Below are positions 1 to 64,000 of a stretch of 64,000 bases of DNA, one piece after another (position 1 is the stretch's first letter; each line of letters starts with the position of its first letter). The translations under genes were made by a program, and so were the position numbers. Below the pieces are notes generated by a model that was not told the DNA's origin, did not search any database, and saw nothing but the letters and a program-made list of their open reading frames with translations. This DNA comes from Acidithiobacillus ferrooxidans ATCC 23270 (lineage in GTDB: Bacteria > Pseudomonadota > Gammaproteobacteria > Acidithiobacillales > Acidithiobacillaceae). The stretch covers positions 2,448,001 to 2,512,000 of the forward strand of contig NC_011761.1 in NCBI RefSeq assembly GCF_000021485.1, read 5' to 3'.

Positions 1-394
1 CCAAGGGGTTCAGTTCGACCACGAAAGAGGCCGGCAGGGGATTTTCGCCCAGGGTCTGGATGGCCGCCCTCATGCCGGCGGTGTGCTCGAACTCCGTCAA
101 GGCGGCGGCTTTGCCCACATAACGCACGCTCACCACCCCGGTGCCACGTTCGAGCAGGGTCTGGAGGTTCTGAATCTGGGCGGCGGAGGCTTCCTGGTGC
201 AGAAAGAGAGAGATCTGCGCCTGATCCTGCCAATGTCCCAGCAGTTGCTGGAGATTGTTGAGGGCCGCAAAAAGACCTACCGGAAGCGCCAGAACGATGG
301 CCAGCGCGAACACGGTCATGAAGGTGGCCACAGGCTGCCTGATCAGCGTGTTCAGCGCATTTTTGGCGGCTTCCAGGCGAATATGAAGATTCAA
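1..394 (-). CDS. ftsX: Cell division protein FtsX, N-terminal part (runs off window)
   Basis: FtsX is the membrane subunit of the FtsEX complex, which controls septal peptidoglycan hydrolysis. The visible 131 or so codons begin at a TTG whose last bases lie in the ftsE stop (TTGA overlap at 391-394). They read a cytoplasmic start, one membrane segment (residues about 20-42, TFMTVFALAIVLALPVG) and the start of the periplasmic domain with the family-typical 'ISLFLHQEAS' and 'VRYVGKAAAL' stretches. The C-terminal membrane segments lie outside the window. The overlap with ftsE implies coupled translation. No ATG fits better than the TTG; the start is inferred from the overlap and from alignment with known FtsX N-termini. 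Confidence 0.88.
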   Translation of the reverse strand, partial: MNLHIRLEAAKNALNTLIRQPVATFMTVFALAIVLALPVGLFAALNNLQQLLGHWQDQAQISLFLHQEASAAQIQNLQTLLERGTGVVSVRYVGKAAALTEFEHTAGMRAAIQTLGENPLPASFVVELNPL

Positions 395-1062
395 GCGTTG
401 TCCTCCCCAGGCGTGTGCAGATGGCCCTGTTCCAGGTGAAATACCGGCAGGCCGAGGCGGTTGACTTGCGATTGGTCATGGGTGGCCACCAGCACCGTCG
501 TTCCGTGGTGATGAAAGTCGCGGAAGAGATCAAGGATCTCGGTGCTCAGAGATTGGTCCAGATTTCCCGTTGGTTCGTCGGCCAGCAGAATTTCCGGGGT
601 ATGGACGATGGCGCGGGCGATCCCCACTCGCTGCTGCTCGCCTCCAGACAGGATCGCGGGAAAATCCTGTGCGCGATTCCCCAACCCCACCTTCTCCAGC
701 GCTGCCCGTACCCGGCTTTGTACTTGCCGGCCACTGAGGCCTCCCACCTGCAGGGTCAACGCCACATTGCTGAACACATCGCGATCCATCAGCAGCTTAT
801 GGTCCTGAAAGACCACGCCGATCCGCCGCCGGTAGGCGGGAATATGGCGGCGCCTGAGGGTGGAGACATCGATACCGTTGACCATCAGCGTCCCGTGACT
901 GACATCCTCCAGGCGCAGAAGCAACTTGAGGAGTGTACTTTTGCCAGCACCGGAAGGTCCGGTCAGCAGGGCCATCTCGCCTTTACGCAAACGCAGATTC
1001 ACCTCGCGGAGGACATGATGCCGTCCCGGGTAATGCTTGGTGACGTTGATGAACTCGATCAT
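391..1062 (-). CDS. ftsE: Cell division ATP-binding protein FtsE
   Basis: ABC ATPase that pairs with FtsX at the division ring. The 223 residues contain Walker A (GPSGAGKST, about residues 36-44), the ABC signature (LSGGEQQRV) and Walker B (ILLADEPTGNLD), at the normal family length (about 220). The start ATG overlaps the ftsY stop by four bases (ATGA) and the stop overlaps the ftsX TTG, so the three genes form one coupled leftward unit in the order ftsY-ftsE-ftsX, as in many gammaproteobacteria. Nothing irregular is seen. Confidence 0.96.
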   Translation of the reverse strand: MIEFINVTKHYPGRHHVLREVNLRLRKGEMALLTGPSGAGKSTLLKLLLRLEDVSHGTLMVNGIDVSTLRRRHIPAYRRRIGVVFQDHKLLMDRDVFSNVALTLQVGGLSGRQVQSRVRAALEKVGLGNRAQDFPAILSGGEQQRVGIARAIVHTPEILLADEPTGNLDQSLSTEILDLFRDFHHHGTTVLVATHDQSQVNRLGLPVFHLEQGHLHTPGEDNA

Positions 1063-2090
1063 GACTTCGACTCCGCAAACAAGGCATCGACAAAGGATTC
1101 GGGGTCAAAGGGACGCAAGTCTTCGACCTGCTCACCGACACCAATGTAGCGAATGGGGATGGGCAGGGCCTTGGCGATGGCCGCCACCACGCCCCCCTTG
1201 GCGGTGCCATCCAGCTTGGTGATGCAAATACCCGTCAGCCCCACGGCGTCATGAAACTGACGTGCCTGATTGAGGGCGTTCTGCCCCGTCCCGGCGTCCA
1301 GCACCAACCAGATCTGCTGCGGCGCCTCCGGATCCTGTTTGCCGAGAACCCGCCTGATCTTCTTCAACTCTTCCATGAGATGGCCTTGGGTGTGGAGGCG
1401 CCCGGCGGTATCGGCGATGAGCAGGTCGCTGCCACGCGCGCGGGTCGTGGTCAGCGCATCGAAAATCACGGAGGCGCTGTCAGCGCCCGTACCCTGAGCC
1501 ACCACCGGCACCTGCGCGCGCCTCCCCCAGCCCTGCAACTGCTCGACGGCAGCGGCGCGGAAGGTGTCCCCGGCAGCAAGCACCACCGTGAAACCTTCCG
1601 CCTTCCAGCGTGCCGCCAGTTTACCGATGGTGGTCGTTTTGCCTGCGCCGTTGATACCGACCATGAGCAACACCTGAGAATGCCCCTTCTCGGGCGACCA
1701 GGGTTGTGCGCGGGGACGCAGGATATCCAGAAGCGACTCGCGCAGTGCCGCCTGGAGCGCGGCGGGGTCCGTGAGTTCGTTGCGACGCACCCGCTCCGTG
1801 ACGCTGTCCATGACTTCGCGGGTTGCGGCGCTGCCGAGATCCGCCTGTAGCAGCAAGGCTTCCAGTTCTTCCAGCAGATCGGCATCGATAACCTTTTTAC
1901 CAAGTACCAGACGCCCTACACCCCCGGCCAGTTGTTCCCGGCTGCGGGCCAGACCTTGCCGAAGACGAGAGAAAAGTCCCTTGGGGGTATCTTCCGGGAT
2001 AGTCGCCACAGTGGCAGGGGAGTTCACCTCTTCGGCGAACGTTTCCCCCGCAGGGAGGCTTTTGTTACGCTTGAACCAGTCGAACACCAT
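1059..2090 (-). CDS. ftsY: Signal recognition particle receptor FtsY
   Basis: SRP receptor GTPase that docks ribosome-nascent chain complexes at the membrane. The 343-residue protein has a short N-terminal acidic/linker region, the NG domain with the P-loop (GINGAGKTTT), 'DTFRAAAVEQL', the G3 box 'DTAGR' and the G4-like box 'TKLDGTAKGG'. The acidic A domain is short compared with E. coli FtsY, which is common outside the enterics. First gene of the leftward ftsY-ftsE-ftsX unit; its promoter should lie in the 122-bp gap shared with the divergent rsmD. Confidence 0.96.
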   Translation of the reverse strand: MVFDWFKRNKSLPAGETFAEEVNSPATVATIPEDTPKGLFSRLRQGLARSREQLAGGVGRLVLGKKVIDADLLEELEALLLQADLGSAATREVMDSVTERVRRNELTDPAALQAALRESLLDILRPRAQPWSPEKGHSQVLLMVGINGAGKTTTIGKLAARWKAEGFTVVLAAGDTFRAAAVEQLQGWGRRAQVPVVAQGTGADSASVIFDALTTTRARGSDLLIADTAGRLHTQGHLMEELKKIRRVLGKQDPEAPQQIWLVLDAGTGQNALNQARQFHDAVGLTGICITKLDGTAKGGVVAAIAKALPIPIRYIGVGEQVEDLRPFDPESFVDALFAESKS

Positions 2091-2212
2091 TGGGTTAAGC
2101 AGACCTCAGACGCCATGAATCTTTACATTATCCACCGAAGGGCGGAATCGAACAATGCGCGGGATGCCCGCGCGCAGCTTGCGGGACGATCTCCGCTGGC
2201 GGGCCCCTGCAT

Positions 2213-2774
2213 ATGAGCATCTCCATCATCGCGGGGCGTCATCGCGGGCGACGCCTGCTGACTCCGGCCGGCCGTACCCTGCGCCCCACGCCGGGCGCGG
2301 TGCGGGAGAGGCTGTTCAACTGGCTGGAGGGGCAGGTGGCCGGGGCGCGGGTGCTGGATCTTTTTGCCGGTAGCGGGGCGCTGGGACTGGAGGCCTGGTC
2401 ACGCGGTGCCAGGGAAGTCGTTTTTGTCGAACGGGACCCCGGGCATCGCCGGCTTCTGGCCCGGAATCTGGCCGCCTGCGGCGTAGCGGCACAGCAGTTG
2501 GCGGGAACGGACGCGCTGGGGTACCTGCAACAGTGTACCAGGCCCTTCGATATCCTTTTCGCGGACCCGCCTTTCGATCAGGGCTGGCCAGCCCGGATGG
2601 CGCGTCTGCTGTGGAAGGATCGGAAACTTGCTGCGGGAGGCTGGCTCTACCTGGAAACCTCCGCTGCGGAGCAGTGGGACGACGCCCTGATCCCTCGCCA
2701 CTGGCAAGCCCACCGGCGGGGCCACTGCGGTACTGCACACTATGTTCTCTATAGGACCTTGCCGGAGCACCCCC

Positions 2775-2782
<8 letters not shown>
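2213..2782 (+). CDS. rsmD: 16S rRNA (guanine966-N2)-methyltransferase RsmD
   Basis: SAM-dependent enzyme that methylates G966 of 16S rRNA. The 189 residues begin 'MSISIIAGRHRGRRL', a typical RsmD start, and show the SAM-binding loop (VLDLFAGSGALGLEA) and the catalytic 'DPPF' motif at about residue 119. The stop lies inside the start of coaD (8-bp overlap), so the two are translationally coupled; rsmD-coaD is a widespread gene pair. Confidence 0.94.
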
Positions 2783-5542
<2,760 letters not shown>

Positions 5543-5558
5543 GCCTACTCCCGACCCA

Positions 5559-6371
5559 TCAGCGCTGACATTGGGAACAATAGATCGTCGCCCGGCCCCC
5601 GATGCGGACGCCCTGTAACGGCGCACCACAATGTGTACAAGGCTCCCCCTCTCGTCCATACACCGCCAGAGATAGTCGAAAATATCCATTCCCGCCATCC
5701 GGTCGGGTAAAATCACGCAAGGTCGTTCCACCCTGGGCAATGGCGGCCTCCAGGACGGTGCGCACCGCCTGCACCAGTTTCATGTAACGCGGCAGGGCGA
5801 TCCGTCCCGCAGGACGGCGTGGATCGATACCCGCCGCAAACAGCGATTCATTGGCGTAAATATTACCGACGCCCACAACGATATGGGCATCCATGAGGAA
5901 GGATTTGACCGGTATCTGCCGATTTCGGCCCCGCTGGTAAAGGTACTCCGCGCCGAAGACATCGCCCAGGGGTTCCGGCCCGAGATGCTGCAGAAGGGGA
6001 TGGTGGTCGGCATCGTCAAGCCAGAGTACGGCTCCAAACCGGCGCGGGTCATGAAAGCGCAGACAGAGATCGTCCGCAAACAGCAGATCGACATGATCGT
6101 GCTTCTGCACGGGGGCGCTTTGGGGGAGGACGCGCAGGTGCCCGCTCATTCCCAGATGGATCAGGATCGTTCCCCGTTCCAGATCGAGCAGCAAGTACTT
6201 GCCCCGCCGCCGCAGGTTCAGCAGACGCTGCCCGCTCACCCGCGCCGCAAGGTCGTCATTCACGGGCAGTCGCAGGCGGCTGTCCCGCACCACGGCCCCC
6301 TCCAGGCGCCGTCCCCGCAGATGGGGAGCGATACCCAGACGGGTGACTTCGACCTCGGGCAACTCGGGCAT
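5559..6371 (-). CDS. mutM: Formamidopyrimidine-DNA glycosylase MutM (Fpg)
   Basis: Base-excision repair glycosylase/AP lyase that removes 8-oxoguanine and formamidopyrimidines. The 270 residues begin 'MPELPEVEV', giving the catalytic N-terminal proline and Glu, carry the conserved 'LIHLGMSGHLRV' strand with the catalytic lysine-equivalent region, the helix-two-turn-helix 'VGVGNIYANESLF', and end with the zinc finger CTHCGAPLQG...YCSQCQR. Starts 2 bp after the prmC stop, so it belongs to the hemA-prfA-prmC-mutM leftward run. Confidence 0.96.
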   Translation of the reverse strand: MPELPEVEVTRLGIAPHLRGRRLEGAVVRDSRLRLPVNDDLAARVSGQRLLNLRRRGKYLLLDLERGTILIHLGMSGHLRVLPQSAPVQKHDHVDLLFADDLCLRFHDPRRFGAVLWLDDADHHPLLQHLGPEPLGDVFGAEYLYQRGRNRQIPVKSFLMDAHIVVGVGNIYANESLFAAGIDPRRPAGRIALPRYMKLVQAVRTVLEAAIAQGGTTLRDFTRPDGGNGYFRLSLAVYGREGEPCTHCGAPLQGVRIGGRATIYCSQCQR

Positions 6372-6373
6372 GG

Positions 6374-7243
6374 CTAGATCCTCGTTCCGCTGCTCACACG
6401 TTCGCGCCCCGCCAGATCACAGCGGGTCCGCACGGCGCAGAGACCGGCGTTGCCGAGCAGGCGGCGCACCGCGGCTCCCTGATCCGGACCATGCTCCAGC
6501 AGGAGCATGCCGCTGGTCGAGAGACGTTCATATGCGCCGGCAATGATGCGTTCCAGGCACTCCAGGCCACGGGGGCCTGCCACCAGGGCATCCCGGGGTT
6601 CATGATGCAAATCGGGAAGATGAGGGTCGTCATCAGCCAGATAAGGGGGATTGGCTACTATCCGGTCAAAACGCAGGGCGCCATCCAGTGGCGCATACCA
6701 GTCGCCTTCCAGCCAATGTACCCGCGACGCCAGAAGCGCACCGTTGGCGCGCGCCACCCGCAACGCCGCCGGGCTGTGCTCCACGCCCCAGACTTCCGCC
6801 TGCGGCCGCGCCAGGGCGATGGCCAGGGCAATGGCCCCGGAACCGGCGCCGAGATCGAGCACGCGCACCGCGCCCTCCTCCGCCAGTCCCTCCAGAGCCA
6901 GGGTCACCAACGTCTCGGTATCCGGACGGGGGATCAGCACCTCCGGGCTTACGCGCAGGTCCAGCCCGTAAAAAGACCACTCGCCCAGACAATAGGCCAG
7001 AGGGACTCCTGCGAGGCGCTGGTCGAGCAGTGCGACAATCTGTTCTCCCTGGTCCCCAGGAATGGGCAGCAAGGCATTGCGGAGCAGGGCTGTCGCATCC
7101 AGCCCCAGGGCAGCGGCCAGCAACCAGCGCGCTTCCTGCTCCGGCTGATCGCTGACTACCCGCAGTCGTTCGCGCAGATGATGCTGCCAGTCGCGCAGGC
7201 TGCGTGACAGAGGGTGTGCTACGCCTGAATCAGAGGTCATCAC
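6374..7243 (-). CDS. prmC: Peptide chain release factor N5-glutamine methyltransferase PrmC
   Basis: Methylates the GGQ glutamine of release factors RF1 and RF2. The 289 residues have an N-terminal helical domain, the SAM site ([14 protein letters not shown]) and the diagnostic 'NPPY' motif ([12 protein letters not shown]). The ATG at 7243 lies inside the end of prfA (14-bp overlap); the second methionine one codon later is equally possible. Encoded directly after its substrate RF1, the usual arrangement. The C-terminal end 'ERVSSGTRI' is ordinary. Confidence 0.95.
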
Positions 7244-8327
7244 CCATATGCTGCAGGAGATCGGCTTGATATTCCTTGATCAGCGGTTCGATAACGGCAT
7301 CGAGATCACCCTCCAGCACCGCTTCCAGCCGGTACAGCGTGAGATTGATGCGATGATCGGTGATCCGCCCCTGGGGGAAATTGTAGGTGCGGATGCGTTC
7401 GGAGCGATCTCCGGAACCCACCAGCAGACGTCGGGTCTGCGCCGCCGCACTCTGCTGCTTCTCCTGCTCCTGTTCCAGCAGACGGGCCTGCAGCAGCGCC
7501 ATGGCCCGCGCCCGGTTCTTGTGCTGGGAGCGGTCTTCCTGGCAGGTCACCACCATGCCGGAGGGGACATGGGTGATACGGATGGCGGAGTCGGTTTTAT
7601 TGATGTGCTGCCCCCCCGCGCCACTGGCACGATAGGTATCGATGCGCAGGTCGGCGGGGTTGATGGTGATCTCGCTCACCGTATCCACCTCGGGCAGCAC
7701 CGCCACCGTACAGGCGGAAGTATGGATACGGCCCTGCGTCTCGGTCTCGGGCACCCGCTGCACCCGATGTCCACCCGATTCGAATTTCAGGCAGGAGTAA
7801 GCGCCACGTCCACTGATTTCCAGCACGACCTCCTTGTAGCCGCCCCGTTCCGAATCGGAGGCGGAAAGAATGACTACCCCAAAGCCCTTACTCTCGGCAT
7901 AACGGGTATACATCCGGGCCAACACTCCCGCGAAGAGCGCGGCCTCCTCACCACCGGTCCCTGCCCGAATTTCCAAAAAGACACTACGATCATCATTGGG
8001 ATCCTTGGGCAATAGGCGTATCCGCAGGGCTGCTTCGATCTGGTCGAGTTCTGCCTCGGCCGCCGCAACCTCTTCGCTGGCCAGCGCACGCAGTTCCGCA
8101 TCCTGTTCTTCCAGCAGCATACGCCCGCCCTCGTCCCGATCCCGCTGCCGCTGCTGATGACGGCGGAGCAGTTCCAGGACCGGACCAATCTCGCCCAACT
8201 CTTTGGAGAGGCTCTGAAAACGCTGGGTATCGCCGGCCGCACCAGGACTCGCCAGCAACTGACTCAATTCGTCAAAACGAAAGGCCAACTGCTCGAGTTG
8301 GCTCTGCAACCGCGGACTGAGGCTCAT
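7230..8327 (-). CDS. prfA: Peptide chain release factor 1
   Basis: RF1 terminates translation at UAG and UAA. The 365 residues carry the tripeptide anticodon region '[20 protein letters not shown]' (its P-x-T equivalent is PET) and the peptidyl-transferase motif '[15 protein letters not shown]'. Length matches the family (about 360). The start overlaps the hemA stop by four bases and the stop overlaps prmC, giving a tightly coupled hemA-prfA-prmC operon as in E. coli and relatives. Confidence 0.97.
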
Positions 8328-9655
8328 CCTTCGGCGTCACTGAGACGAAAGAGAATATCCAGTGCCGCGACCAGACTTTCGTTGGTCGCGTCCTGACAAG
8401 GCTGGCGAAGGGTCGCGATGGGGTCGTGAAGAACTTTATTCATCAAGGCCTTGGAGAAGGCTTCCAGAACCGCACGAGGGTCCTGCCCCTGATCCAGATA
8501 ATGGCTAAAACGCCGTAGCTCCTCCTGGCGTCGTCCCTCCACATGATCACGCAGGCGACGGATGGCGGGCACCACGTCCAGACTCTCCCGCCATTGCTGG
8601 AACTCGCCGACCTCCTCGGCAATGATCAGCTCCGCCGCCGACGCCGCCTCGCGGCGGGCGCGCATGCCCGCCTGGGCGATATCGTTCAGATCGTCCAGCG
8701 TATAGAGAAAACACTGCGCAACACCTTCCACCTCCGGGGCGATATCCCGGGGTACGGCAAGATCCACCAGCATCAGGTCACCCCGCGCCCGCCGTGCCAT
8801 GACTGCGGAGATCGTTTCCCGCGTCACTATGGGCAGCAGGCTCGCGGTGCAACTGACCACCACATCGGCATCCTGCAACAGATGGGGGATGGCCTCCAGC
8901 GCATGGGCGTCGCCCGTAAATTTTTCGGCGAGTTGCTGACCGCGTTCCGCACTGCGGTTGGCTACGGCGAATCTCTCCACCCCATGCTCCCGCAGATGGG
9001 TCGCCACCAGCTCGATGGTATCCCCGGCACCGATCAACAGCACCGATTTGCCTTCGAGACTGCCCAGCAACTGCTTGGCCAAACATACGGCAGCATAGGC
9101 GACACTGACCGGGGCCGAACCAATGGCGGTCTCCGAGCGCACCCGCTTTGCCACGCGGAAGGCCCAGTGCAGCAGGCGATTCAATACCGGCCCGGCGGCA
9201 CCGTTATCCGCCGCCGCCTGGTAGGCATCCTTGACCTGACCGAGAATCTGCGGCTCTCCGATGATCATGGAATCCAGCCCGCAGGCCACGCGAAACAGGT
9301 GGCGTACGGCTTCCGCATCGCTCGAATGGTAAATATGCCCATCCAGCAATCGCGGGTCCACGCCGTGAAAATGGCAGAGCCAGTCCTGCAAGGCCTGACG
9401 ATGGTAGCCAGCGCCGCCGTGAACATAGATTTCCGTGCGGTTGCAGGTGGATATGATCAGCGACTCGGCAGCCAAGCCCTGCTCCGCCAGGTCATGATAG
9501 GCTGCAGCAAGCCTCTCCGGAGAAAAAGCGACTTTTTCCCGGACCGCGATGGGGGCAGTATGGTGACTCAGTCCGAAGCAGAAAATGGTGGTGACCGTCC
9601 CTGCGGAGCGACGATTAGGGGGCTGGATTGTCGCCGATGCCGGACAGGATTGCAA
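8324..9655 (-). CDS. hemA: Glutamyl-tRNA reductase HemA (start uncertain)
   Basis: First committed step of C5 tetrapyrrole synthesis: reduces glutamyl-tRNA(Glu) to glutamate-1-semialdehyde. Shows '[15 protein letters not shown]', the catalytic cysteine in '[10 protein letters not shown]', the NADPH-binding region '[14 protein letters not shown]' and a dimerisation helix at the C-terminus. The start is unusual: the conserved region begins at about 9586 but no ATG or GTG lies there. The only regular codon in frame is the TTG at 9655, which adds 23 non-conserved residues; ATT at 9586 is the alternative. Leads the hemA-prfA-prmC-mutM run and is divergent from the TPR gene. Confidence 0.93.
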
Positions 9656-9709
9656 GCCGGAGCCCCAACGGGTATTGTGCCCGCTGGCAAAAACGTGGAG
9701 AACGAGCGG
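9656..9709. promoter_or_regulatory. Divergent promoter region hemA / TPR-lolB-ispE
   Basis: Only 54 bp separate the TTG of hemA from the ATG of the TPR gene (about 120 bp if hemA starts at the ATT). Promoters for both directions must lie here or inside the 5' ends. No convincing -35/-10 pair can be picked by eye. A GGAG at 9697-9700 serves as ribosome-binding site for the ATG at 9710. Confidence 0.4.
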
Positions 9710-11371
9710 ATGAGGAGCAGGCTTGGGGGCATCGTGGCGGGTATTGCACTGTGCCTTACCGCCGGAGGTGCGGCCGCCGATTCCCCATCAGACGGCATGA
9801 CCGGGGAGCAGCTCTACTATCTGCTGGTGGCTGAGTTCGCCACTGTACAGCGGCAACCGCAACTGGCCATTCCCGCTTGGCAGAAAGCCGCCAAACTGGC
9901 ACCAGAACCCAATGTTCTCAGGCGGGCAACGCAGGCTATCGCCCGGTTTGGCGATTTTCAGGATGCGCTGCAACTCGCCAGACGCTGGCGGCAGGCCGCC
10001 CCGGGAAGCGCCGAAGCGGATCAGTTCGAAGCCGCGTTGCTTCTGACCACAGGCCAGGACGAGCAGGCCTTGCAATTGCTGCAGGCCACACTGGCCCGCT
10101 TCCCGGACGACCCGAAGGTCACCCTGCAGTTCGCCGAGTTATTGGTGACCCACGGGCGCAGCGGTGAGGCGCGGCGATTACTAAGCGCATTGGCCGACAA
10201 GGACCCGAAATCCGCAGCCGCCTATTATGCGCTCGGGCGCATCGATCTTCTTGAAAAACGACCGGAACACGCTATCTCCTGGCTGGAGAAGGCGCTCGGC
10301 ATCCGTCCTGACTGGCAGGAAGCCGCCATCAGCCTCGCCGAAGCCCTGCAGGCCGTTCAAGGCCCGGCAGCCGCCTTGCGCAGCATTCAAAGCTTCACCG
10401 CCAGCCATCCCGAGGCTACTCTCGCTCGCCAATATCTGGCAGCGCTCTATCTTCAGATGGGCGGCCTGACCCAGGCCTATCGCCTCTATCAGGACATGGC
10501 GCGGCAGAACCCCGATGACCCCGACATCCTCCTTTCTCTCGGACTCATGGACATCGACCGGAAGGACTGGAAGAGAGCGGAAAGCGTTTTGCTGCGTGCC
10601 CGGAATCTGGCGCCCCAGTCCCCCGTCCCGGTCTACTATCTGGGCCGCCTCTACGAGGCACAGGACCGATGGGCAGAGGCGCTGCAGTGGTACCAACGCA
10701 TCCATTCGGGCCCCCTCTACCCTGCAGTCGAACTACGCAGCGCCCGGGTGGAATACCTGCTGGGTCATCACGACAAGGCTATCGACAAACTGCGGGCACT
10801 GGCGGCCGCGCATCCGCAGGATGCGCAGATTCCGCTGCTGGAAGCGGGCCTGCTGCAGGACAGCGGTCACCTTCCACAGGCCCTGCAGGTAATCAACGAC
10901 GCCTTGCAACGCATGCCGGAGCAGCCCAGCCTCTGGTACGCCCAGGGCGCCATCTATGAGCAACTGAAAGATTATCCGGCCATGGAAAAGGCCATGCGTA
11001 CGGTTATCCACCTCGCGCCGAACCATGCACAAGCCTACAATTTCATTGGCTACAGCCTGGTGGAGCGGCACAGCGATCTGGCCGAAGCACAAAAATTGCT
11101 CACCAAGGCCCTGAGTCTGAGCCCTGACAATCCCGAGATCCTCGACAGCGTCGGCTGGCTTTATCATGCGCGGGGTGACAATGACCGAGCCCTGGGATAT
11201 CTGCAGAGGGCCCATGCGGCATTGCCGGATGAGGCCGATATCAGCGCACACCTCGGAGAAGTCCTCTGGTCGCTGGGACGCCATGCGGAGGCACGGCAGG
11301 TCTGGCAGCACGCGCTGCAAAAACACCCAGATGATGCCGCCCTCCAAAGGGCTCTCAACCGCCAGCCATGA
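9710..11371 (+). CDS. Secreted tetratricopeptide-repeat protein
   Basis: A 553-residue protein with an N-terminal signal peptide (MRSRLGGIVAGIALCLTAGG, then AAA/DS) followed by a long series of TPR units, for example around 'AAYYALGRIDLLEKRPEHAI', 'PVYYLGRLYEAQDRWAEAL', 'YNFIGYSLVERHSDLAEA' and 'DSVGWLYHARGDNDRALGY'. Such proteins precede lolB in several gammaproteobacteria and are thought to assist outer-membrane or envelope assembly. The reading frame continues far upstream through the antisense of hemA, but the signal peptide and GGAG at 9697 fix the start. Overlaps lolB by four bases, implying coupling. Confidence 0.88.
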   Translation: MRSRLGGIVAGIALCLTAGGAAADSPSDGMTGEQLYYLLVAEFATVQRQPQLAIPAWQKAAKLAPEPNVLRRATQAIARFGDFQDALQLARRWRQAAPGSAEADQFEAALLLTTGQDEQALQLLQATLARFPDDPKVTLQFAELLVTHGRSGEARRLLSALADKDPKSAAAYYALGRIDLLEKRPEHAISWLEKALGIRPDWQEAAISLAEALQAVQGPAAALRSIQSFTASHPEATLARQYLAALYLQMGGLTQAYRLYQDMARQNPDDPDILLSLGLMDIDRKDWKRAESVLLRARNLAPQSPVPVYYLGRLYEAQDRWAEALQWYQRIHSGPLYPAVELRSARVEYLLGHHDKAIDKLRALAAAHPQDAQIPLLEAGLLQDSGHLPQALQVINDALQRMPEQPSLWYAQGAIYEQLKDYPAMEKAMRTVIHLAPNHAQAYNFIGYSLVERHSDLAEAQKLLTKALSLSPDNPEILDSVGWLYHARGDNDRALGYLQRAHAALPDEADISAHLGEVLWSLGRHAEARQVWQHALQKHPDDAALQRALNRQP

Positions 11372-12024
11372 GGATTCTCCACGCCATGCCACCCACCCGG
11401 CTTCGGTCCCGGAGCACCGCTCGCACACTGGCCGCACTCCTGCTTACCGGTGTGCTGTCCGCCTGTGCGACCACCCCTCCCGTTTCACCATCCCCCAGGG
11501 TCATCCTGCCGACCGCCGAGAGAAACCAGGTCGTCGCCAGCCTGAAACAGTGGCAGGCCAGCGGCCAGGCAGCACTCAGCACCCCCAAAAGCAGTGAAGA
11601 CTTCGGATTCGACTGGAAGCAGTCTCCCGGGCGCCAGGAGTTCTCCGTTTACGACCCCCTCGGCCGCACGGTCGCCCGCATTACCGTTGATCCCCGAGGC
11701 GCGCACCTGCAACTGGCCAATGGAGATATCCGGCAGGCGGATACTCTGGAGGCGCTCCTTGCGCTGGTCCTCCATGTTGATCTGCCGGCGAATGAGTTGC
11801 CGGACTGGATGCTTGGCCTGCGCCGCGGTACGGCGACTGAGCAGCAGAATGCCGCAGGCCTGCCCGAAGTCCTGCGCAGCGGCCCCTGGCGGATCCAATA
11901 TCTCCAATATGCGCCGGTAGGCGGCCTCACCATGCCCAAGCTGCTCCAGGCCACGGGGCCGGAGGGCATCACCCTACGCCTGGCCATCACCCAATGGCGT
12001 ATGGGGGAACCTGGCACTCCATGA
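11368..12024 (+). CDS. lolB: Outer-membrane lipoprotein insertion protein LolB
   Basis: Receives lipoproteins from LolA and inserts them into the outer membrane. The 218 residues carry a signal peptide with lipobox (LLTGVLSAC, Cys about residue 32) and the LolB-like beta sequence 'GQAALST', 'WKQSPGRQEFSVYDPLGRT' and 'LPDWMLGL'. The position between the TPR gene and ispE (ATGA overlaps on both sides) is the classic lolB-ispE-prs neighbourhood. Confidence 0.9.
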   Translation: MRILHAMPPTRLRSRSTARTLAALLLTGVLSACATTPPVSPSPRVILPTAERNQVVASLKQWQASGQAALSTPKSSEDFGFDWKQSPGRQEFSVYDPLGRTVARITVDPRGAHLQLANGDIRQADTLEALLALVLHVDLPANELPDWMLGLRRGTATEQQNAAGLPEVLRSGPWRIQYLQYAPVGGLTMPKLLQATGPEGITLRLAITQWRMGEPGTP

Positions 12025-12866
12025 GCGAAAGTTATCCCGCCCCCGCCAAACTGAACCTGATGCTGCGCGTTATCGACCAGCGCAGCGACGGCTATCACGA
12101 ACTGCAAACGGTGTTTCAGTTTATCGACCTGGCCGACCGGCTATGGTTCAGCTCGCGCCCTGCCGGACAATTTTCCCGCAGCGGTGGACCAAAAGGCGTG
12201 GCAGAAGCCGATGACCTCAGCATCCGCGCCGCGCAATGCTTGGCCGAGGTCGGTGCCGTCCGCGAGGGGGTCCACATTCGTATGGAAAAAATCCTGCCCA
12301 TGGGGGGCGGCATTGGGGGTGGTTCCTCGGATGCCGCCACCACCCTCATCGTGCTCAACCGGCTGTGGCGCACCGGTCTGAGTCGCGCGGAACTCATGGA
12401 GATCGGCACCAGCCTTGGCGCCGACGTTCCGGTGTTCCTATTCGGGCGCAGCGCCTGGGCGGAGGGAGTGGGCGAGCGCCTGCAGGCGCTCGACGCCCTC
12501 CAGGAAAGCCACTATGTGCTGCTGCATCCGCAGATATCGGTAAGTACCCGGGAGATATTCACCGCCCCTGAATTGACACGGCACCATGCGCCCATCACAA
12601 TAAGCGCGTTTCTCGGCGGGGCGACGGAAAACACTCTGGAATCCGTGGTGTGTGCCCGCTATCCCGAAGTCCATCGCAGCATACTCTGGTTAAGAGACCA
12701 TGGCGTGCGCGATGTTCGGCTGACGGGTAGCGGGGCCTGCGTTTTCGGAGTGGTGGCAGATGCCGTTGCCGCACAGCAGGTGGCCGCGCTGGCGCCCCCG
12801 CCCTGGCGGGCATGGGCGGTACGCGGACGTAACCAGCACCCACTTTACGATCCCGCCGAGCAATGA
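12021..12866 (+). CDS. ispE: 4-diphosphocytidyl-2-C-methyl-D-erythritol kinase IspE
   Basis: GHMP kinase of the MEP isoprenoid pathway. The ATG at 12021 overlaps the lolB stop (ATGA) and gives 281 residues with 'PAPAKLNLMLRVIDQRSDGYH' (N-terminal substrate region), the ATP loop 'PMGGGIGGGSSDAATTL' and the C-terminal 'RLTGSGACVFGV' motif. An in-frame ATG 27 bp upstream is inside lolB and not needed. Followed after 4 bp by tRNA-Gln. Confidence 0.96.
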   Translation: MSESYPAPAKLNLMLRVIDQRSDGYHELQTVFQFIDLADRLWFSSRPAGQFSRSGGPKGVAEADDLSIRAAQCLAEVGAVREGVHIRMEKILPMGGGIGGGSSDAATTLIVLNRLWRTGLSRAELMEIGTSLGADVPVFLFGRSAWAEGVGERLQALDALQESHYVLLHPQISVSTREIFTAPELTRHHAPITISAFLGGATENTLESVVCARYPEVHRSILWLRDHGVRDVRLTGSGACVFGVVADAVAAQQVAALAPPPWRAWAVRGRNQHPLYDPAEQ

Positions 12867-12870
12867 TTAT

Positions 12871-12945
12871 TGGGGCGTAGCCAAGCGGTAAGGCACCGGA
12901 TTTTGATTCCGGCATTCCCAGGTTCGATCCCTGGCGCCCCAGCCA
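12871..12945 (+). tRNA. tRNA-Gln (anticodon TTG)
   Basis: A 75-nt cloverleaf with acceptor stem TGGGGCG/CGCCCCA, anticodon stem CCGGA/TCCGG with loop TTTTGAT (anticodon TTG), T-loop GGTTCGATCC and encoded CCA. Lies 4 bp after ispE and before prs, an arrangement known from other gammaproteobacteria. Confidence 0.97.
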
Positions 12946-12993
12946 AATTGTCCTCGGACTGTTTTGCCACCTGCGAAGAGAGAACGACATCAC

Positions 12994-13941
12994 ATGGCCC
13001 ACGGCAATCTCATGGTCTTCAGCGGGAACGCCAATCCCGTACTGGCCGCCCAGGTAGCGCGCTTCCTGCAAATTCCTATCGGCCGTGCCGAAGTCAGCGC
13101 CTTCAGCGACGGCGAAGTCTTTGTTGAGATACTGGAAAACGTGCGCGGACGGGATGTTTTCGTGCTCCAGCCTACCTGCACGCCGACCAATGATCACCTC
13201 ATGGAACTGCTGACCATGATCGACGCACTGAAACGCGCTTCGGCCAATCGCATCACCGCCGCCATGCCGTATTTCGGCTATGCGCGTCAGGATCGCAAGT
13301 CACGCTCACGTACAGCCATCACCGCCAAACTGGTCGCCGATCTCATTACCAGTGCGGGTGCCAACCGGGTCCTCACCATGGATCTACATGCTGACCAGAT
13401 TCAGGGCTTCTTCGATGTGCCGGTTGACAACATTTACGCCTCACCCATTCTCCTCGGCGACATCTGGCGCCAGAGCTATCCGGAGCTGATTGTGGTTTCC
13501 CCGGATGTAGGCGGTGTCGTCCGCGCCCGCGCCATTGCCAAGCGCCTCGAAGTGGATCTCGCCATTATCGACAAACGCCGACCGCGTCCCAACGAATCGG
13601 TCGTCATGAATATCATCGGAGATGTGGACGGCCGCACCTGTGTTCTCGTGGACGACATGGTCGATACCGCCAACACCCTCTGCGAAGCGGCCCATGCCCT
13701 CAAGGCGCGGGGCGCCGTCAAGGTCTGCGCTTACTGTACTCACCCGGTACTGTCCGGCCCCGCCATGGAGCGCATCGAGCGATCCGATCTGGACGAACTG
13801 GTCGTCACCGATACCATACCGCTCAGGCCGGATGCGCGGGCCAGCAGCAAGATCCGCGTACTGTCCGTTGCCGAGTTGCTGGCCGAAACCATCCGCCGGA
13901 TTGCGGAAGAGGACTCGGTCAGTTCGCTGTTCATGGATTGA
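12994..13941 (+). CDS. prs: Ribose-phosphate pyrophosphokinase Prs
   Basis: Makes PRPP from ribose 5-phosphate and ATP for nucleotide, histidine and tryptophan synthesis. From the ATG at 12994 (GAAGAGAG upstream) it has 315 residues, the family length, with '[12 protein letters not shown]', the metal-binding '[12 protein letters not shown]', the regulatory flexible-loop region and the PRPP loop '[14 protein letters not shown]'. A start at 12964 would add ten residues not seen in the family. Confidence 0.97.
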
Positions 13942-14003
13942 TAACCGTTTTACCGACCTTGCAGCGGGGCGTCGGCCATTGTATGATCTGCGCTCTGTCA
14001 ATG

Positions 14004-14079
14004 GTGGCTGTAGCTCAGTCGGTAGAGTCCCGGATTGTGATTCCGGTTGTCGCGGGTTCGAGCCCCGTCAGCCACCCCA
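14004..14079 (+). tRNA. tRNA-His (anticodon GTG)
   Basis: Complete tRNA with acceptor stem GTGGCTG/CAGCCAC, G at -1 (14003) facing C73, anticodon stem CCGGA/TCCGG with loop TTGTGAT (anticodon GTG) and encoded CCA at 14077-14079. The 3' 49 bp are duplicated at 30217-30265, marking it as the integration site of an accessory island. Confidence 0.97.
14031..14079 (+). repeat. Left attachment site (attL) in tRNA-His
   Basis: The 3' half of tRNA-His, from the anticodon stem to CCA, matches 30217-30265 at 47 of 49 positions. In both copies an AGTTAGGC follows exactly 11 bases later (14091 and 30277). Tyrosine recombinases commonly integrate at such tRNA 3' ends and rebuild the tRNA. Confidence 0.8.
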
Positions 14080-14089
14080 ATAAAACAAG

Positions 14090-14119
14090 GAGTTAGGCGA
14101 TTATAGCCTAACTCTTTTT
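14090..14119 (+). terminator. Rho-independent terminator after tRNA-His
   Basis: Perfect hairpin GAGTTAGGC / GCCTAACTC (stem 9 bp, loop GATTATA) followed by five T. It ends the ispE/prs/tRNA-His transcript. Confidence 0.85.
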
Positions 14120-14293
14120 CGTTATATTGATTTTTAGGGACAATTGCGGGACAGTGAACCTCTGTGCGGGACACTTTAAATGGCAACGCTCACACCTCGC
14201 CACGACCGCGAAGACCTCCTCGTCGGCTGGCAAGCCAAAATTCGGAAGAAGGGATACGGCGTCTGTCAAGGTAGTTGTCGCGTCACCCATTTT

Positions 14294-14680
14294 TTAAGCC
14301 GCCTTTTTATCCTGCCGCTGCGAGTTCAGATCTACCGCACCGACGGATGTCCAATTGCGTGTGCCGCCTGACCAGCGGGCAGGATTTCTCGCCTTGGCCG
14401 CCTCATAAAGTCCGTGACGTTTCGCCAGCAGCGCGTGATCGTCGCCCCGGTGACGCTGGGCCGGGGTGACGAAGCAAATGCGGCTGTGACGATGCTCATG
14501 GTTGTACCAGGCGATAAAGTCACGCACCCAGAACGGTGCAGCGTCGATGTCAGCAAAGCCGCTCTCCGGCCACTGTGGACAGTATTTCAGCGTTCTGCCC
14601 CGGGACGGGGTGATCCCCAGATCATAGAGCTTGGCCAGTAGCGTGTCTGCTACCAATTTCAGACCCTTGGGCATCCACAA
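14294..14680 (-). pseudogene. IS3-family transposase (OrfB) remnant
   Basis: C-terminal end of an IS3 OrfB: 'TLKYCPQWPESGFADIDAA', 'FIAWYNHEHRHSRI' and 'TPAQRHRG' cover the last part of the DDE domain including the region of the catalytic Glu. The upstream part 'DTLLAKLYDLGITPSRGRTL' looks like the same protein with an internal deletion of about 15 residues. OrfA and most of OrfB are missing. Near its downstream end the motif GCGGGACA occurs twice (around 14149 and 14166), probably from an IS terminus. Confidence 0.8.
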
Positions 14681-14684
14681 GGTA

Positions 14685-14703
14685 GTGGAGTTTGTGGGTA
14701 AGG
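14685..14703. repeat. 19-bp inverted repeat, copy 1 (partner 15774-15792)
   Basis: GTGGAGTTTGTGGGTAAGG here is the reverse complement, with one mismatch, of 15774-15792. A further 13-bp direct match, TTTGTGGGTAAGG, occurs at 15887-15899. The two inverted copies enclose the Mrr-like gene. Confidence 0.6.
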
Positions 14704-14774
14704 CGATCTAGCGGATAATTTCCTCTCTGATGGCCTGATACGCACATTTTGCGTACCATATTGGTGTGTATCGT

Positions 14775-15686
14775 CTACTTCCTCCCTCCGCCCCTAATCC
14801 TGATGGTTTCACGGCACCGTGGATAGTTCGGACAACCCCAAAACTCGCTATACCCATTTTTCAGCACCATCTTCACGCCACATTTAGCGCAGGTCGGGGT
14901 GGTATAGTCACCGGAGGTGGCAAAGGTCAGTAAATGTTCCTGATCACTCACGGGCAGCGTTTTTATCGCATTTAGGAACTCTTTGCCATCTAGCAGGATA
15001 ATCCCGTTTGCAGCAGCAAAAACCGTGGCATCGGGCGTGAAACTACTTGTCGTGATGAAAACCCCGTTTTTCACCTTCTCATGAGCCATCACTCCGGCAA
15101 GCTCGCGGATCAGCTTCACGCCAATATCTTTTTTCCATGCCTTGCACTGGATCACGCCCATCGGATCCCCAGTTTCACGGTAAATCCGGATATCTATTCC
15201 GCCATCAGCGCCAAGCCTGGTGGTCTGGGTGCGCATACCTTTTGTCTTGGAATATTCGTCGCACAAATCCTCGAATCGCTTCCACTCAAGTGATCGCAGC
15301 AGCTCAAGACTCCATTCCGCTCTGCTTGAATTGGGCTGGGGCACTGTATGACCTTTCTGCTGGGAGTAGGTTGTATCTGGCTTGACGCGGCTTGCGTAGG
15401 GCGCGCGCTGTGGCTGGTAGCTGCGATTTTTCAAAGGGACAGGATCATTCTGACGCTCTCGCCATCGCTTTTTCTCCAGATATAGCTTCAGTGCACCGAT
15501 GCCTGCAAAAGCTGCAAGAACGCTCCCTGCCATCTTCAATAAGGGTAATAAGGCGTTAGAGAACGGGTTTCCGGCAAAGATTGCCGGGATCATTATCCAC
15601 GCAAAGACTAAAGCAATAACGGCGAGAGCGGCTGCAAGTACCCATGCATGCTCTCCACCTGGCCTCTCGGCTCTTCGATTTGTCAC
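14775..15686 (-). CDS. Membrane-anchored Mrr-type restriction endonuclease with zinc ribbon
   Basis: Predicted 303-residue protein. An N-terminal pair of hydrophobic segments (AWVLAAALAVIALVFAWIMI and MAGSVLAAFAGIGAL) is followed by a linker and an Mrr_cat PD-(D/E)xK domain: 'LEWKRFEDLCDEY', then 'GADGGIDIRIY' and 'GVIQCKAW' (D...QxK). The C-terminus holds a topoisomerase-type zinc ribbon, CAKCG...FWGCPNYPRC. Such proteins may cleave modified or foreign DNA. The frame is open to 16106, but GAGGAAG before the GTG at 15686 and the start of conserved sequence favour this start; ATG at 15758 is an alternative. Inside the tRNA-His island. Confidence 0.8.
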   Translation of the reverse strand: MTNRRAERPGGEHAWVLAAALAVIALVFAWIMIPAIFAGNPFSNALLPLLKMAGSVLAAFAGIGALKLYLEKKRWRERQNDPVPLKNRSYQPQRAPYASRVKPDTTYSQQKGHTVPQPNSSRAEWSLELLRSLEWKRFEDLCDEYSKTKGMRTQTTRLGADGGIDIRIYRETGDPMGVIQCKAWKKDIGVKLIRELAGVMAHEKVKNGVFITTSSFTPDATVFAAANGIILLDGKEFLNAIKTLPVSDQEHLLTFATSGDYTTPTCAKCGVKMVLKNGYSEFWGCPNYPRCRETIRIRGGGRK

Positions 15687-16250
15687 TGGTGGCTTCCTCG
15701 CCTTTTCATTGGTGTTTGAGATGGTACATATAGAGCATATAGGGCGAACGTCAAGCATCGGGCACGGCGATACCCTTACCCACAAAATCCACGGCTCTAG
15801 CCCAGACAACGGAGCGGGTCCAAACCGGGCCACAGCCCGGCTGGTTTCCCCATTTCTGGACGAAAGCCGTCCATAGGGCGGTAGCATTTGTGGGTAAGGT
15901 GAGGAGATGATGACTCTCTCCTGCTTCTGCTCCGGTACCCATAATCTTTCCATGGATGCCAAGGAAGGCACAGGATGGCGGAAGACAATCTGATTTGGAA
16001 AACTCAGCATGAGTGCAATTACGCGATCATGGCGCAGCTCAGCAGCATAGAGATCGGGATTACTCGCATGGTCACCTTTGAGCCTAGCAGAGTTCATGAG
16101 GCGCATTTACCACAAATTTCTGGATGACCGGTTACGCTGCTAATCGCCCATTAGAACTACCTACCATAAGGTTGCCAGGTTATATATGAATTGCCAGCCC
16201 GACGAACAGTAGGTTTTCAAGATGAAGGCCTTGTTGTAGAGGCTTTTTGA
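15687..16250. other. Non-coding stretch inside island
   Basis: 564 bp with no convincing gene. It holds one arm of the inverted repeat (15774-15792) and a related 13-mer (15887-15899). Short open frames here show no recognisable domain and no ribosome-binding sites. Probably remnants of lost elements plus the promoter of the Mrr gene. Confidence 0.4.
15774..15792. repeat. 19-bp inverted repeat, copy 2 (partner 14685-14703)
   Basis: CCTTACCCACAAAATCCAC, the reverse complement of 14685-14703 with one mismatch. See copy 1. Confidence 0.6.
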
Positions 16251-16662
16251 TCACTGCAGCCAATTGTGCACTATGAGCCCGGGCACTCGGGAAAACTCGC
16301 CCACATTGGCGCTCACCAATATGGCCTTGACTGCCAGTGCATGGGAGGCAATAAGCAAGTCATTCGGACCAATGGGCTGGCCGTAGGCGGCAAGGTGTTG
16401 ACGGATTTCCGCATAAGCCTGATCGACCGGCGTGTCATAGGGGAGCACATCCATGGCCGCGATAACGGCGTTCACCTGTTCTGTGAGTCGGGGAGAATTT
16501 TTCTTTGCTGCGCCATACCGTAATTCACAAACCACCACAATGGAGGTGCATACGGCCGCCTCGCCGACAACGGTAATCTTTTGCCACTATACCCTGTGGA
16601 TGCCTGATCAAATCCGACAGAATGTTGGTGTCCAGCAGGTAGCGACGGCTCCCACTCACCAT
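16251..16662 (-). pseudogene. vapC: VapC-type PIN toxin, frameshifted
   Basis: PIN-domain RNase of a VapBC pair, broken in two frames. The 5' frame, from the ATG at 16662 overlapping the vapB stop, reads 'RRYLLDTNILSDLIRHPQGIVAK' with the first catalytic Asp. It then runs out of frame at an A4 tract near 16579-16582. The second frame continues 'VVVCELRYGAAKK' (catalytic Glu) to 'IGPNDLLIASHAL' (catalytic Asp) and 'VSANVGEFSRV'. Joined, the parts give a normal VapC of about 136 residues, and the total length of 412 nt is one base off a multiple of three. Most simply an inactivated toxin; a sequencing error in the A run cannot be excluded. Confidence 0.85.
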
Positions 16663-16895
16663 TCGATGTCATCCAGCGGGAGAAGATCGCGATCCGTATC
16701 CGGGAACTCCTCATCCAAGGCAGAAAGACTCGCCAGAGTGGCCAGAAGCCCTTTGCGTTTTACGGGCTCGATAATCAAGCGATCATCCTCACGCCGCATG
16801 ATGGCCTCTTGCGCGTCCATCTCGAACTCACGGGGAATGCGAACCGCTTGATTGCGGCCATTCCGAAAAAAACGTACATGGCGTTCCGTATGCAT
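16656..16895 (-). CDS. vapB: VapB-type antitoxin (AbrB/SpoVT fold)
   Basis: 79 residues. The N-terminal half 'FFRNGRNQAVRIPREFEM' is the swapped-hairpin AbrB DNA-binding domain typical of VapB, and the acidic C-terminal tail 'LDEEFPDTDRDLLPLDD' would wrap the toxin. Intact, and translationally coupled to the broken vapC. Likely autoregulates its promoter upstream of 16895, where GGTAACACCTCCC gives a ribosome-binding site on this strand (GGGAGGTGTTACC). Confidence 0.88.
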   Translation of the reverse strand: MHTERHVRFFRNGRNQAVRIPREFEMDAQEAIMRREDDRLIIEPVKRKGLLATLASLSALDEEFPDTDRDLLPLDDIEW

Positions 16896-17068
16896 GGTAA
16901 CACCTCCCTTTCGACATAGGTTTCAGCATAGGCCGCACGCCATCGACCCGGCAATGGATGCATTCAAGTATCGATTGGCTGACCTTCCGGGCGCAAAGGG
17001 ACAAAATGCTGTTGCCATCACCTGTTGCCACTGCTTTTCCCCGTACCCCTCAGTCTCCCGGAGAATGG

Positions 17069-17093
17069 GGCCAACCTAAAAAGCCGGTTGGCC
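17069..17093. terminator. Hairpin, possible terminator
   Basis: GGCCAACC / GGTTGGCC with a 9-nt A-rich loop. No clear T-run follows on either strand, so terminator function is uncertain. Confidence 0.35.
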
Positions 17094-17345
17094 GGACTGA
17101 TGCCATGGCGCAGCGGCCTTAGCCTTTTGAGCGGTTCGCTTTTTTGCGCAAGACTGTATCTCTTGCACGCGATGGTGATGAAGGATTTTCTGATCGCCCT
17201 CGATTTCCCGCAGAACCCCATACTCTTCCTGACCCAACAAGCCGTATTGGTCGATTTCTTTTGGTTTTCTGCGTGGTGATGTTTTTCCTTTCGGCGGCGG
17301 TGGGGCCTTGGAAAAGACAATGGCTGATAGGTTCTCTACTGGCAT
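17076..17345 (-). CDS. Doubtful small hypothetical protein
   Basis: 89 codons, very basic and proline/lysine rich at the start (KAPPPPKGKTSPRRKPKEID), with a plausible soluble middle part (QYGLLGQEEYGVLREIEGD). No family recognised. The stop lies in the hairpin at 17069-17093. It could be the C-terminal remnant of a larger gene of a mobile element; also possibly not coding. Confidence 0.25.
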   Translation of the reverse strand: MPVENLSAIVFSKAPPPPKGKTSPRRKPKEIDQYGLLGQEEYGVLREIEGDQKILHHHRVQEIQSCAKKRTAQKAKAAAPWHQSGQPAF

Positions 17346-17477
17346 GGCGCTGCTCCATATTATCGCGGAGGTATGAAGCAGATTTGGCGTGGCCTCTAAC
17401 GTATGGCAGATGACGGGCGGGATTGGTGGTGATAAAAGGTTGGACGCACACTCACAAACGGCACCATCAATAAGCCT

Positions 17478-17537
17478 GGCTGCCCACCAGTTTGCGGGAC
17501 AGTGGAGGCAGGAAACGCTGGGAACATTAGGGAATAA
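17478..17537 (+). repeat. Direct repeat, copy 1 (partner 30090-30149)
   Basis: The first 39 bp, starting GGCTGCCCACCAGTTTGCGG and ending GGAAAC, are identical to 30090-30128; the following 20 or so bases match imperfectly (both contain CATTAGGGAA.AAT). Probably the end of a lost insertion sequence; the motif GCGGGACAGTG is shared with 14149. Confidence 0.7.
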
Positions 17538-17563
17538 TGGTTAATGTATGTCGTTATTTTCGA

Positions 17564-18445
17564 TTACGGGTTGGCATTTACGAGCTTGTTTTGCGTGCGC
17601 AGATGAAAGTCACTCGCATCATGCCGTTCATGCAACTGACTGGAAAGTTCACCAACGATACGGTTGACTTTGATCCCGCGCTGCACCTCAGGGCGGGCGT
17701 AAATGTTTTCTGCCCAGCGCTGAACGTTCGGGTAATCCTCTACCGAAAGAAACTCCGCAGCATCGTAAAGCCAGCCTTTGACCAAACCACCATACCAGGG
17801 CCAGATAGCCATGTCAGCAATTGTATATTCTCTGCCTACTATGTATTCATTTTCTGAGAGCCGCTTATCGAGCACGTCAAGCTGCCGCTTTGCTTCCATA
17901 GCAAAGCGATTGATTGCATATTCAATCTTCGTGGGAGCATAGGCGTAGAAATGACCAAACCCGCCGCCCAGGTAGGGTGCGCTCCCCATCTGCCAGAATA
18001 GCCATGATAGGCATTCGGCGCGCGTACCTGGATCGGTAGGCAGGAACGCCGCAAATTTCTGGGCCAGGTACAGCAAGATCGCACCAGACTCAAAAACCCG
18101 AATAGGCTGTGAACCGCTGTGGTCCATCAGAGCTGGTATCTTGGAATTCGGGTTCACCGCTACAAAGCCACTTCCAAATTGGTCCCCGTCACGGATATTG
18201 ATGAGCCACGCATCGTATTCTGCACCGACATGGCCCTGCGCCAACAATTCTTCCAGAAGAATAGTCACTTTTTGGCCATTTGGCGTCGCGAGAGAGTAAA
18301 GTTGGAGTGGGTGACGCCCGACGGGGAGTTCTTTATCGTGGGTTGGTCCTGAAACAGGACGATTGAGAAGAGTGACTGCATTCCCTGTTTCGGCCTTGTT
18401 CCAGGCCCAAACCTTTGGGGGCACGTAATCCGTTGAATGGGTCAT
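17564..18445 (-). CDS. yghU: Glutathione S-transferase, YghU-like
   Basis: 293 residues resembling E. coli YghU, a Nu-class GST with disulfide-bond reductase activity towards glutathione disulfide. Visible: 'LATPNGQKVTILLEEL' (thioredoxin-fold start), 'VNPNSKIPALMD' (the cis-proline loop), 'RVFESGAILLYLA' (glutathione binding) and C-terminal helical domain 'YTIADMAIWPWYGG'. The ATG at 18445 is preceded by AAGGAGTATC. Single-gene unit in the island; probably oxidative-stress related. Confidence 0.88.
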   Translation of the reverse strand: MTHSTDYVPPKVWAWNKAETGNAVTLLNRPVSGPTHDKELPVGRHPLQLYSLATPNGQKVTILLEELLAQGHVGAEYDAWLINIRDGDQFGSGFVAVNPNSKIPALMDHSGSQPIRVFESGAILLYLAQKFAAFLPTDPGTRAECLSWLFWQMGSAPYLGGGFGHFYAYAPTKIEYAINRFAMEAKRQLDVLDKRLSENEYIVGREYTIADMAIWPWYGGLVKGWLYDAAEFLSVEDYPNVQRWAENIYARPEVQRGIKVNRIVGELSSQLHERHDASDFHLRTQNKLVNANP

Positions 18446-18544
18446 GAATGATACTCCTTGGATTGGCCCAGATTACAATCCGGGCACTTCGAGTAATAAA
18501 CTTTTTCGTCGTTTGCGGTGGATAGATTCTCCCCCGTCACTCTT

Positions 18545-18840
18545 TCAGTTTAGCAAATTTTTAATGTGATTCCTGTAACCGAAATGGCTCTGGCCGTTCT
18601 TTTTGACCCAGCGTGCGCTCATGTCTTTCCGGCGACGCTGAGCCGGCTGGTCCTGCCACGCGGTAGGCACTTCACCCTGATTGACGCACTCCCGCTCCTT
18701 TCGACGCATGGGTTGCCGGGAAACCGTCACAAAACTCGCGTCGATGATTTGCCCAGCCCGGGCGGCGTAGCCGGCTTCCCGCAGCAAAGCATGGACGTCC
18801 GTGAACAGTCGCTCCGTCAGTTTGGCCTGGGTTTGAAAGG
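18545..18840 (-). pseudogene. IS5-family transposase fragment
   Basis: Minus-strand frame 'GYAARAGQIIDASFVTV', 'GEVPTAWQDQPAQRRRKD' and 'ARWVKKNGQSHFGYRNHI' is the middle of an IS5-group transposase (DDE domain with the first catalytic Asp). Upstream sequence 'KLTERLFTDVHALL' extends it to about 18840. N- and C-terminal parts are missing; the frame ends in unrelated codons at 18545. Confidence 0.85.
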
Positions 18841-18983
18841 CACATCAGCAACGGCATCTTCGAAGGTTTCACAGTCTCCTGCAGTCCGCCAAATCCAAGG
18901 CACGGGGATACCGGACCCGAAAAAACTTCATCAACATGGCCTATCTCATCCTGGGCAAGCTGGACTTCCAGTTACCCACTTGA
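18841..18983 (+). pseudogene. ISL3-family-like transposase C-terminal fragment
   Basis: Plus-strand 'SLLQSAKSKARGYRTRKNF' followed by 'MAYLILGKLDFQLPT' and a stop at 18981 matches the C-terminus of ISL3-type transposases. Just before it 'HISNGIFEGF' is the expected preceding sequence but one base out of frame. It abuts the IS5 fragment of opposite strand, so one element was cut by the other. Confidence 0.65.
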
Positions 18984-19093
18984 AATACCGAGGAGCCTGA
19001 TTGATTTTCATGATGCCAATGCAAAACATAACTTGCTGCCTATCCAACCAGTGTGCACGATCCAGATCGTACGGCCCTGTAAGGCATATAAGT

Positions 19094-19879
19094 TTATATG
19101 AAATAGCCCATTTCTCTGTATAACATATAAATGGCGACCAAAACTATGGCACCGATAAAGATATCATTCAACGCCGCTTTGCGCTGTCCCAGTTTATCGG
19201 CACTAAGTGCCCCCAACCATCCCCCCAGGATTCCACCAGCTATGTATTCCGCAGCAATACGCCAGTCTACAAGGCCCTCCAGGGAATAGCTGATGGCAGT
19301 GGCTGTGCCTAGGGCTCCCACGGCTAATAATGAGGAAGCGACGGCATTCAAAATAGGCAACCGCGCAGAACGCATCAGTGCAGGAACAATGAGGAAACCA
19401 CCACCAATGCCAAAAAAACCTGATAAAACACCGGTGCCACCGCCATAAAAATATACCCAAGCATGGTGTTTGGGTATATTTTTATGAACCACTGGCTGTT
19501 TTTCTCGTGTCCGGTACATACTTACAGCAATCCAAAGCATGAGCAGTGCAAAGAGGATGAGTAGATATTTTCCATTGATCGCTTTCCCCAACTCAGCACC
19601 GGCAAAAGCTCCAATAATACCAGCAATAGTAAAACGTATGGCGACTGCCCAGCGTACATTACCGGCACGCGCATGCGGAATCAGATTTATGAAAGCATTG
19701 ATACCCACAGCTAGCGCCGTCGTGCCGATAACTAGATGAGGATCGTGTACACCGACCCAGTAGAGCAACAATGGAACAGCAAGAATGGAGCCACCGCCGC
19801 CAATCAATCCCAAGGAAAATCCCACGATTACACCAGCCAGAATGCAATCGATATCCTGACTAAAAGTCAATGCAATCAT
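19094..19879 (-). CDS. TSUP-family (TauE/SafE) anion permease
   Basis: 261 residues, eight or so hydrophobic segments, with the duplicated glycine-rich motif of the family: 'GFSLGLIGGGGSILAVPLL' near the N-terminus and 'GVLSGFFGIGGGFLIVPAL' in the second half. Members export or import sulfite, sulfoacetate, taurine-derived or related anions. In a sulfur-oxidising host a role with sulfur compounds is plausible but not shown. Ends 65 bp beyond the mdlC-like stop in the same direction and may be cotranscribed with neighbours; no strong signal seen. Confidence 0.85.
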   Translation of the reverse strand: MIALTFSQDIDCILAGVIVGFSLGLIGGGGSILAVPLLLYWVGVHDPHLVIGTTALAVGINAFINLIPHARAGNVRWAVAIRFTIAGIIGAFAGAELGKAINGKYLLILFALLMLWIAVSMYRTREKQPVVHKNIPKHHAWVYFYGGGTGVLSGFFGIGGGFLIVPALMRSARLPILNAVASSLLAVGALGTATAISYSLEGLVDWRIAAEYIAGGILGGWLGALSADKLGQRKAALNDIFIGAIVLVAIYMLYREMGYFI

Positions 19880-19944
19880 AAAGAGTTATCCAAGCTAACA
19901 TTAATCCCCCTCTATGCCCAACCATTCCATTCATTTACCTGACT

Positions 19945-21552
19945 CTAATCAATCAGCGGATGCAAATCAGAACTGATCGGTACCTGCAGCACACTGACAC
20001 CCTGGTAGCCCATCGCCTCCCTGAAGGCAGCCTCTAATTGTATCGCAGTGATAGCGACAGTGGCGTGCGCGCCATAGGCCGATCCAATATCCGCAATGGC
20101 GATTCCCGGCAGTTCCAGGCCCGGGATGTTTTTCAACTTCTCTTCAATAGCAAACTCTTTAAGAATGGCATATTCGTGATTTTGCAATACCACGAATATA
20201 ACATGTGTATGGTGACGTACCCCGGTGTAAATGCACTGCGGCGCATAGTTAAAAGCCCCATCACCGACAAAAACAATCACTGGTCGATGCCGTCCACTGA
20301 TCTGTTCGTGCAGTGCTAGACCTATAGCTGCGGGCATGTTCCAGCCCAATTGCCCAGAAGCAAAGGTATAAAAGCTATCCGGTTGATCAATGGCGAAAAT
20401 CTGCCGAAGCGCTGGCGCGTTGGAAGGAGACTCTTCAAGCAGGATAAATTCATCAGGACAGAGCGGTTTCAGGATATCAAAGACCGCTTCAGAAGAAAGA
20501 AATGCTGTAGATGCAGACCATTTTACCCGCGGATCATGGTGAGGAGGCCTCGCGTGGTGACTGCGAGGAGCAATCATAGGCACTATTTGTTCTAAAAATA
20601 GCAAGCTATCGCTTATCAGGCTATCCCCGACAGGTGCTTTGGCAGCCGCGTCAGAATCATCCGTTATCTGCAGGAGCGATGTGCCTTCTGGCAGATAGTG
20701 GCCTGCGACATAAGGGTAATAACGGAATACCGGTGCACCAACCACAATGGCCAGGTCATGGCCCCGCAGGCAGTCCGCCAAAGGTGCAATGGCTGCGGGC
20801 AAAATCCCCGCATACAAGCTATTACTGCAAGGGAATATCGCTCTTTCGTTAAAAGGCGTGGACCAGACCGGAGCCTGCAACTGTTCCGCCAAGTGCACAC
20901 CCGCATCCCAGGCATCAGAGCGAGCAATATCGGCACCATATATCAGTACGGGATTTGTACTCTGGTCAATGCGTCGGGCAAAGTCGGCCAGACGCACTGG
21001 ATCTGGTGCCACCCGATGCGATACCGTCCTCAAGTAATTACGGTCAGTAATCATTTTATCCCAGTCATCCATGGGCAAAGACAAATGGACAGGGCCCGCT
21101 GGAGGCTGAACGGCCATGGCGTAGGCACGCATGAATGCGCCCGGCACATCCTCAGGACGGACGGGCTCGTAACTCCATTTTACCCAGGGAAGGGGCATGG
21201 TTACCGCATTCACATTAGTCAGAAGAGGTTCAAACAACAACATATCCCGCGTTTGCTGACCGCTGGTAATAATCAACGGCGTTTTATTCTGATATGCCGT
21301 GAGGATTGCGCCCATGGCGTTGCCCAGGCCAACGCCCGTATGCACATTGACTAATACCGCTTGACGCAAGCCTTGGGCAAGCCCGTCGGCGATGGCGACG
21401 ACGCTGCCCTCGTGCAAGGCTTGTATATAAGTAAAATCTTCTGGTAGATCTTGCAGAAAGGTTTCTTCGGTGGAACCAGGATTACCCACAATCCAGGTCA
21501 TCCCAAGCTGACGTAACAGTTTGAAAGTTGCCGTTTTAACGCTTACATGCAT
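19945..21552 (-). CDS. mdlC: Thiamine-diphosphate enzyme, benzoylformate decarboxylase-like
   Basis: 535 residues from ATG 21552. Three-domain ThDP architecture: PYR domain with 'GNPGSTEETFL' and the catalytic Glu in 'ALHEGSVVAIADG', central domain 'NPVLIYGADIARSDAW', and PP domain with the ThDP/Mg motif 'GDGAFNYAPQ' (GDG...N). The 'GNPGSTE' and 'HEGSVV' sequences point to MdlC-type 2-oxoacid decarboxylases rather than acetolactate synthase. The substrate is uncertain. The frame extends 27 codons upstream, but that part is AT-rich and non-conserved. MdlC is an assignment by resemblance only. Confidence 0.8.
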   Translation of the reverse strand: MHVSVKTATFKLLRQLGMTWIVGNPGSTEETFLQDLPEDFTYIQALHEGSVVAIADGLAQGLRQAVLVNVHTGVGLGNAMGAILTAYQNKTPLIITSGQQTRDMLLFEPLLTNVNAVTMPLPWVKWSYEPVRPEDVPGAFMRAYAMAVQPPAGPVHLSLPMDDWDKMITDRNYLRTVSHRVAPDPVRLADFARRIDQSTNPVLIYGADIARSDAWDAGVHLAEQLQAPVWSTPFNERAIFPCSNSLYAGILPAAIAPLADCLRGHDLAIVVGAPVFRYYPYVAGHYLPEGTSLLQITDDSDAAAKAPVGDSLISDSLLFLEQIVPMIAPRSHHARPPHHDPRVKWSASTAFLSSEAVFDILKPLCPDEFILLEESPSNAPALRQIFAIDQPDSFYTFASGQLGWNMPAAIGLALHEQISGRHRPVIVFVGDGAFNYAPQCIYTGVRHHTHVIFVVLQNHEYAILKEFAIEEKLKNIPGLELPGIAIADIGSAYGAHATVAITAIQLEAAFREAMGYQGVSVLQVPISSDLHPLID

Positions 21553-21779
21553 TGTCAACCCCCCAAAGCAACTAATACGTAGTGTTAAACTAAAATATTC
21601 ATAATACTTGGCAGTTTTATGTATGGAAGGCAAATCCTCTGTTTAACCTTATGATTTGTCGTCAATGACGATATACCCGTTACGTCAGAAGGTCCTGGCA
21701 GTAGAAATCAGCCAATCCACAAACACCTGAACCTGATACCACCAATTTTAACCGTTTCTCCCGACTTGCTGGATTGTCG

Positions 21780-22400
21780 CTATAAGTGATGCGCCAGAAA
21801 ATCCCGGATAACAGCTCGCACCTCTGATCCTGACTGTGGGCTATCCAAGAGTTTGTGCGCATGCAAATCGCCAGACCACATCCTGACGTAGATTGGGAAA
21901 GGTGGATGCGCCGCAATTTCTCGCGCCGGGGCAACATAGGCTTCGTTTTCGCTAAACAACAACAGCCCGCGCGATGCTTTACCGGACAGGTGCGGTAGGT
22001 ATTCGATTCCTCCAGCAGGGGATAGTAATACGACCCCATCCACGATGACATCATTCCCAGCGAGTGCCGCAAGGATGGCTATTCCCCCCATAGAAGCGCC
22101 TAAAAGAACCAACGGCTCGGCATGCTTCGATCGCGCAAAAGCAATACTCGCCAGGATATCTTGGTCATAGCGCGAGCCGTTTCCCTGTTCAGAGTGCCCA
22201 TAACCTCTAAAATTCGGGGTCAACACAGTCCATCCCCATTGTTGCATGTCTGCTGCCAGATGGTTCCAAGCACTTTTATCATAGGCCTTACCATGAGCCA
22301 GTATGCACCAAGGGCGGTGTGTGGGATAAACATCTGCCTCAAGTTTTAGGCCATCGGAAGTGGTGAGCGTCATCACTTGGGAAGGAAGATGTGCTGACAT
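21780..22400 (-). CDS. Alpha/beta hydrolase
   Basis: 206 residues: 'WCILAHGKAYDKSAW' (oxyanion-hole region), nucleophile elbow 'LLGASMGGIAI' (GxSxG, Ser about 100), 'VDGVVLLSPAGG' and a C-terminal His in 'DLHAHKLLD'. Closest in look to small serine esterases/dienelactone-hydrolase-like enzymes. Substrate unknown. Located 227 bp upstream of the mdlC-like gene in the same direction. Confidence 0.8.
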   Translation of the reverse strand: MSAHLPSQVMTLTTSDGLKLEADVYPTHRPWCILAHGKAYDKSAWNHLAADMQQWGWTVLTPNFRGYGHSEQGNGSRYDQDILASIAFARSKHAEPLVLLGASMGGIAILAALAGNDVIVDGVVLLSPAGGIEYLPHLSGKASRGLLLFSENEAYVAPAREIAAHPPFPIYVRMWSGDLHAHKLLDSPQSGSEVRAVIRDFLAHHL

Positions 22401-22431
22401 GGAACATGCCTCCTGATAGAAAATTGAGGAT

Positions 22432-22734
22432 TCATCTGGTGGTCACGCATTCAGATTTGCCTGTGGGGTAGCCTGACAATAGTGGACAGTCCCGTTTCAA
22501 GCGGCCAGCCGTGTGAAAGACTGCAGGTACATTGGTCGTTGACGCCCGCGAGATGAGCCAACCTTCCGCCGTGGCTATGTAGGTGATGTCCACATGCCAG
22601 ACCACATCAGGTCTTTGGGCGATAAATTGCTGGTCCAGCAGATTGGGCGCCACAGGGGAATCATGACCATGCTCAAATGGTACTTTCACTACGCACACCT
22701 CATCGCTCATTGGTCGGCAAATCCTTTGTAGCAA
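22432..22734 (-). pseudogene. IS3-family transposase (OrfB) fragment
   Basis: 'PVAPNLLDQQFIAQRPDVVW' and 'HVDITYIATAEGWL' are the start of the integrase core of an IS3 OrfB with the first catalytic Asp. Sequence before and after is unrelated or frameshifted. Only about 45 residues of transposase remain. Confidence 0.85.
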
Positions 22735-22924
22735 CAGTGCGCCACCTTGCCCAAGTCAGCCGTAATCCGCCCTTACATTAGATTCGGTCATAGCTCATGA
22801 CCATTAGCTAGTAAGCACATCGGCTACTCCAGTGGCCAGCGGCCTCGGCCTGTGATGGATGACAGCGATCCTGCGTTCGTGGAAGTTCTGAACAGCGATA
22901 TCTTGCCGCTTGCCGATCCATGCG

Positions 22925-24949
22925 CTAGGCGGTGAGCCGAACCCTCTGGAGGAGCTTGGCGTTGATGGCGACGATCACCGTGGAAACGGACATCAGGGCC
23001 GCCCCCACCGCCGGGGAAAGCACCAGGCCAATACTGTAAGCCACTCCGGCAGCAAGGGGGATCGCCACGATATTGTAGCCGGCACCCCACCACAGGTTCT
23101 GGATCATCTTGCGATAGGTCGCCCGGGAAAGTTCCAGGATAGCCGCCACATCCCGGGGATCGGAGCGAACCAGCACGATGTCCGCCGACTCGATGGCGAC
23201 ATCCGTGCCCGCCCCGATAGCGATCCCGACATCCGCCTCCACCAGAGCAGGCGCATCGTTGACACCGTCGCCAACCATGGCCACGCGCAATCCCCGCGCC
23301 TGCACCGCCTTGATCTTCTCCGCCTTTTGTCCAGGGAGCACTTCGGCGAAATAGTCGTCCAGCCCCATTTCCTGGGCCACCCAACGGGCCACCGCTGCGG
23401 AGTCGCCGGTCAACATCATCACCTGCACGCCCATCCCCTTCAGCCGCGCGAGCGCTTCCCGCGACTCCGCTCGAATGATGTCGGCCAGCGCGACCGCCCC
23501 CGCCGGTTTCTCATCGATGAGCAGGTATACGACGGTTTTGCCCTGGGATGCCAAGGCCGCGATCCGCTCATCGCTGACATCAAGGCCATGCTCCTCGAGA
23601 TAGCCGGGGCTTACGACCTTCACATTGCGCCCATTTACAAGGGCTTGTGCGCCCTTGCCGGGGATGGCCTTGAATTCCTTGGGAGGCTCGAAGCCGATGT
23701 CCTTCGCTTTGGCATATGCCACGATGCCGGCGGCGATGGGGTGTTCCGACTGGCTTTCAAGGGCAGCGGCAAGCCGTACGACCTCATCTTCGGCGTATCC
23801 GCCCAGCACAACCACATCCGTGACGCCAAACCGTCCCTCCGTCAAGGTCCCGGTCTTGTCGAACACCACCGCCTGCAGTTGGCGCGCCCGCTCAAAAGCA
23901 GATCGGTCCCGGATAAGCAGACCATGCTGCGCCGCCAGGGCGGTGGACACGGCGACGACCAGCGGAATCGCCAGGCCCAGGGCATGGGGACAGGCAATCA
24001 CCATCACCGTCACCATGCGGGCCAGGGCAAACTCGAAGTGCTGGCCAAGGACCAGCCAAATGGCAAGGGTAAGCCCCCCGACGCTCAACGCGGTAAGGGT
24101 CAGCACCAGGGCCGCGCGGTCGGCCAGGTCCTGGGTCCGGGAGCGGGACTCCTGCGCCCGGCGCACCATCTCGATGACCTGTGAAAGATAGGTTTCGCTG
24201 CCGGTCTTATGGACCTCGACGGTGATACTCGACTCCCCGTTGACCGAACCGCCGATCACTTCGTCGCCGCCGCCCTTCTCCACGGGCTGGCTTTCGCCGG
24301 TGAGCATGGCCTGGTTGACGGTGGTCCGTCCCTCGATGACACGCCCGTCCGTAGGGATTTTTTCGCCGGGCTTCACCAGCACCCGGTCACCGCGCTGCAG
24401 GTTGGCGACCGGCACGTCTTTCATACCCTCCGGGGCCACGAGATGAGCCTCGGAAGGCATCATTTGCACCAATTTTTCCAGCGCGCCGGAAGCCCCCATG
24501 ACCGATTTCATCTCGATCCAGTGGCCGAGCAGCATCACATCGATCAGCGTAGCGAGTTCCCAGAAGAACACTTCACCCTGTACCCCGAACACGACGGCAC
24601 TCGAGTAAAAATAGGCCACACTGATGGCCAGGGCGATCAGCGTCATCATGGCGGGCTTGCGGGTTTTGAGCTCGGCAAACAACCCCTTCAGGAAGGGCCA
24701 ACCGCCGTAGAAATACACCGCGCTCGATAGCGCGAAAAGCACATAGGACGACCCAGTAAAGGCAAGTGCAGCCTCCAGCCTCAGCAGATGCTGGATAAGC
24801 GGCGACAAAAGAAGAATAGGGATCGTCAGGGCCAGCGATACCCAAAACCGTCGCCGAAAATCGGCGATCATGGCGGCATGGTTGTGACCGCCGTGCGCAC
24901 CGGGATGAGCGGTACCCATCCCATGTTCCTGATGTCGCGCGTGGTCCAT
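22925..24949 (-). CDS. copB: Copper/silver P-type ATPase, CopB type
   Basis: 674 residues. A His-rich N-terminus (HARHQEH...HPGAHGGHNHAA) replaces the usual CxxC metal domain. Then transmembrane helices, actuator motif 'MLTGESQPVEKG', the transmembrane metal site 'VIACPHALGLAIP' with CPH instead of CPC (P1B-3 CopB class), phosphorylation site 'DKTGTLTEG', 'HPIAAGI' (nucleotide-binding HP) and hinge 'MVGDGVNDAPAL'. It exports Cu or Ag from the cytoplasm. Upstream and divergent is the copper-type secreted gene set from 25228, so this is a metal-resistance cluster in the island. Confidence 0.95.
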   Translation of the reverse strand: MDHARHQEHGMGTAHPGAHGGHNHAAMIADFRRRFWVSLALTIPILLLSPLIQHLLRLEAALAFTGSSYVLFALSSAVYFYGGWPFLKGLFAELKTRKPAMMTLIALAISVAYFYSSAVVFGVQGEVFFWELATLIDVMLLGHWIEMKSVMGASGALEKLVQMMPSEAHLVAPEGMKDVPVANLQRGDRVLVKPGEKIPTDGRVIEGRTTVNQAMLTGESQPVEKGGGDEVIGGSVNGESSITVEVHKTGSETYLSQVIEMVRRAQESRSRTQDLADRAALVLTLTALSVGGLTLAIWLVLGQHFEFALARMVTVMVIACPHALGLAIPLVVAVSTALAAQHGLLIRDRSAFERARQLQAVVFDKTGTLTEGRFGVTDVVVLGGYAEDEVVRLAAALESQSEHPIAAGIVAYAKAKDIGFEPPKEFKAIPGKGAQALVNGRNVKVVSPGYLEEHGLDVSDERIAALASQGKTVVYLLIDEKPAGAVALADIIRAESREALARLKGMGVQVMMLTGDSAAVARWVAQEMGLDDYFAEVLPGQKAEKIKAVQARGLRVAMVGDGVNDAPALVEADVGIAIGAGTDVAIESADIVLVRSDPRDVAAILELSRATYRKMIQNLWWGAGYNIVAIPLAAGVAYSIGLVLSPAVGAALMSVSTVIVAINAKLLQRVRLTA

Positions 24950-25167
24950 GGAGTCCTCTCTATTTTACCGCCGCAAGAGACTACAACGCCGGTTGCCGAT
25001 TCACGACCTTAGTGCGCGTTGAGCACGAATCCATTCAATACCACTTCAGTGTAGTAGGCGGTGTCCACTTATTCCATTTTCTTTCAGGCTACCCAATGGG
25101 TAGAAAAAGCCGTGAATAAGGGGCGCGCCAGAAAGGGCGGGATGCGCGGCGATCAGTCGCAGCAGGA

Positions 25168-25196
25168 TTGACATTGGACGATCGTTGCGTTATGAC
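25168..25196 (+). promoter_or_regulatory. Sigma-70-type promoter for 25228 gene
   Basis: -35 TTGACA (25168-25173, perfect) and -10 TATGAC (25191-25196, 4/6) separated by 17 bp, 32 bp before the GTG start. The 278-bp divergent gap to copB must also hold the copB promoter. Confidence 0.6.
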
Positions 25197-25227
25197 AATA
25201 AAATTATCGTTTCGAAATTGAGGTATT

Positions 25228-25620
25228 GTGCGCAATTTTCGCCTGTTCGTTCGCCGGATAGCCTTTATGGTCTTGCTTCTACTGCTGCCTTGGATATTGG
25301 CACCTGTAGACGCGGCTCCGGCACCGTGCGCCCTGTCGATGACTGGGGTAACCGCACACGGCAAACAAATGCCGCGCTGCGAGCAGACTCTTGGCGCTCC
25401 GGCCCAGCAGCAAGGCACCTGCCTGACTGCTTGCTGCCACCACGATATGATGACGCTGGTGGCGGAGAGTGCCGACAACATCACCCCCGCCATGTCGGCC
25501 TTCGCCGTTTCCGTCGCGTCCAGGCGTACCCTCCCTTCTCCTAAGCCCGCTCCCCACTTTCTCCACGTTGCGGTCCACGCGGGTATTCCCCCACTCTCCG
25601 CAGTTCGTTTTCTCATTTAG
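25228..25620 (+). CDS. Secreted cysteine/histidine-containing hypothetical protein
   Basis: 130 residues starting GTG (GAGG seven bases before). A signal peptide (RRIAFMVLLLLLPWILAPVDA) is followed by an exported part with cysteines at 'APAPCALS', 'MPRCEQTLG' and 'TCLTACCHHDMM', which could bind copper or form disulfides. Family not recognised; similar small secreted proteins head Cus-type efflux operons, so a metal-related role is inferred from position between copB and the cusA remnant. Confidence 0.6.
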   Translation: MRNFRLFVRRIAFMVLLLLLPWILAPVDAAPAPCALSMTGVTAHGKQMPRCEQTLGAPAQQQGTCLTACCHHDMMTLVAESADNITPAMSAFAVSVASRRTLPSPKPAPHFLHVAVHAGIPPLSAVRFLI

Positions 25621-25815
25621 CCTCCCGCCTGAATCCGTAGTCCCGCGCACATAGTCGCGCCGGACAGGAAATTCGCGTCTTCGGCCCTAACTCGGGCCGC
25701 ATGTGGAGACTATATGAGCGATGTGCAAAGAAGTTCTGGGAAAACGATCCACCGCACGAAACGCCTTTTCCGCAACACTCGCGGCCTACGCAGTAGGACG
25801 TGCCGAACTGAGCGC

Positions 25816-26022
25816 GGTATCGCCATAGGCGTGATGATGGATGCCCCCGTGGTCATGATCGAAAACATGCATAAGCACCTGGAACAAACCCCTGGCGTCG
25901 ATCCCTGGGCGGCGGCAGAGGTTGGTCCGGCGCTGTTTTTCTCGCTGATCATCATCGCCGTTTCCTTTCTGCCGGTCTTCGCCCTGGGTGGCGAGGAGGG
26001 CAAGCCCTTCGCGCCGATTGGG
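25816..26022 (+). pseudogene. cusA: CusA-type heavy-metal RND pump fragment
   Basis: Residues 'GIAIGVMMDAPVVMIENMHK' and 'EVGPALFFSLIIIAVSFLPV', ending 'GEEGKPFAPIG', match the transmembrane segment 4-5 region of CusA/CzcA, including the acidic-residue position of the proton relay (VMMDA). Only about 70 of more than 1,000 residues remain and both edges are joined to unrelated codons. CusB and CusC are absent. Confidence 0.85.
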
Positions 26023-26157
26023 ACAGTGATGGATAGGCGAGCAGAACGGACGCGCAATTTCGCCGTTGATGGGAAAAAGGCCAACTGTAAATTGTGGCCA
26101 TAAGCAAGTGTTTAAACTTTGATAAACGAACAGTTCAACAACAGCGAGGAGACGAAC

Positions 26158-26520
26158 ATGAAACGTTTTTATCTCACCCTCATCCTGGCGTGTTTGGCGG
26201 CGGCCACGCTTCCGGTACATGCGGCCACGGGCGATATGCCGGGCTTGGACAACATGCGCACCGTGTCGGGCCAAATAATCCAGGCCCAGACCTTCATGGG
26301 GCAGGGCAAAATCAACGGCATGAATCCCGATGCGAACACGGTCATCGTCGCCATGGGTCCCGTCAAGGCCCTTGGCTGGCCCAGCATGCCAATGAATTTC
26401 CTGCTCCAGAACGCGGTTATGCTCAACAGCTACAAGGCCGGAGAAATGGTGAATTTCAATTTCGCAAAAGAGACCGCTGGGGGTTACGTCATCACCAGGG
26501 TCACGCCGGTCAGACAATGA
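26158..26520 (+). CDS. cusF: CusF-like periplasmic copper/silver-binding protein
   Basis: 120 residues from ATG 26158 (GCGAGGAG upstream): signal peptide ending 'PVHAATG', then a small beta barrel with 'TVSGQIIQA', 'GKINGMNPDANTVIVAMGPV' and 'WPSMPMNF'. In CusF the metal is held by a His, two Met and a capping Trp. Trp and the two Met are present (W-P-x-M-x-M), while the His position reads M or G. Metal chaperone function is therefore probable but altered. Lies next to the CusA remnant. Confidence 0.78.
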   Translation: MKRFYLTLILACLAAATLPVHAATGDMPGLDNMRTVSGQIIQAQTFMGQGKINGMNPDANTVIVAMGPVKALGWPSMPMNFLLQNAVMLNSYKAGEMVNFNFAKETAGGYVITRVTPVRQ

Positions 26521-26644
26521 AAACACGGCGTGACTCTGTAATCCGGCCAACTTCCCCTCCGAGAACACCACGGGGATATTATCGAGTTATACCATCCACT
26601 GAATCGCTACTAGATTCATCCAAATCAATGCAGGAGGATTCACC

Positions 26645-26953
26645 ATGACACTGGAAGTATCCCACCAGGAGATAGGCAAAGAAATACGGACCATGGCGAG
26701 CAGACTTCGCCGTGCTGCCTTGCGGGGTTTTATGATGACGATCCTTATGAGCGCGCCGTTATCTGCCTATGCACGCGAAGATCATGCGCCGACTAATCCA
26801 AGGTATGAGACAAAGATACTGAAAGATAAAGCAGAATATTTAACGTACACCATGATTGTACAGATCAAGGATGGTCACTGGGAGGAAGTCGTCAAGGATG
26901 CCCAGGAGGTTGCCGAGATCGGTAAACGAATACAGGCAATAAACACTTATTAA
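26645..26953 (+). CDS. Secreted small hypothetical protein
   Basis: 102 residues after a strong ribosome-binding site (CAGGAGGATTCACC). A long N-region, then a hydrophobic segment 'GFMMTILMSAPLSAYA' suggests export; an internal start at the ATG near 26693 would shorten the leader. The mature part is short and charged (YETKILKDKAEYLTYTMI). No domain recognised. Neighbours suggest metal stress. Confidence 0.5.
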   Translation: MTLEVSHQEIGKEIRTMASRLRRAALRGFMMTILMSAPLSAYAREDHAPTNPRYETKILKDKAEYLTYTMIVQIKDGHWEEVVKDAQEVAEIGKRIQAINTY

Positions 26954-27399
26954 TCCGGCCGCGGGTGCTATCAGACCTTCATGGCGGGCAGGAATGCGGC
27001 ATCTGCCGGCTGGATGGCCTGGTGTAACGGACCCCGCTTTCGTGGGGAAGGGACGGTCGGGTGGAAACACACTGGATGGGCACGGACTGCCTGCGAACTA
27101 CTACAGAACGGCAAGTTCGCCGTAGTCAGGCAAAAGCTGCTGGGGATCCAGTCAACTCCACACCAGGATTTGGTAAATTGTAAACATCTCAAATGGTGAG
27201 ATGTTACCGCACGCCCCAACTGCTCCCGGGATCTCCCAAAATCACCGTTGCGAAAGGAGCCAAAAACACTCATTCTTGACACCATTAGAGACCGTCATTT
27301 CAAACACTTTGAAACGGCGCCATCCATCAATTGGTGACAGGTGGTAATTACAGCATAACCAGTATGTTGAAAGTACTTCTTGAGGAATATGTCAGCAAC
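26954..27399. other. Intergenic stretch with inverted repeat
   Basis: 446 bp without a supported gene. It contains CCCCGC..GTGGGG near 27040 and a 9-bp inverted repeat at 27183-27205. Confidence 0.4.
27183..27205. promoter_or_regulatory. 9-bp inverted repeat, operator-like
   Basis: AACATCTCA aatgg TGAGATGTT, a perfect palindrome with 5-bp spacer and no T-run after it, about 195 bp before the outer-membrane gene. More like a repressor site than a terminator; no nearby regulator gene to assign. Confidence 0.35.
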
Positions 27400-28227
27400 A
27401 TGAATGAACTAAAAATTTTTCCTGTTACCGCCTTGCTGGCAACGCTGATCATGAGCATTCAAGCCGTACGTGCAGCTGATACCATCCAAAATCCCTGCAC
27501 CGGGCCGTCCGCATTGTTCGCCCTGCTAGATCGGCCCACGGTGTCTGACAGTGCCTGCGTGGTGCAATATGGCCAAGCCGTACTGGAGGCGGGTTACCAA
27601 CATGCCAACCTTGCGGGAACCGGAGGCGGCACTGCCGATAATTTTCCCGAGGCGGAATTGCGCTTTGGCCTGCCGGGCCATAACGAACTCGTCCTGCTGC
27701 CGCCCAACGACAATCTCCAGCAGGTTCCAGGCAGCCCACATCTCCAGGGGTTCTCGGCCACTACGATCGGTATCAAGCACGAATTGGGCTATACCAAACA
27801 CTGGCTCGGGGCCGTGGAAAGCTTGTTTACCCTGCCCTCCGGAAGCCCGACGTTTGGCAGCCGAGGGACAGGGGTAGCTTTTAACGGTATCGTTGACTAT
27901 GCCCCAAGTAACGACACCGGGATATCCTTGCAATTGGGCATCACATCTCAGACCAATCCCGCACTCGCAGGAGGTGGTCGCTTCACCAGCGTTAATCCGG
28001 ATATCACCTTCACCTGGTTGCCTTTGTGGAATCTGCAGTTCTACGGCGAGGTCTATGGACAAAGCCGCACCGGACCGGGCCTGGGGTCCGGTTTTGATGC
28101 GGACGGCGGTGTGCAGTATCTGCTGACCCCCTACTGTGAGGTGGACCTCGAAGAAGGTGTGCGCCTGAGCGGAAACCTGGGTGGGTTTACCCATTACTTC
28201 GGGGCAGGGATGGGTTTCCTGTTCTGA
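27400..28227 (+). CDS. Outer-membrane beta-barrel transporter-like protein
   Basis: 275 residues. Signal peptide (FPVTALLATLIMSIQAVRAA), then alternating beta strands with aromatic edges: 'AVLEAGYQHANL', 'AELRFGLPGHNELVLL', 'IGIKHELGYTKHWLGAV' and terminal 'GLFTHYFGAGMGFLF'-like ending in Phe. The pattern resembles the 'MetA-pathway of phenol degradation'/transporter barrel family (PF13557). Start chosen at the methionine preceding the signal peptide; an in-frame upstream codon at 27331 exists. Role in uptake or efflux unknown. Confidence 0.65.
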   Translation: MNELKIFPVTALLATLIMSIQAVRAADTIQNPCTGPSALFALLDRPTVSDSACVVQYGQAVLEAGYQHANLAGTGGGTADNFPEAELRFGLPGHNELVLLPPNDNLQQVPGSPHLQGFSATTIGIKHELGYTKHWLGAVESLFTLPSGSPTFGSRGTGVAFNGIVDYAPSNDTGISLQLGITSQTNPALAGGGRFTSVNPDITFTWLPLWNLQFYGEVYGQSRTGPGLGSGFDADGGVQYLLTPYCEVDLEEGVRLSGNLGGFTHYFGAGMGFLF

Positions 28228-28507
28228 TCCGTTAGGATCCTTAGACAAAATGGTACAGATGTCCTGACAATGCAGCGGCCCCTCGCCGTAACGAGGCATT
28301 GCAAAGCGATGAGGGTGCGACAATTTGCCGCATGTAACCGTATCCGTATCAGCTGTAAGATAACTTACCCGAGGTAGTTAAACTATCCATCACTGCACAT
28401 GATAGCGCTTGAGCCAAGAGGGGGAGCGACTGATCGCATGATCATTGAAAAGGACGCCGTTTGGTTTTTTGGGGTCGGCGAATTCAAATAGCGCGCTTGG
28501 TCTTCGA

Positions 28508-29662
28508 TCAGAACCAAATCCCGGTTTCTAGAATATCTCTGAACTGATCAGGCCTATTACCAGCGCCGAAACCAGAGGAATAGTTGGTGAGGTGAACATA
28601 AGAGAGTTCATCCCGTATAAAATACTCGTTATCTACATAAGTTGGTGTGATCATCACTCCGAAAGCGCTGGATCCTGCACCGTAACCAAAATAGCCGCCC
28701 GTCGCCGCCGTAGCCTCACCGGTTGAATTTGCGTGTTCATAGTCGACACCGGCTGCGATAGACCAGTTCTTGGTGAGATAGTAGTCTGCGTGGATCATCG
28801 CGCTGATATCGTTGGAACTTTGAGTCGTACCAAAAGCCCGATTGATCGGAGTGTACATGTACTGTAATTCCGGAGTTATGGTAAAATGCGAACCACTGTA
28901 GGTGTAGTAAAGACCATAAATATTACTATTGTCATATACCAGTGAGCTATCTACATAACCATTTTTGGAGAAGCGTAACGTGCTCAGATCATTGATCGTG
29001 CCGGTATGCCCTGTATTTCCATCTGCGTAGAGGGAAACTGAGTTCTCCGGGTTGATCGTATAGGTCAGCAAGCCTGATATTACGTTATAACGATTGGAAA
29101 AATATCCGTCATTCCAAGAAACCGATGCAGATACCGGCCCATAGGAATAGTTGATCTGGATGCCGCGACTAAACGACGGTTGAATAGTCCACGGAAATCC
29201 TCCCTCTATATTCATGCGGTTATAATCAAGTACTCCAGTATAGCCAATCAGTGTGGGAAGCTGTCCGATGCTAACAGAAAAATTACTCAATGGCGCAATA
29301 GTCAGATAGGCAGACGGGAGTGCAGTAAAGTCTTGCAAGGCAGTGCTTGCGGAATGGAAGGGTTGCCCAAGGTTCGGAAAATTGTAGGCACCGGCAGTCA
29401 GATAAAACTGTATAAGGCCGGTAGGCTTACTGATGGATATCAAACCGTTGGTTATCCCGGCACCAAAGTTTTTACCGTTGAGGCCTGTGCCAGCAGGGTT
29501 GGTCTGTGCAAAGCCCATAGCAGAGGCAACACCCTGGACGTCAAGTTCTCCTAGGGGGCCGGCATTAAATTTGAGTGGTGGTGGAATGGAGAAACCATCT
29601 GCGTATGCTAACCCGGAAAGTCCGGATAGCAAGCCAAATGCGAACGCGATAGATTTTGACAT
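28508..29662 (-). CDS. Outer-membrane porin, BBP2-like beta barrel
   Basis: 384 residues: signal peptide (AFGLLSGLSGLAYA), then a long barrel with 'LDVQGVASAMGFAQTNPAG', 'VSIGQLPTLIGYTGVLDYNRMN', 'GIQINYSYGPVSASVSWNDG', 'WSIAAGVDYEHANS' and final 'LETGIWF' ending in Phe. Resembles putative porin families (BBP2/OmpL-like). Lower G+C than its neighbours, hinting at transfer. The ribosome-binding site TAGGAGC precedes the ATG. Substrate unknown. Confidence 0.7.
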   Translation of the reverse strand: MSKSIAFAFGLLSGLSGLAYADGFSIPPPLKFNAGPLGELDVQGVASAMGFAQTNPAGTGLNGKNFGAGITNGLISISKPTGLIQFYLTAGAYNFPNLGQPFHSASTALQDFTALPSAYLTIAPLSNFSVSIGQLPTLIGYTGVLDYNRMNIEGGFPWTIQPSFSRGIQINYSYGPVSASVSWNDGYFSNRYNVISGLLTYTINPENSVSLYADGNTGHTGTINDLSTLRFSKNGYVDSSLVYDNSNIYGLYYTYSGSHFTITPELQYMYTPINRAFGTTQSSNDISAMIHADYYLTKNWSIAAGVDYEHANSTGEATAATGGYFGYGAGSSAFGVMITPTYVDNEYFIRDELSYVHLTNYSSGFGAGNRPDQFRDILETGIWF

Positions 29663-29821
29663 GTTAATGCTCCTATATTTAATTTTAGAAAAGATGCAAT
29701 TTTTTGACTCAATCTAAAAATCACCGACAGGAAGGCCGGACATTACCTCATCAGTAAGCATTCATGGTGTGCCGATGGCCGGTATTTATTCGGATGGACG
29801 GATTGATCCCTACCTGGCCAC

Positions 29822-30030
29822 CGATTGCTGCATCAAGCAGGTAAATCGCCGCATGTTATAGACCAGATTCATCATGCCGACTTTGCGTGTTGGCCAACTC
29901 CGGGGCCTTGGTCAAGGGGCGGTTGCGCTGCGCCTTCTCGTGGATTCGGCTGCGGTAACCTTTTTGACATAGCATTTGCTCCGCTTCCGTTGAACGATAG
30001 GCGCTGTCCGCAAAAACCCGTACACCCTGA
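29822..30030 (-). pseudogene. IS5-family transposase remnant with internal deletion
   Basis: 'VRVFADSAYRSTEAEQML' and 'RSRIHEKAQRNRPLT' are the C-terminal half of an IS5-type DDE domain (second catalytic Asp). After 'NTQSR' the sequence jumps to 'MMNLVYNMRRFTCLMQQS', the very C-terminus, so the segment bearing the catalytic Glu is deleted. Confidence 0.82.
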
Positions 30031-30089
30031 TTCTCCAGTCCCCTGGATTTTACTGCATATGGGGAGTTCTTCGAACCGCCCGTACCTGG

Positions 30090-30149
30090 GGCTGCCCACC
30101 AGTTTGCGGGACAGTGGAGGCAGGAAACACCGGCAGCATTAGGGAACAA
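30090..30149 (+). repeat. Direct repeat, copy 2 (partner 17478-17537)
   Basis: Identical for 39 bp to 17478-17516, then similar for about 20. It lies 68 bp before the right att site. Confidence 0.7.
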
Positions 30150-30216
30150 TTATTTATCTATGCCCTTATTATTTAATTATATCTCACTTTTGTGACCGCT
30201 CAAAGGAGACATGATT

Positions 30217-30265
30217 CGGATTGTGATTCCGGTTGTCGCTGGTTCGAGCCCCATCAGCCACCCCA
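30217..30265 (+). repeat. Right attachment site (attR), tRNA-His 3' fragment
   Basis: Matches the 3' half of tRNA-His (14031-14079) at 47/49 positions, with no 5' half: the upstream sequence is unrelated. Mismatches are T for G at 30240 and A for G at 30253. AGTTAGGC follows 11 bases later, as at the left end. It marks the right end of the island. Confidence 0.82.
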
Positions 30266-30569
30266 TATTTTCAATCAGTTAGGCATGTTGTGGCATAGTT
30301 CGTAGTAGGGGCTGAGACATTTTTGTGCCGCACTCCCACATTCGCGGGGTACTGAGCAGTGTGGTCTGGGGACAGATGACAGAAAAGCGGTGCTCAGATC
30401 TCTGGAGCGCCTTTTTTCTTTGGAGCGGTATCCGGGGCCGGTCCGGTTGGCGTAGAGGGGCGGCCTTGTGCGCGGTCATTCTGCCCGGACGGCATATACT
30501 AATACACCCGGCGAGAGGCGCAGGTTGATGCTGCTTGCTGAGAGATGACCCGTCTATCATACTGAGCCT
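30266..30569. other. Intergenic stretch after attR
   Basis: 304 bp with no supported gene; the frames here are not preceded by ribosome-binding sites. Presumably chromosomal sequence originally downstream of tRNA-His plus the promoter of the following gene. Confidence 0.4.
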
Positions 30570-30923
30570 ATGTCAGCAGAACAAAAACCTGTCCTCATCC
30601 TCACCATCAACGACTGCCCCGGCATGCGTGTGGTCCGGGTCATTGGGCCGGTCTACGGCACGGGTGTCCGATCCCGCAACATCATCGGCAATCTTCTCGG
30701 TGGTGTCCGCGCCCTCTTTGGCGGCAAGCAGGCGGGCTATCTCAACATGATTGCTCAGACCCGGGATGATGCCCTGGAACAACTGGCCGAGCATGCCCGA
30801 TCTCTTGGTGCCAATGCCGTTTTGGGAATGCGCTTTGATTCCGGCGAATTTGATGCCGGACAGGGGCAGGCCATGAATGAGGTCACGGCTTATGGGACGG
30901 CGGTGGTGGTGGAAGTGCAATAA
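30570..30923 (+). CDS. YbjQ/UPF0145-family protein
   Basis: 117 residues of the YbjQ family (PF01906), small pentameric proteins named 'putative heavy-metal-binding'. Visible: 'VVRVIGPVYGTGVRSRNII' (typical G-x-V start), 'GGKQAGYLNMIAQTRDDALE', 'ARSLGANAVLGMRFDSGEF' and 'EVTAYGTAVVV'. Function of the family is not established. Single-gene unit. Confidence 0.88.
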   Translation: MSAEQKPVLILTINDCPGMRVVRVIGPVYGTGVRSRNIIGNLLGGVRALFGGKQAGYLNMIAQTRDDALEQLAEHARSLGANAVLGMRFDSGEFDAGQGQAMNEVTAYGTAVVVEVQ

Positions 30924-31042
30924 TTGGCTTTTTTATGCTCTTCTAGATTCTTTAACAACTATTCCACTGATGCCGAATTTAGGTATCCGATGGTTTTTTA
31001 CTATTGGTTAAAAAAGCTCTAGCAATTCATCCTATATTATTT

Positions 31043-31825
31043 TTATTGCCCATCGGCAAGTTTTTCCGCCAATTCAGAAAGTGTAATAAAGACAACCCCA
31101 TACGTTTCTGAAAGCCATCCGCGATTATCAGGATTCATCACTGAGGGGCCACTGGTATTTTTTCCGAAGTCTTCAGAGCAGAATAGGTCGATTCCATAAC
31201 CAATATGGGAAGCGATACTGTCGCCATCTGACCATTCGGCAATTGCTTTTGCAACTTTTTTCTTCTGTGCATCGGTGTTGGCCTGTGCAAGGCCCTGTAG
31301 CCAGAGCTTAGGTTTGTCAATGGTCACACCGGATAATTCATTGTATTTATTGCCAATATTAAGGGAGATAGCGCGTCCAACACCCCGTTTTTCGATGGCG
31401 GCAGCGACCTCACCTGCCTTTTCACGGTGGGCGATCATATGTTCAATCGGCTCAATAACATAAAAGGACTGATTAGTATCCCGCACCGTTAATCCGTCGA
31501 CCATGCGAGCAGGCCCGCGAAGAGCCCGTAGACCCATGTCTAAAGCGGTCTTTACTGCCCCTTGGTACTTGTCGTCCAAAGGTGGGCGATAGTGACGGAT
31601 TTCGATTGAAAGATCGACGGTATCTTTGGTGCGGGACTTTGAGTGGACCGCAACAGCCGTCCTTGCCAATACTTCTGCCCGTTCATTTCTTTGGATTCCT
31701 TCTAAACTATGATAAGTTTGAGAAAAATAGCCTTTGATACGCCCTTCTTTCAACGCTGAAAAAATCTCGGGATATGAACTAATTTTAGCCAGCGCATTAG
31801 CATCGAACGTGACAGTGATAACCAT
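31043..31825 (-). CDS. PIN-like nuclease-fold protein downstream of hsdR
   Basis: 260 residues. The N-terminal 'ITVTFDANALAKI' and the C-terminal 'DGDSIASHIGYGIDLFCSED' followed by FGKN give the pattern of the first and last acidic clusters of PIN domains (FDAN; D-x-IA-x-H..GID-F-x-ED). The middle is much longer than in VapC. No antitoxin partner is adjacent. It lies 211 bp beyond the hsdR stop in the same direction, so it may be an accessory gene of the restriction island. A function as RNase is inferred from fold only. Confidence 0.55.
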   Translation of the reverse strand: MVITVTFDANALAKISSYPEIFSALKEGRIKGYFSQTYHSLEGIQRNERAEVLARTAVAVHSKSRTKDTVDLSIEIRHYRPPLDDKYQGAVKTALDMGLRALRGPARMVDGLTVRDTNQSFYVIEPIEHMIAHREKAGEVAAAIEKRGVGRAISLNIGNKYNELSGVTIDKPKLWLQGLAQANTDAQKKKVAKAIAEWSDGDSIASHIGYGIDLFCSEDFGKNTSGPSVMNPDNRGWLSETYGVVFITLSELAEKLADGQ

Positions 31826-32036
31826 AGTTGCCCACCATATTCCCTCTATTGGACTGTCAATTTTAGACAGCGTTTATAGTTAGGCAAACCTAAGGCTCCA
31901 GAAATCAGAGCACGAGATCGCCAGCAGATTGACGACCGTCTAACCACTAGGGCCTAACACTGAGTATTTTTGTGAAGATGCCCCAGAGTGAAGTTGCGCA
32001 ACGAGCGCGATATTGGGTCGGTTTGTCTGCTAACAG

Positions 32037-35000
32037 TCACCCCACCAACCCCTCAGCCTGTTCAATGACCAGATTCACCGCCCCTTCCTGCATGTCGGGT
32101 GGATAGCCGTGTTTGCGTAGCACCCGCTTCACCATGCGCCGCAGATGCGCCCTTGCCTGTTCCCGGATGGACCAGTCGATGCGGGTGTTTTGGCGCACAG
32201 TATCGGCCACTTCCTTGGCGATCATTTTCAGGGCCTCGTCCCCCATGGCCTGCACGGCGGAATCGTTGGTCGCCAGGGCATCATAAAAGGCGGCCTCGTC
32301 CTTGCTGAGGCCCAGTTCCGCATGGCGTTGATCCAGCGCCTGTAATGCTTTGGCCAGTTCGATGAGTTCCTGCATCACCTCGACGGTATCCACCGAACGG
32401 TTGTGGTATTTGCGCAGGGCTTCTTCCAGCTTTTCCGAGAAGGCTTTGCTCTGGATCAGGTTGCCCTTGCCTTCCTTGCGGACCTTGTCCTGCAGTAATC
32501 GACGCAGCATTTCCAGCGCCAGATTCTTTTCGGGCATAGCCTCGATCTGGTGGATGAATTCATCGGACAGCAGGGATATTTCGCTTTTGGGTAGCCCCGC
32601 CACCGCATACAGGTCCACCACGCCTTCCGGGGCGATGGATTGGTCGATAAGTTGGCGGATGGCGTATTCCTGTTCTTCCACCAGAGACTCGGCCTCGCTG
32701 GACTTGTCCAGAGTGGCACGGACGCTCAGGAAGAAAATGATCTCAGTCCGGCAGCGTTCCACAATGTCGTCGCCGGCGGCTAAAGTCGCCGCTTTTTTGA
32801 GGCCGGACGTGGCGTTGCGGAAACGGCGCTTGACGCCTTCTTCGGTGAGTTCCTGAGACAGAATGAATTCGGTGGCCTTGCGCAGGGTGGCCACCTTTTC
32901 TGATCCGTCGTCAGTCAGATAATCCTGATAGTCACAGCCATGGAAAATACCGCGGCAGATGTCGAGTTTTTCCAGCAGCACCTTGATGGCGGTCTGCACG
33001 GTTTCCGCCGGATTGCCCTTGCCACCGGAACGGGTGTAGGTGGCAATGGCGTTTTTCAGGTCCTGGGCAATGCCGATGTAATCCACCACCAGTCCACCGG
33101 ACTTGTTGGTGAAGACCCGGTTGACGCGGGCGATGGCCTGCATGAGGGTGTGCCCGCGCATGGGTTTGTCCACATAGAGCGTATTCAGGGCCGGGGCGTC
33201 GAAGCCCGTCAGCCACATATCCCGCACGATGACGATTTCTAACGGATCATCCGGGTCTTTCAGGCGGTCGGCAATGGCTTCATTGCCCGCCTTGCTGCGG
33301 ATATGCGGCTTCCATTCGATGGGGTCGCTGGCGGAACCGGTCATGACCACCTTGATCCGGCCTTGCGTGTCGTCGTCACCGCGCCAGTCGGGATGGATAC
33401 GGACGATGGCATCATAAAGTTCCACGGCAATGCGACGGCTCATGGCGACGATCATGGCCTTGCCGGACAGGATGCTCTTGCGCTTTTCCCAATGGTCCAG
33501 CAGGTCAGCGGCAATCTGTTCCACTCGCTTGGGGGCGCCGACCAGGGCTTCCAGTTGCGCCCAGCGGGTTTTCAGGCGTTCCTTGTTTTCCTGCTCGTCG
33601 TCTTCGGTGATTTCCTCAAAGGTGCTGTCGATGAGGGGGCGCTGGTCTTCCGGCAGGTTGAGGCGCACCAGGCGGCTTTCGTAATAAATCGGGACGGTGG
33701 CCCCATCCTCGACGGCCCGCTGAATATCGTAGATGTCGATGTAATCGCCGAACACCACCCGCGTGTCCCGGTCATCCAGTTCCAGCGGTGTGCCGGTGAA
33801 GGCCACGAAGGTCGCGTTGGGCAAGGCCGCCCGCAGATTGGCGGCATATCCCTTCAGAATCTCATACTGGCTACGCTGGGCTTCATCCACCATGACGATG
33901 ATGTTCTTCCGCTCGGACAATACCGGGTGCTTGCCCAAAGGTTCGTCGCGGTCTTTCTGGAATTTCTGGATGGTGCTGAACAGTACACCGCCGGAAGCCC
34001 GTTGCAGCAGTTCCCGAAGATCACTGACGCTGTCGGCCTGCTGCGGGTCTTGCCGTAAAAGCTGCTTGCCTGCGGCAAAGGTATCGAACAACTGGGTGTC
34101 CAGGTTCGTGCGGTCGGTGAGCATGAGGATGGTGGGGTTTTCCAGCGCCGGGTGCTGGATGAGCATGCCCGCGAAAAAGAGCATGGTGAGGCTCTTGCCG
34201 GACCCCTGGGTATGCCAGACCACACCACCCCGGCGATCACCACCGATGCCTGCCGATGCCAGGGTGGTCAGCAGGGCCTTCTGGGCGGCGTGGAACTGAT
34301 GATAGGCGGCGATCTTCTTGCTGAGTTTGCGGCCATCGTCACTAATGGCGATGAAATAGCGGATCAAGTCCAGAAAACGGACGGGTTCAAAAACCCCGTG
34401 AATCAGGAAACGTAAAGGGTCATCCCCCCGGTCCATGAGTTCCTGACCGTCGATGGTTTTCCAGGGCAGAAAGCGTTCATAAGGGGCACCCAGACAGCCT
34501 ACGGCGGCCTTCAGCCCATCGCTGATGACCAGTATGGCGTTGTAGGCCATGAGGTTGGGAATGTCGGCCTGATAGGTCTGTAGTTGATTCCATGCCCGGC
34601 GGGTGGTGGCGTTGGCGTCCGCCATGTTTTTCAGTTCAAAGAGGCCCAAGGGCAGGCCATTCACGAAAACCACTAGATCGGCGCGGCGGTTGATGCGGTT
34701 GTGGATGACGGTGTACTGGTTGACCACCAGCAAATCATTCTTTTCAGGATGGTCGTAGTCGATCAGGCGGACGATGCTGCCGCGTTCTTCGCCGTCCACC
34801 ATGTGCGCCACCCGTACCCCTTCCACGAGCATCTGCTGAAATAGGCTGTTCTCGGTCATCAGTCCACCCACGGCAATAGCCTGCACATGGCGTAGGGCTT
34901 CGTCGCGGATTTCCTTGGGGGCTTCTGGATTCAGGCGATGGATGGCTGTACGCAGGCGTTCCAGTAACAGGGGGTTTTCGTAGTCAGCGCGTTCTTTTTG

Positions 35001-35105
35001 GTTGCTATCCGGGCCGATGTCGGGGCCGAATGCGTAGGCGTAGCCCAGTTCTTTGAATAGGGCAATGGCGTGGTGTTCGATGGTGGATTCGTTGAGGGGG
35101 GTCAT
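32037..35105 (-). CDS. hsdR: Type I restriction enzyme, R subunit HsdR
   Basis: 1,022 residues, the motor and nuclease subunit of a type I restriction-modification complex. N-terminal PD-(D/E)xK nuclease '[20 protein letters not shown]' (D...ExK), then the SF2 translocase with Walker A '[10 protein letters not shown]', DEAD-box-like 'MVDEAQRS', 'FTGTPLE', and motif VI region '[10 protein letters not shown]'. The C-terminal helical domain would bind HsdM. The ATG at 35105 overlaps the stop of the HEPN-like gene (ATGA). The protein appears full-length. Confidence 0.96.
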
Positions 35106-35887
35106 AATATAGAATCCCTGTATTGTAACAATACGGAAACCAGTTGAAATGGGGTCATATTTAATGGGGACCGATTAACGCTGGGGTCATCACGGTGCAC
35201 AAAATTGTCCCTAAATTTCACAAGTTCATCTAATTTTCCGGCAAGGTCTATGTGACCGCCAAGATGCTTGAGAGCAAACTCAGAAGCAGCCCTGTCATTG
35301 GTAAACTGTGATTTGGTTCTAGAGATGCTTTCCACCCTTTCACTATTTTCAGTCGATCGGGCAAATAGATCATGGAAAAGCTGTTCCAGTGCTCTAATAC
35401 AAAGAAACATTGATACATCTGCAAGATAGGGATCGACCCACGCTTGAATCAATACGCGCCTTGCTGCACTGAACGATGTTTGCACCCGATCACTTCTCAG
35501 ACCACTTGGTAACTTGCTAACGAAACTTACAAGATCATCAAGCTGTGTGAATGAAACATTACTGTCGTCGATAAGCTGTATCTTAAAAGAATTATTTTCC
35601 GGTTTGGATTTATCTATGAAACTAAATTTCTTAGCTTCTTCCTTTACGTCATCGATTGTTGAATCTCTCATCCAAACTAAAAATAAGCCAGAAATAAAAA
35701 CTACTGTCAAAAGAGAATATTTTTTGTCTAAAAGAAAATTTATCAAATTATGTGTGGGGTCTTCTTCGTGTTTTTGAGTGGTTTTAGACGGCAGCACTTG
35801 ACTGATGACCAGTGCGGGAATATATGGACTAATTTTCCTAACTATTGAAAATATATCATTTTTCATATTGTTTTTTATTTTATCCAT
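35102..35887 (-). CDS. Membrane-anchored HEPN-like protein within hsd operon
   Basis: 261 residues, visibly more AT-rich than hsdR and hsdS. An N-terminal soluble part, one membrane helix ([17 protein letters not shown], about residues 58-74), then a cytosolic all-helical domain ending '[18 protein letters not shown]'. RDNFVH fits the R-x4-6-H motif of HEPN RNases, and '[14 protein letters not shown]' is a compatible HEPN helix. The ATG overlaps the hsdS 3' end by 13 bp and its stop overlaps hsdR, so it is translationally locked between S and R. Not a known Hsd subunit; may be an accessory or abortive-infection effector. Assignment is by motif only. Confidence 0.55.
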
Positions 35888-37131
35888 GGATAAGCCCTAT
35901 CGTTTTCGATGGTGCGTTCGTCTAAAACGCGGATTTCGCCGGATATGAGTTTGGGTAGAAGTGTGTCACGTAAAAAAACCAGCTTTTGTTCCTCAACAGT
36001 TTTCATCCACATAACTTCAAACATGGACGATAATGGTTTATTCATGACATCGAGAGTGCCTGAGCATGGGAAAGGCAATTTTGAATCGGATAAATGGTGT
36101 CGCTGAATATGACCCATTGTTGTGGCCTTACCAGCAGCTATTTCCCGAAAGAAATCTAAAAAGTGATGGACGCCGAAGTAACACAACCAACGCGGATAAT
36201 CTGATTTGGGTGTGACTTTAAAAAGGTGCTGGTTGAGAGCCCCTGTGCCCCCCGACCAGATAGCGCATTCAAGAGAGCCAGACCAAGAAAATAAGATGTC
36301 GCCATCATGCACTATATACTGTGGTTCTATTTCACAACTTGCCTGATCAGCACCGCCGAGATTACCTGACCTAAGTTGTGCAATTTTTATGACAGGCAGG
36401 GCGTCATCTTGACCTTTTGATGGGAATTTCTGCAGCGCCAAGCCATTCAGGAAGTTCCCTATGTTATCTAATGACCTAACCACCCACCCCTCAGGAATTT
36501 CCCCCAATTCCGAGTCCACCAGCTTATCCGGGAACAGGTCCAGAATCTCGGGCGTGAGCTTCAGCCGCTTGCAGATACTTTCCGGGGATTCCCCGGCCAT
36601 CTTGGCGCGTACCGGGTCGAAGTCCACGAACCACGACTGGAAGATGGCCTGTGCCATGGCTTCCAGGGTTTTCGCCGTCTTGCGGTTGTTCTCGATTTTG
36701 TCGTCCAGGGTGCCGAGAATGTGGGCGATGCGGCGTTGTTCGGTGGGATCGGTTGGAATCCGAACCCTCGCCTGATGTAGGTGGTTGCGATTCAAGCCGG
36801 GAACAGCCGCCTTGTCTGAATAGACGAGAAAGTCAACCTCGCGTAGAAAATAACTTATGAAACGTGGGTCGTTGCCTTTGAAGTCGTACACGTAAAGCGT
36901 GGTGTTGAGCGGCCAAAAATTCTGCCTAACGTAAAATACTTGTCCTAATGTTCCGTATCGTCCAGTCACAACCCCCGGTCCCTTGACCATTGCTTTTGCG
37001 TGGGTGTCCGTGACACCGGAAGATGAGACCAGCGGAACATCACCAGATAAACGTTCTTTTTGCGGTAGGTCGTAGCCACGCTTCAGTTCGATAACATCAC
37101 CAAGCGAGCATTCTTTCCACTCGTTCGCCAT
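35875..37131 (-). CDS. hsdS: Type I restriction enzyme, specificity subunit HsdS
   Basis: 418 residues with two target-recognition domains separated by a helical spacer. TRD1: 'CSLGDVIELKRGYDLPQKE' to 'RIPTDPTEQRRIAHIL'; spacer 'LDDKIENNRKTAKTLEAMAQ'; TRD2: 'GEIPEGWVVRSLDNIGNFLN' to 'EEQKLVFLRDTLLPKLISGE'. The two halves recognise the two parts of the DNA target. The frame is open to 37182, but AAGGG seven bases before the ATG at 37131 and the alignment start (MANEWKECSL) favour this start. The target sequence cannot be read off. Confidence 0.92.
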   Translation of the reverse strand: MANEWKECSLGDVIELKRGYDLPQKERLSGDVPLVSSSGVTDTHAKAMVKGPGVVTGRYGTLGQVFYVRQNFWPLNTTLYVYDFKGNDPRFISYFLREVDFLVYSDKAAVPGLNRNHLHQARVRIPTDPTEQRRIAHILGTLDDKIENNRKTAKTLEAMAQAIFQSWFVDFDPVRAKMAGESPESICKRLKLTPEILDLFPDKLVDSELGEIPEGWVVRSLDNIGNFLNGLALQKFPSKGQDDALPVIKIAQLRSGNLGGADQASCEIEPQYIVHDGDILFSWSGSLECAIWSGGTGALNQHLFKVTPKSDYPRWLCYFGVHHFLDFFREIAAGKATTMGHIQRHHLSDSKLPFPCSGTLDVMNKPLSSMFEVMWMKTVEEQKLVFLRDTLLPKLISGEIRVLDERTIENDRAYPWIK

Positions 37132-37270
37132 ACCCTGGCCCTTCAGGTTGGTTTTTGCCGGGTTGTTGTTACAGTTATCCATCGCACGCCGTCTTATGAT
37201 AAGACGGTAAGGTTGAGTTTGCCGGCTGCAACTTGACCCATGCCGTATTTTTTAAGTCTATTGTTTGGGA

Positions 37271-37492
37271 TCACGCCACCCTCACATGCAACACATCCCG
37301 CGCCGAGATGGGGCGCACTTCATCTGCCGTCAGGGTCAGCACCCGCAAAGTATCCCCGGTCAGGGTGACAAATTCGACCTCATATGCTTTACCACCCTCA
37401 TACAACAAAACCACGGCACCCATGTCACTTTTCACCAACCCCTGATCGGGGTAGTCTTGCACTAGAATGACAGTATCCAGTTCCTGAATCAT
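37271..37492 (-). CDS. DUF4926 domain protein
   Basis: 73 residues: 'MIQELDTVILVQDYPDQGL' and 'GAVVLLYEGGKAYEVEFVTL' form the small SH3-like beta domain of DUF4926, common next to toxin-antitoxin and restriction genes. Function unknown. Encoded between hsdS and a second small gene in the hsdM-hsdS interval; same direction. Confidence 0.8.
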   Translation of the reverse strand: MIQELDTVILVQDYPDQGLVKSDMGAVVLLYEGGKAYEVEFVTLTGDTLRVLTLTADEVRPISARDVLHVRVA

Positions 37493-37526
37493 GACATTGA
37501 TTGACGAGATATTGTGTGATTGGCTT

Positions 37527-37793
37527 TCATTCAGGCGTCTGCGATTTACTCATGGCATCAATAGCGGTCTCTAAAGTAATTATTGCACGAGTGTAAATGT
37601 CTAATAGCCCCTCATCTTCCCCGAACATCCCCAAATGATCCGTATTACGCATAATGATCAAATGATTTAGTCGTTCTTCAAGAGCCTCTATTGTCAAATT
37701 ACTTGTATCTTCTAGGGCCTCAAGGCAATCAATCAACTCTGCCCTGTTGGTGATTTTGTTTTCTGCACAACAGTCCGGTAGTGATCCAGTCAT
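37527..37793 (-). CDS. Small hypothetical protein in hsd operon
   Basis: 88 residues, acidic and helical (EALEDTSNLTIEALEERLNH), not recognised. It begins 24 bp after the hsdM stop and precedes the DUF4926 gene, so the two small genes are an insertion between hsdM and hsdS. A role as immunity or regulatory partner is possible but unsupported. Confidence 0.55.
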   Translation of the reverse strand: MTGSLPDCCAENKITNRAELIDCLEALEDTSNLTIEALEERLNHLIIMRNTDHLGMFGEDEGLLDIYTRAIITLETAIDAMSKSQTPE

Positions 37794-37817
37794 GGCAATA
37801 TCCCCTATAATTAACCG

Positions 37818-39395
37818 TTACAGTTCATACCCCAACACCCGAAAATTCTTCAGCATCTCGTCTTCCAACCGCCGTCCTTCCGCCAACTGCGCGGACAGTT
37901 CCTTGGTCAGTCGGTCCATCTTTTCCTCGAAAGGCTCGCCGTCATCATCCTTGGCGGCAGCCCCAACATAACGCCCTGGTGTCAGCACATGGCCGTTCTT
38001 GCGGATGTCATCCAGACTGGCCGCCTTACAGAAACCGGGAATATCCGCATATTCCCCGTCCCCATCGCCGCGCCAGTTGTGGTAGGTGTCGGCGATCTTT
38101 TGGATGTCTTCATCGGTCAGTTCCCGGTGGGTGCGGTCGGCCATGAAGCCCATGTTGCGGGCATCGATGAACAGCACTTCGCCGGTGCGCTCAAACAGTT
38201 CCTTGCCGGTCATGCCGCGTCCGTCATCGCGGTTCTTCGCCAGGAACCACAGGCACACGGGAATCTGGGTGCTATAGAATAGCTGGCCCGGCATGGCCAC
38301 CATGCAGTCCACCAGATCCGCTTCAATGAGGTTCTTGCGGATTTCGCCTTCACCGCTGGTATTGGATGACATGGAACCATTCGCCAGCACGAAGCCCGCG
38401 ATGCCGTAGGGTGCCAGGTGATGGACCATGTGCTGCACCCAGGCGAAGTTGGCGTTGCCGGTGGGCGGTATCCCATACTGCCAGCGTTTGTCATCCCGCA
38501 ACAGGTCACCGCCCCAATCGGAAATGTTGAAGGGCGGGTTGGCAAGGATGTAATCGGCACGCAGGTCGGGATGCAGGTCTTTGTGAAAGGTGTCCGCCGC
38601 TTCCGGTCCCAGGTCGGCCTCGATGCCGCGAATGGCGAGATTCATGAGGGCCAGCTTCCAGGTGTTGGGGTTGGATTCTTCCCCATAGACGCTGATGTCG
38701 CCGACTTTGCCACCGTGGGCCTCGATGAACTTTTCCGACTGAACGAACATGCCGCCGGACCCGCAACAGGGGTCATAGATGCGCCCTTTGTAGGGGGCCA
38801 GCATGGTGACCAGGGTTCTGACCACCGATGCCGGGGTGTAGAACTCGCCACCCCGTTTCCCTTCCGCGCTGGCAAATCGACCCAGAAAATACTCGTAGAC
38901 CCGGCCCAGGGTGTCGCGGGCCTGATGTTCGGCGGTGCCAAGGCCAATGGTACCGATGAGGTCCACCAGTTCGCCCAGGCGGCGCTGATCCAGGGTGGGG
39001 CGGGCATAGCCTTTGGGCAGGATGTTTTTCAGATGCGGGTTTTCCCGCTCGATATCGGTCATGGCACCGTCGATGCGCTTGCCGATGTCCGGCTGTTTGG
39101 CGGCAGTTTGCACCACTGCCCATCTGGACGATGCCGGTACCCAGAACACGCCTTCCGCCGTGTATTCATCTCGGTCTTCGGCTGCGTAAGTCCCTGCTTC
39201 TTCCCGAATGATTTCTTCATGGCGTTGGGCAAAGCGGTCCGAGATGTATTTCAGGAAGATGAGGCCCAGCACCACATGCTTGTAGTCGGCGGCGTCCAGA
39301 TGCCCACGCAGCTTGTCGGCGGTGGCCCAGAGCTTCGATTCCAGGCTCTGGCTGGTGGTGTCTTCGGTCTTCTTTTTGGTTGGTCCGCGCGGCAT
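37818..39395 (-). CDS. hsdM: Type I restriction enzyme, methyltransferase subunit HsdM
   Basis: 525 residues, an N6-adenine methyltransferase. N-terminal helical domain '[20 protein letters not shown]', SAM-binding '[19 protein letters not shown]', catalytic '[13 protein letters not shown]' (NPPF), and C-terminal coiled segment '[20 protein letters not shown]' that contacts HsdS. AAAAGGGAT lies just before the ATG. The first gene of the operon; its start and upstream 45 bp are duplicated exactly at 49019-49074. Confidence 0.97.
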
Positions 39396-39440
39396 GGTAT
39401 CCCTTTTGATTCTTTGGGATGTTATATCATGAAAAGGCGG
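39385..39440 (+). repeat. 56-bp exact repeat, copy 1 (partner 49019-49074)
   Basis: Covers hsdM codons 1-4 and the upstream promoter and ribosome-binding region. It contains a weak palindrome (ATCCC TTTTGATTCTTT GGGAT). Identical to 49019-49074. Confidence 0.9.
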
Positions 39441-39460
39441 GATGGGGTGAGGGCAAGGAC

Positions 39461-39904
39461 ATGGCTAGTGTGATTTATCTGATGACCAACGTCGCCATGC
39501 CGGGTTTGGTCAAGATCGGCAAAACCGATAGCGCCGATACACTCAACGCGAGGCTGAGAGACCTCTACAATACCAGCGTTCCCCTGCCGTTCGAGTGGTA
39601 CTTTGCGGCGCAGGTAGACGACGCGGATACCCTTGAAAGAAAGCTGCATAGTCTGTTCGGCGAGTTTCGTGTTAACACTAAGCGCGCGTTTTTTCGTGTT
39701 GATCCAGAAAAGGTAGTCATTGCCGTCACCATTGGTTCCTATCAGGAAATTAACGTGTTCAGTCAGGCAGGCGATGCCGATGAGCAGAGGGTTACCTGCC
39801 ACTTAGAGGAAAGCTACTGGGTTCGTAGTTGCCTACTGATGCTCACCAACAGCCAGCAAGCGTTTTTGCACATAGTCGGATCACTGAATTCTGATGATCC
39901 GTAG
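39461..39904 (+). CDS. GIY-YIG/T5orf172-like protein, C-terminus rearranged
   Basis: From the ATG at 39461 (GAGGGCAAGG upstream) 147 residues. '[19 protein letters not shown]' is the GIY-YIG-like start, with the Arg of '[11 protein letters not shown]', then '[20 protein letters not shown]' and '[15 protein letters not shown]', as in the MUG113/T5orf172 family. After 'VTIGSYQEI' the expected tail is lost and unrelated sequence follows, ending over the vapC remnant. Divergent from hsdM with a 65-bp gap, so probably part of the restriction island; catalytic competence uncertain. Confidence 0.65.
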
Positions 39905-40165
39905 TTGCGATTCGACCTCTGCAAGCTTGTCAAAGTCTTTGTCACATGTCACCAATGTTAGGTCATGCGTGAGTGCCGTCGCCGCGATCCAGATATCGTT
40001 CTCTGTGATCTGTAGCGCAGTCGCTGGCCAGTCGTTGCTCCACCGCTCGGGAGGGGAGCCCTTTAGTTTGCCTTGCGCAGCTTTGTTCGGAGCGAGTTTT
40101 CGGGCCCACTTGGCGCGCAGTTGGCCCTGCTCCAGGGCGACCAGGAAAAGTCCTAAAGGCAGGTT
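39881..40165 (-). pseudogene. vapC: VapC-type PIN toxin fragment
   Basis: Minus-strand frame reading 'NLPLGLFLVALEQGQLRAKW', 'WSNDWPATALQITENDIWIA' and 'HDLTLVTCDKDFDKLAEVES' is the C-terminal two thirds of a PIN toxin: the E-equivalent region, catalytic Asp of 'ENDIWIA' and 'CDKDF'. The N-terminal 40 residues with the first Asp are gone and a TAA stop lies directly upstream in frame. No vapB adjoins. Confidence 0.75.
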
Positions 40166-40605
40166 CGTGATCAGTTAGCTGTCGTTCATCACACTCGATT
40201 TTCTGTGGACGCTATGCCCGCTTCTGGCCGATATTACCCGTTCCCAATCTGGATGTGAACGACCAATCCCGCTGCGTACCTGCCATTGAAGGCGAAGAGC
40301 ACACAGAGAACCCGCGAGACGCCAGGGTGATACTTTTTACACGCAACGCCAGTCACTGAGCCCTCCGGCGGTGAGGGGCCTCCGCGATATGGTCACGAGG
40401 GATGTTCATCCCTGGTTCATTCCGGATTCGACACGACCCTTCAGCACCCGAGGCGCCGAGGTAGGATGTGATCATCGTCAGCACCGAGAACTGCGGCCAA
40501 GTCACCCCCAATCCGGCGAGCGTCTTTGCAGGAAGGGCATGAAGCGATCAGCTTGACGGGGTTTCGGGTGCAAGAGAATCTGGTGCATCGCCATATCGCG
40601 ACTAC
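40166..40605. other. Degraded stretch between vapC remnant and arsR-type gene
   Basis: 440 bp without an intact gene. It holds a short MarR-like fragment (40435-40526) and otherwise no supported features. Confidence 0.4.
40435..40526 (-). pseudogene. MarR-family regulator fragment
   Basis: 'KTLAGLGVTWPQFSVLTMIT' followed by 'SYLGASGAE' matches the start of the winged helix of MarR proteins (LT-x-PQ-x-xVL). No start codon, and flanks are unrelated. Short, so tentative. Confidence 0.4.
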
Positions 40606-41286
40606 TTATGGTGTCGCATCAATACCAAAGGTCTTCCACAGCCCTTGCTGGCCGGCGCTCGAAACCCAGATTTTTCGATCTCCGGGGTTTCTCCGTATCC
40701 ATCCCGACTCTTGGAACTGCGTCATCAACGCGGCTCCCAGCGCTCCGCCGATATGGGGGCGACGCTCGCTCCAATCGATGCAGCGCCGCGCGAAAAGCCG
40801 CTGCTGATGACGTAGGGCGGGCAGATCCAACCCGAAGGCCGCGAATCCGTGTTCGCCAACCTCTGTAACCTGATAATCGCGCTCCTGTAGGTTGATCCAC
40901 CCGTTGCGCTGTAGGGTATCCGCCAAGACAACCGCGAGACTCCCCGCCAGATGATCGTAACAACTCCTTGCTTGGCGCAATGGATCCACCGCGGCGCGGT
41001 CTGGGCGGTTCTTGAGGATCGGCGGGCCGGACAACGCCATCAGACTCTCCAGGATTTCGGCTACCGCCGGACTGGCCAAACGATAGTAGCGGTAGCGTAG
41101 ACAGCGTTCCACCGCAAGCAGTCCACCATCCACCATCCGGGCCAAATGATGGCTGGCGGTTTGGGGGGTCACCCCTGCCCGGTAGGCCAGTTCACTGGCG
41201 GGCAATGCGTCGCCTCCGACCAGGGCCCAGGCCATGGCGGCACGGGCCGGAACCCCCAGCAACGCGACCACTTTGGGCAGTTCCAT
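40606..41286 (-). CDS. ArsR-type winged-helix regulator
   Basis: 226 residues. N-terminal wHTH 'AYRAGVTPQTASHHLARMVD' with the wing 'VERCLRYRYYRLASPAVAEI', then a C-terminal domain of about 120 residues with two cysteines (ARSCYDH and ARRCIDW). Resembles the extended ArsR proteins encoded next to cupin or drug-response genes. Divergent from the cupin gene at 41396, with a palindrome in the shared promoter, so it probably regulates that gene and itself. Ligand unknown. Confidence 0.85.
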   Translation of the reverse strand: MELPKVVALLGVPARAAMAWALVGGDALPASELAYRAGVTPQTASHHLARMVDGGLLAVERCLRYRYYRLASPAVAEILESLMALSGPPILKNRPDRAAVDPLRQARSCYDHLAGSLAVVLADTLQRNGWINLQERDYQVTEVGEHGFAAFGLDLPALRHQQRLFARRCIDWSERRPHIGGALGAALMTQFQESGWIRRNPGDRKIWVSSAGQQGLWKTFGIDATP

Positions 41287-41311
41287 GTGCGCACTTCCTC
41301 CCTATTCCATA

Positions 41312-41329
41312 TTTCGATCGTCATCGAAA
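41312..41329. promoter_or_regulatory. Palindromic operator candidate between arsR-type and cupin genes
   Basis: TTTCGAT CGTC ATCGAAA: perfect 7-bp arms with 4-bp spacer, 26 bp upstream of the regulator start and 67 bp upstream of the cupin start. Likely binding site of the ArsR-type protein. Confidence 0.55.
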
Positions 41330-41395
41330 CCAGCGGCTCCTTCCTGGGAGTATAGTGGCTGCTCTTTCGTGAAGCCGCAAAAAAAGGAGAATGCC

Positions 41396-41806
41396 ATGTC
41401 CTTGCACCCCATCACCGCCACGCCAGAGCGGATGCCGTGGATTCCCGGCAGCCAGGCACTGGGGGAGCTGTCCCTCTTCCAAGGCAAGGAAACGGTTCAT
41501 TTCAAGGTCTTGAGCGACCGCCGGTCCGAAGGCGGCGGCATGGCGCAGATCGTCCGCTTCTCCCCACCGCCAGGAATGCTCATCAAGATCGTGGCGAATG
41601 CCCGCTCCGAGGAGCATATCTACATTCTCTCCGGCGGCCACTGTGACAAGTCGGGCCGGCAGCGTCTCTTCCCGGGGGATTACCTCCTGCATCCCAAAGG
41701 GTTGGCTCATGGCGCTTTTCTCGCCATCGAGACCACCGTGTTTCAGGTCTATAGCGGAGAACCGGATGAACTTCTTGATTTCCAAATGATCGCCGCCAAC
41801 GGTTAG
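41396..41806 (+). CDS. Cupin-domain protein
   Basis: 136 residues from ATG 41396 (AAAAGGAG upstream). One cupin barrel: 'GMLIKIVANARSEEHIYILS' holds the motif-1 His-Glu positions in reduced form, and 'GDYLLHPKGLAHGAF' is motif 2 with two His. Possibly a metal-binding or anti-sigma ChrR-like cupin. Divergent from its likely regulator. Substrate unknown. Confidence 0.8.
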   Translation: MSLHPITATPERMPWIPGSQALGELSLFQGKETVHFKVLSDRRSEGGGMAQIVRFSPPPGMLIKIVANARSEEHIYILSGGHCDKSGRQRLFPGDYLLHPKGLAHGAFLAIETTVFQVYSGEPDELLDFQMIAANG

Positions 41807-41915
41807 GCGGACTAGTGCATTCGGCGAACAGAAGTTTGGAGGTCCGAAACCGGCGAGAATCTCTCGGCAGCATGGGATAGCATGATTCCGAAATCCGTTA
41901 TGTATGGGGTATCCG

Positions 41916-42440
41916 ATGCCGAATGAGCCGCTTCGTCTTCAAATGGAGCATGTAGCAACCCCGTTGGGGACCATGTTGCTCGTCACCGATACGCAAGGTC
42001 GGCTCCGCGCGCTGGATTGGGCGGACAGCGAGGGCCGGATGCGGAGGTTGTTGCAACTGCACTATGGTCGACAGGGCTTTGATCTGAGAATGGGTGCTGT
42101 TCAAAAACATATTCATGGCTGCCTTGATGCCTACTGGAGTGGTGACCTGGGTGCGCTCAATGCGGTTCCGGTGAAAACGGGCGGCACAGCATTTCAGCAA
42201 TCCGTTTGGACCTTTTTGCGCACGATTTCTGCAGGGCATACGCGCAGCTATCAAGAACAGGCCAGGGCCATAGGGCGAGGCTCCGCTGTTCGGGCCGTTG
42301 CCGGTGCAAATGGGGCGAATCCCGTGGGTATCGTCGTTCCCTGCCATAGGGTCATAGGTTCAGACGGTTCGCTGACGGGATATGCCGGGGGTATAGAGCG
42401 TAAACGCTGGCTATTGAGGCACGAGGGCGGCAACTTTTAG
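41916..42440 (+). CDS. ogt: Methylated-DNA-protein-cysteine methyltransferase Ogt
   Basis: Suicide repair of O6-methylguanine. 174 residues: 'EHVATPLGTMLLVTDTQGRL' start as in Ogt, HTH 'YQEQARAIGRGSAVRAVAGA', active-site 'VVPCHRVIGSDGSLTGYAGG' with the acceptor Cys. The start at 41916 has GGGG six bases upstream; 41904 adds four residues. Converges with the Ada-AlkA fusion gene, giving a DNA-alkylation repair pair. Confidence 0.95.
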   Translation: MPNEPLRLQMEHVATPLGTMLLVTDTQGRLRALDWADSEGRMRRLLQLHYGRQGFDLRMGAVQKHIHGCLDAYWSGDLGALNAVPVKTGGTAFQQSVWTFLRTISAGHTRSYQEQARAIGRGSAVRAVAGANGANPVGIVVPCHRVIGSDGSLTGYAGGIERKRWLLRHEGGNF

Positions 42441-42477
42441 GCGCTGGATCTTTCTGGGTCGTCGCGCGCACCTTCCA

Positions 42478-43968
42478 TCAGCGTGCGGCCGGCAATATCT
42501 TCGGTTGAACCCACAATCGCATAGCCCCATAGGCGCGCCAGGGCCTCCATGCCTCGGCGAGGGCCAGCAGTTCAGCGGGGGTAGGGCGGCCGTTCTTTGT
42601 TTCCAGGGCACGCAGCAACCCCAAGTCCGAATGCGGGAATGCGTCCGGGTCGCGGTATCCGCGCATGGCGATATAGTGAGCCGTCCATGGGCCGATACCG
42701 GGCAGCTCACAGAGTTTTTCTATGGTTTTATTGGGTGATGGTTGAGGCTGAAAGAAAAGCCGATCCTCATGCACGGCTGTAGCGAGGGACTGCAAAGCCT
42801 TTTCCCGCGCGCGAGTTAATCCAATAGGGGTCAGGTTGGCAGTCATGACAGCGGCGGGTAACGGGAAAATCATGGAGATGCCGGTTTTTTCCAAAGCCGC
42901 TCCGAAATCTCCCTTGATGGGTTCTCCAAGGGTCGCAACGAGGCGACCGGACAGCGTGGTGGCCGCAGCGACGCTGATTTGTTGGCCCAATACTGCCCGG
43001 ACCGTTAGTTCAAAGAGATCCCAACTGCCAGGTACCCTGAGCCCGGGTCTTTCCCTCACCCGCGCTGCCAGGCGTGGGTCTGCGGAAAGATGCGCATCAA
43101 TCATCCCGATATTGGCATCCAGATCAAACAAGCGGCGGAGTCTTGCGACAATCATACCTATGGGGGGAACTTCAGTGGCATAAATAGTGGCTAAAAGATG
43201 ATTGGTTTCCGACTCCTGCTGGACTTCGACAACGCCGTGCATGCCATCCCATTGAAATGAGCGGGCATATTTCCCGGCGTCCACGGCTTCTACCCCGGGG
43301 ATGGCCCTTCCGGCGAGAAAATCGATCATGGCCTCCCAGTCATAGGGAGGGGTGAACGGAAGCTTCAGCGTGATGCCCGCAGTCATGTTGCCGTTTGATG
43401 TCGAGGTGTGCCGCATTGTTTTCGGAGCCCTTCCATAGTTTCGTTGTATGGCATCGTTGAATCGGCGGACACTACCGAAGCCAGCGGCGATGGCAACATC
43501 CGTCATCGACAGCGTTGTTTCCACAATCATTTTTTTCGCCAGAAGGACACGCTGGGCCTGTGCTACGGCTATCGGCGTGGTGCCGAGCTCGCGGGCGAAT
43601 AGCCGTCGGAGATGTCGTCCGCTGACTCCCAATCGCTCAGCCAAATGTTCCACGCAGTCATCGTCGAAGGCGCCCTCAGTGATCCACCGCAAGGCATGGT
43701 CAACCAGGTTGGAACCAGCCCAGGTGCGTTGCTTGGCCGGATTTACCTCGGGGCGGCACCGCAAACATGGCCTGAATCCCATCTGATGGGCTGCCGCCGC
43801 GCTGGGAAGAAAGAGGCAATTTTCGATCTTCGGCGGTCGCGCAGGGCAAATCGGACGGCAATAGATCCCCGTGGAGAGAACCGCCGTGTAGAACTGGCCG
43901 TCAAACCGTGCATCGCGGGTAAGAAGGGCGCGATAGCAAGCTTCACGGTCGAGTACCTGTTGATTCAT
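42478..43968 (-). CDS. Ada-type regulator fused to AlkA-type DNA glycosylase
   Basis: 496 residues in three domains. N-terminal Ada zinc domain (residues about 1-80; Cys positions in 'STGIYCRPICPARPP' and 'FRPCLRCRPE') that takes methyl from phosphotriesters; AraC-type HTH (about 85-185; 'CVEHLAERLGVSGRHLRRLF'); C-terminal HhH-GPD 3-methyladenine glycosylase (200-496) with 'LPGIGPWTAHYIAMRG' and catalytic Asp in 'DAFPHSDLGLLRAL'. It senses methylation, activates transcription and excises alkylated bases. Fusions of this type are known in many bacteria. The O6-methyltransferase function is supplied by ogt next door. Confidence 0.92.
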   Translation of the reverse strand: MNQQVLDREACYRALLTRDARFDGQFYTAVLSTGIYCRPICPARPPKIENCLFLPSAAAAHQMGFRPCLRCRPEVNPAKQRTWAGSNLVDHALRWITEGAFDDDCVEHLAERLGVSGRHLRRLFARELGTTPIAVAQAQRVLLAKKMIVETTLSMTDVAIAAGFGSVRRFNDAIQRNYGRAPKTMRHTSTSNGNMTAGITLKLPFTPPYDWEAMIDFLAGRAIPGVEAVDAGKYARSFQWDGMHGVVEVQQESETNHLLATIYATEVPPIGMIVARLRRLFDLDANIGMIDAHLSADPRLAARVRERPGLRVPGSWDLFELTVRAVLGQQISVAAATTLSGRLVATLGEPIKGDFGAALEKTGISMIFPLPAAVMTANLTPIGLTRAREKALQSLATAVHEDRLFFQPQPSPNKTIEKLCELPGIGPWTAHYIAMRGYRDPDAFPHSDLGLLRALETKNGRPTPAELLALAEAWRPWRAYGAMRLWVQPKILPAAR

Positions 43969-44199
43969 GCGTCATTTATAGGACAAGTCCTTTTGAATGT
44001 CTCGCCATTTTCGGACCACAAAGGTTGCATTTGCATACCATAATATGATCTTTGCTGGCGCCTGGATCGCAATCCTGGCAAAATCGGCAGACGGGCGATG
44101 CAGTGTAAAGGAATAGTGCTATGCAGACCTGCATGCGTGTCATCAAGCGGCGAGTGAAGTCGCCGTTGGCCTGTAAGACCATCTTCTGAAGAATGAACC

Positions 44200-44598
44200 A
44201 TGCGCATTGACCATCTGGATCACCTCGTCCTGACCGTGGCGGATATATCCGTTACGATCGCCTTCTACTCACGGGTATTGGGCATGCAGGAAATGACCTT
44301 TGGTGACCAGCGCAAGGCGCTGATCTTTGGACAGCAAAAAATCAACCTGCATCCGGCAGGGCATCCCATAGCGCCCCATGCGACCAGCCCCACTCCCGGG
44401 TCGGCGGATTTGTGCTTCATTGTCACCGGTGGTATCCAGGGGGTGCTCACCCATCTGCAGACCTGCGGAGTCACTCTGGAAGCCGGTCCGGTGCCCCGCA
44501 CTGGAGCCACGGGGCCGATCACCTCTGTCTACTTCCGGGATCCCGATGGCAATTTGCTGGAGGTGGCCACGTATGATCAGTCGATACAACTGTCATGA
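44200..44598 (+). CDS. VOC-family (glyoxalase/bleomycin-resistance-like) protein
   Basis: 132 residues, one vicinal-oxygen-chelate module pair: 'MRIDHLDHLVLTVADISVTI' start, with metal His, 'LGMQEMTF', and 'SVYFRDPDGNLLEVATYD' end with metal Glu. Enzyme type not determined: dioxygenase, isomerase or drug binder. Overlaps the SDR gene by four bases (ATGA), so the two are coupled. Confidence 0.88.
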   Translation: MRIDHLDHLVLTVADISVTIAFYSRVLGMQEMTFGDQRKALIFGQQKINLHPAGHPIAPHATSPTPGSADLCFIVTGGIQGVLTHLQTCGVTLEAGPVPRTGATGPITSVYFRDPDGNLLEVATYDQSIQLS

Positions 44599-45338
44599 CC
44601 GGTAATTCGCGCGTCGCACTGGTTACCGGCGCCACCTCCGGCATTGGTCTGGCTATCGCGCAGCGTTTAACGCAGGCGGGATATTGGGTGGCCCTGCATT
44701 CCCGCGCTTCCTCCGCTGCGGGTCTACAAGCGGCGGCAACGCTGGCGGGTGCCCACTATTTTCAGGCAGACTTGCTGGAGGATGGTGAGCGCAGGGATCT
44801 GATCAATCAGGTGTATACGCACTATGGTCGGCTCGACGTGCTGGTCAATAACGCGGGTGAGTCCAGCATGATTCCGCATGATGATTTACAGGCCGCGACA
44901 CCGGACCTCTGGCACCGCCTCTACGAACTCCATGTGGTGGCGCCCTGGCAACTCGTCGCGCTGAGCGAACCCTATCTGCGCGCGGCATCGACGGCCGAAC
45001 ACCCGGCGGCGGTATTAAATATCAGCTCTCATGCCGGTGTGCGACCCAAGGGTGCTTCCATACCTTACGCCGCCAGCAAGGCCGCATTGATTCATGTCAC
45101 CCGCTTACTCGCCAAAACCCTGGGACCCGATATCCGGGTGAACGCTATCGCCCCGGGGCTGGTGGATACGCCGCTGACCGAAGATTGGGCGACCATTCGC
45201 GAACAATGGATTCGCGATGCCCCCATGGGTCGGAGTGCGCGCCCTGGCGACGTCGCGGATGTTGCCATGATGCTGACCGAATCGAGCTATCTGACGGGAG
45301 AGGTGATTGTGGTGGACGGCGGGATGAACCTGCTTTAA
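44595..45338 (+). CDS. Short-chain dehydrogenase/reductase
   Basis: 247 residues, classical SDR: cofactor loop 'VTGATSGIGLAIAQ' (TGxxxGIG), 'NNAGE', catalytic Ser in 'NISSHAGVRPKG', 'YAASKAAL' (YxxxK) and C-terminal 'YLTGEVIVVDGGMNLL'. Looks like a NAD(P)-dependent reductase such as FabG or sugar/steroid types; substrate unknown. Coupled to the VOC gene and followed by a terminator. Confidence 0.93.
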   Translation: MTGNSRVALVTGATSGIGLAIAQRLTQAGYWVALHSRASSAAGLQAAATLAGAHYFQADLLEDGERRDLINQVYTHYGRLDVLVNNAGESSMIPHDDLQAATPDLWHRLYELHVVAPWQLVALSEPYLRAASTAEHPAAVLNISSHAGVRPKGASIPYAASKAALIHVTRLLAKTLGPDIRVNAIAPGLVDTPLTEDWATIREQWIRDAPMGRSARPGDVADVAMMLTESSYLTGEVIVVDGGMNLL

Positions 45339-45369
45339 CGCGCCGAGGAGAATGGCGCGGATTTTGTTT
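45339..45369 (+). terminator. Terminator after the SDR gene
   Basis: Hairpin CGCGCC GAGGAGAAT GGCGCG right after the stop, followed by GATTTTGTTT. It separates the VOC-SDR unit from the SMR gene. Confidence 0.6.
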
Positions 45370-45374
45370 ATAAT
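45369..45374 (+). promoter_or_regulatory. -10 element (TATAAT) before the SMR gene
   Basis: Perfect TATAAT at 45369-45374, about 30 bp before the SMR start. The -35 region is poor, so confidence is limited. Confidence 0.35.
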
Positions 45375-45402
45375 ATGCAGTAACGCCTGTATGAAGAGGT
45401 TC

Positions 45403-45741
45403 ATGGTTAATATGCAATGGTTATATTTGGCAATAGCGATCGTTTCCGAAGTCATTGCAACTTCGGCGCTCAAGGCAACAGATGGCTTTACGCGTTGGAG
45501 CCCGATTCTTCTTGTTATTGTGGGGTATATGCTGGCATTCTATTTGCTTTCTCTTTCACTTCGTTCTATTGACCTTGGTGTTGCCTATGCTATCTGGTCT
45601 GGAGTAGGAGTAGCCTTAATCGTACTTGTTGGTTGGGTCATTTATCGTCAGCCGCTAAATATGGCTTCTTTCATTGGTATAGCGCTCATCGTTTCTGGCG
45701 TAATAGTGCTCCATCTTTTTTCAAAATCGACAGCGCATTGA
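45403..45741 (+). CDS. SMR-family small multidrug transporter
   Basis: 112 residues, four membrane helices: 'LYLAIAIVSEVIATSALKAT' with the essential Glu of the EmrE/SugE family, 'ILLVIVGYMLAFYLLSLSL', 'GVAYAIWSGVGVALIVLVGW' and 'FIGIALIVSGVIVLHLFS'. Exports cationic drugs or guanidinium in exchange for protons. Other in-frame starts are 45412 and 45391; AAGAGG lies before both. AT-richer than the neighbours. Confidence 0.9.
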   Translation: MVNMQWLYLAIAIVSEVIATSALKATDGFTRWSPILLVIVGYMLAFYLLSLSLRSIDLGVAYAIWSGVGVALIVLVGWVIYRQPLNMASFIGIALIVSGVIVLHLFSKSTAH

Positions 45742-45793
45742 ACGCTACGATTAACAAAACATGCGATGGACGCACAAAAGGTGATTCTGTGAC

Positions 45794-46336
45794 ATGAAAA
45801 TCCTTGCTCTATCTGGTAGCCTGCGCGCCAATTCAATCAATTCTGCACTGCTGCGAGCGGCAGCCAGACTTGCTCCTGTGGAATTAATGGTGACCGTGTA
45901 CCATGGACTGGGTGATCTTCCATTATTCAATCCAGATATAGAGGGCCGGTCTATTGAATCTGTCACGAACTTCCACGCGCAAGTGGCCAACGCCGATGCC
46001 CTACTTATCGCCAGCCCGGAGTATGCGCACGGTGTCACAGGAACCATCAAAAACGCGCTGGACTGGCTCGTCAGTTTCGAGCCGTTTACCTATAAACCGG
46101 TGGGCATATTCAATGCGTCGCCACGCGCACAACATGCGGATGCGGCGTTGCGCGAGATTTTGAAAACGATGTCTGCCATGGTCGTGGAGGAAGCCTCAAT
46201 GACCATTCCACTTCTCGGCGCCAACCTCGATGAAGACGGTATGGTTTCCACGCCATCTGTCGCGGCACCCATCCGGGGAGCGCTGCTCGCATTGTCCGAA
46301 GCAGTCGTTCGGGCAACGGAACAGCAACAGGAATGA
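45794..46336 (+). CDS. NADPH-dependent FMN reductase family protein
   Basis: 180 residues: flavodoxin-like fold with 'ILALSGSLRANSINSALLRA' (FMN phosphate loop), 'LPLFNPDI', 'LLIASPEYAHGVTGTIKNAL' (diagnostic S-P-E-Y-x-x-G) and 'WLVSFEPF'. Relatives include ChrR, ArsH and azoreductases. Substrate unknown; leads a close-packed five-gene row. Confidence 0.92.
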   Translation: MKILALSGSLRANSINSALLRAAARLAPVELMVTVYHGLGDLPLFNPDIEGRSIESVTNFHAQVANADALLIASPEYAHGVTGTIKNALDWLVSFEPFTYKPVGIFNASPRAQHADAALREILKTMSAMVVEEASMTIPLLGANLDEDGMVSTPSVAAPIRGALLALSEAVVRATEQQQE

Positions 46337-46339
46337 TGA

Positions 46340-46819
46340 ATGTACCAGATCGAAACCGGCATAGAAATCACAGCATCACCGGAGCACGTGTGGTCCATCC
46401 TCATGGATTTCCCCGCCTATCCGCAATGGAATCCCTTCATTCGCTCGCTTTCGGGAGTGGCGAAGCCGGGAGAGAAGCTGCGTGCGACCATTCAACCCGA
46501 GAAACGCCGGGCCATGACCTTCCGCCCGAGGGTGCTGACGGCAACAGATCAACAAGAATTACGCTGGCTGGGCCGCTTGGGATTTCCGGGCTTATTCGAT
46601 GGACAGCACTACTTTCAGCTCGCCGCGCTCAGCAATGGGTACACGCGGTTCACCCAGGGAGAGCAATTTTCAGGCATTCTGGTGGGCATGTTCATATCCA
46701 GCATGGCAGCGGCGACAAAAGCGGGTTTTCATGCAATGAATCAGGCATTGAAGAATCGCGCGGAGGCGAATGACCATATTGGCCACGCACATGATGACAT
46801 TTCCAAGGAGTGGTACTGA
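46340..46819 (+). CDS. SRPBCC-domain protein
   Basis: 159 residues, START/Bet v1-like fold: 'IEITASPEHVWSILMDFPAY' and 'WNPFIRSLSG', then 'HYFQLAALSNGYTRFTQGEQ' and a long C-terminal helix 'AATKAGFHAMNQALKNRAE'. Binds hydrophobic ligands; function not known. Starts 3 bp after the FMN reductase stop, so cotranscribed. Confidence 0.85.
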   Translation: MYQIETGIEITASPEHVWSILMDFPAYPQWNPFIRSLSGVAKPGEKLRATIQPEKRRAMTFRPRVLTATDQQELRWLGRLGFPGLFDGQHYFQLAALSNGYTRFTQGEQFSGILVGMFISSMAAATKAGFHAMNQALKNRAEANDHIGHAHDDISKEWY

Positions 46820-46820
46820 C

Positions 46821-47306
46821 ATGGATACCCGAAAGCTGCTGCTCACCGCGCAGGAAATCAGTCGGATGAAGGGCGAACATAAGGTCCATTTCCTCAATCC
46901 CGGTGCTGTTCGTGTCAATAAGTCTTTAGGCGATGCGGTAGGCCTCCGGCACATGGGTATACATCTCATCCAGATAGAGCCGGGTAAAGAGAGTACCGAA
47001 TACCACCTGCATCATTATGAAGAAGAAGCCGTGTACGTGCTGTCTGGTAAGGGCACGCTCACCATGGAGAATGATCAGTATCCCATCGCCCCAGGTGACT
47101 TCGTCGGTTTTCCTTGCCATGCAGCCGCGCACAGCATCAGCAACGATGGAACGGAAACACTCGTGTGCCTGGTCATCGGTCAGCGACTGGATCAGGATGT
47201 CGTGGATTACCCGAATCAGCATAAACGCCTGTACCGTAATAATGGGGAATGGAATCTGGTGGATATGGCAGATATCCGTGTGTTGCGCGAACCCACGCAG
47301 AAATAA
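46821..47306 (+). CDS. Cupin-domain protein
   Basis: 161 residues from ATG 46821 (AAGGAG ten bases upstream). Cupin motifs 'EYHLHHYEEEAVYVLSGKGT' (H-x-H-x4-E, a full metal site) and 'GDFVGFPCHAAAHSI' (G-x-x-P...H). Resembles mannose-isomerase-like or dioxygenase-like cupins. The intact metal ligands suggest an enzyme. Lies between the SRPBCC and transglutaminase genes. Confidence 0.88.
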   Translation: MDTRKLLLTAQEISRMKGEHKVHFLNPGAVRVNKSLGDAVGLRHMGIHLIQIEPGKESTEYHLHHYEEEAVYVLSGKGTLTMENDQYPIAPGDFVGFPCHAAAHSISNDGTETLVCLVIGQRLDQDVVDYPNQHKRLYRNNGEWNLVDMADIRVLREPTQK

Positions 47307-47316
47307 TAGGAAATTT

Positions 47317-47964
47317 ATGAAGCTCGCAAAATTCGATACCCAGCCGTTACCGCACTTCCTGATGGAAAGTGCCACCGTAGATTATGCGCATGCCGATATC
47401 CGTAAGTTGGCGGCCGCCTTATCCTCTGACGATTCAACGGCAACCGCCAGGCATTGCTTCGAATGGGTACGCGATCACATCGAACACAGCATGGATTTTC
47501 ACCGGGAAGAAGTGACCTGCGCAGCGTCGGATGTGTTGCAGCAAGGCACTGGCCTATGCACCGCGAAAAGTCATCTGCTCGTGGCCTTATGGCGCGCCAA
47601 CCAAATCCCTGCGGGATTCTGTTATCAACGACTGACGCTGGATGGCCCCAATCCGCCCTACTGTACACACGGCTTCACTGCGGTCTGGCTGAATGGCCGG
47701 GGCTGGTATCGTTGTGATGCGCGCGGCAACAGCAAACCCGGGATCCACTGCGAATTCACGCCCGGCCAAGAAAATCTTGCTTTCTCGTCGAGGTATGACG
47801 GCGAGCGGACCTATCCGGAGGTTTGGGCAGAGCCCTGGCCAGACTTGCTCACCGCCATGGAAAAACTGCAAAACATATCGCAGTATCGGAGCCATCCCAT
47901 TGATGCCCGCCCACCCGCCGCAGATTTGTGCGTAAGTGAGTCTGCAGCGCCGAACATGGAATGA
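47317..47964 (+). CDS. Transglutaminase-like cysteine hydrolase
   Basis: 215 residues. Catalytic triad in order: Cys in 'GTGLCTAKSHLLVALWR', His in 'PPYCTHGFTAVWL', Asp in 'WYRCDARGN'. Family members cleave or form isopeptide or similar bonds, or degrade peptides. The N-terminus resembles the bacterial transglutaminase-like group that begins with short leader sequences. Starts 10 bp after the cupin stop (TAGGAAATTT before ATG). Confidence 0.88.
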   Translation: MKLAKFDTQPLPHFLMESATVDYAHADIRKLAAALSSDDSTATARHCFEWVRDHIEHSMDFHREEVTCAASDVLQQGTGLCTAKSHLLVALWRANQIPAGFCYQRLTLDGPNPPYCTHGFTAVWLNGRGWYRCDARGNSKPGIHCEFTPGQENLAFSSRYDGERTYPEVWAEPWPDLLTAMEKLQNISQYRSHPIDARPPAADLCVSESAAPNME

Positions 47965-47977
47965 CAGGAGGCCGAAC

Positions 47978-48634
47978 TTGTATTGTCCTGAGTCATTTGC
48001 AGAAAACCGCCCGGAAATCCTGCGGGCACTGATTCAGTGTTATCCCCTCGCGACACTGGTCAGCATGGGCGGTAATAGTCTGGAGGCGAATCATATTCCC
48101 TTGTACCTCGTACCTGGTGAAGGACCGCAACCGGTGCTGCAGGGACACGTGGCACGCGCCAATCCCCTGTGGCGAGAGACGCTCCCGGACGATGAGGTGC
48201 TGGTCATCTTTCAGGGGCCGCAACACTACATCAGCCCCTCGTGGTACGCGACCAAGGCGGAAACCGGCAAGGTGGTGCCTACTTGGAACTATGCCGTCGT
48301 CCATGCCCACGGGCCGCTGCAGGTCAGGGACGATCCCTATTGGGTACGGCAACAGATGGTCGCCCTGACCGCGCAGCAGGAGAACAGTTTCACCCCGCCC
48401 TGGGAGGTGGGTGATGCGCATCGGGATTTTACGGATCGTCTCATCCAGCAGGTAGTGGGCATAGAAATCCCCATCTCCCGCTGGGTGGGCAAGTGGAAAA
48501 TCAGTCAGAACCAGCCGGTTGGCAACCGTGACAGTGTCGTCGCGCACCTGGAGCAGCAAAACCAAGCTGGCTCTGAGGCCATGGCTGAATATATTCTGGC
48601 CGGCGTGAAAGGCGGCAAAAGGGACCATCCTTGA
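47978..48634 (+). CDS. PaiB-family FMN-binding protein
   Basis: 218 residues from a TTG at 47978 with a perfect AGGAGG six bases before it (47966-47971), which settles the start against the ATG-like codon at 47936. 'YCPESFAENRPEILRALIQ', 'EANHIPLYLV', 'PSWYATKAETGKVVPTWNYA' and 'VVGIEIPISRWVGKWKISQN' are typical of PaiB, named a negative regulator in Bacillus and structurally an FMN-binding split barrel. In Bacillus PaiB is paired with the PaiA acetyltransferase, absent here. Confidence 0.92.
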   Translation: MYCPESFAENRPEILRALIQCYPLATLVSMGGNSLEANHIPLYLVPGEGPQPVLQGHVARANPLWRETLPDDEVLVIFQGPQHYISPSWYATKAETGKVVPTWNYAVVHAHGPLQVRDDPYWVRQQMVALTAQQENSFTPPWEVGDAHRDFTDRLIQQVVGIEIPISRWVGKWKISQNQPVGNRDSVVAHLEQQNQAGSEAMAEYILAGVKGGKRDHP

Positions 48635-48675
48635 TGACGATTACCGTGGGTTTTCTGGTGTTTCCGGGTATCCAA

Positions 48676-48870
48676 CTAGTAGGCCCATGCCGCATCCTCT
48701 TCCGGTTTTAGCCAGTCTTCAGCCAGTGAGGCTTCCGAAAGCAGTGCTTCTTCGTTGGCAGGCGGCGTCAGCAGGGTCAGCAAGGCACGACCTACAGGCA
48801 ATGCCTTGTTCATCCCTACTGGATGTATCCTTCCTTGCGCATCAATTTCCACTTCAATGGGTTGCAGCAT
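48676..48870 (-). CDS. Small orphan antitoxin-like protein
   Basis: 64 residues: 'EVEIDAQGRIHPV' and 'ALLTLLTPP' form a short AbrB-like beta hairpin and 'LAEDWLKPEEDAAWAY' an acidic helical tail, as in small VapB/DUF2281-like antitoxins. No toxin gene follows on this strand: the next sequence is the 3' end of the convergent paiB-like gene. Confidence 0.6.
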   Translation of the reverse strand: MLQPIEVEIDAQGRIHPVGMNKALPVGRALLTLLTPPANEEALLSEASLAEDWLKPEEDAAWAY

Positions 48871-48916
48871 AGCTCAACCCTCGAACATAATTCAGTTGAA
48901 CAACGACTCAACCCCA

Positions 48917-49018
48917 TCATAGATCATACCCCAACACCCGAAAGTTCTTCCGCATTTCCTCTTCCAGCCGCCGCCCTTCGGCCAACTGTTCCGACAGTTC
49001 CTTGGTCAGCCGATCCAT
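48917..49018 (-). pseudogene. hsdM: hsdM C-terminal remnant (second copy)
   Basis: Reads '[20 protein letters not shown]' then '[13 protein letters not shown]' and a stop, about 87 percent identical in DNA to the 3' end of the intact hsdM (37818-37921). At 49019 it joins directly, out of frame, to codons 1-4 and the upstream region of hsdM, so about 480 codons are deleted. It is a diverged allele, not a simple copy. Confidence 0.88.
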
Positions 49019-49074
49019 CCGCGCGGCATGGTATCCCTTTTGATTCTTTGGGATGTTATATCATGAAAAGGCGG
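49019..49074 (+). repeat. 56-bp exact repeat, copy 2 (partner 39385-39440)
   Basis: Identical to 39385-39440, covering hsdM codons 1-4 and the upstream 45 bp. Exactness contrasts with the diverged C-terminal part next to it. Confidence 0.9.
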
Positions 49075-49149
49075 AGTGGTGAGAGCGGCGTTGGAACGCT
49101 CCCGGTCGAATGTAAATGGGCAGATGCCCGCAACCGTCAAATACCAAAA

Positions 49150-49174
49150 GACCCCGCCGATTCTTCGGCGGGGT
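49150..49174 (-). terminator. Terminator of the lipoprotein gene
   Basis: Perfect GACCCCGCCGA/TCGGCGGGGTC hairpin with a TTCT loop. On the minus strand it is followed by TTTTGGT, so it ends the lipoprotein transcript. Confidence 0.85.
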
Positions 49175-49201
49175 CCCATCACAAACAACAGGCGTGATGA
49201 A

Positions 49202-49507
49202 TTACTTCATCATCGACTTTTTGAACATCCGCTCCACCTTCGTGTTGGCTTCATCAGCCTTCTGATTGGCAGCGTTGGCGGTGCTCATCGCCTGATCAGC
49301 GGTGCTCTGCGCGGCGTTGGCTTTGCTCAGGGCATCGGTAGCGGTGCTCTGCGCAGCGTTGGCCTTGGCCAGTGCTTCGTTGGCGGTGGACTGCGCGGCA
49401 TCAGCCTTCGCAGAAACCTTGGCAAGGTCAGAACTGGTCGCACAACCGGCCAGGCCCAAGGGCAAAATCAGCGCAGTTACCTTCAAAGCGGTGGTGAACT
49501 TGCTCAT
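49202..49507 (-). CDS. Alanine-zipper outer-membrane lipoprotein
   Basis: 101 residues: signal peptide with lipobox 'LAGC' (Cys22), then a coiled coil of four 14-residue units (residues 37-91), 'AAQSTANEALAKAN' being the first, and 'KSMMK' at the C-terminus. Built like Lpp (Braun lipoprotein) and OprI: a helical trimer with an Ala-rich core; the C-terminal Lys could attach to peptidoglycan. Preceded by AAAGGAGACTGCT and followed by a strong terminator. Confidence 0.85.
   Translation of the reverse strand: MSKFTTALKVTALILPLGLAGCATSSDLAKVSAKADAAQSTANEALAKANAAQSTATDALSKANAAQSTADQAMSTANAANQKADEANTKVERMFKKSMMK
49235..49399 (-). repeat. 42-bp tandem repeats in the lipoprotein gene
   Basis: Four imperfect 42-bp units encode 14-residue repeats. 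The third and fourth are more diverged. Copy number may vary by slippage. Confidence 0.75.
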
Positions 49508-49910
49508 AGCAGTCTCCTTTGTTGGGTTGGAAAACGAGCAAACAAAGCATAGCTAAAAAAACAACAACGCGCCAGTCCTTACACACAGTCTTTACACACG
49601 TTTCTCCGGTGGTGCCGCAATCCGGTGCATCAGTCGCACGAGCGACCACCCGGCCCACCTTCACCGGCACGCCACAAAAAATGGATCACCTCTTTTAACC
49701 TGATCCAACATCATCCAGCCGACATGATGACAGAGCATAGACTGCGGGTGGGGCGGCCCCATCTCATTGTTTACAAATAAATAAAATTATCTTCTTGACT
49801 TTTATCATATTTTTTGTAAAATGCTGTTTCATTTCGTCTTTTGAGAAAACTGCCAGTATCATTGCGGCCGGGAGGGGTCGCCACAGACCAGCTTAGATAA
49901 GGAGATAGAC
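49508..49910. other. Divergent regulatory region
   Basis: 403 bp between the leftward lipoprotein and the rightward secreted protein. No gene. It holds the promoter at 49795-49822 and an A+T-rich segment from 49760 to 49830. CACACAGTCTTTACACACG near 49580-49600 contains two TTACACAC half-sites. Confidence 0.45.
49795..49822 (+). promoter_or_regulatory. Sigma-70-type promoter for 49911 gene
   Basis: -35 TTGACT (49795-49800, 5/6) and -10 TAAAAT (49817-49822, 5/6) separated by 16 bp, leaving a leader of about 80 nt. Confidence 0.6.
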
Positions 49911-50489
49911 TTGATACGACGATTATCTGCCGGGATGAGTCTTGCCCTGTCGACGTTTTTTCTGCCCAACGCCCTGGCGCCGAATCTGCCGGACTCGCCC
50001 GCACCATTCCTCGGCACTCCCATCAGCAGTATCGGCGACCCCCTGAAGCCGGGCGTCAGCCTGGGTGATACCACCGATGCCCAACCTGTTACGGACTCCA
50101 CTCAGGCACAGGGGGCCAGTGATGGCGCGCTGCTCATGCACCACGGATTTTTTTATTTGCGGCGCGTAACCGCCTATAACGCACTTGCTGATCAGACAAA
50201 CAGCGACCCGGATATTTCGGCCTGCGGTCCCAACCGGCCGGATCAGGTGGCGCTGTCACAGGACCTGTTCTTCCGCAAAAACGGGGGCAACCGCTGTGGC
50301 GAACGCATCAACATCATCCTACGTTCCGGGCGCGTCATTCATGGCGTAGTCTGGGATACCATGAATCCCCGCTACCACATGGCAGCCGATATACTTATGG
50401 GCAGCGTTCAGCACGCCGTGGATTTTGGCGTCAAGCAGGCCAAACTGCGTTTCGTCCATTCCATGGCACCCGTCACCAACGGCATCTAA
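49911..50489 (+). CDS. Secreted 3D/RlpA-like (double-psi barrel) protein
   Basis: 192 residues starting at TTG 49911 with AAGGAG six bases upstream. A short hydrophobic leader (AGMSLALSTFFLPNALA) is followed by a Pro-rich stretch, then a C-terminal domain 'VTAYNALADQTNSDPDISAC' through 'QVALSQDLFF', 'CGERINIIL' and 'GVVWDTMNPR' reminiscent of the 3D/RlpA double-psi beta-barrel fold, which includes lytic transglycosylase-like and cell-wall-binding domains. Two cysteines (SACGPN and RCGERI) may form a disulfide. Family membership is by pattern and needs a profile search. Confidence 0.6.
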   Translation: MIRRLSAGMSLALSTFFLPNALAPNLPDSPAPFLGTPISSIGDPLKPGVSLGDTTDAQPVTDSTQAQGASDGALLMHHGFFYLRRVTAYNALADQTNSDPDISACGPNRPDQVALSQDLFFRKNGGNRCGERINIILRSGRVIHGVVWDTMNPRYHMAADILMGSVQHAVDFGVKQAKLRFVHSMAPVTNGI

Positions 50490-50520
50490 GCGGGCACCGC
50501 ACGCGGTTCGGGCGGTTTGG

Positions 50521-51861
50521 TCAGCCTTCCGCCCATCCTGCTGCCATCATGGCTTCGACCTCGGCAACCTCCTTGGGTACTTCGCTCGACAAAACATCCG
50601 GACCGCCGGTGGTCACCAGCACGTCGTCTTCGATGCGAACCCCGATACCGCGCCAACGCTCCGGTACCGATGGATTATCCGGCGAGAAGTACAGGCCCGG
50701 CTCCACCGTCAGCACCATCCCCGCCTCCAGTTTCCGCCAGGACTGATCCGCGCTGCGATAGTGGCCGACGTCATGAACGTCCATGCCCAGCCAGTGCCCC
50801 GTCCGGTGCATATAGAAGGCCTTGTAGCTGCCCTGCTCGATGACTGCGTCGCGACTGCCGGAAAGTATCTTCAGCTCCAACAAGCCGTCCACCAGCACCT
50901 TGACGGCCTCGTCATGATAATCGGTAACGGAGCGCCCTACCTGTACGGCGGCGATTGCCACTTTCTGACTGGCCAGAACGACTTCGTAAACTTCCCGTTG
51001 TGCGGGGCTGAAAACCCCGTTCACCGGCAAGGTCCTGGTGATGTCTCCGGCGTAGGCGCCGACCTCTGCACCGGCGTCGATCAGTACCAGATCGCCATCG
51101 CGCAGTTCCGCATCATTTTCCGTGTAGTGCAGAATGCAACCGTTGATTCCGCCACCGACGATACTGGGATACGCCACGCTGGGCGATCCGAGGCGACGAA
51201 AAACATGCTCGATCTCGGCGGCCAGTTCGTATTCCAGCATACCCGGACGACATTGGCGCATGCCATGGCGATGCCCGGCACCGCTGATGCCTACCGCCGC
51301 CCGCAGGATTTCGATCTCTTCGGGGTCTTTGAACAACCGCATCTCATGGATCAGGTCGGCAACATCGACCACTTCGAGTGGGTAGCGCACACCCTGGCGA
51401 ATCTTGCTCTTGGCAACATTGCGCCAGTGCATGACCCGCGCGTCGAAATCCGTGGACTGACCCATGGGATAAAACAGCAATTCCCGATTTTCCAGCAGTT
51501 GTGGAAGAACGTCGTTCAGGTCATGAATCGAGAGGCAACGATCCACCTGACATTGCTCAAGAGCACCCTCCAGCCCAGCGCGACGCCCATCCCAGGTTTC
51601 CCGCTCGGGATCACGGGGACGGCAGAACAAGATCTGTTCCCCGTCGGCGTGTCCCGGTGCCAGCACCAGTATAGCCTCCGGCTCTGCAAAGCCGGTCAGA
51701 TAGAGGAAATCGCTGTCGCCGCGAAATGGGTACTGTACATCGCCGTTACGGCTCTTGGGTGTGGCGGTGGGTATGATCGCGACACCGGCAGTGTGCATCT
51801 TCTGCATCAGCAGACGACGGCGGGCGGCATGATCGGGGCGAGGCAAATCAAGCTTGGGCAT
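50521..51861 (-). CDS. pepP: Xaa-Pro aminopeptidase PepP
   Basis: 446 residues, M24 metallopeptidase removing the N-terminal residue before Pro. N-terminal domain 'RGDSDFLYLTGFAEPEAIL', catalytic domain with metal ligands Asp in 'LVLIDAGAEVGAYAGDITR', His in 'HRTGHWLGMDVHDVG', Glu in 'LTVEPGLYF' and 'VRIEDDVLVT'. Length fits E. coli PepP (441). Leftward, single gene or read together with the DUF4168 gene upstream. Confidence 0.95.
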   Translation of the reverse strand: MPKLDLPRPDHAARRRLLMQKMHTAGVAIIPTATPKSRNGDVQYPFRGDSDFLYLTGFAEPEAILVLAPGHADGEQILFCRPRDPERETWDGRRAGLEGALEQCQVDRCLSIHDLNDVLPQLLENRELLFYPMGQSTDFDARVMHWRNVAKSKIRQGVRYPLEVVDVADLIHEMRLFKDPEEIEILRAAVGISGAGHRHGMRQCRPGMLEYELAAEIEHVFRRLGSPSVAYPSIVGGGINGCILHYTENDAELRDGDLVLIDAGAEVGAYAGDITRTLPVNGVFSPAQREVYEVVLASQKVAIAAVQVGRSVTDYHDEAVKVLVDGLLELKILSGSRDAVIEQGSYKAFYMHRTGHWLGMDVHDVGHYRSADQSWRKLEAGMVLTVEPGLYFSPDNPSVPERWRGIGVRIEDDVLVTTGGPDVLSSEVPKEVAEVEAMMAAGWAEG

Positions 51862-51983
51862 TTGGCGGACCTCCTATATGCCCTATTATCACACAAAGCA
51901 CAGATGCGAAGGAAAGGCCGAAAAAAGCACAAGCGGGCGCGCCGACAATCCCGGAAGGAAAGCGGCGCTGGCCAGGGTGGGTT

Positions 51984-52424
51984 TTACCGCATGTCTGACT
52001 CGACCTCTTTCGCGAAATCCGGATCGCTCTGGGTCTGCCTGAGCAGGCTGGAATACTGCTCTGCGGTCAGGTGATTTTTAGCGAGTATATCGTCCACCTT
52101 CGTCATATAGGATTTTTTCAACTCTTCCCGCTGGGTGGCGGTGATACCCTTCCGACTCAAGGCAGTGTGGACCTGTTCATTGAGTGGCTTGATCTCCTGG
52201 ACGGCTGCCGCGAAATTCTTTACTTCCGCAGGGCTTGCCGCTGCACCCCCGGCTACCGCTGTGCGCATCAACCCTGGTGCCGATGTCCCTATGCTGGACG
52301 CGAACGCCGTGCCGGCCCCAAGGCCCATCAGGCCGAAAGCAGCCAAAACGACCCCCGCCATACCCCTCCGCAGCGGTGAATGAAATAGGCCCTGTGCAGC
52401 AGAGTAAACCGGTAACTTTTGCAT
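51984..52424 (-). CDS. DUF4168 secreted protein
   Basis: 146 residues. Signal-like hydrophobic stretch 'GMAGVVLAAFGLMGLGAGTA' then the DUF4168 domain: 'SPAEVKNFAAAVQEIKPLNE' and 'ILAKNHLTAEQYSSLLRQTQ'. Periplasmic helical protein of unknown function, frequent in proteobacteria and cyanobacteria. Confidence 0.75.
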   Translation of the reverse strand: MQKLPVYSAAQGLFHSPLRRGMAGVVLAAFGLMGLGAGTAFASSIGTSAPGLMRTAVAGGAAASPAEVKNFAAAVQEIKPLNEQVHTALSRKGITATQREELKKSYMTKVDDILAKNHLTAEQYSSLLRQTQSDPDFAKEVESDMR

Positions 52425-52593
52425 AATATTCCTCCTTTCAGACGATCATAAAAACACCGGGCAGCTTCACATATCAGCAATTTATGTGATGTATTACCTG
52501 CAGTTACAGGTCACACTAACCGCTCCGGAAGGATATTGCAAGCCGCGGGCCTTCCTGCTGGCAGGTGCGTTGCGACCATCAGTGCGCCAGGAT

Positions 52594-53952
52594 TCACTCC
52601 GCAGCAAAGGCGGCCTCCATTGCATCACCCAGGCGGCCCGCCGGGTGCAGTTTAAACGTGGCGGCAGCCGAAATCTTGTCGCTGCGCGGGAGAATGGCGC
52701 CTTTGAAGCCCAACTTGACGGCTTCACGAACCCGTGCCTCGGTGCCCGCCACCGGACGCACCTCTCCCGCCAGACCCAATTCGCCAAAGACCACCCGACG
52801 GCCCTCCAGGGGTTTATTGCGAAAACTGCTGACCAAGGCGAGGGCCACGGCAAGGTCGGCGGCAGGTTCGTTGACTTTGATCCCCCCCGCGATATTCACA
52901 AAGACATCCTGATCAAAAAACATGCTGTCACCGTGACGATGCAGAATGGCCAGAAGGAGGGAAAGGCGGTTGGGGTCCAGACCGATGGCAACCCTGCGCG
53001 GATTCGCCAGAGGACTCGGGGTTACCAGCGCCTGCACCTCCACCAGCAGGGGGCGGGTTCCTTCCTGCGTCGCCAGCACCACGCTCCCTGCCACGGGTCG
53101 CTCATGCTGCGACAGGAAAAGCTGCGAAGGATTGGCGACCTCGCTCAAGCCCTCTTCATGCATCTGGAAAACACCCAGTTCGTTGGCCGCCCCAAAGCGG
53201 TTCTTGATGGCGCGCACGATCCGGTAGGGGCTACCCGCCTCCCCTTCGAAATAGAGCACGGTATCCACCATGTGTTCGAGCACACGAGGGCCAGCAATGG
53301 CTCCCTCCTTGGTCACATGACCCACCAGCCACACCGTGGTGCCCGTCGCCTTGGCGAAACGCACCAGGCGTGCCGCACACTCCCGCACTTGCGCCACCGA
53401 GCCGGGGGCCGATTGCAGTGTGTCGGTATAGACGGTCTGAATGGAATCCACCAGCACCAGTGCGGGCTGTTCGCCCCGGAGCAGCCCCTCGATCGCTTCA
53501 AGATGGTTTTCGGCGACCACCCGTACGGGGCTCCGGCCCAGCCCCAGGCGCTGCGCCCGTAAGGCGACTTGTGCCGCCGACTCCTCCCCGGTGACGTAAA
53601 GCACCTTGCTGACCTGAGCCAGGTGATGGGCAGTCTGGAGCAGGAGGGTGGATTTTCCGATGCCCGGCTCCCCGCCCAGAAGAATGGCTGCCCCCGGCAC
53701 CTGCCCGCCGCCCAGCACCCGGTCGAGTTCTGCCAGGCCCGTCGTGCTGCGCCCCACATCCGTGATCGGCACCGCATGCAGAAATTGCGGCGGGCTGGCC
53801 GTGGCATAGGTGGTTTGGGATTTGGCCACGGTCTTCTCCACGCGCTGTTCGACGAAGCTGTTCCATGCACCGCAATCTGGACAGCGTCCCAGCCATTTAT
53901 TGCTGATACTGCCGCATTCCTGGCAAACGAAAAGGGTTTTGTCGCGACTCAT
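52594..53952 (-). CDS. radA: DNA repair protein RadA
   Basis: 452 residues. N-terminal zinc finger C-x2-C...C-x2-C ([19 protein letters not shown]), RecA-like ATPase '[14 protein letters not shown]', the RadA-specific '[13 protein letters not shown]' (KNRFG motif) and a Lon-like C-terminal domain '[16 protein letters not shown]'. Helicase-like branch-migration factor in recombination. Start overlaps the alr stop by four bases; alr-radA coupling is common. Confidence 0.96.
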
Positions 53953-55043
53953 GAAACCAACCGGCGCGGTACCCGCATCTGCATGCGACAGCTCATTTCA
54001 TAGGAGATCGTACCGAGTTCCGCGGCCAGAGATTCGAGAGGCGGTCCGCCAGCCCCCATGAGGACGACGGGAGCGCCAATGTCTGCCTCCACGGCCGTCA
54101 GGTCCACAAACAGCATATCCATGCTGACCCGCGCCAAAGTGCGGGTAGTCTGCCCGGCTACCGTGACCGGCGCGCCACACCCCAGATGACGCGGATAACC
54201 GTCGCCGTAACCCGCTGCCACCACTCCCACCCGACAGCGCGCCGGGGCCTGCCAGGCTGCGCCATAACCCAGCCAGTCACCGGGGCCGAGTTCGCGGATG
54301 GCCACCACCGCACTGCGCCAGGAAAGCACTGGTTGCAAACCGATTTCGCTGCCGCGACGCCCGGCGAAGGGCGAAAGACCGTAGAGCATGAGTCCGGGCC
54401 GCACCCAGTACTGGTGGGTAAAGGGCAGCGCCAGCACCCCCCCGGAATTGGCGAGGCTGTGCTGACCTGCGGTGACGTGACCGACGTGCGCAATGGCATC
54501 GGCGAAAACACCCGCCTGTTGACGGTTGAAGGGGTCGTCCGGCGTATCGGAGCGGGCAAGATGGCTCATCAGCCCCAACACCTCCCAGCGGGGGTGGCGT
54601 TGCAAAGCAGCAAACAGGGCGGGCAATCGTTCCGGGGCAAAACCCAGCCGGTGCATGCCCGTATCCACCTTGATAAACAGGCGCAACGCAGCATCCGCAG
54701 CACGGGTCTCCAGCCACTGCAACTGGCGTTGTTCGTGAATCACCAGCAGATAAGCGCGTTCTGCGGCGACGGATACTTCGTCAGCGTCAAAAGGCCCCCC
54801 CAGCAGGCAGATGGGGCGCTCCAGCCCCAAGGCATGAAGCGCTTCCGCCTCTTCCAGGGAGGCCACTGCAAAGGCGTCCACTCCCGCCTCGGCCAGCACC
54901 GGGGCGCAAAGGGTCACTCCATGCCCATAAGCATTCGCCTTTACCGCCGCCATGATTCGTGCGCGGGGTGCATGTTCGCGCACCACCGCTACATTATGGC
55001 GCAGCGCGGCAGCGGAGATATCGGCAACAATCGGGCGGGTCAT
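53949..55043 (-). CDS. alr: Alanine racemase Alr
   Basis: PLP enzyme making D-Ala for peptidoglycan. From ATG 55043 364 residues: PLP Lys in '[12 protein letters not shown]', '[11 protein letters not shown]', catalytic Tyr in '[13 protein letters not shown]' and '[14 protein letters not shown]'. The frame is open to 55058; five extra residues there are not conserved. Upstream of radA in the same run. Confidence 0.95.
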
Positions 55044-55129
55044 GGGCCAATGATACACCCCAACGCGCGAGAAAATCCCGTGAAAAAATACATGGACGGC
55101 ACGCCGATGATCAGGCCTGGTGCAGGCAA

Positions 55130-56503
55130 CTAATGCCCGAAGCCATCCCCGGACGGCGCATAATTCTCAAAACGGGTATATTCACCGAAGAAACTCATCC
55201 GAACCGTCCCGATGGGTCCGTTGCGCTGTTTACCGATGATCACCTCGGCAATGCCCTTCACCTCTTCCTTGTCCTTGTAATACACCTCATCGCGATAGAG
55301 GAAGAGGATCAGGTCGGCATCCTGTTCAATGGCGCCGGATTCGCGCAGATCGGACATCTGCGGACGCTTCTCGGTACGATTTTCCAGACTTCGGTTGAGC
55401 TGGGAGAGGGCAATGACCGGGATCGACAGCTCTTTGGCCAACGCCTTGAGCGAGCGGCTGATCTCGGAAATCTCGGCGACCCGGTTATCACCCCGTCCCG
55501 GCACCTGCATGAGTTGCAGATAGTCCACCACGATCAAAGCCAGGCCATGCTCCCGCTTCAACCGACGCGCCCGCGAGCGCAAATCCGTCGGGGTCAGCGC
55601 GGCAGAATCGTCGGCGAACAGGGGCGCGTTGCCGAGCTCACCGATGGCGTGGGCGATGCGCGGCCAATCGTCATTACCCAGGCTGCCATTGCGCAGGCGG
55701 TGCTGATCCACCCGCCCCCGCGACGAGAGCGCGCGCAGGACGATCTCGTCGGTCGGCATTTCCATGCTGAAGACCGCGACAGGCTTGCCTTCGATACAGG
55801 CGACATGCTCCGCTATATTCATGGCGAAAGAGGTTTTTCCCATACTCGGACGGCCCGCGACAATAACGAGCTGGCCCGGGTGGAGGCCGGAGGTTTTCTC
55901 GTCCAGATCGGCAAAGCCCGTGGACAGCCCCGTGACGCCCTTCCTCTCGCGGGCGATGGTCTCGATCCGGTCGATAACCGCCGGAAGTGCATCCTTGAGT
56001 TGCTGGAAGCCTTCACCGGCTCGCTGCTGTCCTTCGGCGAGATGAAAGACCCGGCTTTCGGCCTCGTCCAACAAGGCCTGAGCCTGCCGCCCTTCCGGGC
56101 GGTAGGCAAGCTCGGCAATTTCCCGACCGACCCGAATGAGGTCACGCAGGGTGGCCCGCTCCCGCACGATCCGCGCATAGGCGAGCACATTGGCCGCCGA
56201 GGGTGTCTCGTTGGCCAGCATGAGGAGATACTGCACCCCGCCCACATCGGCGAGCTGCTCATGATCCTGCAACCACTCGGAGACCGTGATGGCGTCCACC
56301 GCCCGCCCGGCGCCCAGCATGGCGCTGATAGCCTGGAAAATCTGGCGGTGGCGACGCTCATAAAAATCTTCGGCCGTCACCGCCTCAGTGACCTGCTCCG
56401 CCGTCTCGGGGTCGATCAGCAGGGCGCCGATGACGGATTGCTCCGCCTCAATAGAGTGCGGCGGGGCCTTGACCCCGCCGCCGTAGTCTGCCGAATCAGA
56501 CAC
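55130..56503 (-). CDS. dnaB: Replicative DNA helicase DnaB
   Basis: 457 residues. N-terminal domain '[19 protein letters not shown]', linker, C-terminal RecA-like domain with Walker A '[15 protein letters not shown]', '[11 protein letters not shown]' (Walker B region) and '[20 protein letters not shown]' with the arginine finger region. No intein. Last gene of the rpsF-rpsR-DUF2232-rplI-dnaB run, 14 bp after rplI. Confidence 0.97.
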
Positions 56504-56517
56504 GCCCGGGCCTGGGA

Positions 56518-56964
56518 TCAGGCGCGCTCGACGAAGACCATCACATCCAGTTCGACCTCCGGGTGCAAATGCACACGCACCGGGAATTCGCCGATCCGTT
56601 TGATCGGCCCTCCCGCCAGACGGATTTCGGAATGAGCCACTTCGTGACCCAGGGCCGCCAGAGCCGCGCTGATGTCATGCAGGCCCACCGAGCCGAACAA
56701 ACGACCATCCTCGCCCGCCTGCAGGGCAATCGTAACCATGGCATCGGCCAGCGCCGCGGCGCGCTGTTGCGCGGCTAGCAGGCGTTCTGCCTCCACCTGT
56801 TCCAGCGCCGCCTTACGGGCGGCAAAATCTTCCAGATTGCGCTGGTTGGCCACTACGGCCTTGCCCTGCGGCACCAGGAAATTACGCCCGTAACCCGGGC
56901 GCACTTCGACCACATCGCCCAGACGCCCCAACTTGTTGATACGTTCCAGTAAAATCACTTTCAT
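56518..56964 (-). CDS. rplI: 50S ribosomal protein L9
   Basis: 148 residues from ATG 56964 (GAGGAATTTGAA upstream): 'MKVILLERINKLGRLGDVVE' start, 'VRPGYGRNFLVPQGKAV', long central helix and 'LFGSVGLHDISAAL'. The open frame extends to 57045 but the extra 27 residues are non-coding, overlapping nothing conserved. Confidence 0.97.
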   Translation of the reverse strand: MKVILLERINKLGRLGDVVEVRPGYGRNFLVPQGKAVVANQRNLEDFAARKAALEQVEAERLLAAQQRAAALADAMVTIALQAGEDGRLFGSVGLHDISAALAALGHEVAHSEIRLAGGPIKRIGEFPVRVHLHPEVELDVMVFVERA

Positions 56965-57001
56965 TTCAAATTCCTCCCAAAAATTCTCTGCAAAACCGCC
57001 A

Positions 57002-57915
57002 TCAGGACCGCGGCCCGGCAAGCCGTCGGCGCAGGTGAAAAACACGGTCCAGAATACCTAGCACACTGACCACCAGCAGGAACTGCGAAAGCAGGATCAG
57101 TCCGATATAAAAAGCCGCCAGCGCGATCAGGGGCCAGCCCCTCGACGCGAACCACAGGTGCACCAAACTCAGTCCCTGCAGCAGGTACAGCCCACCGACC
57201 AGAATGGCGAGGTTCTGTACCGCCCATGCGCTGCCATGTGGCAGGAAAAAACCCAACCCCGTCACCACCGGCAACCAGATCAGCCACTCTGGCAGCACCC
57301 AGTCGCGAAACACCCGTTGCGGCACCACAATACCCTGAAACCGTTCGCGCCAGCGACTGGCCATCACCGCCGCCAGCGCCCAGAGCAGCGCCATGACCGC
57401 AGCGAGGATCCCCGGCATCAGACGAACCATATCGCCCAGGACCTGACGCTGCGTCGCGCTGAGGTCCTTACGCGCCGGTGCCAGCAAGTGCCCCATCTGC
57501 GCCTGCCAGAAGCCTGGACCCGTACCCTGCGGTATGGCCCAGAGCAGGAGCACCAGCGTCAGGAGAGACAAGCCGATGACCACCCAGACCACCCCGCCCC
57601 ACCTACGTCCCACTGCAAACCCTCTCCCAAGAGCCGTCCCGGCAACCAGGCTACCAGCGCAAAGGCGACACCATACCATGGGTTCAGCGTGAACAGTGCG
57701 GAGGCGATTCCGGCAATCACCAGCACCTCGAGACTCTCCCTGCGTCCCGCCTGCAGAGTAACCAGCGCCACCAGAGCGACGCAGTTGAGCAGCAACGGGC
57801 CAGCAAGAAAGGGAATCAGGCCCGCCGCGCTGAACAGTACAGCAATACTGACACCAGCTTGCCAGCGTCCGCTGAGAAACCAGCGGAGGACTCCGCCTCC
57901 TGGCTGCACCGCCAC
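57002..57915 (-). pseudogene. DUF2232 (YybS-like) membrane protein, frame-disrupted
   Basis: Two overlapping frames make one DUF2232 protein. Frame A from ATG 57915 (118 codons) gives 'SAAGLIPFLAGPLLLNCVAL' and 'NPWYGVAFALVAWLPGRLLG'; frame B continues 'RRWGGVVWVVIGLSLLTLVL' to 'YIGLILLSQFLLVVSVLGIL' and the end at 57002. The break lies at about 57616-57622, where the heptamer G GGT TTG lets ribosomes slip back one base; joined product about 304 residues, eight or so membrane helices, normal for the family. Either a one-base deletion or a programmed -1 frameshift. The gene sits between rpsR and rplI, its usual place. Confidence 0.75.
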
Positions 57916-57930
57916 CGGAGCGCCGGCGCC

Positions 57931-58209
57931 TTAACGCACGACGTAGGGCAGTAACGCCAGAAAACGGGCGCGTTTGATCGCAGTGGTCAACTGCCGCTGA
58001 TAGAGGTTGCTGGTTCCGGTAATCCGGCTGGGGACGATCTTGCCCGTCTCGCCCACATAGGCCTGCAAGGTCTTCAGATCCTTGTAGTCGATCTCCTTGA
58101 CCCCTTCCGCCCGGAACCGGCAGAACTTGCGACGGCGGGTAAAGTTGCTGCCGCCGCCACGCTTGTCGCCATCACCACTATCCCGATCTCTGTCCCGATT
58201 AAATGCCAT
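57931..58209 (-). CDS. rpsR: 30S ribosomal protein S18
   Basis: 92 residues. An N-terminal acidic/basic stretch ([18 protein letters not shown]) precedes the conserved '[20 protein letters not shown]', '[12 protein letters not shown]' and '[17 protein letters not shown]'. The extension is longer than in E. coli S18 but a feature of several families. 16 bp from rpsF. Confidence 0.97.
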
Positions 58210-58225
58210 CTGAAATCTCCTTAGA

Positions 58226-58630
58226 TTAAGCCGTCACTACGGCTTCGTTAGCGCTGTGATCCGGTTCGCCTTCGCCTTCGGCGGTCTCTTCGCTGCGTTC
58301 CCGACGGTCAGTCTCATCGCGGGCCAGGAAGGAAGGACTGGTGACGGCTTCATCGCGGGCCAGTATCAGATGGCGCAATACCGCGTCGTTGAAGCGGAAA
58401 GCGTCTTCCAGTTCAGCCAGCGCAACACTGCTGCACTCTATGTTCATCAGCACATAGTGTGCCTTGTGGGCCTTCTTGATGGGGTAGGCCAGTTGCCGGC
58501 GGCCCCAGTCCTCCAGGCGATGAAAATGCCCGCCGTCGCTCTCGATCATGCCGCGGTAGCGCTCGATCATCTGGGGGACCTGTTCACTCTGGTCAGGATG
58601 GACCAGAAACACAATTTCATAATGACGCAA
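58226..58630 (-). CDS. rpsF: 30S ribosomal protein S6
   Basis: 134 residues starting at TTG 58630: AAGGAG lies six bases before it, giving '[20 protein letters not shown]', the exact start of S6 proteins. The upstream GTG at 58651 would add seven non-conserved residues and a poor site. Body '[20 protein letters not shown]', '[20 protein letters not shown]', then an acidic tail. First gene of the ribosomal run. Confidence 0.95.
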
Positions 58631-58754
58631 AAGTTGCTCCTTGTGGTTCACTGCGGAGTCCGGACGCCCATCGCCCGAACAAGGAGTAAAAGGTGAGGGC
58701 GTATTCTAATACGCGACGCGGGAAAAACAAGGGGTTAACATTCTGGGTCGTGCA

Positions 58755-59819
58755 TCAGTCAGTGTATCCGGGGGCGAGCGCCCGTAATTCTTCGATCTGC
58801 TGCAGGCAGCGCACCCGGTCAGCCGCGGACAGGGCGGCCGTGGCGGCGTTACCGGCGAGACGCTCCAGGCGGTCACCGGTCGGGAGTGCATCCCTGGACC
58901 GTACATGCGCGATGGCGGTTTCCGCACCTTCCGGATCATTACAGACCAGCAACAGGTCGGCGCCCGCCGTCAGCGCCGCATCCACCCGGGCCGCCACGCC
59001 GCCCGCACCATGGGCACCCGCCATGCTGAGGTCGTCACTGACCACCACACCGGTGAAGCCCATCTCTTTACGGAGAACGTCCTGCAACCAACGCGGAGAG
59101 AATCCGGCCGGGTGTTCACCATCCACCCGGGGATACAGACAATGCGCGGGCATGATCGCCGGAATTCCGGCGGCGATCAGGGCCGCAAAGGGCTGGAGGT
59201 CTTCCTGAATGGCGCTGAACGGACGATCATCCAGCGGCAAATCGAGATGAGAGTCTGCGGCCACCGCCCCGTGACCGGGAAAATGCTTGGCGACCCCCTG
59301 CAGGCCGGTCCGGGCCATACCCTTCCAGAGTGCTGCCGCAATAGCGCCCACCCATACGGGATCGCGGTGGATGGCGCGATCGCCGATCACCGCAGAGATA
59401 CCGCGATCCAGATCCACGCAGGGGGTAAAATCCAGATCAACGCCGAGAGCCCGAAGTTCCGTACCGAGCAGAAGGCCCCAGTCTTCGGCCGCCACCAGCG
59501 CACGCTCCAACCCGTCACGATCCGCCAGACGCCCCAGGGTCGCCATGGGCGGGAAGCGCGTCACCCCCGCACGCAGACGCTGTACCCGTCCGCCTTCCTG
59601 ATCTATCCCGACAAGAAGGGGAGTGGTGCGCAAGGCATGCAGCTCCGCGCACAGGGCACGCACCTGTCCGGCGTCCGCACAGTTGCGGGCAAAAAGGATG
59701 ACACCGCCGACGGCAGGCTGGCGCAGCATGGCGCATTCGGCGGCCGTGGGCCGCAGGCCGGCGATATCGACCATCAGCGGGCCCCGCGCAGGGTGCCGCC
59801 GTTCATTCCGTACCGGCAT
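58755..59819 (-). CDS. nagZ: Beta-N-acetylhexosaminidase NagZ
   Basis: 354 residues, GH3 enzyme that cleaves GlcNAc from muropeptides in peptidoglycan recycling. 'GGVILFARNCADAGQVRALC', 'LVGIDQEGGRVQRL' (substrate Asp), 'VAKHFPGHGAVAADSHLDLP' (KHFPGHG, catalytic His) and 'VVVSDDLSMAGAHG' (nucleophile Asp). A start at 59774 (MVDIAG) is an alternative matching E. coli more closely. Overlaps the APC permease stop. Confidence 0.94.
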   Translation of the reverse strand: MPVRNERRHPARGPLMVDIAGLRPTAAECAMLRQPAVGGVILFARNCADAGQVRALCAELHALRTTPLLVGIDQEGGRVQRLRAGVTRFPPMATLGRLADRDGLERALVAAEDWGLLLGTELRALGVDLDFTPCVDLDRGISAVIGDRAIHRDPVWVGAIAAALWKGMARTGLQGVAKHFPGHGAVAADSHLDLPLDDRPFSAIQEDLQPFAALIAAGIPAIMPAHCLYPRVDGEHPAGFSPRWLQDVLRKEMGFTGVVVSDDLSMAGAHGAGGVAARVDAALTAGADLLLVCNDPEGAETAIAHVRSRDALPTGDRLERLAGNAATAALSAADRVRCLQQIEELRALAPGYTD

Positions 59820-61944
59820 GGGGGGCAGACTCCTGTATATTCGCTTGGGTGGTGGCCTGCGCCTTGGCTGCGGCGCGAACCCTGGCTTCTTCTTTTTTTA
59901 CCTCTTCATTCTGCACCAACTCCAGATCGGGCGACATGGAAATGGGCAGAACGATATTCGGCGGCTTGCTCGGAATACCGCGCACATGCACGGGCACGAT
60001 CATCATGCTGAAACCGTCATGCTGCAGGCGATCCTGGACGATGAAGCTGACTTCATCGTGCAGCAACCCATGGAAGGGTCCCTGCGCAGACGTGTCAATC
60101 ACCCGCCCGGCAAAGAAGATACTCTGCGGAAAATAGCGAATGGCGACATTGGCCAGTTCCTCCATCGCCAGGATACGGTCGGTGGAATAGGTGGCGAACC
60201 AGGTCGCCGCCATCCCTTCATTGCGGCAAAAGGCCATATACTGGTTGGCCTCGGTTTCCACATATACCTTCAGGTCCTCCAGCGCTTTGATACCCTTGAA
60301 CTCGCCCTGACCCACGATGCCCGCGAGCAGGAATACATAGTTCTTGACGAAGCCGCCGACCATACGGTGCGCAGTCAGCAGGGTATGCAGCCCCAATCCG
60401 TCAAAACGGCTGACAAAAAATACGGCAGTGGCGCCACGCGGATCGAGGGGCAGGTTGGGGCCGGACTCCAGATGCTCGGGCACCACGTCCAGCATGGTCT
60501 CATCCAGTTCGGCGGTGATTTTGCTGATACTCTTGTAATGGCGGTAGATCAGGTACCCTAGACCCACCCCAATCGCGGTGATCAGCAGGGTGAACCAGCC
60601 GCCGGCATCGAATTTTTCGAAAATGGTGATGGCGAGAATGGAGGCCGTGACCACAAAGCCCAGAGCACTGACCGTAAGCCGGCCCCGCCAGAGTGGATCT
60701 TTGTCGCGCTGGGCAAGCCAGTGCCGACTCAATCCCGCCATGGTCAGGGTGAAAGTGATGAATACGTTGATACTGTACAGTACTACCAGAATGCTGACAT
60801 GCCCCCCCGTTATCAGCAGGATAACTACGGCCGCGAAACCAATGAGCAACACGCCGTTACGGGACACGAAGCGATCCGACAGGTAGGAAAAACGCTCCGG
60901 CAGCCAACGATCGACGGCCATATTCGCCATGACGATGGGCGCCGTGATGATACCCGTGTTGGCGGCGATGAAGAGGAGCAGGCCCTCGGTAATCAGGGTA
61001 AGCAGTGTCGCCGTCGGGCCGAAGGGGATTCCCCCCACCGTCCACCCCCGCGTAATCGCGCCATAAAGCACGGCATTCAGGGTTTGACCCTGCTGGCCAT
61101 GCACCTGATACATCAGGTACAAAAAGATCAGACTGCCGGCGACCAAGGACAGCGAGGTCGCCAGCAGGGTCATCGTGCGCTGGCCGGTCTGCACACGCGG
61201 TTCACGCATGATGTGCACGCCGTTGGCTACGGCCTCCAAACCCGTATAGGTGCCGCCTCCCAGGCTGAAGGCCCGCAATATCAGCGCCACGATGAATATC
61301 CAGCCGTACTGCATGCTATCCTGCCGAACACTCGCAACGGTGTTGTAGGCGATGTCCGGCACGGAGCCTACATGACTCAGCAGGCCCCAGCCGAGCAATA
61401 TGGTGTGGGTCAGGATGAAGGCCATAAAGATGGGCAGCAGAATCTTGATGGATTCTTTCATGCCGCGCAGGTTGATGAAGATCAGGAACAACAGTATCGC
61501 GACATCCAGGAGGATGCGTTCGCTGTACCAGGAGGCGGGCATGGTGCTCAACAGCGCCTCGGTACCCGACGCCACCGAAATCGCCGCCGTCAAGACATAG
61601 TCGACGATCAGCGCAGCGCCACTCACCAGGCCCGCTTTCGGCCCTAACAGGGTGGACGCAGTGTGATATCCGCCACCACCATCGGGGAACAGGGCGATGA
61701 CCTGTCGGTAACCCGCCGAGATGACAAACACCGAAATCGGGATGCCGATGGCCAGGAAGACGGCCAGATATTCATGGCCCTTCAGGGCATAATAGATTTC
61801 CGGTGGACCGTAAGCGGAGGAAGACAAGGCATCCGAACCCAGGCCGACCCAGGCCAGAAAGGCCGCAAGCGAAAGGTTTTCGAACAACTTTGGATTGAAC
61901 ACGTTCACGGCGCGACGGAAACGGGGGAAACGGAGCCAGGCCAT
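59803..61944 (-). CDS. APC-superfamily permease, KimA-like
   Basis: 713 residues: about twelve membrane helices starting 'SLAAFLAWVGLGSDALSSSA' with 'YRQVIALFPDGGGGYHTAST', 'GGTYTGLEAVANGVHIMREP' and 'PIVMANMAVDRWLPERFS', then a cytosolic C-terminal domain of about 200 residues. The 'SSSAYGPPE' and 'PDGGGGY' motifs resemble the c-di-AMP-controlled potassium importer KimA of Bacillus and related amino-acid permeases. Function is inferred from resemblance. It starts directly after the L,D-transpeptidase stop and overlaps nagZ by 17 bp. Confidence 0.75.
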   Translation of the reverse strand: MAWLRFPRFRRAVNVFNPKLFENLSLAAFLAWVGLGSDALSSSAYGPPEIYYALKGHEYLAVFLAIGIPISVFVISAGYRQVIALFPDGGGGYHTASTLLGPKAGLVSGAALIVDYVLTAAISVASGTEALLSTMPASWYSERILLDVAILLFLIFINLRGMKESIKILLPIFMAFILTHTILLGWGLLSHVGSVPDIAYNTVASVRQDSMQYGWIFIVALILRAFSLGGGTYTGLEAVANGVHIMREPRVQTGQRTMTLLATSLSLVAGSLIFLYLMYQVHGQQGQTLNAVLYGAITRGWTVGGIPFGPTATLLTLITEGLLLFIAANTGIITAPIVMANMAVDRWLPERFSYLSDRFVSRNGVLLIGFAAVVILLITGGHVSILVVLYSINVFITFTLTMAGLSRHWLAQRDKDPLWRGRLTVSALGFVVTASILAITIFEKFDAGGWFTLLITAIGVGLGYLIYRHYKSISKITAELDETMLDVVPEHLESGPNLPLDPRGATAVFFVSRFDGLGLHTLLTAHRMVGGFVKNYVFLLAGIVGQGEFKGIKALEDLKVYVETEANQYMAFCRNEGMAATWFATYSTDRILAMEELANVAIRYFPQSIFFAGRVIDTSAQGPFHGLLHDEVSFIVQDRLQHDGFSMMIVPVHVRGIPSKPPNIVLPISMSPDLELVQNEEVKKEEARVRAAAKAQATTQANIQESAPHAGTE

Positions 61945-62499
61945 TCAGGACATCCTCAGCGGGGGGAAGTGCAGCGGTGGCTGCAGGCCGACAAAAACGG
62001 GGGTATTCACGGCACATTCGGCGAAGAGGGCGCATACCGCATCGGGCGCCATCCGCACGCAGCCTGCAGATACCGGTTGACCGAGATGGTCCACATCGGC
62101 TGTGCCATGGATGTAGATATAACGGCGAAAGGTATCCTGAAGGCCACCACGATTAAAACCCATTTCGCTGCCCGAGAGCCAGAGGATGCGCCCGAGAATC
62201 CAGTCCCGATGCGGCTGGCCGGCCGCCCACTCCGCACTGTAACAGGTACCGGTCCAGCGCCGGCCGCGCAGAATGGCCGTCGCGGGCAGGCCGGCGCCGA
62301 TGCGCGCGCGCACTACGTGCCAGCCGCGCGGTGTGCATCCGCTGTCGATCTCTTCGCCCAGCCCCTTACGGGCCGTGGATACGACATACTCGGCGCGCGA
62401 TTCGGCGCCGTGCATTTCATGCAGGCGTTGGGCGGAAACATCCACCCAGAGCCAGCGCGCGGGCCGCTCAGCGTTCGAAGAGGGCAATGGATTCGACAT
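61945..62499 (-). CDS. L,D-transpeptidase (YkuD domain)
   Basis: 184 residues from ATG 62499. '[14 protein letters not shown]' start, and catalytic motif '[20 protein letters not shown]' followed by CVRM: His ... Ser-x-Gly-Cys-x-Arg with the nucleophile Cys. Forms or hydrolyses L,D cross-links in peptidoglycan or attaches lipoproteins. No signal peptide is visible, so localisation is uncertain. The start overlaps the rlmD 3' end by 32 bp. Confidence 0.85.
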
Positions 62500-63790
62500 G
62501 GGCAGTATGGGGAAACATGTTGACGACGCCTGCCGCTCGCAAACGATAGCCGCGCTCGTGTACCAGATACTCGGCATCACGGGCCAGGGTCGCCGGATTG
62601 CAGGAGACATACACCAGACGGCGGACGCCGGGAGTCAGACTGCGCAACACTTCGATGGCTCCACTGCGGGGCGGATCGATGAGCATTTTGTCGATGGCGC
62701 CCGCCGGAGCAAAATCTTCCATCCGGGCCTGGGTGAGATCGGCTACGGCATACCGGGCTTTATCCGCCAGGCCGTTGGCGGCGGCATTCTCCGCAGCCAG
62801 CGCGACCAGCCGGGCATCCCCTTCGATGCCAAGCACCTGCGCTCCCAGTCGGGCGATGGGCAGGGTAAAATTCCCGAGCCCACAGAAGAGGTCCAGAATG
62901 TGCTCCCCCGGTTGTGGTTGCAGCAACGCCATGGCGCGGCGCACCATCACCTGATTCGCCGCCTGATTGACCTGAGTGAAGACCAGGGGATCAAAACGCA
63001 GGCGCAACCGATAATCCGGCAGGTCGTAATGGAGAGGCTCCGGCTGCTCCGGCCACAAGGGATACAGGGTCTCGGGCCCGCGCGGTTGCAACCATATCTG
63101 CAGGTCGTGTTGCTCACCAAAAGCACGCAGGTGCTGCAGATCACTTTCCGCCAGCGGCCGCATGTGACGAAACACCAGCGCGACGGCATCCGGCGTGGCC
63201 GCCACTTCGATCTGCGGGAAATCCTGGGGCGATTGCATCTGCCCGATCAGCGTCCGCAGGGACAGAATGCGTTGCCCGACGCGGGGGTCGAGGGTCAGAC
63301 ATTGCCCCATATCCACGACATAACTGCTGTTGCGTTCGCGAAAACCCACCATGGCACCCCGGGTTTTCGGCGTGCGCACCGAGAGCCGTGCCTTGCTGCG
63401 ATAGCCCAGGCTCGGGCCATGAATGGGTGGCAGGACGCGTTCGGGGCGGACCTTGCCGATGCGCCAGAGATGATCTTCCAGCTGTCTTTGCTTGATGGCC
63501 ACCTGCGCCGCCGGTTCCAGATGCTGCAGGCTGCAACCCCCGCAGACACCAAAGTGAGGACAAGGCGGCGACACCCGCAGGGAGGACGCCTTGTCCACCT
63601 GCAGCAACTCGGCACGATCGAAGCTCTTGTGGTTCTGGGTACGCCGTGCCCAGACCCGCTCGCCGGGCAGCGCCCCATCGACAAACAGTACCTTGCCCTC
63701 CACACGGGCAATTCCGCGTCCCTCGGTATCCAGACTTTCGATGAACACTTGCTCAGGCTGAGCGTTATGAATGGGCTTGGGACGCGACAT
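62468..63790 (-). CDS. rlmD: 23S rRNA (uracil1939-C5)-methyltransferase RlmD
   Basis: 440 residues from ATG 63790. TRAM domain '[20 protein letters not shown]', a 4Fe-4S cluster site '[15 protein letters not shown]' plus Cys in 'MGQCLTL', SAM site '[16 protein letters not shown]' and catalytic Cys in '[14 protein letters not shown]'. Longer frame to 63883 overlaps the neighbouring gene only. Confidence 0.95.
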
Positions 63791-64000
63791 GCAGATTCTC
63801 TGGCCACAGGGTGAGAAATTCCTGGACGTGGGCCTCGTCCCGGCCTTGCAGGTAAGACCGCAACCGGGTCTGGCAAACATCATAAGCCGATCTGTCGAGA
63901 TGCCCGCGGGTCAGTTCAAAACGCAGGTGGACCAGGGCCGTGTTGAGCACATCGACTTCGCAGTAGTGGCGAATGCCCGCCAGCTCCCCTGCCTGATAAT
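63765..64000 (-). CDS. PolB-type 3'-5' exonuclease-like protein, C-terminal part (runs off window)
   Basis: The last 78 codons of a gene entering from the right. '[20 protein letters not shown]' holds the exonuclease III-like Asp of the predicted DnaQ/PolB exonuclease family (PF10108), and '[13 protein letters not shown]' follows. The rest lies outside the window. Its stop overlaps the rlmD start by 26 bp. Confidence 0.75.

Follow-up and report, generated by a model that had tools for sequence, protein, structure and literature searches.

Remnant of a second hsdM gene, probably left by cassette recombination and deletion, beside a conserved lipoprotein gene in Acidithiobacillus ferrooxidans ATCC 23270

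Introduction

The genome of Acidithiobacillus ferrooxidans ATCC 23270 very probably carries, at a conserved site marked by a lipoprotein gene, the non-functional remnant of a second hsdM gene, which would have come about by recombination between two type I restriction (hsd) cassettes and a later deletion. The remnant, here also called the scar, lies in the stretch of 64,000 nucleotides that we analysed (the window, positions 2,448,001-2,512,000 of a genome that consists of one contig of 2,982,397 bases). It is built of two hsdM pieces that abut at 49018/49019, and about 1,463 bp of the gene are missing between them (37921-39383 in the coordinates of the intact copy). Table 1 gives the features in window positions.

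The comparison took in one A. ferrooxidans strain and relatives of other species. Genomes are named by handle where they have to be told apart: ATCC 23270 is G000, and among the relatives are A. concretivorus (G003), A. ferrianus (G006), A. montserratensis (G009), A. sulfurivorans (G011) and A. ferriphilus (G013).

Table 1. Features of the intact hsd locus, the scar and its surroundings (window positions)
Feature	Position	Strand	Basis or remark
hsdR	32037..35105	-	PF04313, PF18766, PF11867
hsdS	35875..37182	-	PF01420
Intact hsdM, 525 aa	37818..39395	-	PF02384, PF12161
Other copy of the identical 57-bp tract, at intact hsdM	39384..39440	-	Repeat search, alignment
T5orf172/GIY-YIG-like gene, divergent from intact hsdM	39461..39904	+	PF10544 on longer ORF 39419-39904
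First 14 codons of a putative DJ-1/PfpI-like gene (by reading)	48634..48677	+	Cut at 48677
Antitoxin-like ORF, 64 codons	48676..48870	-	G010 homologue 69 codons
hsdM 3' remnant, last 33 codons (MDRLTKEL...RVLGYDL, stop)	48917..49018	-	13/99 positions differ from 37822-37920
hsdM codons 1-4 and 45 bp upstream (ribosome-binding and promoter region)	49018..49074	-	57 bp identical to 39384-39440
Native upstream flank, with an ortholog beside intact hsdM in G010	49075..49200		98% over 49018-49520
Terminator-like stem-loop behind the lipoprotein gene	49177-49148	-	Within native flank
Alanine-zipper lipoprotein gene, conserved site marker	49202..49507	-	PF11839

Make-up of the scar and the intact locus

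A repeat search returned two families of direct repeats that tie the scar to the intact gene: 37815-37920 with 48914-49019 (85% over 106 nt) and 39384-39451 with 49018-49085 (94% over 68 nt). Both are stretches of intact hsdM, the first its 3' end and the second its 5' end with upstream DNA, and both recur in the same orientation at 49 kb. Chance similarity between the scar and hsdM is excluded. The scar joins a diverged hsdM C-terminus to the first four codons and upstream DNA identical to those of the intact gene, just as the preliminary description had read it. The divergence of about 13 percent given there is borne out by the 13 differing positions among 99 (37822-37920 against 48921-49019), and the spacing of the direct repeats, put at 9.6 kb, measures 9,634 bp. 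The identity of the promoter end is likewise exact, and only its length needs amending, from 56 to 57 bp.

The scar has hsdM homology at both ends, and the methylase domain is lost, with only 33 C-terminal and 4 N-terminal codons left. The original start can give at most a 7-codon peptide, and the only other product is a 33-residue tail from an internal ATG, which lies exactly at the scar junction; with these as the sole possibilities, the remnant would have no methylase function. By reading against the intact copy, microhomology between the two surviving pieces where they meet does not exceed 2 bp.

The open frames of intact hsdM, hsdS and hsdR suggest that together they are most likely a working locus. 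Two hsd loci had been proposed for this region; this stands for hsdM, of which there were once two genes, but there is one hsdR and one hsdS in the region, and what is left of the second cassette is the ends of hsdM and an antitoxin-like gene. The intact HsdM falls below the NCBIfam hsdM cut-off (175.8 vs 242.75 bits), and the Pfam N6_Mtase and HsdM_N models match it over nearly its full length. The gap between hsdM and hsdS (37183-37244 and 37271-37793) holds a DUF4926 gene, an 88-residue ORF without known family and, by reading, the start of a putative PemK-type toxin gene; in relatives, toxin-antitoxin-like genes of other kinds occupy the gap, MqsA-like in G005 (just under the Pfam cut-off) and HigBA-like in G011 (by reading).

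On its other side, intact hsdM faces the T5orf172 gene, which finds a match in 4 of 29 family genomes and stands beside hsdM in only two of them, ATCC 23270 and G009. It marks the outer flank of intact hsdM as a different cassette type. The same type of flank is found in G009 and at this genome's own hsdM copy at 1.198 Mb, where the T5orf172 match spans only 35 of 147 residues.

The scar site in related genomes

The region 48650-49520 finds some match in 31 of 57 genomes, mostly to the lipoprotein gene. G010 has a counterpart of the site: window positions 49018-57691 are colinear with its locus L026 (8675 to 1) for 8.7 kb at 95.8% identity, and at 98% near the scar. A full hsdM with an open frame (8608-10231 of L026) starts there exactly at the scar site, beside the same lipoprotein gene; the orthologous place in a relative is occupied by an intact gene (flank 96-98%, body about 88%). 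Since the upstream DNA is 96-98% identical to G010 and a full open hsdM stands at that very spot, the scar is a resident hsdM minus about 1.46 kb. One point against this reading is that identity to G010 drops from 96% in the flank to about 88% in the hsd genes, so that the gene body need not have descended vertically. The 3' piece of the scar is no nearer to G010 (91/105) than to G013 (91/105) or G017 (90/105), so that the deleted hsdM could belong to any of several lineages; it matches the intact copy at 87/102.

Other relatives show further states of the site. In G005 the order is hsdR-hsdS-antitoxin-like-hsdM, the distance to the same lipoprotein gene being about 2.3 kb, and G004 is eroded further, down to the end of hsdR, an intergenic piece and an antitoxin-like piece; a search of 29 family genomes gave no hsdM match in G004.

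In the same search hsdM found a match (E <= 0.001) in 17 genomes, several of the lesser matches being fragments; across the genus, stubs or other fragments of hsdM turn up in G003, G005, G006, G010, G012, G013, G014, G017 and others. ATCC 23270 itself has a third hsdM at 1,198,445-1,200,073, full-length by alignment (88%, and 80-81% in the pieces matching the scar). Its frame (L036, 10440-12120) is broken, the longest open one being 433 codons.

Beside full hsdM genes, G006 (L029, 5026-5088), G017 (L035, 8525-8587) and G010 (L026, 4902-4964; all in reverse-complement coordinates) carry short stubs of the hsdM 3' end, each about 60 bp long. An attachment site within hsdM is an unlikely reading of these stubs, as their ends vary (query 63-66) and their neighbours differ. 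Reciprocal loss, in which the intact copy was kept here and G010 kept the other copy with a stub of the first, would fit the layout. Identity to the window is only 81-86% for that stub and the DNA around it, however, as against 96% for the core flank, so that both copies need not descend from one ancestor, and we set this reading aside. Another hsdM remnant (L170, G003:C16) has a 3' piece that breaks off no more than 1-2 bp from the 3' breakpoint of the scar, which may be coincidence.

Exchange or conservation of the promoter end

How can one end of a decayed gene be identical to the intact copy when the other end has diverged? The preliminary description invoked recombination or gene conversion, with the proviso that the 56 bp should not be common elsewhere in the genome. 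They are not: the 56-mer occurs exactly twice in 2.98 Mb, both times in the window. Moreover, it is found in 5 of 173 compared loci, all five from the ATCC 23270 genome and none from relatives.

To place this identity in the hsdM family, the tract was aligned across 13 full-length members, the remnant pieces and two further fragments. Over the tract, the scar matches the intact copy at 56/56 positions, G010 at 53/56 and the next best at 48/54. In the 78 pairs of full-length copies, median identity (gaps ignored) is 66% for the tract and 85% for the gene body; counting gaps gives 64% and 85%. In 70 of the 78 pairs (gaps ignored) the tract falls below the body. Leaving out G009 (55 pairs) raises the tract median to 72%, and the body stays at 85-87% across pair sets. 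No other identical tract pair turned up among the 120 pairs of an earlier set or the 78 of the full-length set, and the best pair without the window copy or G010 reaches 91%, as does one pair with a G011 fragment. The exact identity stands out because the tract region is usually more variable than the hsdM gene. Within the scar, mismatches number 0/57 in the tract vs 13/99 in the 3' piece (Fisher p = 0.0023, for a comparison chosen post hoc).

The outer border of the tract points the same way. Directly upstream, the scar matches G010 at 33/34 positions and the intact window copy at only 15/34, so that outer flanks of T5orf172 type and of lipoprotein type meet matching promoters, which supports recombination between two cassettes. 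As for the outline of a conversion tract, the outer flanks differ and so do the 3' pieces; the remnant body beside the tract is deleted, which makes the inner border invisible. The two window copies are nearer to each other than to the ortholog (56/56 vs 53/56 to G010), a difference resting on three sites. Past the end of the tract, the intact gene shows no particular likeness to G010 (78-98% in successive bins of about 100 bp).

The rival reading is that the 57 bp are identical by chance or function, as a selected promoter and start region without recent exchange. The tract does contain the start codon, a purine-rich ribosome-binding stretch and what we take to be a TGnTATAAC element, visible in most hsdM copies. 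In addition, the promoter type is common to the intact copy, the 1.198-Mb copy, G005, G006, G010 and G011, and in this group tract and gene are conserved to about the same degree. The tract is also short; the intact copy differs from G010 at only 3/56 sites, and at a divergence that low full identity of the tract would be expected in about 5% of cases, a point against exchange. Against conservation stand the 70 of 78 pairs in which the tract falls below the gene body, the lack of a second identical pair in either set, and a strict promoter scan of the remnant that found no site. On balance we consider conservation unlikely, and the identical promoter end appears better explained by recombination, as the preliminary description had favoured.

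A proposed route to the scar

Recombination followed by deletion would account for the scar in two steps. In the first, which we infer, homologous recombination between two hsd cassettes would have produced two hsdM genes that face the same way, separated by about 10 kb, with identical promoter ends. This could have been a single crossover that brought a molecule with hsdM, the T5orf172 gene and cargo into the resident hsdM; such an event would leave direct repeats, identity at the crossover and unlike flanks on either side. Short-tract gene conversion between tandem hsdM genes would be expected to give the same pattern. In the second step, which the comparison with relatives shows, an ordinary deletion with at most 2 bp of microhomology took about 1.46 kb out of the body of the hsdM on the lipoprotein side. 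At a separate junction, a toxin gene and the last codons of the antitoxin-like gene were removed.

In a bolder version of the first step, the molecule that came in was circular and perhaps ICE-borne, and a single crossover in the hsdM promoter integrated it. Resident restriction loci would then serve as homologous landing pads for new defence cassettes, and the redundant methylase would be deleted while its promoter still served the orphan antitoxin. An ICE-borne molecule of this sort would resemble the now broken pair of hsdM and T5orf172 genes with which ICEAfe1 ends in this genome. We offer this version as speculation and consider it unlikely.

The neighbouring junction and a possible use of the remnant

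Next to the scar, the antitoxin-like ORF has lost its last five codons without a frameshift, and neither Pfam nor NCBIfam holds a family for it. In G010 the homologous gene is followed by a PemK-like toxin gene (PF02452), which is missing in the window. Instead, the truncated ORF is fused at 48677/48678 to the 14-codon gene start on the opposite strand. The frame of this gene start runs on past 48677, for at least about 30 bp, in L161, L162, L163, L165, L166, L167 and L169; L164 diverges soon after 48677, and the matches of L168, L172 and a second one in L169 end earlier (48662-48666). Position 48677 is a truncation joint, since seven other copies continue in the same frame. For the same reason we ruled out that it is the end of a mobile element, as had seemed possible from matches stopping there in several genomes.

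The retained parts raise the question of whether the remnant is still useful. The hsdM promoter might drive the orphan antitoxin-like ORF and the 33-residue HsdM tail and so shield the cell against related PemK-type toxins. Indeed, the promoter region and the start site survive, as does the antitoxin-like ORF (64 of 69 codons, without a frameshift), and all of them point in one direction. Yet the ORF is without its last five codons and its toxin partner, it matches no family, and an ORF this short may stay open by chance. A present use of this kind strikes us as quite improbable.

The repeats as a switch

The segment between the 57-bp repeats begins with the T5orf172 gene at 39461 and goes on with an HTH regulator, a cupin, an O6-methylguanine methyltransferase, Ada-AlkA, a glyoxalase, a short-chain dehydrogenase, a small multidrug transporter, an FMN reductase, a polyketide-cyclase-like protein, another cupin, and transglutaminase-like and FMN-binding proteins. 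Of 14 of its ORFs scanned against Pfam, 13 have a family (the exception is 39894-40178), and none is a recombinase. The block breaks off 14 codons into a further gene, the putative DJ-1/PfpI-like one. The block 44200-48677 (glyoxalase/dehydrogenase/cupin/transglutaminase/FMN-binding) has two more partial copies in the same genome, at 2847515-2850662 and 1757507-1759383 (94-97%), and it recurs in variable copies across the genus.

The preliminary description also suggested that the repeats could excise or shuffle this segment. Excision through two exact direct repeats is possible, and its product would have a locus order like that of G005. The idea of an active switch nevertheless finds no support and is very improbable: the 14 intervening ORFs scanned are without a recombinase, the repeats are hsdM ends rather than a site found elsewhere in the genome, and the tract is absent from relatives' loci among the 173 compared. 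Inverted repeats within hsdS copies are missing too: between 30 and 60 kb the search (seed 14) returned no inverted pair of 25 nt or longer. The phase-variable type I loci tvr and cod of pneumococci likewise have repeated hsd sequence near an intact locus, but there, according to the portions of the sources available to us, it is hsdS that is varied, by invertase-driven inversion or by excision and reintegration (PMC6265443, PMC11709252), whereas the repeat here is an hsdM promoter with neither a recombinase nor an inverted repeat within the ranges given above.

Least credible of all is an assembly artefact, for although assemblies may be wrongly joined at repeats, colinearity of the flank with G010 extends as far as the tract, the truncated neighbours resemble ordinary deletion joints, and the genome is one contig.

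Genomic context

The locus lies near a published candidate island. Table 1 of PMC10322971 places iMGE7 of ATCC 23270 at 2462004..2478265, with tRNA His-GTG and a 49-bp repeat; this corresponds to window positions 14004-30265, where ARAGORN finds the tRNA-His at 14004-14079 and the tRNA 3' end recurs at 30217-30265. Thus iMGE7 sits directly to the left in the same interval between tRNA-His and the lipoprotein gene, bounded by the 49-bp repeat, but as listed there it ends at 30265, and the hsdR-S-M genes and the remnant are outside it. In G003, G005, G008, G009, G011 and G016, too, the tRNA-His 3' end finds matches no more than about 15 kb from the lipoprotein gene on one contig, so that the interval looks like a variable hot spot.

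The same table gives iMGE3 as 909149..1200493, which by its tRNA-Ala site is the 300-kb ICEAfe1 of that paper's introduction; from this span, the third hsdM is at the right end of ICEAfe1. An hsdMSR downstream of IS21 has been reported in ATCC 23270 (PMC10214660), in a passage with too little detail to place it at this locus. The remnant goes unmentioned in the portions available to us of the literature on restriction-modification and the mobile genome of Acidithiobacillus (PMC4226512, PMC10214660, PMC10322971).

Conclusions

The find is an ordinary instance of the birth and death of type I restriction loci, and the footprint of recombination in it is modest. It shares with the known turnover of hsd loci in genomic islands the mix of intact and decayed cassettes, module exchange, toxin-antitoxin neighbours and high variation between species, and it differs in no way of kind; what is particular here is that one promoter end is identical, probably by exchange, and the rest is deleted. 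Its value lies in laying out one case step by step, from promoter-end exchange through redundancy to deletion, at a variable site linked to tRNA-His. It also cautions against taking every short exact repeat near hsd genes for a switch, as some may be scars. Otherwise this is ordinary genome decay, of the sort left behind in an acid-loving bacterium as defence genes are rapidly gained, exchanged and lost.
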